DNA of 35,193 bases, taken from positions 1-35,193 of IMG/VR virus record IMGVR_UViG_3300030339_000147. One strand, given 5' to 3'. The translations under genes were made by a program, and so were the position numbers. The stretch comes from a virus. Numbering within the stretch: the stretch's first letter is position 1; every line of letters begins with the position of its first letter. This document shows, piece by piece, positions 1 through 35,193 of the stretch. Below the pieces are notes generated by a model that saw only the letters and a program-made list of their open reading frames with translations, was not told where the DNA came from and searched no databases.

Positions 1-18
1 ATCTGGCATCTTAATCAT
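1..18 (-). CDS. Start of a leftward gene cut by the window edge
   Basis: Only the first six codons (M-I-K-M-P-D) are inside the window. The start is supported by a GAAAGGAA ribosome-binding sequence about 8 bases upstream (reading leftward). Its product cannot be judged. It lies downstream of the terminator that follows the ssDNA-binding gene, so it may have its own promoter in the short gap. If the genome is circular or circularly permuted, this could be the 5' end of the helicase gene cut by the right edge, but the two frames do not join when the window ends are placed together, so sequence would be missing between them. Confidence 0.45.
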
Positions 19-71
19 TTTGTATTCCTTTCGTTCCATACCCTAATTTCTTGTCATATTGCTTGTACAGC

Positions 72-85
72 AACTGATATCAGTT
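72..85. repeat. Perfect 14-bp palindrome AACTGATATCAGTT
   Basis: AACTGATATCAGTT is fully self-complementary. It lies just past the U-tract of the leftward terminator and about 54 bases upstream of the partial leftward gene. The core CTGATATCAG resembles the apex of the neighbouring terminator stem. It could be an operator for the partial gene, or simply an additional hairpin. No function can be assigned from sequence. Confidence 0.4.
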
Positions 86-121
86 AAAAATATATGGGAC
101 ACCTGAGATATCAGATGCCCC
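85..121 (-). terminator. Rho-independent terminator after the ssDNA-binding gene
   Basis: Read leftward, GGGGCATCTGA and TCAGGTGTCCC form an 11-bp stem (two G-U pairs) with a TATC loop at 96-121, followed by ATATATTTTTAAC. It stands 28 bases beyond the stop of the ssDNA-binding protein gene and would end that transcript. Confidence 0.8.
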
Positions 122-149
122 AATTGACCGTAGTTCTAGGCTGGGATGA

Positions 150-617
150 TTAGTCCAGAACGCTTACGGCTTCGTCGTCGTCCTGAGCAATTGATGCTGG
201 AGATGCATCAAGAGCATAGAACATTTCCTTTTTTGCTGAAACGATATTGTTAGTATACTCGCCGTTCTGCTTGATTGCAACATCAACGAGGATAATTTCG
301 CCAATACATTTATCAAGTTTAGTCTTGATGGCAACTAGGTTTTCTTTGGGTGATTTAACCATTTTGCCTAGTGGGAACTTCAGAATTTGAGCAAGTCTCC
401 AAATCTTGTAAGAATTGAGCTTGTTCTTGTCATCTGGGTCCACTACGATGTCGAAAACAACCTGTCTGGTCTCGGTAAGTCTCCACCATAGGGATAAGTA
501 TAGATTGCCATCTTTTGCGGTCTTTAATTCAGTCTTTTCCAATGTTGCTTCATGGATTCCTTCTGCGATTTCAAGGGATGGTTTTTTACCATCAAATTTT
601 CCAAAATCAAATGCCAT
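150..617 (-). CDS. DUF669-like single-stranded DNA-binding protein
   Basis: Likely phage ssDNA-binding protein that coats template during replication and recombination. The 155-aa product begins MAFDFGKFDG, continues with a beta-rich segment (EATLEKTELKTAKDGNLYLS) ending in an aromatic LWWRL strand, has a helix near residues 68-80, and a late NGEYTNNIV strand. This is the arrangement I know from DUF669 phage proteins, which usually sit among recombination genes. The C-terminus (QDDDEAVSVLD) is acidic, as in bacterial and T7-type SSBs, where that tail recruits partner proteins. ATG is preceded by AAAGGAGC at good spacing. A strong terminator follows. The family call rests on pattern, length and acidic tail, not on a search. 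Confidence 0.65.
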   Translation of the reverse strand: MAFDFGKFDGKKPSLEIAEGIHEATLEKTELKTAKDGNLYLSLWWRLTETRQVVFDIVVDPDDKNKLNSYKIWRLAQILKFPLGKMVKSPKENLVAIKTKLDKCIGEIILVDVAIKQNGEYTNNIVSAKKEMFYALDASPASIAQDDDEAVSVLD

Positions 618-673
618 TTTGTGCTCCTTTTGTAATAAACAATATAAAATATAGGGAATAAACGAAAGCCAGA

Positions 674-711
674 GGGCGAACGCCCGTCCCCGTCCAAGGG
701 GGCGGAAGCCC
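674..711. repeat. Cluster of small GC-rich stem-loops
   Basis: Two near-identical hairpins, GGGC-GAAC-GCCC (674-685) and GGGC-GGAA-GCCC (700-711), flank a third possible stem, CCCC/GGGG (688-691 with 698-701). The block is far more GC-rich than the rest of the left end. It lies between the stop of the 63-aa gene and the ribosome-binding site of the ssDNA-binding gene on the leftward transcript, so it could be an RNA processing or pausing site. There is no U-tract, so it is not a classical terminator. Confidence 0.5.
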
Positions 712-713
712 GA

Positions 714-905
714 TTAACGTGATTCAATATGAGCAAGCCAGTATTCCGCTTCAGGTTTAGTTTGAAAGGCAGGTGAGACAACATCATATTCTTCTAGTAA
801 CATAAAGTCGTCCATTTCCGTTCCTTCGTATTCAAATACTGATTCTTTGACGTAACATTGGTCTTTGACAACATAAAAATATGGTAGATTCATTTCATCG
901 TTCAT
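714..905 (-). CDS. Small acidic protein of unknown function (63 aa)
   Basis: I do not recognise this protein. ATG at 905 is chosen because AAGGAGA lies just upstream; the frame is open farther (to 959), but there the alternative ATG has no ribosome-binding site. It has about 10 Glu and 5 Asp against 4 Lys/Arg in 63 residues, giving a strongly negative charge, with several aromatic residues (LPYFYVV, FEYEG, AEYWLAHI). Small acidic early phage proteins sometimes mimic DNA or inhibit host enzymes, but nothing here proves that. GC-rich stem-loops flank it on both sides, making it look like an independently acquired unit. Confidence 0.7.
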   Translation of the reverse strand: MNDEMNLPYFYVVKDQCYVKESVFEYEGTEMDDFMLLEEYDVVSPAFQTKPEAEYWLAHIESR

Positions 906-940
906 GTTATTTCTCCTTTGTGTAGTATATAAGATATAAA

Positions 941-977
941 CCGAGGGAGCGAGCCCCATTCTTGGGGCGACCGAGGT
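941..977. repeat. GC-rich stem-loop upstream of the acidic gene
   Basis: GCCCC (953-957) pairs with GGGGC (964-968) around an ATTCTT loop, within a stretch whose outer parts repeat CCGAGG (941-946 and 971-976). It mirrors the GC-rich block on the other side of the 63-aa gene. There is no U-tract on either strand. Possible roles are a boundary of an inserted unit or a structured 5' leader. Confidence 0.45.
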
Positions 978-1421
978 GGAGAATTGTGTTAAAGATTGAC
1001 AAAATGGTGTTTCCAGAAATGTAAATATATGTCAGGAGATTTTACTTTTGGAAAGTTTTTTAATTTTAGAAAAGTAGTCATTTTGTCACTTTTTTATTAC
1101 AATTTATCCAGTTAATTTACATTACTTACATATATTTACATATATTCATTTATTGTTTGTAAATATATGTATATATTGTAATTAAAATACGACAAAAATC
1201 GAAAAAAAAAAAATCGAAAAAAAAAGTCAAAGTGAAAAACTTCCATGGAAAAAAATGGAAAAACGGACTGAAACTTGCAATTTCAGCGAAAGACAGACAG
1301 AAGCGAGCAATTGAACAAACAATTCAAACTATTGCATTTAAACATTCGAAGTGTTCAAACTCCCGAAGTAGAATTAAGTACTGCTACACGGAGGTAGATC
1401 TGTAAGTTGTGGCTAGGCCAA
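978..1421. other. AT-rich gene-free region, candidate replication origin
   Basis: No credible gene lies here. The 13-mer TGTAAATATATGT occurs at 1020-1032 and 1158-1170, and in inverted form at 1128-1140; the last two extend to a perfect 14-bp inverted repeat (1127-1140 with 1158-1171). TTACATATAT is tandemly duplicated at 1126-1145. TGACAAAATG at 997-1006 is inverted at 1079-1088. Long A-tracts interrupted by TCG follow at 1202-1225, and a TTCCATGGAA palindrome lies near 1240. Iterated short sites next to easily melted DNA and A-tracts are typical of origins. The same features could also be a regulatory region for the leftward genes. Confidence 0.45.
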
Positions 1422-1447
1422 GAAAAAAGCCTCCACATCGTAGAGGC
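1422..1447 (-). terminator. Rho-independent terminator after the 221-aa gene
   Basis: Read leftward, GCCTCTAC and GTGGAGGC form an 8-bp stem with a GAT loop (1429-1447), followed directly by TTTTTT. It starts 17 bases beyond the stop of the 1464-2129 gene and closes the five-gene leftward operon. Confidence 0.9.
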
Positions 1448-1463
1448 TGATTTCTATTATAGT

Positions 1464-2129
1464 TTAGTAAGAGTTGTTATTGAATACAATCTTTATGACT
1501 GTATCCTGATCTGCTATCTGATCATCTGATATTGTATCAAACATACGATGTTCACTGGCGAGGTATTCCTCAGTTACTTCTTCCAGTAGTTCATAGTCTT
1601 CAGCCGGAATGCTAAAGGCTACAATGTCTTGTGTAGTTATCAATTTTCCATGATAGGTTGCAACATATCCTTCATAGTGAAAGTTTGCAGCTCCGCATAT
1701 AGGACAAAAAGCTTGACTGTGCCATACAGCCGGTTTGACGCATGTGCATCTGTTCCAGTTTGGAGCAAAGAAATGCATCATGTTACTTGGGTTCTGCATT
1801 AAGAACAAACGCCAAGCGTGTGTTAACTCCTCACTATAGAATCCAGAGTCTGTATCCAACAATTTCCTTTCCAATTCTTTTCTTGGTACAATCTCATCTG
1901 ATATGTTAGATTTGAGGTATCCTGTTTCCCAGAATGTCATTGAGTCTGTAGATAAGCCAGTAAGCTTAGCTTCTTCTTCAAGATAGTTAGTGAACTGATT
2001 AGTTGTCTTGTCCAGCTCTGGGTGAGTGAACAATACTGATTGGTAGTCAACAGGCTTTTCCTTGGCTGGAATTGTTACAGGAATTACATGAGCATTTCCG
2101 TTTACTCTAACGATTTGAATTAATTTCAT
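1464..2129 (-). CDS. Unknown 221-aa protein with a zinc-binding cysteine cluster
   Basis: I do not recognise this protein. It has a possible zinc site in its second half: C128-x-C130 and C142-P-x-C145-G, a split knuckle like those in small zinc ribbons. The flanks are acidic (ELTHAW, EDYELLEEVTEEYL). There are no membrane segments. ATG follows AAAGGAGA. It is the last gene of the leftward run that starts at 2852 and is followed by a strong terminator. Its position beside the divergent promoter suggests early expression. Host takeover or transcription-related roles are possible but unproven. Confidence 0.75.
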   Translation of the reverse strand: MKLIQIVRVNGNAHVIPVTIPAKEKPVDYQSVLFTHPELDKTTNQFTNYLEEEAKLTGLSTDSMTFWETGYLKSNISDEIVPRKELERKLLDTDSGFYSEELTHAWRLFLMQNPSNMMHFFAPNWNRCTCVKPAVWHSQAFCPICGAANFHYEGYVATYHGKLITTQDIVAFSIPAEDYELLEEVTEEYLASEHRMFDTISDDQIADQDTVIKIVFNNNSY

Positions 2130-2146
2130 AGTGATTCTCCTTTCAC

Positions 2147-2317
2147 TTACATAATATCTTCAGCGTATTCTTCTAACAATAATGTAGATTTAATTAAACC
2201 TGATTCAATACAGGCACGTTCTAGATTTTCAACAATACATTTACAGTTGTAGTACTGATCACCACATTCTGTAGCGATATTCTGTAGATGTTGTTCATAT
2301 GATATTTTCTTATTCAT
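2147..2317 (-). CDS. Small unknown protein (56 aa)
   Basis: Unrecognised small early-type protein, with its start set at the ATG preceded by GGAGAAATAA. The frame is open upstream, but only this ATG has a ribosome-binding site. It contains three cysteines within or near QYYNCKCIVENLERAC and is otherwise mostly helical and mildly acidic at the C-terminus (LLLEEYAEDIM). The next gene downstream begins only about 18 bases later, so the two are cotranscribed. Confidence 0.65.
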   Translation of the reverse strand: MNKKISYEQHLQNIATECGDQYYNCKCIVENLERACIESGLIKSTLLLEEYAEDIM

Positions 2318-2318
2318 T

Positions 2319-2513
2319 TTATTTCTCCAATCTTTTAATACTATTAGCAATACCGAAATCCTGTCCACGTCCGAAGTTATGAACATAGTCATCAAACCAA
2401 GACTTACGTATCCATGCAGGTTCTGGCTCATACTGATTCTCATCATGCATAAATACTTCTTTATAACTGTTGATGTATGTTGTTTCTACTAAACCTGCTT
2501 TACATCTGTTCAT
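2319..2513 (-). CDS. Small unknown protein (64 aa)
   Basis: Unrecognised. ATG is preceded by AAAAGGAGAAATCAA, and that ribosome-binding site lies inside the end of the upstream membrane-peptide gene; the two genes overlap as ATGA, indicating coupled translation. The protein is aromatic and charged (AWIRKSWFDDYVHNFGRG) with no visible catalytic motif. Its stop codon abuts the ribosome-binding site of the following 56-aa gene. Tight packing and clean start signals support it as a real gene despite its size. Confidence 0.7.
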   Translation of the reverse strand: MNRCKAGLVETTYINSYKEVFMHDENQYEPEPAWIRKSWFDDYVHNFGRGQDFGIANSIKRLEK

Positions 2514-2608
2514 TTGATTTCTCCTTTTATAACTGCTATTGCTACAACGACTGTTACTATAACGTATATTAGTATGTTTATTGCATTGCCTTCATAAATA
2601 TACATCAT
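2510..2608 (-). CDS. Single-pass membrane peptide (32 aa)
   Basis: A short gene starting at a double ATG (MMYIYEG) immediately after the stop of the preceding 80-aa gene. Residues 11-27 (NILIYVIVTVVVAIAVI) form one hydrophobic membrane span, followed by a short KGEIK tail. The ribosome-binding site is weaker (AAAGGCAGG, inside the previous gene), so reinitiation after the upstream stop is likely. It overlaps the next gene by ATGA. A longer open frame upstream has no start signal and overlaps the 80-aa gene. Function unknown; small phage membrane peptides are often involved in superinfection exclusion or membrane modulation. Confidence 0.6.
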   Translation of the reverse strand: MMYIYEGNAINILIYVIVTVVVAIAVIKGEIK

Positions 2609-2609
2609 G

Positions 2610-2852
2610 TTACTTACCTGCCTTTCTTTCAAACTCTTTACAATACATACAAGCATGTGGAATGTTCTTGTTGTTGAATGTACATGTTGCCCAATAACAG
2701 TCTGTGTCTGCATAGATGCATGTCTCTGCTCTAAACATGAGTTCAGCAAACTGTCTATTTACTATCTTTGATTCATAGTATGCTACTCTTGCATTTTCGT
2801 ATGCTACATTAACTACTTGCTGTGTTACAGCTTCTGACTTTCTGATCTTCAT
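2610..2852 (-). CDS. Small unknown protein with CxxC motif (80 aa)
   Basis: First gene of the leftward small-gene operon. ATG follows AAGGAGAAACAAT. The N-terminal half is predicted helical (AVTQQVVNVAYENARVAY) and the C-terminal half has cysteines at 45, 52, 57, 68 and 71, including CMYC, suggesting a metal-bound or disulphide-stabilised fold. The C-terminus is basic (KEFERKAGK). I do not recognise a family. Lying directly next to the divergent control region, it should be among the first genes expressed from the leftward promoter. Confidence 0.7.
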   Translation of the reverse strand: MKIRKSEAVTQQVVNVAYENARVAYYESKIVNRQFAELMFRAETCIYADTDCYWATCTFNNKNIPHACMYCKEFERKAGK

Positions 2853-3001
2853 TATTGTTTCTCCTTCTACAATAATAATAAATAAACCAAGACATGATTA
2901 TCTTAGTTACTGTTTACAATAACGTTATTAGGCATAGGGGTGGGGTTTAAAATTTACTATTTTCACTTATACTCTATATACATATATAGAATACTTATAT
3001 A

Positions 3002-3086
3002 TTTTGTTGTTCAATAAAACTTACAAAATATGCCTACTCAAAATATAGAACCATCGGATACCTAATTCTTTTTGTTGTTCAATAAA
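3002..3086. repeat. Direct repeat pair TTTTGTTGTTCAATAAA
   Basis: The 17-mer TTTTGTTGTTCAATAAA occurs at 3002-3018 and 3070-3086, a 68-base period. Similarity extends beyond it: both copies have AT-x-G-x-ATAC 16-17 bases upstream and AC-plus-ACAAA downstream, so each unit spans roughly 45 bases with one small indel. This looks like a duplicated regulatory site or tandem promoters for one direction. Confidence 0.7.
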
Positions 3087-3146
3087 CTAACAAATAAACA
3101 CCCGAAAAATAATCCGTATATAGAAGACGGGGGGTACCCCTAACAC

Positions 3147-3175
3147 TTGACATTTTTGTAAATATTTGCTAAACT
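3147..3175 (+). promoter_or_regulatory. Rightward promoter for the packaging operon
   Basis: TTGACA (3147-3152), 17-base spacer, then TAAACT (3170-3175) with TGC directly before it, i.e. a perfect -35 and a TGn-extended but poor -10. The 12-mer TATTTGCTAAAC (3163-3174) overlaps the -10 and recurs inverted at 7483-7494 behind the second rightward promoter, so it may be a binding site for a shared regulator. Confidence 0.6.
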
Positions 3176-3201
3176 CAAAATATCGAAAGGAGATCATCAA
3201 T

Positions 3202-3576
3202 ATGGCAAAATTTACCAAACACATGACAATCTCATACAATCAAAAGACCAGTCAGTTCGCACTGGACTTTTCCGAGGGCCTTCCTGCTCAATTAATAATT
3301 GATATGTTATTAACTGCGCTGGTGAAGGTCATTTCTATGATACTCAAGAATGTGCCCCAATCCCAAAAAGATATGATGAATACCGATATGTACGACCGTA
3401 TGAATATCGCATTCACCAATATCCTGGAAGGCATCATCCCATCCTCAGAAATCCCAGATTTAACTGAAGAGGCTATTCTTGAAGCTGAGAATAAAATCAT
3501 TAAGGATGCCGCTACTTCAGGTATGCAATTAACCGAGTATCTCAAGAAACAACAGGCTAACCGAAAACCATGCTAG
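3202..3576 (+). CDS. Unknown protein, possible small terminase subunit (124 aa)
   Basis: First gene of the packaging operon, overlapping the large terminase start by 7 bases. The start at MAKFTKHM is chosen because AAAGGAGATC lies directly upstream; the frame continues 12 codons farther, but that would run into the promoter -10. Residues 30-50 form a hydrophobic helix (LIIDMLLTALVKVISMIL), and residues 87-120 are a charged helix rich in Glu and Lys. Its position matches that of small terminase genes, but I see no clear helix-turn-helix, so the assignment is positional only. Confidence 0.65.
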   Translation: MAKFTKHMTISYNQKTSQFALDFSEGLPAQLIIDMLLTALVKVISMILKNVPQSQKDMMNTDMYDRMNIAFTNILEGIIPSSEIPDLTEEAILEAENKIIKDAATSGMQLTEYLKKQQANRKPC

Positions 3577-5189
3577 AACGATGCCCCCGTTGCGGACAAA
3601 AGTGGCAACCCACTACAGCAATGAACACCGGTCCTTCCGAGTTCTGGAAAGAGTGTTCCAATAAGAATTGTAATTCCTATTACAATACTTACATTCCGCA
3701 AGCCCACCAACATGCATTCCACGAAGACCCACATATGTTCGTTGGTAATTTCGGGGGTTACGGTTCCGGTAAGACTCTAACCTCACGCGAGGAAATTTAT
3801 AAGCACGTCCTCATTACCCCTGCCGGTAACACACTTATTGGCGCCAATGTTGCATCCCAGTATGAACAGACGATTAAACGAGAAATCGAAGCGGATATGC
3901 CAATCGCATTCATACGAAAGATCAACACACAGAAACAGTACTATGACCTTCAGAATGGACATCGGATTATGTACCGCCCGTACGACGACCCGGATAAGCT
4001 CAGATCCTATAATCTTACGTCCTTTCTGATTGTTGAGGCATCCGAGGTGAAGGAGCAGAGTTTCACACAGCTCAAGACACGAGCTAGAAATCTTGCTGCA
4101 ACTTCACCTCTTATGGATGCCAACACCAACCAACCAATCTGCAAAATGGCAGCCAATGGAGTATTGATTCCTGTAATCGAACACAACTGGATTAAAGGAA
4201 TCATCGAATCCAATCCGTCCGCTGGGTGGATTAGAGATAACGTCCTCCTTAATTCAGATGACATTTTCAAGCATGGTGAGGTCATAGACATTTTCGAAGT
4301 TGACCCCATGCGAGCAGACAAACATATTTCCACTCATGTCACAAGTACTTCTGCCAATGAGTTTTTACCACCGAACTTCATTGAACAGAATACGAAAAAT
4401 AAACCGCTGTGGTGGGTTAACCGTTTCATTTATGGCAGTTTCCTTTACGCCGAGGGGCTTGTGTACCCTGGTGCGATGAAAGTCGTTGTGGATGATTTTG
4501 ACATCTCAAAGGAATGGAAACGAATGGTGTCCTTTGACTACGGTCTTGCAGATGATGCGGTTTTCCTATTCGCAGCAATAGACGAACAGAAATCTATTGT
4601 CTACCTTTATAAAGAAATCCGAACCAACAATAAAAACGTTGAGGAGTTAGCCAACATTTTAAAACAGGGAATGGAAGACATTCCGATAGGTGGATTACTG
4701 GGCGCTCCAATCATAGATCCCAAGTCCGGTTCCAAACGGGACTATGATAAGAAGACGTTAGCAGACCATTTCATTGACTACGGCATTAGCTTCGTTCCCG
4801 GACAAGTGAACGTTGATGCGCGAGTCTTCAGACTTAACACATATATCGAATCGGGCAAGTTAAGAATTTTCCGATCCTGCGTTGGACTCAACCGCGAGAT
4901 GGCAAACTACAAGTTTGCTGCAGATGAAAGTGTCCTGTCAGGATTTACAGGTAAACCGGTTGATAAAGACAACCATGGTGTCAATGCCCTGGAATGGATT
5001 ACCATGGAACTTCCCTCAGATCCTAAGAATCTAATTTATGGAATCTACAATAAATACGGGGTTGACATATCCCGCGAATATGACCCAATTAAAAAATTTG
5101 CGATTCACGCATTATCTGATGACGACGACTATCAAGAACATCGAGAGATGCCCTTTGAAATGGAAGTCGATTACAACTACGGTTGGTAG
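3570..5189 (+). CDS. terL: Terminase large subunit (packaging ATPase-nuclease)
   Basis: Motor that cuts concatemeric phage DNA and pumps it into the prohead through the portal. The ATPase domain has Walker A GGYGSGKT (residues 62-69) and a Walker B-like FLIVEASEV (152-160), with E155 in the catalytic glutamate position. The RNase H-like nuclease domain shows D323 in SFDYGLADD, D383 in IIDPKSG and D467 in KDNHGVNALEW. The 539-aa length is normal. Unusual is an N-terminal zinc-ribbon-like segment before the ATPase: C5-x2-C8 and C29-x4-C34. The start overlaps the preceding gene by 7 bases, so translation is probably coupled. Confidence 0.93.
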   Translation: MLERCPRCGQKWQPTTAMNTGPSEFWKECSNKNCNSYYNTYIPQAHQHAFHEDPHMFVGNFGGYGSGKTLTSREEIYKHVLITPAGNTLIGANVASQYEQTIKREIEADMPIAFIRKINTQKQYYDLQNGHRIMYRPYDDPDKLRSYNLTSFLIVEASEVKEQSFTQLKTRARNLAATSPLMDANTNQPICKMAANGVLIPVIEHNWIKGIIESNPSAGWIRDNVLLNSDDIFKHGEVIDIFEVDPMRADKHISTHVTSTSANEFLPPNFIEQNTKNKPLWWVNRFIYGSFLYAEGLVYPGAMKVVVDDFDISKEWKRMVSFDYGLADDAVFLFAAIDEQKSIVYLYKEIRTNNKNVEELANILKQGMEDIPIGGLLGAPIIDPKSGSKRDYDKKTLADHFIDYGISFVPGQVNVDARVFRLNTYIESGKLRIFRSCVGLNREMANYKFAADESVLSGFTGKPVDKDNHGVNALEWITMELPSDPKNLIYGIYNKYGVDISREYDPIKKFAIHALSDDDDYQEHREMPFEMEVDYNYGW

Positions 5190-5198
5190 GAGGTACCC

Positions 5199-5471
5199 AT
5201 GGACTATATATTTCTAATAGCATTTACAATGTTGATTATCGCATTCGGTTTGATTGTCTATGCAAGTAAAGGCATTAGTATCAACGTTGTTTACAACATA
5301 CCGAAAGCAGATCCTCCGGTGTACCAGACACCTGTGAGCCCTGGTTCAGATTCGCAGTATGACGAAAAGGGCGATCTTCGAGATAAAGATTTAGAAAAAA
5401 CTTTCACCAGCATGACACAAGCCATGCAGGATATTATGTTAGATAGGGAGGACACAAACAATGGCAAATAA
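5199..5471 (+). CDS. Small membrane-anchored protein (90 aa)
   Basis: Starts with a strong TAGGAGGTACCC ribosome-binding site directly after the terminase stop and overlaps the portal gene by 11 bases. Residues 4-22 are one hydrophobic membrane segment (IFLIAFTMLIIAFGLIVYA), followed by a proline-rich linker (PKADPPVYQTPVSPG) and a charged, helical tail. I do not recognise a family. Its placement between terminase and portal suggests a role in assembly or packaging at the membrane, but it could equally be an unrelated membrane protein carried in the operon. Confidence 0.75.
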   Translation: MDYIFLIAFTMLIIAFGLIVYASKGISINVVYNIPKADPPVYQTPVSPGSDSQYDEKGDLRDKDLEKTFTSMTQAMQDIMLDREDTNNGK

Positions 5472-7377
5472 ATTCGAACCGAAGTTCAAAACAGATAAGG
5501 CCAGAGGCAACGTCCTCAGTGTTGGATCTGGAATCAGTGAAGGCGGTAAACCTAAAATAGACGATAGCAGATTCAGAGATGAACAAGTCTTATCTAAACT
5601 ACAGGACTTCTGGAATATTGCGACAACGTACTATTCGCGCGACCAGAAGAAAATGGTCCTGTTAGATGCAACTGACAAAGGCGATATCTGGAGAGCACTG
5701 GGCGCCAAGTTTCCAGTGTATCAGATTCTGCCAGATACCAACTGGGTATCATATGTGAAGAACAACATCATGGCTTCCATATATACAGTTGCGAAATCAG
5801 CAGACGTCGTTCCAACCAGAGAGTCAGACAAAGACTTATGTCTTGATCTGTCGTCATTGCTGAATCATTTCTGGGATGTTTCCAGAGTTGGCTTCCAGCA
5901 ATTCCTTGCAGGTGAACGAGCATCACTTCTCAACCTAGGCGTCACTCAAGTAGGTTGGTCAAAAGAGATGCCCGGTTTCGATATGACCAAAGACAACGTC
6001 AAAGGAAATGTATTCATTCGAAACATAGATCCGATGAAGTATCGAAGAGACCCGTTTGCAGATACCCTGGATAACGCAGGTTGGGTTTGCACCTATGATC
6101 GTTATCATAAATCCATATTCCTTGCCAATGATTTATATCGTGATAAGTTTAAAGCATTTACTTTCAAAGCAGGTATGGCAAATACGGATTTACCAAAAGC
6201 ATTGGACTCACCAAATACAGCCTCTTCAAATGATCATTACAATTTAATCATTTGGTGGTACAGAAAACCCAATGGTAAAATTCGTGAGGTCCACACCTTA
6301 GACAACAAATACATTTTGCATGAGATCGATGAGATTCTGCCAAATGAATATCCGTTTGCTGAACTGTACTGCAATACACCAGGATCCGGGCTCATTGGAG
6401 TCAGCGAACCTGCAAAGATTTTTGCGGACAACATGGCATATAACATGATGCAAAGTATTCAGTTAACAGCCGAGTACAAAAACCAGAGACCGCCCAAGTT
6501 CGTTTCCAGCCAGGCAGGATTGAACATCGCAGCATTTACCAAACACGGTGATGACGCAGATCGAACCTTCATTGTAAATGGCGACGCAACCAAAGCTGTG
6601 CATTACCATCAATTCCCATTCCCCAGCAATACCCTACCCATGGCAATGCAGTCTCTCGGATACAACATCAAAGATTCTTCTGGAGTTGATGGTAGATATA
6701 CCGGCAGAGACACAGGTTCAATTATCACTACCGGTGGAACACAAGAAATGTTCAACCGTGTAACCTTAATTGACACACCTAAAATTATCCTCTATGAGGA
6801 ATACGCGTGTAGACTCGCTAAGTTGATTTTGAAGAATATGATCTGTCATTCTCCAAAGCGAACCTACTATCTCAGAGATATAAAAGGAATCGAATCCGAT
6901 CCAATGACACCCGCCTGGATCACAAAAGAATTCGACTTCCCAGAAATCGACGACGACATCCTCTTCAACTATTCCTTACAGATCTCCTCAGAGTTACCCA
7001 AAAATAAACAACGAGTTGAAATGTGGGCCAACAACATGATGGAAAAACAAATCCAGTATCGTGAACAGGGTTCCACTATCGATCTCATTACTGAAGAGGA
7101 ATGGATTAGTTACCAGGATGTCCCATACAAAGAACAGATGCTTAAACGAATGGGCGTACAACGTGCGCAAGATTCTTTGGACATCGCCAACCAAGTAGTT
7201 TACGAATACGCCGGAGCACTTGAACAAGGCATGGATCCTAACCAAGCGTTAGTCATGGCTTCTCAAGGACTCGACGCCAAACGGCAGGGAGCTGTAACTC
7301 CTTTCGAACAGATGATGCAGCAACCAGCCGGAGGCGGTATGGCGAGTGGTGGCATGATGCCATCCCAAGGCTTATAA
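5461..7377 (+). CDS. Portal protein (head-tail connector)
   Basis: Dodecameric ring at one capsid vertex through which DNA enters and leaves. The call rests on position (after terminase, before scaffold and capsid), length (638 aa, in the range of podovirus portals), and sequence character: a charged N-terminus, an aromatic wing region, a central GSGLIGVSEPAKIFADNM segment typical of portals before the long helix, then DGRYTGRDTGSIITTGG. The C-terminal tail is Met/Gly/Gln-rich and low complexity (PAGGGMASGGMMPSQG). Ribosome-binding site GGGAGG with ATG; it starts inside the previous gene. A terminator follows 47 bases after the stop. Confidence 0.85.
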   Translation: MANKFEPKFKTDKARGNVLSVGSGISEGGKPKIDDSRFRDEQVLSKLQDFWNIATTYYSRDQKKMVLLDATDKGDIWRALGAKFPVYQILPDTNWVSYVKNNIMASIYTVAKSADVVPTRESDKDLCLDLSSLLNHFWDVSRVGFQQFLAGERASLLNLGVTQVGWSKEMPGFDMTKDNVKGNVFIRNIDPMKYRRDPFADTLDNAGWVCTYDRYHKSIFLANDLYRDKFKAFTFKAGMANTDLPKALDSPNTASSNDHYNLIIWWYRKPNGKIREVHTLDNKYILHEIDEILPNEYPFAELYCNTPGSGLIGVSEPAKIFADNMAYNMMQSIQLTAEYKNQRPPKFVSSQAGLNIAAFTKHGDDADRTFIVNGDATKAVHYHQFPFPSNTLPMAMQSLGYNIKDSSGVDGRYTGRDTGSIITTGGTQEMFNRVTLIDTPKIILYEEYACRLAKLILKNMICHSPKRTYYLRDIKGIESDPMTPAWITKEFDFPEIDDDILFNYSLQISSELPKNKQRVEMWANNMMEKQIQYREQGSTIDLITEEEWISYQDVPYKEQMLKRMGVQRAQDSLDIANQVVYEYAGALEQGMDPNQALVMASQGLDAKRQGAVTPFEQMMQQPAGGGMASGGMMPSQGL

Positions 7378-7424
7378 AAAAGCGGTATCTCCCCCGCTAG
7401 ACATTGACAGCTCCTTTCGGCAAA

Positions 7425-7449
7425 ACACCTACTATATGTGGGTGTTTTT
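7425..7449 (+). terminator. Terminator of the packaging operon
   Basis: ACACCTAC (7425-7432) and GTGGGTGT (7438-7445) form an 8-bp stem with a TATAT loop, ending in TTTTT. It separates the terminase-portal operon from the scaffold-capsid operon; the next promoter -35 starts three bases after the T-run. Confidence 0.88.
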
Positions 7450-7451
7450 GC

Positions 7452-7480
7452 TTGACATTTTATGACATTTATGGTAATGT
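7452..7480 (+). promoter_or_regulatory. Promoter for the scaffold-capsid operon
   Basis: TTGACA (7452-7457), 17-base spacer, TAATGT (7475-7480) preceded by TGG. The element CTTGACATTTT (7451-7461) is identical to that at 3146-3156, and both promoters combine a perfect -35, TGn and a weak -10. Downstream lie GTTTAGCAAATA (7483-7494), the inverse of the site at 3163-3174, and TCCGTATA (7540-7547), also present at 3113-3120. A perfect TATAAT at 7544-7549 has no good -35 but could be a second start. Confidence 0.55.
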
Positions 7481-7577
7481 ATGTTTAGCAAATAAGTTTA
7501 GGTTCCGCCCTATAAAAAGTGTGTAAAAAGATTTGCGACTCCGTATAATGTCGGCGCGTTATACAGAAAGGAGTTCT

Positions 7578-8393
7578 ATGTCAGAAGTCTTAACAAAGGA
7601 AGATCTAATGTCCAGCTTTGGGATTCAAGTTCCAACAGCAGAAATGGACGAAGATCCACCCGAAACTGACCCACCTGCTGAAGACGAAATCGATGAGGAT
7701 GCACCCAACGACGAAGCAGACGTAGATGCAACCGAAGAGGACGACAACGCAGAGCCACCTGCAGATGAACCGGAACAACCGGCAAAACCTGCAGCAGCAA
7801 AAGATCCCATGAAGGGACTGCAATCGAAAGATGCAGCAGCCTTCGCCAAAATGCGAATACAGAATACTCAGTTCAGCGCAGCACTCAAAGGAATAGCCGA
7901 ACAGCTAAACTTAGACGTCAATGTTGATCAGGAGACTCTGCTCGCGACAATCCAGAATGTTGTGTTACAGGCCAAAGCCAAATCACAAGGAACTTCTCCG
8001 GAAGTCCTAGCTGAATTGGAAGGACTCAGAGCAGATCGACTTGAATCTCAGAAAGTTACCAGATATACCAAATCGAAAGATAGTCTACTGGCACTTCAAG
8101 ACAAATATTCGATTCCTGATGATGACCTACCCACATTCTTAGACGAACTGCTTGAAGCAGACTTAGATCCCCGTGAAGTTGATGTCGATTTCGAAATGGA
8201 ATATCTACGGAGACACCAAAAAGAAATCACTGAGAATGCGGTGGCAAAAGCTCTTGCCGATGCAAAAGTCTTAACAGATAAGAACAATCGTGCCCCAGGT
8301 ACGCTTCCCGGAAAAGGCAAGCAAGTGGACACATCCAAGCGAATTGAAACGGTCGCAGACCTAGACGCACTTTTTAAAACCATTGAATTATAA
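7578..8393 (+). CDS. Capsid scaffolding protein
   Basis: Likely internal scaffold that guides prohead assembly and then leaves or is degraded. The gene stands immediately before the major capsid gene. The 271-aa product is very acidic over residues 15-70 (runs of Asp/Glu with Pro and Ala), then helical, with coiled-coil-like stretches (LAELEGLRADRLESQKVT) and a Lys-rich C-terminal third, as expected for a scaffold whose C-terminus contacts the shell. The start MSEVLTKED is chosen for its AAAGGAGTTCT ribosome-binding site; an in-frame ATG 15 codons earlier lies in the leader without one. No protease motif is seen. Confidence 0.8.
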   Translation: MSEVLTKEDLMSSFGIQVPTAEMDEDPPETDPPAEDEIDEDAPNDEADVDATEEDDNAEPPADEPEQPAKPAAAKDPMKGLQSKDAAAFAKMRIQNTQFSAALKGIAEQLNLDVNVDQETLLATIQNVVLQAKAKSQGTSPEVLAELEGLRADRLESQKVTRYTKSKDSLLALQDKYSIPDDDLPTFLDELLEADLDPREVDVDFEMEYLRRHQKEITENAVAKALADAKVLTDKNNRAPGTLPGKGKQVDTSKRIETVADLDALFKTIEL

Positions 8394-8418
8394 CTAAAGC
8401 TAAATGGAGGAACCTATT

Positions 8419-9729
8419 ATGGCTAACAGTGTAACCCTAAACGCACTAAACGCAACATACGATCTGAACACAGTCGTAGAGTTAGCTAACAGTGCCAACT
8501 GGGCGGTATCCAATGGCTCAGGTAGTTTGACAGACGGTAACAAACAGGTTAACCTGATTCGTCCAGAAGTCTTCTATTCAAAGCAATTGCTTGATACCAT
8601 CCGAATCGATGCAGGCGAGTTTAAATACTACAAGCTTGCAGACGAATCCCCAATCCAAAACCAGGCCGAAAAATTGGTACTCAGACGTTGGGCTCCTTTA
8701 CAGGCTCACACTACCCCGCTTGAGGAAGGTGTGCCTCCCAAATCTGATAAGGGATCCGTAAAGAAATACGAGATCACCGCTTACCAGTATGGCCGATTTA
8801 TGGAATTTACTGACAAAGTAGATTTCGAAGTAGTTGACCCCGTTGTTGCTCATTACAGTAAAGAGTACTCAATCGTAGTTCTCGAAACACTGGATATGCT
8901 TGCCAGAGAGTGCTTGTTCTCAATCGCTCAACCATGGTATGCTGCTAGTGCCGTAGGCTTCGAAGCACTCGATTTCGATAGCATCCCCAACATCACTGAT
9001 CTGAGAATGATCGGGCTGTCCTTCAAAAGACAGTTGGTAAAACCCAGAGCCAATAGCATGTTCCAGGTTATCGCAGGTCCGGAATTCTTCTACGATATGC
9101 TGTCTGACGCAACCGTAAAAGATTACATGACCATCAACCGAGACACCAAAGATATGTATAGTGGTTCAATCCTGTTCCCGATGTTCGGATTCAGCTTTGA
9201 CGAAACCCTGGTCTGCCCGACTCATGGCAACTATGTTGACATGGTAGGCGCACCCGGTTCCGAAGTAGCTACTCCTGCAAAGAGAATCTATAGAATGAAT
9301 GGCGCAACTCCAGAGTTCGCTACCATCTATCAGGATACAAAGATCGACACCCAAGTTGGAACCACAGCCACAGTATGTACCATCGCAGATGGTTATGTAA
9401 CTGATGGTCTGACTGGCAAAGACGCCTCATTCATTCCAGACCTGGAAGTTTGGGACATTGAAGGATTGACCTATGACGGTCATTCTGACTGGGCCGAATT
9501 CAAAGTACAGCATGTACTGATCGTAGGTAAAGAAGCCTTGACCAGAACAGGTTTGTCCGGCGAAGGTCAAGCCAAGATGTACGTTAAACAAAAGGGTTCA
9601 TCCGGAGTCTTGGATCCTATCGATCAGAGACAGTCAATCGGTTTCAAGATCAATTCTGTAGGCTTCGGCTCAACCAGAACTGACGCAATCGTAGACTATA
9701 TCTGCGTGCCTACTCAGTGCAACATCTAA
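8419..9729 (+). CDS. Major capsid protein, N4-gp56-like (HK97 fold)
   Basis: Main shell protein. After MANSVTLNAL, the protein shows the pattern I know from the N4-gp56 capsid family: VFYSKQLLDTIR (51-62), LRRWAPLQAHTTPLEEGVPP (88-107), then KKYEITAYQYGRFMEFTDKV (115-134), a LETLDMLARE helix and a long beta-rich second half. At 436 aa it is in the family's usual range. The start five codons inside the open frame is chosen because GGAGG lies directly upstream. The gene uses many C-ending codons compared with the AT-rich tail genes, consistent with high expression. No separate decoration protein is obvious. Confidence 0.88.
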   Translation: MANSVTLNALNATYDLNTVVELANSANWAVSNGSGSLTDGNKQVNLIRPEVFYSKQLLDTIRIDAGEFKYYKLADESPIQNQAEKLVLRRWAPLQAHTTPLEEGVPPKSDKGSVKKYEITAYQYGRFMEFTDKVDFEVVDPVVAHYSKEYSIVVLETLDMLARECLFSIAQPWYAASAVGFEALDFDSIPNITDLRMIGLSFKRQLVKPRANSMFQVIAGPEFFYDMLSDATVKDYMTINRDTKDMYSGSILFPMFGFSFDETLVCPTHGNYVDMVGAPGSEVATPAKRIYRMNGATPEFATIYQDTKIDTQVGTTATVCTIADGYVTDGLTGKDASFIPDLEVWDIEGLTYDGHSDWAEFKVQHVLIVGKEALTRTGLSGEGQAKMYVKQKGSSGVLDPIDQRQSIGFKINSVGFGSTRTDAIVDYICVPTQCNI

Positions 9730-9757
9730 ACGGGGCTTTTAGTTAGGAGGATACCAA

Positions 9758-10177
9758 ATGGCTAAAACCCGAATTGAGTCTGAAGTTGAAGCTCTGGAAA
9801 GAGATGAAGCGGAAGCTCTAGAAAAAGCAAAACAACCTGTAGAGATAATCTCGTCCAAACCAGTAAAGGCCAAAACATTGGTTCAGGCAGAAGGACAACG
9901 ACGTGCTCTCAAAAAGAGTTACCTCGAACAGGGCAAAGTAATGTTCTCAGCATCACCTATGTATAAACCATATTTCGGTGAGAACATGAAAATCATGATA
10001 AATGGATTCGCAATCTTCGTTCCGCTAGATGGAAGATCAAGATCCATTCCAAAAAGCTTCGCCGCGGAAGGCTTCCGCAAAATTCGAGAAATCGATAACT
10101 TCCTCCTGAAGAAGGAGAGACGGTCCGATATCCAGAATAACGTAGAAACTACGCCCGGCGATTTACGACTTATCTAA
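9758..10177 (+). CDS. Unknown virion-associated candidate (139 aa)
   Basis: Unrecognised. It follows the capsid gene with a strong TTAGGAGGATACC ribosome-binding site and is the last gene before a terminator, so it is coexpressed with scaffold and capsid. The first 35 residues are a Glu/Ala-rich helix (EVEALERDEAEALEKAKQ), likely coiled-coil, followed by a basic segment and a small beta-like domain around GENMKIMINGFAIFVPLDG. The composition and location suggest a structural or head-accessory protein, but a function cannot be named. Confidence 0.7.
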   Translation: MAKTRIESEVEALERDEAEALEKAKQPVEIISSKPVKAKTLVQAEGQRRALKKSYLEQGKVMFSASPMYKPYFGENMKIMINGFAIFVPLDGRSRSIPKSFAAEGFRKIREIDNFLLKKERRSDIQNNVETTPGDLRLI

Positions 10178-10211
10178 GATAGGGGAGGGCAACCTCCCCT
10201 TTATCTTTTTA
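10176..10211 (+). terminator. Terminator/attenuator between capsid and tail genes
   Basis: GGGGAGG (10182-10188), GCAA tetraloop, CCTCCCC (10193-10199); flanking AAGATA and TATCTT can lengthen the stem, and CTTTTT follows. A GNRA loop makes the hairpin very stable. No clear promoter lies between it and the next gene 11 bases on, so read-through probably feeds the tail genes at reduced level. Confidence 0.85.
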
Positions 10212-10221
10212 GGAGGAAACA

Positions 10222-10683
10222 ATGTTTATCAATAAGATTGTGAACAAAGTTAACGGAATGTTAGCTGGTGAAACTCTTAGTTACACACGAATGATAACTT
10301 ACCTTGACGAGGTAGGTGACGAAATAAATGCTAAACTTTGCTCTACTTTTCCAACAGTCTCCGAGGCTTTTGATTTAGCACAAGTTGAAGCTGGTGAACC
10401 TGTTTCACTGGCTGTTATTGATTATCCGTATTTTCCAGACGAATATGTCCGTGGAGTCTTATGCAAAGGCGCCGCGTATAAATTCTACATTCAAGATGAA
10501 GAGGGTATTATCACAGCCGACAAGTATGGTTATGAATATAAAGATGCCCTTTTTACAATGGAACGAGACTTCCTAGCCAAAGTTCCTGAAGAGTTCCAAA
10601 AAGACACTACTGCAAGTGTGGTTAAAGACGAATACTACCGTGCTGGTAATATGCCGTTCTCATTTAACCAGTTTGGAGAATAA
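10222..10683 (+). CDS. Putative head-to-tail adaptor protein (153 aa)
   Basis: Likely joins the portal to the tail nozzle. Evidence is positional and structural: it lies between the head genes and the large nozzle-like gene, is about 150 aa as adaptors are, and starts with amphipathic helices (INKIVNKVNGMLAG, YLDEVGDEINAKL) followed by an aromatic DYPYFPDEYVRGVLCKGAAYKFY segment of the type found in connector subunits. The ribosome-binding site is AGGAGG. The next gene starts three bases after its stop, with the ribosome-binding site inside this gene. No diagnostic motif. Confidence 0.55.
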   Translation: MFINKIVNKVNGMLAGETLSYTRMITYLDEVGDEINAKLCSTFPTVSEAFDLAQVEAGEPVSLAVIDYPYFPDEYVRGVLCKGAAYKFYIQDEEGIITADKYGYEYKDALFTMERDFLAKVPEEFQKDTTASVVKDEYYRAGNMPFSFNQFGE

Positions 10684-10685
10684 CG

Positions 10686-13600
10686 ATGGCAATACAAATT
10701 ACAACCAACTCATTTAAATATAACGCTCGTTTACCCAGAGGATACAACACAGAATCCAACTTCATGTTAGGGATGTCTGATACTCTTGGCGCTCTGCCGG
10801 ATGGCCAAGTAAAAACGATCGTTAATTTTGATATCATCAATGATGGTCAGAATCTACAACCTCGACCAGGTTTAAGATCTTCGAAGTTATTCATTCCAAA
10901 TATTGCTGCGGAATCTACAGAATCTGATTATCACGATGCTAATGCGGGGTATCTGTTAAATGCTGCAATCGAAACTGTCGAAAGTGATGGTAAGACCCAC
11001 TATCAATTCATTGTTGCTCGCTGTAACAAGGAAGATAATACAGGACATCTTTATGTAGCATCTGGTGCTGATGCTTTAAATTCTAACGCACGAGATGCTC
11101 AGTCATTTAAAATGAGCGTACGCAAAGATATCCCAGAAGATAATATCTCACTGGGGTACACAATGCTGAACACATTAGATATCGATCATCCTGTGCAAGC
11201 TGGTTGTTTATTTAATAAGCCGGTTGAAGCTAAAATTCATAATGTGCCTATTCAGATTTCAGAACACTTAGGCATGGGCGATAATGAATCCATAGCGGAG
11301 TTAATCGGTTGTTGGGGTTTTGGTAGTTCCTATTATTTCTTAACGAAGGATAAAACAGAACTGACTGATAAAAATATCTGCATATATAAAACAAAGTATG
11401 ACGAAACATCAGGACAATATGAATTGACTCCAATCACTATTAAGCAACCCAACGCCTCTGAAGCTGCAACATACGGTTTGAATATGTTATTGGATAACCC
11501 TGAAACTTTTGTAAACAAAGTTGATTCTACTGTAACTGAAATTGATTGTAATGGAATACTACTGTATGATACCAGAGTTGCAGCAGAGCATATCGAACTT
11601 TACCCCAGAAAGAACAAGTCTTATAAGGTTCGTTTAAACTATACCGCAATTCCTAGTGATGACAAATGGTTAGTTAAACTATTGTGGCGTGAACAAGCCG
11701 ACGTCAGTTGGAATGAATTTCATGCGCAATATATAGATATGACTGGTCGAGCCGATGGTTCAGACTTACCCATTGTGGAAAAAGCACTAGTCTTTCCATC
11801 GAAAGATATCATGATTCGTGCCGAGATATATAAACAAATTTCTCCTGGATCCGACGATCATGTGGGCGTCGATTACTTTACCCGATCGGGGCATTCGTTT
11901 GCGATTGCCGTAACAGCGTCCACACTCGTTGGATTTTTCCTGGACAGAGTTGTTGAAAAGTCTCTTGAGAATACAGAAATCATTAACTATGATCTGAAGA
12001 CAGCGACTGGTTTAGGTTACTGGCGTAATCGACTGTACATTTATGGAGTACCCAGAGACCCCAAAATACTCTTCCTGAGCGATTTAAATGACCCTGGTTA
12101 CTTCCCGTACCCTACTAACGCAATTAACTTCGATTTTCCTGTAATTCATGCAGTAGAGTATATGGGCAAATTGCTTGTATTCACTACAAAACAAATCGTA
12201 ATGATTACAGCAAATCCAGATGGTATGACTTGGAACAAAGCAATTGTCCAAGATAATTTATCAATTGATCCATGGGATCGACATTTAATTCAACCGGTTA
12301 AGAATATGGTATTCTTCAAATCCGGTAATTACTATTATATGGTGGTTCCCAAAGCCATATCTATGACAGGTGAATTAACCATGGCTCCCGTATCTATACC
12401 CATTACAGATTTCCTGGATAATTTCCAAGAGCGTGTCTTCGAATATCTGGATCAGATATACCCCGCTTTGAAAGAACAAAATCTAAGTGAGTCTCTTAGA
12501 CTTGCAACGTATTACAATTATTTGGATTACGAAGATATCCATAATGTTTACGTTTATAAATACGAAGAACGTTTTATCCATATCGACCTTCAATACAACT
12601 ATGTTTCTAGAACTTGGAAAATATATGTTTATGAAGGACAAGATTTGATTAAACCTTATAAACATAACGCTACACAAAAAGGTGAGTTGATGGCTTCTAC
12701 ATTCTTTGACAACCTGGAAGTTCAAACCTTTACAGAACTGGTTACAACTAACGTAGATGGTTCTGATGAAAAAGTTGTAGATGAAATGATTTTACGAACA
12801 AGCACAATAGATGTCCGAGGCATAGAACGACTTCGTTATTCTCGACCCGATCTTGCTAATCCTGGTGCAAGAGTCTATACATACTCCGATGGAATAGAAT
12901 ATTCCGCAACACATAACCGTATCATATACATTTTCAACCCAGATAGACGAATCGTTATTCCAGTGGAAAAAGATGATACCTATGGTATTCGTTATCAAGA
13001 TCTTGTAAATAAAGATATGGCCCTTACCGAGTCCTGGCAACTTGAAAAAGAAGTTGAAGGCTACTGGGTAAATGTTACTTCCGGTAAAACAGTGTGGCCT
13101 TTAAAAGATAGGACATTCAGATATAATTTATCTGCGCCTATCACTTCCGGAACAGTACTCAAGATCCTAGATCGTACATATATCATCAACTCAATTCAAG
13201 GCGATGAGTATCGAGATACCACAAGAAATGGTGATGATTTACTAATTAAATGGGTTAGAGGAAATCAATATCAATTTATCTTTGATTACGACCTTCCAGA
13301 TAATGATGCTCCTGTCATTAAAACATTTGTATTAGATGAATCCATAGGAGGCACTGTTACAGGAAGATGTATTCAATTTTTCAAATATAATCCGTTTACC
13401 AAACATGATTATTATGTTCCGAATAATATTACCATTCAATGTGCAGACAACCTAACGGATATGTTACTTCCGGAGAAAATCGAACAGTTAGGCAGAATTG
13501 CCAAATCCCTATCCAGTACCATTGAAGCATCTGTTCAAGACGTAGAAGATGGGATTACATTCCAGAATTGGCAGTTTCTAGATACCGGAAACAGGGAATA

Positions 13601-14006
13601 TAACCAAGAGCATAAAAAGAGATATCGGGAATTGCAGATATTTATAAACAATCTTGGAGGCTCCCCACTTGATTTCAGTATGTCCTTTACTGTAGACGAC
13701 GTAGAAAAGATGGGGATGTACGAATATGTTGTAGAACAAATAACAGACCCCGATGACCCCAAATATGGTCTACTATATATTACACCTAATCCCGTTTACC
13801 AACCCGAACTACATGTTGATTCTGAAGTTCGATTAAATACTTGGGGACTTGATGCGTCATTGTTCCCCGAACTCAGTCTTTGGAAATTGCGTATGCCGGT
13901 TGGTGGTAAAGGTTACTCTCCAAGATTTAAAATCATTTCCAGAAATCAAACTGATTATACAATCATGAGTTATACCTGGGTACATCGAACAATGTACCTA
14001 AGATAG
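10686..14006 (+). CDS. Tail nozzle / stabilisation protein (T7 gp12-like role)
   Basis: Probably forms the distal tail tube of a short-tailed virion. The 1106-aa beta-rich protein opens with a KTIVNFDIINDGQNLQPRPG region, as nozzle proteins do (a short statement of 'raw' arms then PRPGL), and around residues 435-560 has propeller-like blades: LGYWRNRLYIYG, SDLNDPGYFPYP, MGKLLVFTTKQIVMIT, KNMVFFKSGNYYYMV. Similar strings typify nozzle proteins of T7-, N4- and crAss-like phages. It is longer than T7 gp12 (about 800 aa), suggesting extra domains in the C-terminal half. Start coupled to the upstream adaptor gene through TTTGGAGAA. Confidence 0.7.
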   Translation: MAIQITTNSFKYNARLPRGYNTESNFMLGMSDTLGALPDGQVKTIVNFDIINDGQNLQPRPGLRSSKLFIPNIAAESTESDYHDANAGYLLNAAIETVESDGKTHYQFIVARCNKEDNTGHLYVASGADALNSNARDAQSFKMSVRKDIPEDNISLGYTMLNTLDIDHPVQAGCLFNKPVEAKIHNVPIQISEHLGMGDNESIAELIGCWGFGSSYYFLTKDKTELTDKNICIYKTKYDETSGQYELTPITIKQPNASEAATYGLNMLLDNPETFVNKVDSTVTEIDCNGILLYDTRVAAEHIELYPRKNKSYKVRLNYTAIPSDDKWLVKLLWREQADVSWNEFHAQYIDMTGRADGSDLPIVEKALVFPSKDIMIRAEIYKQISPGSDDHVGVDYFTRSGHSFAIAVTASTLVGFFLDRVVEKSLENTEIINYDLKTATGLGYWRNRLYIYGVPRDPKILFLSDLNDPGYFPYPTNAINFDFPVIHAVEYMGKLLVFTTKQIVMITANPDGMTWNKAIVQDNLSIDPWDRHLIQPVKNMVFFKSGNYYYMVVPKAISMTGELTMAPVSIPITDFLDNFQERVFEYLDQIYPALKEQNLSESLRLATYYNYLDYEDIHNVYVYKYEERFIHIDLQYNYVSRTWKIYVYEGQDLIKPYKHNATQKGELMASTFFDNLEVQTFTELVTTNVDGSDEKVVDEMILRTSTIDVRGIERLRYSRPDLANPGARVYTYSDGIEYSATHNRIIYIFNPDRRIVIPVEKDDTYGIRYQDLVNKDMALTESWQLEKEVEGYWVNVTSGKTVWPLKDRTFRYNLSAPITSGTVLKILDRTYIINSIQGDEYRDTTRNGDDLLIKWVRGNQYQFIFDYDLPDNDAPVIKTFVLDESIGGTVTGRCIQFFKYNPFTKHDYYVPNNITIQCADNLTDMLLPEKIEQLGRIAKSLSSTIEASVQDVEDGITFQNWQFLDTGNREYNQEHKKRYRELQIFINNLGGSPLDFSMSFTVDDVEKMGMYEYVVEQITDPDDPKYGLLYITPNPVYQPELHVDSEVRLNTWGLDASLFPELSLWKLRMPVGGKGYSPRFKIISRNQTDYTIMSYTWVHRTMYLR

Positions 14007-14015
14007 GAGGTCGTA

Positions 14016-14336
14016 ATGTCTATCACATATATTCCTAACTTTATAAGATCCGCCGAAGATATGAAAGCTGGCGAAAAGATCTCAGCCGAAAAATGGAACG
14101 CAGTTCATAATCTACTCGTTACTCAGGGTGACAAAAACTCTGAAACAATCCTGGCCATTGTTGATGCATTCAATCAACTTGAATTAAGTCCTCCGATTAT
14201 TCCTTTTAAGACCATTGAAAATTCCTTTGATCCGGGAACCGTTGGTGAGATCTGTTTTGATTATGGCTATATCTATATCTGTGTTTTAACAAACACATGG
14301 AGACGTTTCGCAACAGAAAGTTGGGGCGGTCTATAA
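14016..14336 (+). CDS. Small tail-region protein (106 aa)
   Basis: Unrecognised. TAGGAGG precedes the ATG, nine bases after the nozzle gene stop. The first part (GEKISAEKWNAVHNLLVTQGD) looks like the short amphipathic helix found at the start of tail-fibre adaptor proteins, and the C-terminal part has aromatic beta strands (CFDYGYIYICVLTNTWRRF). It may bridge the nozzle and the fibres, but this is inference from position. Confidence 0.65.
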   Translation: MSITYIPNFIRSAEDMKAGEKISAEKWNAVHNLLVTQGDKNSETILAIVDAFNQLELSPPIIPFKTIENSFDPGTVGEICFDYGYIYICVLTNTWRRFATESWGGL

Positions 14337-14346
14337 GGAGGGCATT

Positions 14347-14508
14347 ATGGCACGAACATTAAAAATAGTCAACCGTGCCCAACCTGATGGTGAACAGGAA
14401 CTTACAATCCAGGAACTCATTAATAATGTATTGGATGAAGTTCCACCAGGTACAGGCGAAGTCGATTATGCATACTCAAATGCAGAGATCGATACCATAG
14501 AATTTTAG
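14347..14508 (+). CDS. Short tail-region protein (53 aa)
   Basis: A small gene that fills the gap between two tail genes. ATG lies after AAGGAGGGCATT, and the stop TAG is followed by AGGAGG of the next gene. The product is acidic and begins MARTLKIVNRAQPDGEQELT; its sequence shows no recognised motif. Perfect start signals and tight packing on both sides support it. It is probably a small structural or chaperone protein for the fibre that follows. Confidence 0.75.
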   Translation: MARTLKIVNRAQPDGEQELTIQELINNVLDEVPPGTGEVDYAYSNAEIDTIEF

Positions 14509-14520
14509 GAGGTATATCAA

Positions 14521-15423
14521 ATGAAATTCGTAAGTTTAGACAATTTAACTAGAGCCTTTGGAAAGATCAGAATTGATCTTGCTACAAAAGCCGTTAAACT
14601 CAGTGGAGCTCTCACAGACACTGACTCATTCTTAATCATAGATGCTGCTGATACGGAAACGATTAATGGCACAGCATCTGTCAAAAAGATTAAACGAGTT
14701 ACCTTTGCTGAATTAAAAACATATCTTAGTGGTTTTTTCTCAGCCGCTAACGGAATGGTTTATAAAGGTACACTTGGCACAGCCGGGACAGTCACAGCAG
14801 TTCCGACAACCTATGCGGTTGGCGACACCTACAAAGTGATTACAGCCGGAACATGGGCCGGAGCCGTACTCGAGCCGGGCGATCTGATTATCGCTATTGT
14901 CGCAAGAACCGGAACCGGTAATTTGAATGGTGACTGGACATTTGTTCAGACCAACATTGATGGTGCTATTGCTGGTCCTGCTTCGTCAGTAGACCACAAC
15001 CTAGTTCAATTCAACGGAATCACAGGTAAATCTATCGAAGATTCTGGAATTGCTGCCGCTAATATCTTAGTTAAAACTGGAGACGGTTCCAACGTAGTTA
15101 ATACATTTTCAGCAGCAGCCAACCATACAACGAATCTTGTAACTGGTGAAACCTTAGCGGTATCACTTGGTAAGATTCTGAAATGGTTCACGGATCTAGG
15201 AGCTGCCGCGTGGTTAGCAGTTGGCACCATAGCAGGTACGGTTGCCGCAGGAGACCATCTTCATACAGGTACTTATGCACCAAACACACATGCTCATGGT
15301 AATGTCACCAGTGTTGGTGCAATTGGAACAACTATTGATTTACCAATTATCACCGACACCGCAGGTGTAATGATTGCAGGTGCTTGGGCGACTAATGCTG
15401 ACATCGACGCACTTGTAATATAG
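14521..15423 (+). CDS. Tail fibre / receptor-binding protein
   Basis: Probable fibre that contacts the host surface. The N-terminus (FVSLDNLTRAFGKIRIDLATKA) resembles the virion-attachment ends of fibre proteins. Next comes a module TDTDSFLIIDAADTETINGT...KKIKRVTFAEL (32-65), then a trimeric-fibre style region: GPASSVDHNLVQFNGITGK and SIEDSGI. Near residues 244-262, DHLHTGTYAP and THAHG form paired H-x-H motifs like those that bind metal ions in T4-type fibre tips. Gly/Thr/Ala-rich composition fits a beta-helical shaft. 300 aa is short for a fibre, in keeping with a small podovirus. The following gene has a related module. Confidence 0.7.
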   Translation: MKFVSLDNLTRAFGKIRIDLATKAVKLSGALTDTDSFLIIDAADTETINGTASVKKIKRVTFAELKTYLSGFFSAANGMVYKGTLGTAGTVTAVPTTYAVGDTYKVITAGTWAGAVLEPGDLIIAIVARTGTGNLNGDWTFVQTNIDGAIAGPASSVDHNLVQFNGITGKSIEDSGIAAANILVKTGDGSNVVNTFSAAANHTTNLVTGETLAVSLGKILKWFTDLGAAAWLAVGTIAGTVAAGDHLHTGTYAPNTHAHGNVTSVGAIGTTIDLPIITDTAGVMIAGAWATNADIDALVI

Positions 15424-15432
15424 GAGTAACAC

Positions 15433-16014
15433 ATGGCTAAGAAATTTATTGAATTAGTACAAATAACAAGACTGTGGACAGATATCAAAGTATTTATGCA
15501 ATCAGGGGCACCAGCATTAGCTTCCCCCCATGACGGAGATAATATTGTAATTGGTGACTCAACGGATCTAGAAACAGTCAATGGCATTCCAATTAATAAA
15601 ACCAAAAGGATATTTCTTATTGATCTGGTCAATTTTATTTTATCGAAACTTACTGATATCGCCCCTGTTTTTACTTTCGTGTCAACCGCGACTATAGTAG
15701 TTCAGGCGACAAAAACACGAGTTGTTTATTATTGGCCGGCATTGAATATTGGGTATATCAAACTCTTTTTAGAGGTTGGAACAGCTGGATGGACCGTTAA
15801 TACCGAGTACACAATAGGTTCTATTGTTAAGCCTACTGGACACACAATACCAACGCAACCGCTTAAAGCTACTAGACCATCCGCATATACAGGACTTATA
15901 GATGCTTATTTTGTAACGACAACAGCAGGAGCAGATTTAAAAGTCCAACCAAAGATTATTGCGGCTGGGTCAGCATATAATGTCTATATTGCTGGTGTAT
16001 TTCAAATAGTTTAG
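15433..16014 (+). CDS. Second fibre-like protein (193 aa)
   Basis: Probably a second fibre or fibre-tip protein. Its N-terminal third carries the same module as the previous gene: HDGDNIVIGDSTDLETVNG...NKTKRIFLIDLVNFIL aligns with the D-x-D, D-x-ETxNG and K-x-KR positions there. The rest is beta-rich with Thr/Val/Ile, ending in AGSAYNVYIAGVFQIV, typical of a compact receptor-binding head. TAGGAGTAACAC precedes the ATG and overlaps the end of the upstream gene. The two may be paralogues or interacting subunits. Confidence 0.6.
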   Translation: MAKKFIELVQITRLWTDIKVFMQSGAPALASPHDGDNIVIGDSTDLETVNGIPINKTKRIFLIDLVNFILSKLTDIAPVFTFVSTATIVVQATKTRVVYYWPALNIGYIKLFLEVGTAGWTVNTEYTIGSIVKPTGHTIPTQPLKATRPSAYTGLIDAYFVTTTAGADLKVQPKIIAAGSAYNVYIAGVFQIV

Positions 16015-16027
16015 AAAGGAGATCAAT

Positions 16028-16690
16028 ATGATCACACGAAAAACATTAATTGATAAAGTTTATAAACGAACTGGAGGTGTCCTCACCTCAGCATATGGCA
16101 CACCCAGAGATGGTGGTGCTCGAAAACATGCTGGTGAAGATTGGGACATTGCCGGAACAGAGTCTCCTAAAGTCTATTCACCATGGAATGGTATTGTTAC
16201 ACACGCCCAGACATCTATGTTGAATGACCGAGGTAGAGAAGTTGAAATCAAAATAGGTAAGAAATATTTCTGGTTCCAACATCTCTCTAGTTGTAGTGTA
16301 ACCGAAGGTCAGCGAATTGCTGCTGGTAAACAATTTGGTGTTCAAGGTGGTTCCGGTAAAGCACTTGGTTCATATAAATCTCACATGCATTTCGAAGTTT
16401 CGAATTATCCTATGGGAGATCCAAGACGAATTGCGCTCAATCCAGTGTACGGCCTTTATCTAACATTTATCCCACCTAAGTATCCCACAAAAAAAGTTAT
16501 TGTTTCTGATCTACATATACGTCAAGGCCATAGTGTCAAAGGCAAAGCCCTTGGTTATATAGACCTCGGCCCCATAGAAATCTTTGAGCAGTATGTCCAA
16601 GATGGTTATGTCTGGGGACGAATTGACTGGGTGTTAGATCAGTGGATAGCCCTCAGATCAACTGATGGTAAAAAAGTTTACGCAAAATAA
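16028..16690 (+). CDS. Endolysin: M23 metallopeptidase with SH3-like wall-binding domain
   Basis: Cleaves peptide cross-bridges in the host wall. The LytM-type M23 core shows H34-x3-D38 (HAGEDWD), H85 (FQHLSS), and H119-x-H121 (SHMHFEV), the expected zinc ligands and catalytic His. VQGGSGKALGSYKS lies just before the last motif, as in the family. Residues about 155-220 (VIVSDLHIRQGHSVKGKALGY... VWGRIDW) look like a bacterial SH3 domain for cell-wall binding. There is no signal peptide, consistent with release by the holin encoded next. It could instead be a virion-associated lysin, since it follows the fibres. Confidence 0.85.
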   Translation: MITRKTLIDKVYKRTGGVLTSAYGTPRDGGARKHAGEDWDIAGTESPKVYSPWNGIVTHAQTSMLNDRGREVEIKIGKKYFWFQHLSSCSVTEGQRIAAGKQFGVQGGSGKALGSYKSHMHFEVSNYPMGDPRRIALNPVYGLYLTFIPPKYPTKKVIVSDLHIRQGHSVKGKALGYIDLGPIEIFEQYVQDGYVWGRIDWVLDQWIALRSTDGKKVYAK

Positions 16691-16701
16691 GGAGGTCTAT
16701 T

Positions 16702-16908
16702 ATGAAAGAATCAACTAAAATTAACTGGTTAAAAAAATTTAAGTCATGGCCACTATGGGCTGCCATCGCATCCTTCGTTGCTTTGATCGTTCAACAGTTT
16801 TGGGGTTTTGATATTGGTGACCAGCTCAATGATATCCTAACATCACTGTTTGGAATTTTGATCCTATTAGGTATCGTCAATAATCCCAATAGCCGGGGTA
16901 CAATCTAA
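16702..16908 (+). CDS. phiLC3-family-like holin
   Basis: Forms membrane lesions that time lysis and release the lysin. The 68-aa product has a basic N-terminus (KINWLKKFKSWPLW), a first membrane segment (AAIASFVALIVQQFWG), a short loop (DIGDQLNDILTS) and a second segment (LFGILILLGIV) before NNPNSRGTI. This layout, including the INW start and the LLGIV-NP-x-x-GT end, matches what I know of phiLC3 holins of Gram-positive phages. AAGGAGGTCTATT precedes the ATG, directly after the lysin. Confidence 0.85.
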   Translation: MKESTKINWLKKFKSWPLWAAIASFVALIVQQFWGFDIGDQLNDILTSLFGILILLGIVNNPNSRGTI

Positions 16909-16929
16909 GCATCAATGGAGGGCAGAGAT

Positions 16930-17343
16930 ATGGAACCAACAACACTAGACGTCACTCAAATAGGTCAAATTATTATATCTGTTGTTGTCGCACTTACAGG
17001 ATTCTTCGGATCAATACTTTTACTTATTAAATATAGTAAGAGGATGAAACTTGCACTTATACGTTGGTTCCATCTTGGGTGCCGAAACGATAGTACAATG
17101 TGTGTTATCCTAGGTAACTCAATTATACATCGTTGCGAGATTGCTCAGATAAACCGTTGTCTACCAGAACAAGAACGTGAATGGTTAATTAAATTAATGC
17201 ACGAATACCAAGAAGTTCGAAGATGGAATGGTGTAGTTAAAGATCGATATGACAGAACCATTGATCTACCATTAGAGCCCACCTACGAAGAAACTCAAAA
17301 TCGTTTAAATGATGAAGCCGATTACGGCCGACATATCACATAA
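16930..17343 (+). CDS. Membrane-anchored protein of the lysis cassette (137 aa)
   Basis: Unrecognised. The start five codons inside the open frame (MEPTTLDV) is chosen for GGAGGGCAGAGAT just upstream. Residues 11-33 form one membrane span, followed by a basic stop-transfer segment (KYSKRMKLALIRW) and a charged, helical soluble domain with three cysteines. It could be a second holin, an antiholin or a membrane-bound regulator of lysis, judged from location next to the holin. The basic patch predicts a cytoplasmic C-terminal domain. The next gene starts 10 bases after its stop. Confidence 0.65.
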   Translation: MEPTTLDVTQIGQIIISVVVALTGFFGSILLLIKYSKRMKLALIRWFHLGCRNDSTMCVILGNSIIHRCEIAQINRCLPEQEREWLIKLMHEYQEVRRWNGVVKDRYDRTIDLPLEPTYEETQNRLNDEADYGRHIT

Positions 17344-17353
17344 GGAGATCGAT

Positions 17354-17959
17354 ATGGCAATTAGTATAGAAATCGGAAACGTATATCATGATGGATTGTA
17401 TACTCGATTGATTGGGTTAACGCCTAATCCTAAAACGATTCATACATTTCGTTGGTATTATCGTATTCACGGAACAGAATCTTGGATATTCTTTTCTGAT
17501 AGTTTAACGACATTGCCTATTGGATCCCTCGCTATTACTACGAAGTGGTTTAATAGCCGACCACATTTAAAACCAAATACACATTACGATATTCTATGTT
17601 CCCTTAATTTCTCAAATGGGGCAGAACATCAACTGTATACTACAAATGTATGGACTAATGATTATGCTTTTGAGATAGTTAAGATCGGAACAATTCCCAC
17701 TAAGTTCAGATTCGACCCAAAACGAAGTATAGCCAATGGCACAAAATTATACTTCTTCCGAGCACCTGATGCGCAAGTACGAAGTACATTGGGCGCAGAT
17801 GCCTGGGTTTATATGGGTGAACGAACATGGAACTCAGCTAAATCAGATACTGCTCAATTCATTTTCAGTACTGAAGAGGCTTACACCAAATATGATTTTA
17901 AAATAATATTCGTTAACTCTTCAAATCATATTATAGATATCGTTTTTATGGAGGATTAA
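17354..17959 (+). CDS. Unknown beta-rich protein (201 aa)
   Basis: Unrecognised. Start set at MAISIEIG after AAGGAGATCGAT; the frame is open 15 codons upstream inside the previous gene. The first half (HTFRWYYRIHGTESWIFFSDSL... LKPNTHYDILCSLNFSNG) is patterned like a fibronectin type III or similar beta sandwich, and the second half (GTKLYFFRAPDAQ...DAWVYMGERTW) looks like another. Such domains in phages usually sit on tails or capsid surfaces. It lies between the lysis genes and the ejection proteins. Confidence 0.65.
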   Translation: MAISIEIGNVYHDGLYTRLIGLTPNPKTIHTFRWYYRIHGTESWIFFSDSLTTLPIGSLAITTKWFNSRPHLKPNTHYDILCSLNFSNGAEHQLYTTNVWTNDYAFEIVKIGTIPTKFRFDPKRSIANGTKLYFFRAPDAQVRSTLGADAWVYMGERTWNSAKSDTAQFIFSTEEAYTKYDFKIIFVNSSNHIIDIVFMED

Positions 17960-17980
17960 GAACTTGCAATTAAATTACAA

Positions 17981-17999
17981 TATTGATACAATATCAATA
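17981..17999 (+). other. Perfect AT-only stem-loop before the ejection gene
   Basis: TATTGATA (17981-17988), CAA loop, TATCAATA (17992-17999). It ends two bases before the AGGAGG ribosome-binding site of the ejection gene at 18013. There is no U-tract. It may protect or position the ribosome-binding site, or be a processing site that separates lysis from ejection messages. Confidence 0.55.
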
Positions 18000-18012
18000 G
18001 AGGAGGTCTGAT

Positions 18013-18987
18013 ATGACATACACTGGCGTTAATGATGCATTCGCCAACCTTTACAAAAACTCCAGCAAAGGAGTCAATGTAAACCAAGGACGAAATGCAG
18101 TTGCGAAAGCGGCACAAGCTCCCAAAATAGATACGAGCAATCCGATGGGATTCTTAACAAGTCGTGCAGACATTAAGACACTATTGGATCAAGCAACCAA
18201 TGACGCTTTTAAAATACAAAGACGCCAGGGTTTGCAAGACCAAGCACGAGTTGAGAACTCACTGATTGGCGATCGTAATGCGATTGTTGGAGGTATGCGA
18301 AATACCCTAGCAGGTAACGTACAAAACGGTGCAACTGAAGGTGCGGCAAATGCTACAGCATTACAAGCAGCTCTTGGTTTGGGAATGCAACAAGACAATA
18401 ATCTAAATGCTGGTTTGCAGAACCTACAAAATATCGCCTTGCAAGAACAAGCAGCTAGATCATTAAATGGTTCAACAGCCATTACTACATCTAACGCGGC
18501 CAAAGGCCAGCAATCCACCTTAGCCGGGGAGAAGTATGCATCTGATGCAACTTATGCTTCGACAGGTTTACAGGCCTTAGCCAGCCTATTCTGGCCCGGA
18601 TACGATGGTTCAAAAGCAGGTGGCTCTGGTAACTCTGGTAGTGGCGGTTCCGGGTCTGGATCCAGTGGTACTAAAACAGGTACTAAGGTTACAACTAAAC
18701 CTGTTAACAACACTAAACCAGGTAAGTCTGCAACACAAATTGCTGCTGAAAAAAAGGCAGCCGCAACTAAAGCAGCTAAAGCCAAGGCAGATGCTAAGGC
18801 CAAAGCAGATAAAGCAGCAAAGGCAGCTAAAGAAAAAGCAAGACTTAGACATATCTCTGATACTACATCCGGTACATCTGGTGGTGGTATGGCAGGTGGC
18901 AAAGGCGGCGCTTGGAGTAAATCCAAGTCCGATGCTAAAAAAGCAGCCGAAGCTAAAGTAGCCGCAGCACTTAATCGTAGAAGGTAA
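18013..18987 (+). CDS. Internal virion (ejection) protein, Ala/Lys-rich
   Basis: Probably carried in the capsid and ejected with DNA. The first 195 residues are a Gln/Asn/Ala-rich helical domain (QNGATEGAANATALQAALGLGM) of the type seen in small internal virion proteins. Residues 200-220 are a Gly/Ser linker, 239-277 an Ala-Lys helix (AAEKKAAATKAAKAKADAKA) resembling a DNA-binding or histone-H1-like tail, and the end is again basic (AALNRRR). A strong AGGAGG precedes the ATG. The giant gene starts five bases after this stop, so both are expressed together, as internal proteins of short-tailed phages usually are. Confidence 0.65.
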   Translation: MTYTGVNDAFANLYKNSSKGVNVNQGRNAVAKAAQAPKIDTSNPMGFLTSRADIKTLLDQATNDAFKIQRRQGLQDQARVENSLIGDRNAIVGGMRNTLAGNVQNGATEGAANATALQAALGLGMQQDNNLNAGLQNLQNIALQEQAARSLNGSTAITTSNAAKGQQSTLAGEKYASDATYASTGLQALASLFWPGYDGSKAGGSGNSGSGGSGSGSSGTKTGTKVTTKPVNNTKPGKSATQIAAEKKAAATKAAKAKADAKAKADKAAKAAKEKARLRHISDTTSGTSGGGMAGGKGGAWSKSKSDAKKAAEAKVAAALNRRR

Positions 18988-18991
18988 CTAT

Positions 18992-21900
18992 ATGACAGCA
19001 CGAGGCAGATTTCATTTTACAACGTATGGTAAACACGGGACGGATACACCAACACCACGTCCTGTGTTGCCTTATGTCCCTAAGCCACAAGCACCAACTG
19101 CTTATGGTACAGCGTTAAAAAGCTTACGTTATAATGGAAATGTTCCTGTTGCAACACCAGTACCGCTGCCTAAACAATTAGTACGACCACCTGTAACTGC
19201 AAATACATTATCTCTGCGTTATAAGGGTGTAGTGCCAGCATACCTTCAAGTACCACAAAAATTAGTTGCAATGTCAACTGATAGCAAAGATGGATTCATT
19301 CCTAATCCAGAATTATATGGTATTACACATAATGCTGATTTGATATATGATCTCAAAGGAAATCCGTCTCTTAAACTAAAACAGGATTCAGATACTGTTC
19401 AAGCATTCTTCAAGGACTACCTGGGGCAAATGTCCGATACCGAAGCAAGTGCTATGACCAGTAAATTATTTGAGTCTGCCAGTAGATATGATTCCGTATC
19501 TAAAACATTCAAGAAAACTAAAGTAATGAAAATGAACCCAGACATCCCACCAGAATACTTGGATGCCTGGAATTATATTGCCTATGTTGATAAAGCGAAA
19601 TCATATCAAAAAGATGTTGCTGCTAAGACATATATAGACAGAGCTAATTCCTTTTCAGATTATAATGACCCAGATCAAATAAACTCTGCAGCAGACGTAG
19701 TAAGACATACTTGGAATGACGTTACACAAAAAGGAGACTTACTAAGTGGATTTAAAAATTATTGGTCGTACGCAAAAAATGTATACCTAGACCCAATAGC
19801 GAATAAATCCGCAATGGCCTTTGGGATAAATGCCCTTATAGACTTTGGTGAAACCTTGGATGCAATTACATTTGCCAAACCAGTTCGTGCGGCATTATTG
19901 CCGTATGAAGAATTATCTAATCCTAAGTCAAGGAATTATTTTCAATCTTCTCTGAGTCCATCAGAGCAATCACGATTACTTTCAGCTTACGATGTCGAAG
20001 GTCTCCTTACGAACACGCATGGCTCACATACATTAGGCACAAATACAAAAGCCAGACGGGATGCGGAGACTATACTTCGCATGAAATCTGATGGCGTATA
20101 CGATGATTATCTCAGATATACTAAAGAGCTTGAAGAACATAAACAAGAATTAGATAAAAAACTTGGTGGTCGATTCTTTAAAGGTATTACCAATGGAGAC
20201 AACTATAGTGCCAATACAGGTATCGGTGCTAAAGATGTCTTCATGGAAATGGTAATGGATCCTACACTGTTTGCTTCTGGTCTTGGGGGAGCCACTAAAA
20301 CCACAATCAAAGGCGCCGTTAAACTAAATACGATGACTGTAGTTGAACGGTTAATTGATGCAGGAGCATTATCAGAAAGTAAAAAAGTTGCAAACTTTTA
20401 TACAAAACAAATTAATCAGATCGTTAAAAAATTAGGACCTGAGTTAATGAGTGCTTCTCCGGAAAGACTAAAAGAAGTTATAGGTTCCACCGTGAAACGA
20501 TGGGATTCCAAAGCAGTAGGTGTAGTTAAGACACACCCATCTGGTGCAAGTATGTCAGATGTTGTTGAAAAAGAATTGATCAATCATTTCTCCGCATTGA
20601 GAAATGATAAGGCATATGCTGTTTTCCAAGCCGCGAAATTTATGACAGATGCATCTGATAAGATTAACTCGGCCGGTATAAAAACAGTATTTGCCGTTCC
20701 GTATCTCACATACAAAGGTGTGAAATGGGGAACAAAGAAAATGGAGTTCATAAAAAATGCCACCTTCAAACCTATACTTGATAAGTACAAATTTAAAGAT
20801 GGTACTAAAGGTACTTCGATTACACATTTCTATGATATATACAATGACTTTAAAGATGTTTCATCTGTTGTAACTAGTCGTGTTGATACACTGACTGATT
20901 TTGTTAATTCAAAAATTAGTAAAATGATGTTAGACGGTATGAAGATAGATGCTGCAAAGGTTACTCAGAAATTATCAGAAGCTGTAGTAACAAACAAAAA
21001 TGATGCTAATGCTATGAAACAAGCTGTAGATAAAGTCATTGCAGATACAACCGAAGGTCGATATAAGACCATTGAGGAATATCGATCTTACTTAGAAAAT
21101 CTGACAAACGATATGAATGGTCTGGTCCCAGAATTTACATTATTGCATAAAGGCACACAACAGGTTGAAGAAGCGATTGGTGCAACTTTAAATATTAGTC
21201 ATCTCGAAGAGATGAAACGTGCAAACGATATTCTACAAGGTGCATTTAAACAAGGTTTGAAAGTCCCTGAAGAGAATCCAGAAAAAATCTTCATCAAAGA
21301 ATGTTTTGATAAAGTAGACATTACAAACATTGCTGAGATTCTTACTGAGATTGCAACGCACTCAGATCGTAGTTATACTGCAGAAATGTTATACAAAGTA
21401 TCAGATCAATTGAAAGAAGATTCAATTGGTCTATTTACTGATTTTAAAACATCACCAATAGAAGTCGGATCTAGTATTGAAGAATATAGTCGAGCTCACA
21501 TATCTGTCAAAAGTCAACTTACACAAATGGACGCATTGTTGAAAAAACAATACGGCCCAGATATGACTATTCGAAAGTATGTTGCTCTATGGGATCAGAT
21601 AAATCTACCCGCAACAAATCCGTTACTTAAAAATATATTAGAAGATATCGCGCCACACTTTATGAGAATAAAGCAAATGTTGGCGTTATATGATGGTTTA
21701 CTATCCACAATTAAACTATTAAAGTCCGTTGCCAGGACAGCGAAAATAACAGGTAAAGCTTCTCAAGATATGTATGCGACTAGACAAATGTTAAATAAAC
21801 GTATTCGGAGTATCGCAACTTCGGATCCGAATTTTAATTTATCCAAATACTTTGACAACAAATCACCAGATGATATTGTTGCAAAGTTAACAGATAAACC

Positions 21901-24900
21901 TAGATCTTTGACGAGTCCTAGACAACACTTGTATTTAACTGAATCCGATGAAAAGTTAAAACTTAGATTCAAAAATAAAGAATTACAAGTTATTAAAAAG
22001 AATCGAAGACAGGTTATCAAAGACACCAAAGTGATGTTAGCTAAACTTCGAGAAGTTACACAAGGTTCCGGTAACGAAGCTTTGTTACACTATCTCGATA
22101 AAGTCGAAGAAATCTTTGCAAGCAATCTACCCGATCGTAAGTTATTGCAAACAATGAACTCGCTATTCAAATCTGCTAAAGATGGATTTGGGTATATCAC
22201 ACCACACAACAAAGTTGTATATAAAGCTCAAACAGAAGTTGAACAGTTTGCTCAGAAGACCTATCATAGTTTTATTGATACTGTGCTAAACCTGGGTGTT
22301 ACTGTACGAGATCCTCAAAAATATGTCGATAAGATATATAATAAGGAATCTAAAATTTCTAGTTTGGACTTGAAGAATCAAGCCAAAAAAGAAGTTGTTG
22401 AGATTACAGATGAAGCGATAAACACTTATGGTGAATTATTAGCTAATAATAAAAAATATAATAAACGTACTTTCATTCGTAAGTTTTTCATTAAACCTAC
22501 GAATGATAGTATTGATTTACTTATCCATAACGTTGAACTTCAAAAGGATTTAACTGTCAATGCTACAATGCACATCCACTTAGATTATGTTATTGAACAG
22601 TTATCTGCAATCAAGGAAAACATTGATGATCTTTTTCATCCCATTGAAGGTATGAAAGAATTAAACGCTTTAGAGTTATATAAGTCAGTTATTAGAGAAG
22701 TTACCAAAATCGAAGAACTTGTCGAGATGGGGCATACCCTCGAAAAAGAAATTAAAGATGAAGAAACTATAGTTTCTAAAATAAATATTGAAGGACGTTC
22801 AGCATTTGAGATCCGAGATCTTAAAGAGAATGGAGTTGTCTACACAGACGGTCGTAAAGCGATTGAAAAAGATAATTTACATTATCAATCTGAATATACT
22901 CCCAGTCACTCATTACCTCTACGAGAAACTGCTAAACCATTACGAGATGTATTCGATGACTCGCCTATATATAAAGTAATAGATACTTTTAAAAAGATGA
23001 GTGTCCCTACCGCCCAAGACAAAGATCTATTAGACTTTGGTATGGGTGGTACATGGATGCGTTTCAAAGGATTGAATTTCCAAACTGCTAAAAGTTTTAT
23101 CTTTGGCAAAGAAATGGTCAATCTAGTTAATGATGCTGTGCTAGGTACAGGTCCCATTGCTAAGCGATTTAAAGAGATCGACTCTGCAAAGGCTGCTGTC
23201 CCTTCCAGTGATACCCAAATAAATCAATTTATCGTTGCAAAGACTGTAGAGGAACAATTAGCACGAGTGCAGCATTATCACAGATTAGCAGACGCACTTC
23301 AAGAAATCACAGGTACTGAAGAATTTGCTTATGACATATTAGATGTCATGGGTTCCTATTATCATATGGACTCGACTTATTTTCGTAATCCCATTGGCAC
23401 AATGATGAATGAATTAGTTAATAAATTAAAACTAAAATTATATGCTGAACATAATGTTACAAGTTTATCTTTAGATAATTTCAGACAAATGTTATTTGAT
23501 AAAGATAGTGAATTTTGGTCTGCATTTAAACCAGACGATTATGAACAATGCAAAGGTCTTATTGATAAACTAATTGAATCCGGGCACGTTAGTCCTTTAC
23601 AGGATGTCCGACTACAAGAATTTATGATTCGTGTCAGAGGTGCTAACGGAGCAGATGGCAAAGCCGTATTCCAATTAGGCAATCTTCAGACTGCCAAATA
23701 TGATGCATTAGTTGCTGATGGTAAAACAGTCTATGTCTCAGATATAGAGACATCAACATTAAATGCTAATATTGGTATGGTTACTTCTGTTGCATACAAA
23801 AAATGGGTGCCACTTGAAAGTGATGCCCTGAGTCTAAAAGAGGTTTTAGAACATTGTATGAGAAATGAAGATATATACGAAAGACGTGTTAAATTAGATA
23901 GACGTTTAGAAACATCATATCCTAATGCAAATGCTATCGAAATGTATCCTGGTCAGAATAGATCTGAACGTTCCGGAAATTGGAAAGAATTGCATACAAC
24001 TGCAGATCGTCAAGATGTTTTTGAAGAAAAAGATTTACTTGAGGAAGTGTGGAATAAAACAGGTATGCCCACCAATTCCGATAATGTTTATTGGGTACAC
24101 CACAACATGAATAACTTTGATGCTGCATTTTTTAATAAAAGATTGCGAGCAGCATCTGACTTAGAAGGTTCTGGTTCTTCATTATCCCTTAAACATGTTA
24201 TGAACTCTCTGGAAGAAATGAAGCCTGAAGGTGCTCGTATTGATACAGATGTAGAAGCTAAAATTGCAGAAGCAATTGCTGAATTTGCAGGGAACATCTC
24301 TGGGAACATGACACTATTTGAACATAATGATTTCATTAATAATCTTCGAAAGTTATTCCCAGAATATGAATCAAGACTCGCTGATCCAGAATCAGAATTA
24401 GGTACAACACTTACACCAATTTTTGACTCGATCAATAATCTACAAACGCTTTCAAATGCAATGCATGATGCTAACAAATTAATGCGTTGTACTTTAACAT
24501 TAGAACCTCGTTCATTGAAAATCAAAGATTTTCCTAATGAGTTTCTTATGAAGTATTTCACTCCTGCAGAGTTAAATGATTATGCTATTAATGTGGCTAA
24601 TAATCCTGTAGCCAATAAGGTTTATTTGGAAAACAAATGGAATAAGGTATTTCAAGATAGATATATGGAAGACGCATTAAAAAATGCAGATTTTGCTGAT
24701 GAAGAGATTATACGAATCATGTCTGAGAATCCTAATACGATGCGTTGGATTCAACTTACTTTAGGACATAAACAAATGGGTTACGCCAAAGAACTTGAAT
24801 GGAGTAAAGTTGCGCAGCAATTTGATATTACAGATTTAAAGCTCAGTCTTGAAGGTATATACATTCTTAAAACTTTACTTCGTAAAATCTCAACTGAGAC

Positions 24901-27900
24901 TGACTATAAGATTAAAAGTATTGAGTGTCTTAGACCTTATCGTCGATCTTTATCTACAATGGTCGATGTTCTTAAAGAGGATTTAAAACTTCAACCATTT
25001 GTTTCTGAAGAGGCCGATATACTAAGTCGTATGCTCCAGCCAGAAGATGAAGCAACACTATACGTTATGGCTCGTGAATTATATCAGTATTACAATTCTG
25101 AAGGTCGTACTTTAGACAAGTGGTTAGAGTCACATGCCACATCAGAAATGGTAGACCTTGTAGCACAAATGCATATGATCTACCGAGATGATGCGTTCAT
25201 GTTTGACTCAGCAGTTCATCAAACAAATCGTGAGTTGATTGGACCAATTAATCTATTAGACGGAGATGGACTTAAAACAAATCGTTTAATAAATGATGTT
25301 AAAGATTCTAAATATCGTTGTGAAAAACTCAATGATGTTGTAGATGACCAACGTGCATTAAATGGTAAAACTTTTGCAATATCTGCATCAGTTGATATTT
25401 GTCTGGACCCACTTGAAAAGTACAAACTTTTACCTATGACGCATCAGGCATTGTTCCAGGATATCGAACGAGAAGTTCAATTGAAACAACAAGAGTTATT
25501 GTATGACGCTATGTTAGATCAATGGGCAGACCCAGATAAACTTATTTCCCATTTACTATATAATGGTCATTTGATCCTATCAAAAAATGGTAACAGCAGT
25601 TCTATCAATAAGAAATTATTGAAACTGGTTGAAGATATAAGTGCTATGCATGGTGTTAGACCGGTTGTTAAAGAGAATAAAAAACTAGGACATATTCTAA
25701 TTGGATTGCCTAATTTTTCTAAGATCAAATATTCTTCGGAAACACAACTGTTATCCTTAGATGGTAAAGAATATGTTAAGTACAATGAAGTTCATGTACT
25801 TCCAGATTATGCTAAGTTTACTGGTAAGCTGAGTCAAAATCGAATAGATCGAATTGCTCAACAATACGGTATCCCTAAGCGTAACATGACACTAATCGAA
25901 AATCAAGATTTTGATTTTGCAGATATAGCTGAACCTATGATGAAAGCACATGAAGAAATTCGAGCTATGTCTGAATTTGAATCCGATGGAAGTCTGGGTA
26001 CAGTCTTGACTGCCAAGCATGTACAGGAATATATGAATGCTTTACCTACAGAGTTTACAAGTAAAGTTTTAACTGCTGACTTCTTGAGTGAGGGTATTTT
26101 TTGGAGAGGCCCTAGGTTTGATAAGACTATATACGGAATTGGCGAAGCACGATTCGGTCTATTTGGTCCGAAAAATGCAGCATATAAAACCGGGCTCATT
26201 AGCAACTTTTATGCAATTCGTAATATTGCTGCTCGTGTTGAAAATGAAGTGCTGTATGCTAATATGTTTTTCAATCGAAAAAATATGTTAGGTGTTGCAG
26301 ACTTCTTTAAGGGTGCAAGTCAACAAGAGATTGTTGATGAATTGCAGAAGCATCCAGAGTATACTGTTGTCTCTATTACAGGTCGAGATAAGCAGATACG
26401 AGATCCACATGCTGAGGGTTATGTAACTAAAATCGTTCCAGGGTATCAAATATTTAAACATGAGATTCAAGATACTAAAGATATCGAAATGGCTTTACAA
26501 GCTGATGCGATTGTGGTTCCGAAGTTTATCTACGAAACCACCTTCCAGGAGTTGAACAAGAATAACGTGTCCGGCCCGTTCTTAGCCAGATGGTCCAGAA
26601 TTGTACATGCTTACAAAACAGGTTATTTATTCTCACCAGGAACATGGGTTAGAAACTACATGGATTCAACCATTAAAGCGATGATGGCTAATGGAGATCC
26701 ATTAGGTACACTTGGCTATCAAGTGCAAGGTTTGAAAAAGATGACTCAGTATAATCAAGTACTACAAGACATCTATACATTTTCTCCTGGGAGCAGACAT
26801 ATAGATACCTACAATCTTGATGGTTATTACCGCATGATGGGTAATAAAGTTGCGTTATCTAAAGACGAGTTCCTTACCTTACACGGAATTATTACTGGCT
26901 TTGGTAATGAGTCTGATGTCCTTCAAAAACAATTTAGACATATTGATAAAGTTGCCAAACGACAATATGCCTTGAAAGACGCTGAAGGTAACATTCGATT
27001 AGGTGTTAAGGACCCAGCCAAAGGTATGGATGCGGATATGCTTACCTCACTCTATAGTAAAGTAAAAGCTCCTCCTATGGCGTTCTCCAGATTCATGGAA
27101 ATCCGCAAATATTCTGAAGCACGTTTTGTTAAACTGGGCGAAGTTGAACGTAAAGCTTATGCAGATACGACTAATGCCATTCTGGATAAGAAAGTCTGGG
27201 AAGACGCGCCGGTCCATGATAAGATCAATGACGTCTATAATATGATGGTGGACACCATGCTCAGTCCTATGAGTTTTACAGAACGTGTCGTAAGACTGGG
27301 GCATTACCTCGACATGGAAGCTAATGGTTATACTGCGAATGAGATATTCAGCAGTATCTCAGACACGCATTTCAACTATATGATGAAGTCTAACGCAATG
27401 AGAACTTCAGAGTTACTTATTCCGTTTGCATTCTTTGAAAAGAATAACCTTGAGTTCTGGCTTAAAGCAATAGATGATAATCCTGTTGCGATTAACATGT
27501 TTGAAAAGATCATGGGTGAGACTTCATGGGATTTCAACGAAACAGATGTTGATGATTATAAGTATAATATGTCATTACAAGCAGCTATGCTTAATGGTAC
27601 CACAACCTTAGATATGGCTACTGGTTGGACATTGAAGTTGAATCCTTCAGCAATGTCTGCTCTAGGTTGGTGGTACAATACACCAAATGCGTTTATTGAA
27701 AAAACCATTACACCTGTAAGACAGGTTATGATAGATTCAATTGCAAACTATGGCGCCGGTATACCTAATCTGTTTGATCCGAATTTATTCTGGTCAGCTA
27801 ATCCGACAGATGAATGGTATAAGTCATTACTGACTTGGAACAATGTTCCAATATTCGGGCCATTGGTAATTAGATATTCTCAGATGGCACCTAAGTACGC

Positions 27901-29062
27901 ACAACGTTTGAGAGACGCTGGTGAACAAGACCCAAGTATCGTAACTACAAATCAGAATGGACAATTTCGTTCTTCTGAAAGTGGTGGTTCATTAAGTCTA
28001 TTAACTGCAATGGTATTGCCAGACTTATTCGGTGCGTTAAGTGTTACACCGAGTACAGTTAAGTTTGAATCTTTTGCATCATTCCAAGACAATCTAAAAG
28101 AACAAGGTAGAGTCTATGATGCTAACACTGGTAAGACTGTTGACCTAGACGAACTCAGCAAAGGTGGACTCAACGATTTCTTTTTCGAAGGTTTCAAATC
28201 AGATGATAAAGAAGCTAAAGCTTTATTGTTTGAACAGCTCAAAGATGTAATGCTCGAATACAAACAAAAAGTTTGGGATGCTAACGTACAAGATTTTGTA
28301 CCAATAGGTGAGATTAGACTTGGTGGTCTGAACAAAGATTACAATTTAGACGATGGTGATTGGCCTCAGCTCTGTTCAGATATGAAGAAATATCTGGGTA
28401 AAGTCTGGGATGCTAACCAACGTACATTTGTTAAAGATGGTAATCAATTGCCAGGTATGCTTAACACTAAAGGTCTTTCATGGGAACAAGTTGTTTACTA
28501 TCGTGACAAACTGTTCGATGAAAAGTGGGATGCAAACTTTGGTGAGTTCGTACCGGCTGAAGAATACTCTGGCGATGTCGGTCTAAACCAAAAGAATCTT
28601 ACATGGGACGAAGTTGTTTATTACAAACGGCTCCTACAAGATATGGTTTGGGACGATACATCTCAACAGTTCGTACCGGCAACAGACAAGGCAACGTCTG
28701 CATCTGTCACCCAGAAATACAAGACTGGTACCTTCGGTGGTTATAAAATAACTGGCGCACCTATGATCCCAACAACAGATGTCGGGGGAACAAAGTTTGC
28801 CACTACATCGAAGAAGTATAAATCCTCTTCAGTAGCTGGAGTTGTTACACCATTGTATCAGAATGACTATGGTGTTCAAACGAATTACTATAACTATGCA
28901 ACCTACAAAAGTATTCGTAGAATGCAGGGTCGTACTAATTCTCTTATCAATCAGTTACGATACAGACGTTTCGTACCGCTTGAAAAGATTCACAATGTAA
29001 CAACCCTTGACACTCGTCAAAGGTTAGCTAAAATAAATAATGAATTTAGAATATGGAGGTAA
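18992..29062 (+). CDS. Giant virion-type polyprotein with DEDD exonuclease motifs (3356 aa)
   Basis: A single uninterrupted 10-kb frame, about 29% of the window. By position (after an ejection-like protein, end of the late operon) it is probably ejected with the DNA. The first 130 residues are Pro-rich. Residues 130-1570 are mainly helical and charged. A DnaQ-like exonuclease signature follows: D1584-I-E1586-T, then HHNMNNFD ending at D1710, and a possible third motif SNAMHDANKL (D1826), where the usual His is Ser. Around 2540-2570, FSPGTWVRNYMDS resembles the RN-containing segment of phage polyvalent proteins. Residues 3041-3233 are WDAN repeats. No RNA polymerase motifs are evident. GAAGG lies upstream of ATG, weaker than neighbouring sites. 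Confidence 0.75.
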   Translation: MTARGRFHFTTYGKHGTDTPTPRPVLPYVPKPQAPTAYGTALKSLRYNGNVPVATPVPLPKQLVRPPVTANTLSLRYKGVVPAYLQVPQKLVAMSTDSKDGFIPNPELYGITHNADLIYDLKGNPSLKLKQDSDTVQAFFKDYLGQMSDTEASAMTSKLFESASRYDSVSKTFKKTKVMKMNPDIPPEYLDAWNYIAYVDKAKSYQKDVAAKTYIDRANSFSDYNDPDQINSAADVVRHTWNDVTQKGDLLSGFKNYWSYAKNVYLDPIANKSAMAFGINALIDFGETLDAITFAKPVRAALLPYEELSNPKSRNYFQSSLSPSEQSRLLSAYDVEGLLTNTHGSHTLGTNTKARRDAETILRMKSDGVYDDYLRYTKELEEHKQELDKKLGGRFFKGITNGDNYSANTGIGAKDVFMEMVMDPTLFASGLGGATKTTIKGAVKLNTMTVVERLIDAGALSESKKVANFYTKQINQIVKKLGPELMSASPERLKEVIGSTVKRWDSKAVGVVKTHPSGASMSDVVEKELINHFSALRNDKAYAVFQAAKFMTDASDKINSAGIKTVFAVPYLTYKGVKWGTKKMEFIKNATFKPILDKYKFKDGTKGTSITHFYDIYNDFKDVSSVVTSRVDTLTDFVNSKISKMMLDGMKIDAAKVTQKLSEAVVTNKNDANAMKQAVDKVIADTTEGRYKTIEEYRSYLENLTNDMNGLVPEFTLLHKGTQQVEEAIGATLNISHLEEMKRANDILQGAFKQGLKVPEENPEKIFIKECFDKVDITNIAEILTEIATHSDRSYTAEMLYKVSDQLKEDSIGLFTDFKTSPIEVGSSIEEYSRAHISVKSQLTQMDALLKKQYGPDMTIRKYVALWDQINLPATNPLLKNILEDIAPHFMRIKQMLALYDGLLSTIKLLKSVARTAKITGKASQDMYATRQMLNKRIRSIATSDPNFNLSKYFDNKSPDDIVAKLTDKPRSLTSPRQHLYLTESDEKLKLRFKNKELQVIKKNRRQVIKDTKVMLAKLREVTQGSGNEALLHYLDKVEEIFASNLPDRKLLQTMNSLFKSAKDGFGYITPHNKVVYKAQTEVEQFAQKTYHSFIDTVLNLGVTVRDPQKYVDKIYNKESKISSLDLKNQAKKEVVEITDEAINTYGELLANNKKYNKRTFIRKFFIKPTNDSIDLLIHNVELQKDLTVNATMHIHLDYVIEQLSAIKENIDDLFHPIEGMKELNALELYKSVIREVTKIEELVEMGHTLEKEIKDEETIVSKINIEGRSAFEIRDLKENGVVYTDGRKAIEKDNLHYQSEYTPSHSLPLRETAKPLRDVFDDSPIYKVIDTFKKMSVPTAQDKDLLDFGMGGTWMRFKGLNFQTAKSFIFGKEMVNLVNDAVLGTGPIAKRFKEIDSAKAAVPSSDTQINQFIVAKTVEEQLARVQHYHRLADALQEITGTEEFAYDILDVMGSYYHMDSTYFRNPIGTMMNELVNKLKLKLYAEHNVTSLSLDNFRQMLFDKDSEFWSAFKPDDYEQCKGLIDKLIESGHVSPLQDVRLQEFMIRVRGANGADGKAVFQLGNLQTAKYDALVADGKTVYVSDIETSTLNANIGMVTSVAYKKWVPLESDALSLKEVLEHCMRNEDIYERRVKLDRRLETSYPNANAIEMYPGQNRSERSGNWKELHTTADRQDVFEEKDLLEEVWNKTGMPTNSDNVYWVHHNMNNFDAAFFNKRLRAASDLEGSGSSLSLKHVMNSLEEMKPEGARIDTDVEAKIAEAIAEFAGNISGNMTLFEHNDFINNLRKLFPEYESRLADPESELGTTLTPIFDSINNLQTLSNAMHDANKLMRCTLTLEPRSLKIKDFPNEFLMKYFTPAELNDYAINVANNPVANKVYLENKWNKVFQDRYMEDALKNADFADEEIIRIMSENPNTMRWIQLTLGHKQMGYAKELEWSKVAQQFDITDLKLSLEGIYILKTLLRKISTETDYKIKSIECLRPYRRSLSTMVDVLKEDLKLQPFVSEEADILSRMLQPEDEATLYVMARELYQYYNSEGRTLDKWLESHATSEMVDLVAQMHMIYRDDAFMFDSAVHQTNRELIGPINLLDGDGLKTNRLINDVKDSKYRCEKLNDVVDDQRALNGKTFAISASVDICLDPLEKYKLLPMTHQALFQDIEREVQLKQQELLYDAMLDQWADPDKLISHLLYNGHLILSKNGNSSSINKKLLKLVEDISAMHGVRPVVKENKKLGHILIGLPNFSKIKYSSETQLLSLDGKEYVKYNEVHVLPDYAKFTGKLSQNRIDRIAQQYGIPKRNMTLIENQDFDFADIAEPMMKAHEEIRAMSEFESDGSLGTVLTAKHVQEYMNALPTEFTSKVLTADFLSEGIFWRGPRFDKTIYGIGEARFGLFGPKNAAYKTGLISNFYAIRNIAARVENEVLYANMFFNRKNMLGVADFFKGASQQEIVDELQKHPEYTVVSITGRDKQIRDPHAEGYVTKIVPGYQIFKHEIQDTKDIEMALQADAIVVPKFIYETTFQELNKNNVSGPFLARWSRIVHAYKTGYLFSPGTWVRNYMDSTIKAMMANGDPLGTLGYQVQGLKKMTQYNQVLQDIYTFSPGSRHIDTYNLDGYYRMMGNKVALSKDEFLTLHGIITGFGNESDVLQKQFRHIDKVAKRQYALKDAEGNIRLGVKDPAKGMDADMLTSLYSKVKAPPMAFSRFMEIRKYSEARFVKLGEVERKAYADTTNAILDKKVWEDAPVHDKINDVYNMMVDTMLSPMSFTERVVRLGHYLDMEANGYTANEIFSSISDTHFNYMMKSNAMRTSELLIPFAFFEKNNLEFWLKAIDDNPVAINMFEKIMGETSWDFNETDVDDYKYNMSLQAAMLNGTTTLDMATGWTLKLNPSAMSALGWWYNTPNAFIEKTITPVRQVMIDSIANYGAGIPNLFDPNLFWSANPTDEWYKSLLTWNNVPIFGPLVIRYSQMAPKYAQRLRDAGEQDPSIVTTNQNGQFRSSESGGSLSLLTAMVLPDLFGALSVTPSTVKFESFASFQDNLKEQGRVYDANTGKTVDLDELSKGGLNDFFFEGFKSDDKEAKALLFEQLKDVMLEYKQKVWDANVQDFVPIGEIRLGGLNKDYNLDDGDWPQLCSDMKKYLGKVWDANQRTFVKDGNQLPGMLNTKGLSWEQVVYYRDKLFDEKWDANFGEFVPAEEYSGDVGLNQKNLTWDEVVYYKRLLQDMVWDDTSQQFVPATDKATSASVTQKYKTGTFGGYKITGAPMIPTTDVGGTKFATTSKKYKSSSVAGVVTPLYQNDYGVQTNYYNYATYKSIRRMQGRTNSLINQLRYRRFVPLEKIHNVTTLDTRQRLAKINNEFRIWR
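28112..28690 (+). repeat. WDAN-type tandem repeats in the giant protein
   Basis: Five starts of a roughly 40-50-residue unit lie at residues 3041, 3094, 3138, 3178 and 3219: VYDAN, VWDAN, VWDAN, KWDAN, VWDDT. Complete units read [VW]DAN-x4-FVP, then GGLN or GLN, then WxxVVYYxxxL. The last is truncated (VWDDTSQQFVPATD). The two middle units are the most alike. The repeats precede a Tyr/Thr-rich and then basic C-terminus. They are likely a binding or assembly module. Confidence 0.8.
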
Positions 29063-29066
29063 GTTT

Positions 29067-29123
29067 ATGGCTAAGAAGAAAAAACCGACAAAGAAAATGA
29101 TGCCGAAAAAAGGATGTAAGTAA
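29067..29123 (+). CDS. Very short basic peptide (18 aa)
   Basis: ATG follows GGAGGTAAGTTT, which overlaps the last codons of the giant gene. The product MAKKKKPTKKMMPKKGCK is about half lysine, with one cysteine near the end, and its stop leads straight into the terminator hairpin. Phages sometimes carry similar tiny lysine-rich peptides near structural genes. It could bind nucleic acid in the capsid. Strong start signals argue against chance, but nothing else supports translation. Confidence 0.55.
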   Translation: MAKKKKPTKKMMPKKGCK

Positions 29124-29164
29124 AAAAAAATGGAGTAGCAATTGTTAGTTGCTACTCCGTTCTT
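29124..29164. terminator. Two-way terminator between convergent operons
   Basis: GGAGTAGCAA (29132-29141) and TTGCTACTCC (29149-29158) make a perfect 10-bp stem with a 7-base loop. On the rightward strand GTTCTTTT follows; on the leftward strand A then nine T follow. It ends both the late rightward operon and the leftward replication operon. Only six bases separate it from the stop of the leftward 79-aa gene. Confidence 0.92.
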
Positions 29165-29404
29165 TTATCTTAAAGATCTTTGAAGATTTGTTGCGGCTTC
29201 CAGAACGTCGTTTGTTATACGATGTATCTGATTGATCTTTTGATAATGATTTTCTGGCTCAGGGTTGACTGGATCTTCAACGTTGCTAGGACCTCCGTCT
29301 ACGAACATTTGCGTTATCTTTAATACCGCTAATGCTTCTTCCAATTTCTTGGAAATTTCTTTGAACTCATATGTTAGAGTCCATTCTTGTACGTCGTTTG
29401 CCAT
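29165..29404 (-). CDS. Unknown helical protein (79 aa)
   Basis: Last gene of the replication operon. Start at MANDVQEWTL chosen because AAAGGAGAAAATT lies immediately upstream; a longer open frame has no such signal. Residues 8-36 (TLTYEFKEISKKLEEALAVLK) and 53-79 (NHYQKINQIHRITNDVLEAATNLQRSL) are two amphipathic helices joined by a Gly/Pro/Asn-rich loop, suggesting a small helical hairpin that could oligomerise. No recognised family. Confidence 0.7.
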   Translation of the reverse strand: MANDVQEWTLTYEFKEISKKLEEALAVLKITQMFVDGGPSNVEDPVNPEPENHYQKINQIHRITNDVLEAATNLQRSLR

Positions 29405-29420
29405 AATTTTCTCCTTTCTA

Positions 29421-29735
29421 TTATTTATACTTAGGCACGTGTAATGCACGGCCATCCGATTCAACTAAGTCCGGGCAAATTACCCAACCTGTTGACCGGG
29501 GTTTTTCGTTTTGGTATTTACAGCAAGCATTGCACATGTCTGTTATTGCAGATATCAATTGTTCATTCGAAATAGTTTCTTTAGAGTTATGCGTAATGTA
29601 TGTTCCGCAGTGACAGATCAAACATTTTACTCCTGTCGAACCAAATTCTGGACTAAAGATATCATTAGTTTTTGTCTTTATGATCTTATGTTCTAAGACA
29701 GCTTGCTGACACGGGTATAAACTATTCTGTTCCAT
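29421..29735 (-). CDS. Cysteine-rich putative zinc protein (104 aa)
   Basis: Starts inside the end of the exonuclease gene (14-base overlap) with GGAGG nine bases ahead of ATG, so translation is coupled. It has seven cysteines apart from C9: C38-x2-C41-x-C43 (CLICHCG), C68-x2-C71-C72 (CNACC) and C87. The spacing suggests one or two structural zinc sites. The central part (TISNEQLISAITD) is helical. Possible roles are an accessory to the exonuclease or an unrelated DNA-binding protein; the sequence does not decide. Confidence 0.7.
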   Translation of the reverse strand: MEQNSLYPCQQAVLEHKIIKTKTNDIFSPEFGSTGVKCLICHCGTYITHNSKETISNEQLISAITDMCNACCKYQNEKPRSTGWVICPDLVESDGRALHVPKYK

Positions 29736-30633
29736 AAGGCGGTACCTCCACTACAGGTGCAGCAATTGCTTTAGCAATGTGATCCTGTAGTTTCATTTCG
29801 AAATCTGGTTTACGACCACGTCTGATTAATTCCCAGACCTTATTACTTTCGATAATAAGATTCTGAATTACAACGTCGTCTCTCCAGATTACGAAGATAT
29901 ATACACGCCAGTCTCGTTCAAAGATTACACATAGATAGCCAAATGGTGCATTGGCTCCCATAATCTGTTGTTGAACCTGGGTGTAATAATACGGTGGAAT
30001 ACCGTATTGTGCAGCCTTAGTTTGAATAGTGTTCATTGTAGACAGACCGAAGTTTTCCGGCATTGATAAAAATCCGATTCCTTCCTGGAACCAAGCTTTC
30101 TTAAAATCATAATGTTTGAATCCAAAAGTCGTGCAGACTTTCATCTCTGCTGGGATATAGACATACTTGTCACCTTCAGTAAATTCCTTATCTACAATAC
30201 CATCATAGTTGATCTTGAGCCAAGGGAAATCTTTCATGGCATACATGTCTACTGGTTTGATAATTCGTTTACCTAGAATCTCAGCAACCTTTGAGATAAC
30301 CATAGGTTCCAGATCCGCACCTTTACGGACTGAGTCTTTTAAGCCAATGGCTTTCTCATCTTTTGTAAGATGATCTCTACATTTTTCTTCGACCAGTTGC
30401 TGTCTTGTAGTGTAAGGACTTACACCTAGTACAGAACTAGCGTCTGATCCACCAAGACCGTCTTTACGAATGAGCGCATATGCCTCATTAGGATACTGGT
30501 CTATCTGTTGGACTGCTATTTCAATAGGTAATTGTGATAGGTCTAATACTCCAGCATTAGCTGCTGAGAAATCAAATCCTTTGTTGTACTCTGCCAGATA
30601 TTTTTCATCATCTGGGTTTACTGTTATCGTCAT
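29722..30633 (-). CDS. YqaJ-type (lambda exonuclease family) DNA exonuclease
   Basis: Resects double-stranded DNA ends for phage recombination. Motifs in order: GLGGSDASSVLGVSPY (59-74), the signature of the family's first active-site region; GADLEP with E109; INYDGIVD with D144; PAEMKVC with E163-x-K165, giving the PD-(D/E)xK core; then PPYYYTQVQQQIMGA, the classic Y-x-x-Q-x-Q helix. The start MTITVNPDDE has GAGAGGAGC upstream and lies within the previous gene by 26 bases. It would normally work with a ssDNA-annealing protein; none is seen beside it. Confidence 0.9.
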   Translation of the reverse strand: MTITVNPDDEKYLAEYNKGFDFSAANAGVLDLSQLPIEIAVQQIDQYPNEAYALIRKDGLGGSDASSVLGVSPYTTRQQLVEEKCRDHLTKDEKAIGLKDSVRKGADLEPMVISKVAEILGKRIIKPVDMYAMKDFPWLKINYDGIVDKEFTEGDKYVYIPAEMKVCTTFGFKHYDFKKAWFQEGIGFLSMPENFGLSTMNTIQTKAAQYGIPPYYYTQVQQQIMGANAPFGYLCVIFERDWRVYIFVIWRDDVVIQNLIIESNKVWELIRRGRKPDFEMKLQDHIAKAIAAPVVEVPPYGTE

Positions 30634-31327
30634 TGAATGCTCCTCTCTTATAAAATTCACTGAGGAATGCACAATTGCAATCTAAGTGAAATAAATGAGG
30701 TAAGCCCGATTCCTCGTCTAATGATAATGGATCGGCAGCAAATGCTAAAGCATGCCTTAACATTGCATCCACCCATCTGTAAGGATCTACGGTTAACCAG
30801 GAATCTGGTGCCTTGTACTTATCATTACCAAACTTTTTAGCAATAGCGATATAGTGCATAATCTGTGATGGGGCTAAACGAAGTTCAGCTTTACCGCTAT
30901 CTGCTTTATAGAGTTGTGGTTTTTCAGTATCTGGCGTCTCGTCCCATTGCTTTTCTGTAATGATATCGATCTTTCTCTCTTCGCCCTCGTCACAACCTAT
31001 TAACCCAAATAGAACTTGATTTCGTTTTAAACAAAATGGTGCCTTTACTACTTGATTAGTTGCTAGGTAGTAACCGCATTTGTCACAAGTTACTACTGGT
31101 GATTTTCGTCCCATGTGTACGGCTACTGTATCAATACGTTCTTGGAGTCCTTTTTCGAAATTCCTTTGGTAGTATGTACCAGCATCTTCGATTTGCTTTT
31201 CAGTAAGCATATCCGGTTCAGCTTCTATACCAAAGACATGTTGCATTCTTACATGCATATCTTCTTCTGGTATTTCTTCGGGGATGTCGTCTTTGACATA
31301 TTCAAATCTTGATTTTTGTTTACTCAT
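30608..31327 (-). CDS. dATP/dGTP diphosphohydrolase-like protein with N-terminal zinc motif
   Basis: The C-terminal 100 residues match the DUF5664 (dGTP diphosphohydrolase N-terminal) pattern: DSGKAELRLAPSQIMHYIAIAKKFG (143-167), WVDAMLRHALAF (185-196), DEESGLPHLFHLDCNCAFL (204-222). In that family a MazG-like helical fold hydrolyses purine dNTPs. Here 140 extra residues precede it, including C81-x2-C84 and C99, possibly a zinc site, and an acidic N-terminus. The start MSKQKSRF has AAGGAGATAAAC. Expected effects are nucleotide pool shaping or support for modified-base DNA. I have moderate confidence in the domain and low confidence in substrate. Confidence 0.7.
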   Translation of the reverse strand: MSKQKSRFEYVKDDIPEEIPEEDMHVRMQHVFGIEAEPDMLTEKQIEDAGTYYQRNFEKGLQERIDTVAVHMGRKSPVVTCDKCGYYLATNQVVKAPFCLKRNQVLFGLIGCDEGEERKIDIITEKQWDETPDTEKPQLYKADSGKAELRLAPSQIMHYIAIAKKFGNDKYKAPDSWLTVDPYRWVDAMLRHALAFAADPLSLDEESGLPHLFHLDCNCAFLSEFYKRGAFNDDNSKPR

Positions 31328-31922
31328 GTTTATCTCCTTCCCATGGTTTATCACGGTAGTTATAAAACGTCATTTGTTTAGGTTTCTTAGTAGCAACTGG
31401 TTCTGGCTTCTTAATCTTATAATGTGCATAATGAATCATGTGGCGCATTGCATCGATTTCATGTCGATTTATTTTCTTACCGTCTTCTACCAACCGGTAG
31501 AATGTTTGAAATGATTCTAAGATATGCACTTCTTCTAAGACTTCGTTACTCCAGCGTTTCTTAACATCGGCTGCACGTTGGAAGACATAGTCTATTCCAG
31601 ATTCCCAACAGAATACCTGCATGACTCCAATGAGTCTACATGTTTCCATTCGGGAGTTAATCTGAGCAGCAGCTTTATCATGATACAACAGATAGTCTTC
31701 CATGACGACCACAAGTTTATCCTTGTAATGGTCAGCCATAGAAGCAATTAGTATGTTATGCGCTCGCCAGTATTCCTCTGGTGTAGAGAAATTCTTAGCT
31801 GTGATAAAGCCTCTGTCCAGAACTTTTTCGAACTTGTTTCCCAGAACCCAGCCGGTTGTTCCTTGACCCTCGTGGAATGATCCAGATGGGTCTATGGACA
31901 GAATATAATCGTATTCTTTCAT
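31320..31922 (-). CDS. RuvC-like Holliday junction resolvase
   Basis: RNase H-fold nuclease that resolves branched DNA before packaging. Visible active-site residues: D11 in LSIDPSG, followed by GTTGWVL; E75 in VVVMEDYLLY; and H154-x2-D157-A in INRHEIDAMRHMIHY, the usual last motif. At 200 aa it is slightly longer than bacterial RuvC (about 170 aa), with a basic Lys/Pro tail (KIKKPEPVATKKPKQ). It overlaps the polymerase gene by ATGA, implying coupled translation. In this operon it likely acts with the exonuclease and polymerase on replication intermediates. Confidence 0.85.
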   Translation of the reverse strand: MKEYDYILSIDPSGSFHEGQGTTGWVLGNKFEKVLDRGFITAKNFSTPEEYWRAHNILIASMADHYKDKLVVVMEDYLLYHDKAAAQINSRMETCRLIGVMQVFCWESGIDYVFQRAADVKKRWSNEVLEEVHILESFQTFYRLVEDGKKINRHEIDAMRHMIHYAHYKIKKPEPVATKKPKQMTFYNYRDKPWEGDKHE

Positions 31923-34027
31923 AGCTTAGGTTTTCCTTTCTCAGCCCAATTAGTTTTGGTTACTTCATACTCAGCGATAATTGGAATTTTGGACTCAGGC
32001 CAATCTTCCATAATTGCTTTGATTAGAGGTATGAATTGAAAACCTTGTTCTGTGTATATTTCGAAGCTTAGCTCATCGTGTATTTGCATTTGCATCTTGA
32101 TATGTTTCCCCTCATTTTTAATGAGATTGTAAATATCAATTATTTTAAATTTAAGTAGATGAGCTGCACTCCCTTGAATAAGTAGATTTTTTAGTTTGTG
32201 TCCGGATACATTGTAGTATCGGACACCGAACAACGACTGTGTATTACTGAATCCGTTTGCACGTTCCTTACAGTATTTGTGATATTCACGAATACCGGGA
32301 AAAGCTGTATAGTAAGATTTGTCAATTTTGACACATTCTTCTAATGACTTTTCTGGGAACATTTCTCTGATCCGATTTAGTTGAGCACCGTAATTCTTAG
32401 AGAAGTTTACTTTCTTTCCAATGTCAGTTCTGAGTTTTTGGAAATCTGGGTGAGATTCATCTAAGCCGGTTGCTGCTTTGGTTGTTTCTGAATGTACATC
32501 GACAGGATGCCATTCTGTTTCTGGAGATTCATTAAGATAGAATACTCCATTACGTTCTGTACAATCAAAAGGCATGTATGCTCTGCACATATTCAGATCT
32601 GGTTTACCCAAAAGCATGGTGTATAAGGCTTGTATGCGCAGTTCAATCTGGGAATAGTCCAGATAACCTATTGCATATGGCGCTTTAACGATTTTTCGGG
32701 GTTTAAATAACTCCTTGGAATCTACAGTCGAAATGGCCTTTTTTGGAAATTGTTGGAAGTCACTGGTGACTCTACCAGACACGGCTCCGACCTGGTTGAT
32801 AGTTGTATATAACCTATCTCCAGTTTTGAGATCCTTTTGGAATCGTAAAATGTAAGCGGAGTACCATTTCTCCAAAGTTCGTAATTCCTGTACCCGATTT
32901 ATAAAATCAACTGCAGGATCATCTTTGAAGAGGTTTAGTTTTAACAGATTCAATTCTTCTTCACCGGTACTTTTACATTCAACTTCGAACTTGTCATTGA
33001 GTAAGTCTTTGATCAGTTCATTCTGTGATACCTTTAGGTATTGCCCAGCTACAACATAGAGTTCTTCACGTCGTTTGATTATGTAAGTCTTTAGTTTGAC
33101 TCTGGACTTTTCAAGATATTCCTTATCTGCCAGGAAGCCTGTTCGTTCCATATTAAATAATGGTACGATTAGGTTGTTCTCCAGTTCAATAGCGATTTCT
33201 TGATGTCGTCCTTCTATGACGTGAGCGAGACTGAAGTATACTTCAAAGGTGTACACGATATCCAGATGTGCATACTTGATTAGGTTCATTCGATCCAGGT
33301 CACTGTATCTAATCATATCTGCTTCTACAACAGTCTGTACTTTCAATTGAAGATATGCTGGAAGCGATGCTCTCCAAGCCAAATATGGTATTTGATATTG
33401 CTCTGGAAGATCTGATACTTCGTAGATTGTGTCTCCGAAATACTTAGCCATATCTTTCATTGTGATACCTAGTGCTCGTTTGAGTTGGAAGTTATAAATT
33501 TTAGCAATGTCTGATCTTTCTTTTTTCAAAAGTTGTTCATGTAATTTTGCGGTGTGGTCTATATACTTTGTAGCGTATTCTTTTAGTTTCATAGGTGGGC
33601 CCCCTTCAGAAATATGAAGTGAGTCATGTGCATATCTGATATAAAAGGCCGTATCCGTAAATTTGAGTTCTTCATACTGCGTTATATCTTGTCCAATGTT
33701 TGCCAGCATATGCAGATCAAATTTTAGATTATGTCCTATTATAGTTGCTTTGTTCCAGCGGCACCAACCTATAAGTTTCATCATTACTCTGTTAAAGTAA
33801 ATGCTGTTTACTTCAATCGCAAATGTATAACCATCGAGTCTTGTAAAATCAACATACCCAAATTGAATGAGAAATGGTTTGTCATTTATGATGTGTAATC
33901 CAGTTGTTTCTGTATCCAGAGTAATGATGTTCTTTTTAGGCTCCCCAAGGTTACTGAAAGTTTTGTTGAATACTCTAAAGCTAAATTCATTGTCAATATC
34001 AAGACTGGTCCATTTATATTTCAACAT
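31919..34027 (-). CDS. polA: DNA polymerase, family A, with 3'-5' exonuclease
   Basis: Replicates the phage genome. The exonuclease domain has D38-x-E40 (ITLDTETTGL), GHNLKFD with D104, and Y252-x3-D256 (YAHLDIV), a DEDDy type. The polymerase domain has motif A GYLDYSQIELR (D457), motif B KKVNFSKNYG (K538, F542, Y546) and motif C QIHDELS (H650, D651). SGRVTSDFQQFP is the conserved T-region variant. There is no 5'-3' exonuclease domain, as in most phage enzymes of about 700 aa. I chose ATG at 34027 (AGGTGAAG upstream) rather than an in-frame GTG three codons earlier that is too close to its ribosome-binding site. Confidence 0.95.
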   Translation of the reverse strand: MLKYKWTSLDIDNEFSFRVFNKTFSNLGEPKKNIITLDTETTGLHIINDKPFLIQFGYVDFTRLDGYTFAIEVNSIYFNRVMMKLIGWCRWNKATIIGHNLKFDLHMLANIGQDITQYEELKFTDTAFYIRYAHDSLHISEGGPPMKLKEYATKYIDHTAKLHEQLLKKERSDIAKIYNFQLKRALGITMKDMAKYFGDTIYEVSDLPEQYQIPYLAWRASLPAYLQLKVQTVVEADMIRYSDLDRMNLIKYAHLDIVYTFEVYFSLAHVIEGRHQEIAIELENNLIVPLFNMERTGFLADKEYLEKSRVKLKTYIIKRREELYVVAGQYLKVSQNELIKDLLNDKFEVECKSTGEEELNLLKLNLFKDDPAVDFINRVQELRTLEKWYSAYILRFQKDLKTGDRLYTTINQVGAVSGRVTSDFQQFPKKAISTVDSKELFKPRKIVKAPYAIGYLDYSQIELRIQALYTMLLGKPDLNMCRAYMPFDCTERNGVFYLNESPETEWHPVDVHSETTKAATGLDESHPDFQKLRTDIGKKVNFSKNYGAQLNRIREMFPEKSLEECVKIDKSYYTAFPGIREYHKYCKERANGFSNTQSLFGVRYYNVSGHKLKNLLIQGSAAHLLKFKIIDIYNLIKNEGKHIKMQMQIHDELSFEIYTEQGFQFIPLIKAIMEDWPESKIPIIAEYEVTKTNWAEKGKPKL

Positions 34028-35193
34028 TAACTTCACCTACCTTTGAGACGAATGTCTTTTTGTTGATCCGTGCAAGTCCTAATCTGAATCGTTCTGTTGG
34101 AACAATATCATAATTGTTGTACTTTACGAATAATCCTTTAGTCATTCTAGTCAGAGCTTTATTCATTTCCTCAGTGGTTAATCCCGTAGCTGCCAGAAGG
34201 ATTTGTCGTCCTGTCGAGGCGCTTTGCTCCAATTGGAGTATTAACATGGGGGTCTTGTCATAAATGTCTTGTAGTAATGCTACACCCTCTTCATCAATAT
34301 GAGTGAATTGCTTTTCAAAAGCGATGTACTCTTTGAGTTTGAAGGTCGAATTATCGTATAGACTGACTAGGATTTTTTCTGCTAAATCAACGTGTTCTTT
34401 TTTAACAATAATGTTTTCATAGGAAGCATCTGTGCTAACAACATAACCTGCGATTGCAATTGCTAATCTGCTTATCTTTTTCCAAGCCTCTGTTCCGAAG
34501 ATTTTGATATGACCTTCGTAAGTCTTATTCAAAGTATTTGAGCGTTCTATAATATGCAATTCTACAGATCTGTCAATTAGTATCTGGTCTGCTGTTCTGG
34601 ACCATATCCAACGAATACGATCTCGATAAACTCTGGTATCCAGAGGGGTTTCTGGTTTCCAATCGGGGTCTATTTTACTATTCCCTTTGTCTGCCAGTAC
34701 ACAAATTAAATCGTATCGGGCTATATCCTCAGCAGAGGTTACTAATTCTGTTAGCACAGCGATTCCGTTAGGATAGGAAGCTACGCTTTTTATTTGTCCA
34801 CCTACGTTCTTTGGATTGGTTAATGATATCATTCTTACCATTGCCGGTAGTGTGATCGTTCCTGCGACTCTGGTGATCCGTACTTCATTTGAAGATCTGA
34901 TGTCTGTCAACTCAGTAATGACAGAATTGTTTGATTTACCAAATTCTTCAAAGATTACTAACCCTCTGTGATTCTGTGGAATAATACCTGCTCTGGTTTG
35001 GTACCCATTAGCGGTTTTATTTGAGCCTCCTACCAGTCCTGGTATGGTTGCTGAATTACCTGCTAAGGATGTGAATGTACCTAATCCATATATCTTTCTC
35101 AGAGCATCTGCGGTTGAAGATTTACCTGTTCGGGATTCCCCAACGATGATTGTATCCAAATATGCCCTGACGTTTTGAAAGTGTCCAAAATGG
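34014..35193 (-). CDS. MCM-like AAA+ replicative helicase, cut by the right edge
   Basis: The frame runs open to the window edge (the last visible codons encode HFGHFQNVRAYLD), so the N-terminus is missing and no start can be set. Walker A GESRTGKSS lies at 35118-35141; Walker B LVIFEEF at 34941-34961; then VAGTITLPAMVRMISLTNP, matching the MCM pattern of a beta-hairpin before sensor-1 NP; then SAEDIARYDLICVLAD, like the MCM SRFDLI arginine-finger motif; and WKKISRLAIAIAG, like the sensor-2 helix. A winged-helix-like tail (TTEEMNKALTRMT) follows. It overlaps the polymerase start by 14 bases. MCM-like helicases are uncommon in phages. Confidence 0.75.
   Translation of the reverse strand, partial: HFGHFQNVRAYLDTIIVGESRTGKSSTADALRKIYGLGTFTSLAGNSATIPGLVGGSNKTANGYQTRAGIIPQNHRGLVIFEEFGKSNNSVITELTDIRSSNEVRITRVAGTITLPAMVRMISLTNPKNVGGQIKSVASYPNGIAVLTELVTSAEDIARYDLICVLADKGNSKIDPDWKPETPLDTRVYRDRIRWIWSRTADQILIDRSVELHIIERSNTLNKTYEGHIKIFGTEAWKKISRLAIAIAGYVVSTDASYENIIVKKEHVDLAEKILVSLYDNSTFKLKEYIAFEKQFTHIDEEGVALLQDIYDKTPMLILQLEQSASTGRQILLAATGLTTEEMNKALTRMTKGLFVKYNNYDIVPTERFRLGLARINKKTFVSKVGEVNVEI

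Follow-up and report, generated by a model that had tools for sequence, protein, structure and literature searches.

In T4-type phages, stem-loop linkers known as PeSL (promoter early stem-loop) lie at gene boundaries and have been proposed to shuffle genes between related phages (available text of PMC4503421). In the haloarchaeal virus HGTV-1, a TATA-box and an inverted repeat precede genes and were suggested to serve regulation and shuffling (available text of PMC3950731). Cluster K mycobacteriophages carry extended start-associated sequences (ESAS), inverted repeats located just upstream of translation starts in genes of different families (available text of PMC3203893). Here we describe a locus of an uncultured phage in which two GC-rich stem-loops frame a small acidic gene whose place is taken by an unrelated gene in related contigs. 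We read this block as a slot through which small accessory genes beside an SSB-like gene are exchanged, a reading to which we give a probability of about 0.6.

The window, by which we mean the whole stretch of DNA analyzed, is a full IMG/VR virus record of 35,193 bases. It is likely a genome fragment; a sister contig runs past its left end. It encodes a terminase whose nearest named matches are in the Paenibacillus larvae phages API480 and SV21 (~36% identity), together with a family A DNA polymerase, a YqaJ/RecE-like exonuclease, an MCM-like ATPase, a major head protein and an M23 peptidase. Related terminases occur in three GTDB records, all metagenome bins, labelled Clostridium sp., Paludibacteraceae and Clostridia. 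Because of the Paenibacillus phage matches and the strong AGGAG sites, our guess is a host among the Bacillota. Nearly one third of the record is occupied by a single 3356-aa ORF (18992-29062), for which neither Pfam nor PHROGs nor PDB sequences gave a match. N4 hairpin promoters have a 3-nt loop; we considered such promoters here, with the large ORF as virion RNA polymerase, and dropped the idea, as the loops are not 3 nt long and the ORF has no match.

The acidic gene, its stem-loops and their transcription unit

On the minus strand, the order of features is a 221-aa gene, a terminator, AT-rich non-coding DNA, stem-loop 1, a leader, the acidic ORF, stem-loop 2, a second leader, the SSB-like gene, a terminator and the leader of the next gene. 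The intrinsic terminator that follows the 221-aa gene (1428-1448, a 9-bp stem then TTTTTT) marks the left edge of the transcription unit. The other one (95-122, 12 bp) lies in the linker behind the SSB-like gene (26-126), which also holds the next gene's leader, and the acidic gene and the SSB-like gene both fall between these two terminators. The SSB-like gene (150-617, 155 aa) takes its name from a weak match to a PHROG annotated as single-strand DNA binding (E 0.021). The AT-rich stretch before the slot (985-1427, ~440 nt) contains T tracts and repeated ACATATATTTAC, of which three copies are counted on both strands, and may be a replication origin, in which case single-stranded ends would be common there. 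A 29-nt imperfect inverted repeat (1112-1186) lies inside the same stretch.

The initial annotation had described GC-rich hairpins at 674-711 and 953-968 enclosing one gene in AT-rich DNA, and its coordinates and stems proved correct. The perfect stems made of G-C pairs only are found at 674-685 (GGGC-4-GCCC), 688-701 (CCCC-6-GGGG), 700-711 (GGGC-4-GCCC) and 953-968 (GCCCC-6-GGGGC). With overlapping registers counted, the 35,193 bases contain 15 stems of at least four G-C pairs, against 5.96 +/- 2.66 in 50 dinucleotide shuffles, and six of the 15, again counting overlapping registers, cluster within 295 nt at the slot. GC content over 36 nt is highest in 668-712, where it peaks at 0.78 for the whole window, and it reaches 0.72 in 941-976.

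Stem-loop 1 (941-984, minus strand) stands 5' of the slot around a core of GCCCCA-AGAA-TGGGGC (953-968), and is followed by an AT-rich leader (906-940) that carries an AAAGGAG ribosome-binding site and has no sigma-70-like match. The slot gene (714-905, minus strand) starts with ATG behind this AAAGGAG and encodes the 63-aa protein P0001. Stem-loop 2 lies 3' of it in a segment (651-713, minus strand; the stem-loop itself at ~664-713) that includes the start of the SSB leader. A repeat search of the window found the two stem-loops to be neither copies nor reverse complements of each other, and each core occurs once per contig rather than as a repeated motif.

Promoter and terminator scans gave little at these positions. 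A scan of the minus strand over 618-663 and 906-990, for promoters of the sigma-70-like type only, returned none. The terminator scan found a weak 5-pair match at 942-958 and none at 664-713, and no T tract directly follows stem-loop 2. An Rfam search of the window and of the corresponding locus in the sister contig (L010) gave no match. Folded RNA was compared with shuffles of the same composition. Around stem-loop 2 (660-725), z-scores were 0.26 on the minus strand and -1.57 on the plus strand, and on the gene strand two stretches (z 0.26 and 0.20) did not rise above composition. Around stem-loop 1, z was -2.43 (plus) and -0.80 (minus) for 925-985 and -2.40 (minus) for 904-985, such that two of three stretches beat the shuffles somewhat. 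Since stem-loop 2 separates two genes that share a transcription unit and lacks a T tract, processing or stabilization of the mRNA seems a likelier role for it than termination.

Conserved linkers around unrelated genes

Searching with the SSB-like protein identified two related contigs, IMGVR_UViG_3300029989_000116 (G001, the sister contig) and 3300037280_000159 (G002), and a search with neighboring genes added 3300029981_000198 (G003), which breaks at window base 1201, short of the slot. A fourth near-identical contig (L018) starts within the terminase gene and also stops short of the slot. The slot is thus spanned by three metagenomic contigs, the window included, with two alleles. G001 and G002, which come from two different samples, both hold an unrelated 96-aa ORF (2124-2414 in L010, with a counterpart in L003). 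The same two stem-loops flank it in unchanged order, and the ribosome-binding-site context in front of it is also the same.

The region-by-region comparison of the window with L010 of G001, counted in alignment columns, shows near-identical linkers and, between them, genes that are replaced or highly diverged. Above the slot, 991-1200 is identical at 210 of 210 positions. Stem-loop 1 with its leader (906-990) matches at 78 of 85 positions, with 42/44 for the stem-loop (941-984), where one of the two changes (960) falls in the loop, and 31/35 for the leader (906-940). The stem-loop 2 segment is identical throughout (63/63) despite an adjoining gene that is 77% identical; at a given start, a run of this length has a chance of ~8e-7 under a uniform identity of 80%. 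Identity then falls to 26/33 at 618-650, to 361/468 (77%) across the SSB-like gene, a divergent allele with dN 0.12 and dS 0.80-0.88, and to 5/23 at 127-149, before rising to 99/101 in the linker behind it. G001 shows no difference from the window over 991-19,030 (16,000/16,000 for 3031-19,030), and the only substitutions listed for 905-3300 are at 990, 981 and 960, a listing that leaves out gap columns below 1215. G002 differs from the window by 22 mismatches across 902-10,036. Divergence thus changes abruptly at base 990. Since 18 kb above this base are free of differences, the sequence below it either entered one of the two backbones by recombination or was attached by the assembler.

Joining by the assembler would mean that strain lineages that differ in the genes before the SSB-like gene occur together, that the end of one was attached to the backbone of the other, and that the linkers were kept as regulatory elements. 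Every sequence here is metagenomic, the window contig ends only 990 nt beyond the switch, and G003, from the same population, breaks near the slot. The alternative arrangement is nonetheless present in two contigs from two samples, and stem-loop 1 of the window is complete, with differences of its own at 981 and 960, so even a chimera would leave two strains that share the linkers and differ in the gene. On balance we regard this explanation as rather unlikely.

The shared linkers also bear on the proposal that the block is an inserted cassette. No empty site, without a gene between the stem-loops, was seen, and both spanning relatives (2/2) carry a gene there. What stands is a replacement slot, as both relatives keep the two stem-loops around an unrelated gene; an insertion is not supported, given that no empty site was found and that the hairpins are not copies. 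A gene with an inverted repeat on either side could recall an inserted mobile element and its ends, yet the stem-loops are not related to one another, the block encodes no transposase, and both alleles consist of a gene with both stem-loops. We rejected transposon ends because of the unrelated stem-loops, and a mobile element of any kind is extremely unlikely. The initial annotation had also likened the layout to a moron; taken strictly, as an extra gene absent from close relatives, a moron does not fit relatives that carry a different gene instead of an empty site. Its idea of following the presence or absence of the whole block in relatives divides accordingly: the flanking stem-loops are kept in both, and the acidic gene is absent from both.

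The linker cores are peculiar to this phage population. The core of stem-loop 2 was not found in GTDB genomes and, among viral contigs, was found only in the two already known. In a survey of 61 terminase-related IMG/VR viral loci, stem-loop cores occurred in two (L016 and L017, which are G001 and G002), and tblastn with the SSB-like protein likewise found only the loci of these two contigs.

Slot proteins and a candidate mechanism of exchange

For the 63-aa protein, the earlier count of about 15 acidic and 4 basic residues was confirmed (15 D/E, 4 K/R, pI 4.05), and none of the other 28 tabulated ORFs of the window, this one included in the count, is as acidic. The 96-aa protein has 16 acidic and 9 basic residues, which makes it much less acidic, and the two give no meaningful alignment. 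No homologue of the 63-aa protein was found in phages, plasmids or PDB sequences. IMG/VR gave four pattern stretches, none of them confirmed, and a direct search in G001, G002 and G003 was negative (0/3). Family libraries gave only E 0.056-0.17 (PHROGs and Pfam) or nothing (NCBIfam, PADLOC), and a single-sequence structure model (pLDDT 47) is too poor to judge the fold. The 96-aa protein matches only the two known contigs, with none in phages or PDB sequences, and has one PHROG score (E 0.084); a search with its model (pLDDT 63) matched no viral fold at E <=0.001.

The acidity of the 63-aa protein and its place next to the SSB-like gene would suit a DNA mimic or an inhibitor of a host nuclease or polymerase, as had been suggested from its charge. 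Sequence searches do not bear this out, with neither homologue nor family, the predicted structure is not usable, and the other protein that occupies the slot is far less acidic. We consider such a function very unlikely.

Under the exchange-slot reading, one small accessory ORF directly upstream of the SSB-like gene would be framed by two GC-rich stem-loop linkers. Both linkers are conserved, they are not identical to each other, and each is followed by an AT-rich leader with a strong ribosome-binding site. Related phages that infect the same cell would exchange this ORF, here along with a divergent SSB allele, through homologous recombination in sequence that is conserved across the linkers and beyond them, which would swap the gene between the stem-loops. 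A linker would offer any incoming ORF both short homology and ready expression signals, namely an unchanged leader and ribosome-binding site. The YqaJ/RecE-like exonuclease and SSB of the phage could help the exchange. In the RNA, the stem-loops between the two genes probably govern how the mRNA is processed or how stable it is, or serve as weak attenuators. The sequences show conserved linkers around unrelated genes and the switch in divergence; we infer recombination as the cause of the swap, the role of the stem-loops as RNA, and an accessory, moron-like character for the slot gene. The right-hand crossover falls outside the window, and the conservation of the linkers could also reflect plain purifying selection.

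Such selection is central to an explanation in which the stem-loops act purely at the RNA level, as RNase III-type processing sites, attenuators or 5' stabilizers, and the gene was replaced by illegitimate recombination filtered for intact frames. The single transcription unit, the ribosome-binding sites directly downstream and the fact that the sole change in the core of stem-loop 1 falls in its loop are all consistent with this. Identity at 63 of 63 positions, loops and spacers included, exceeds what a structural constraint alone needs, however, and the z-scores are mostly weak. We hold this explanation to be possible, if on the unlikely side. A bolder form of the exchange-slot reading would make the linkers dedicated recombination sites that load interchangeable small host-takeover or counter-defense genes, always into the same expressed position beside the SSB gene, with the YqaJ/SSB machinery of the phage carrying out the exchange. 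We find it doubtful that the linkers are specialized to this degree.

Other possible cassettes in the family and comparison with known systems

Another close pair of the family (L020 and L026) has a replaced block (2357-5125 in L020, 2648-6622 in L026) between flanks that are mainly 96-97% identical, with one piece at 94%; one short piece inside the block is 70% identical. Inside it are the gene that occupies the SSB position and those upstream of that gene; the SSB-like label comes from position and general look only. One of its edges carries a GC-rich inverted repeat with different interiors, directly before the ribosome-binding site of the next gene; none was seen by eye at the other edge. 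The intergenic stretches upstream of the terminase in this pair (reverse complement ~4005-4146 and 5250-5395) share the GC-rich terminal inverted repeats GGAGAGGGG/CCCCTCTCC around different interiors, at one edge of the replaced block. In a third pair, a segment of ~700 nt is present in L034 (7285-8023) and absent from L037 (1-761); it is flanked by 42-nt perfect direct repeats, the second of which overlaps the start of the terminase gene. Of 62 records, 14 contain direct repeats 25-400 nt long, and because most of them look simple or coding, repeated linkers do not appear to be a general habit of the family.

The sister contig G001 carries two further regions of note. In the first (L010:10757-12514), a retron-type reverse transcriptase of 389 aa (11169-12338) lies between two 39-nt direct repeats that are 95% alike, each with a small CCC/GGG hairpin inside, and is preceded by ~370 nt of non-coding DNA. 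It matches the NCBIfam retron St85 RT at E 2.8e-57, although under the cut-off, and PADLOC RT_II-A at E 1.5e-53. Judged from its sequence, the arrangement fits a phage-borne, retron-like accessory cassette framed by linkers; no swap was seen at it. The second (L010:6890-10736) is an apparent ubiquitin-like operon that encodes a 76-aa Ubl-like protein ending in NGGF (weak TUG-UBL match, E 0.012), an unknown 615-aa protein, a JAB-like protein (weak, E 0.026) and a ThiF/E1-like protein (E 2e-20). By tblastn, the Ubl-like protein is found in 15 of the 61 terminase-related loci, that of G001 included.

In the available literature on stem-loop cassette exchange and conserved boundary sequences, we found nothing closer than PeSL. 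As far as the accessible accounts describe them, HGTV-1 resembles the present locus in the inverted repeat and promoter-like stretch that precede genes, whereas its motifs stand before the majority of the left-hand ORFs (PMC3950731) and ours are single copies. ESAS, again unlike the single copies seen here, occur in multiple copies as imperfect 17-bp repeats linked to a start-associated sequence of 13 bp, and the available text of PMC3203893 reports no swap between identical backbones. With PeSL the window shares a stem-loop in an intergenic linker that flanks exchanged genes. PeSL, as described in the part of the account available, form a dense set of one motif with an early promoter in T4-type phages, whereas here two different single-copy stem-loops have no promoter recognized by the sigma-70-like scan, in a phage unrelated to T4 by its terminase. 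Because each stem-loop is single-copy and lacks a recognizable promoter or a good terminator, they are not PeSL proper; by analogy with the published outline, they may work in a PeSL-like way. Should the linkers indeed act as exchange points, they could serve as bait for more slot alleles in metagenomes, without any need for gene homology, and conserved stem-loop linkers in this role would extend beyond T4-type phages and haloarchaeal viruses.
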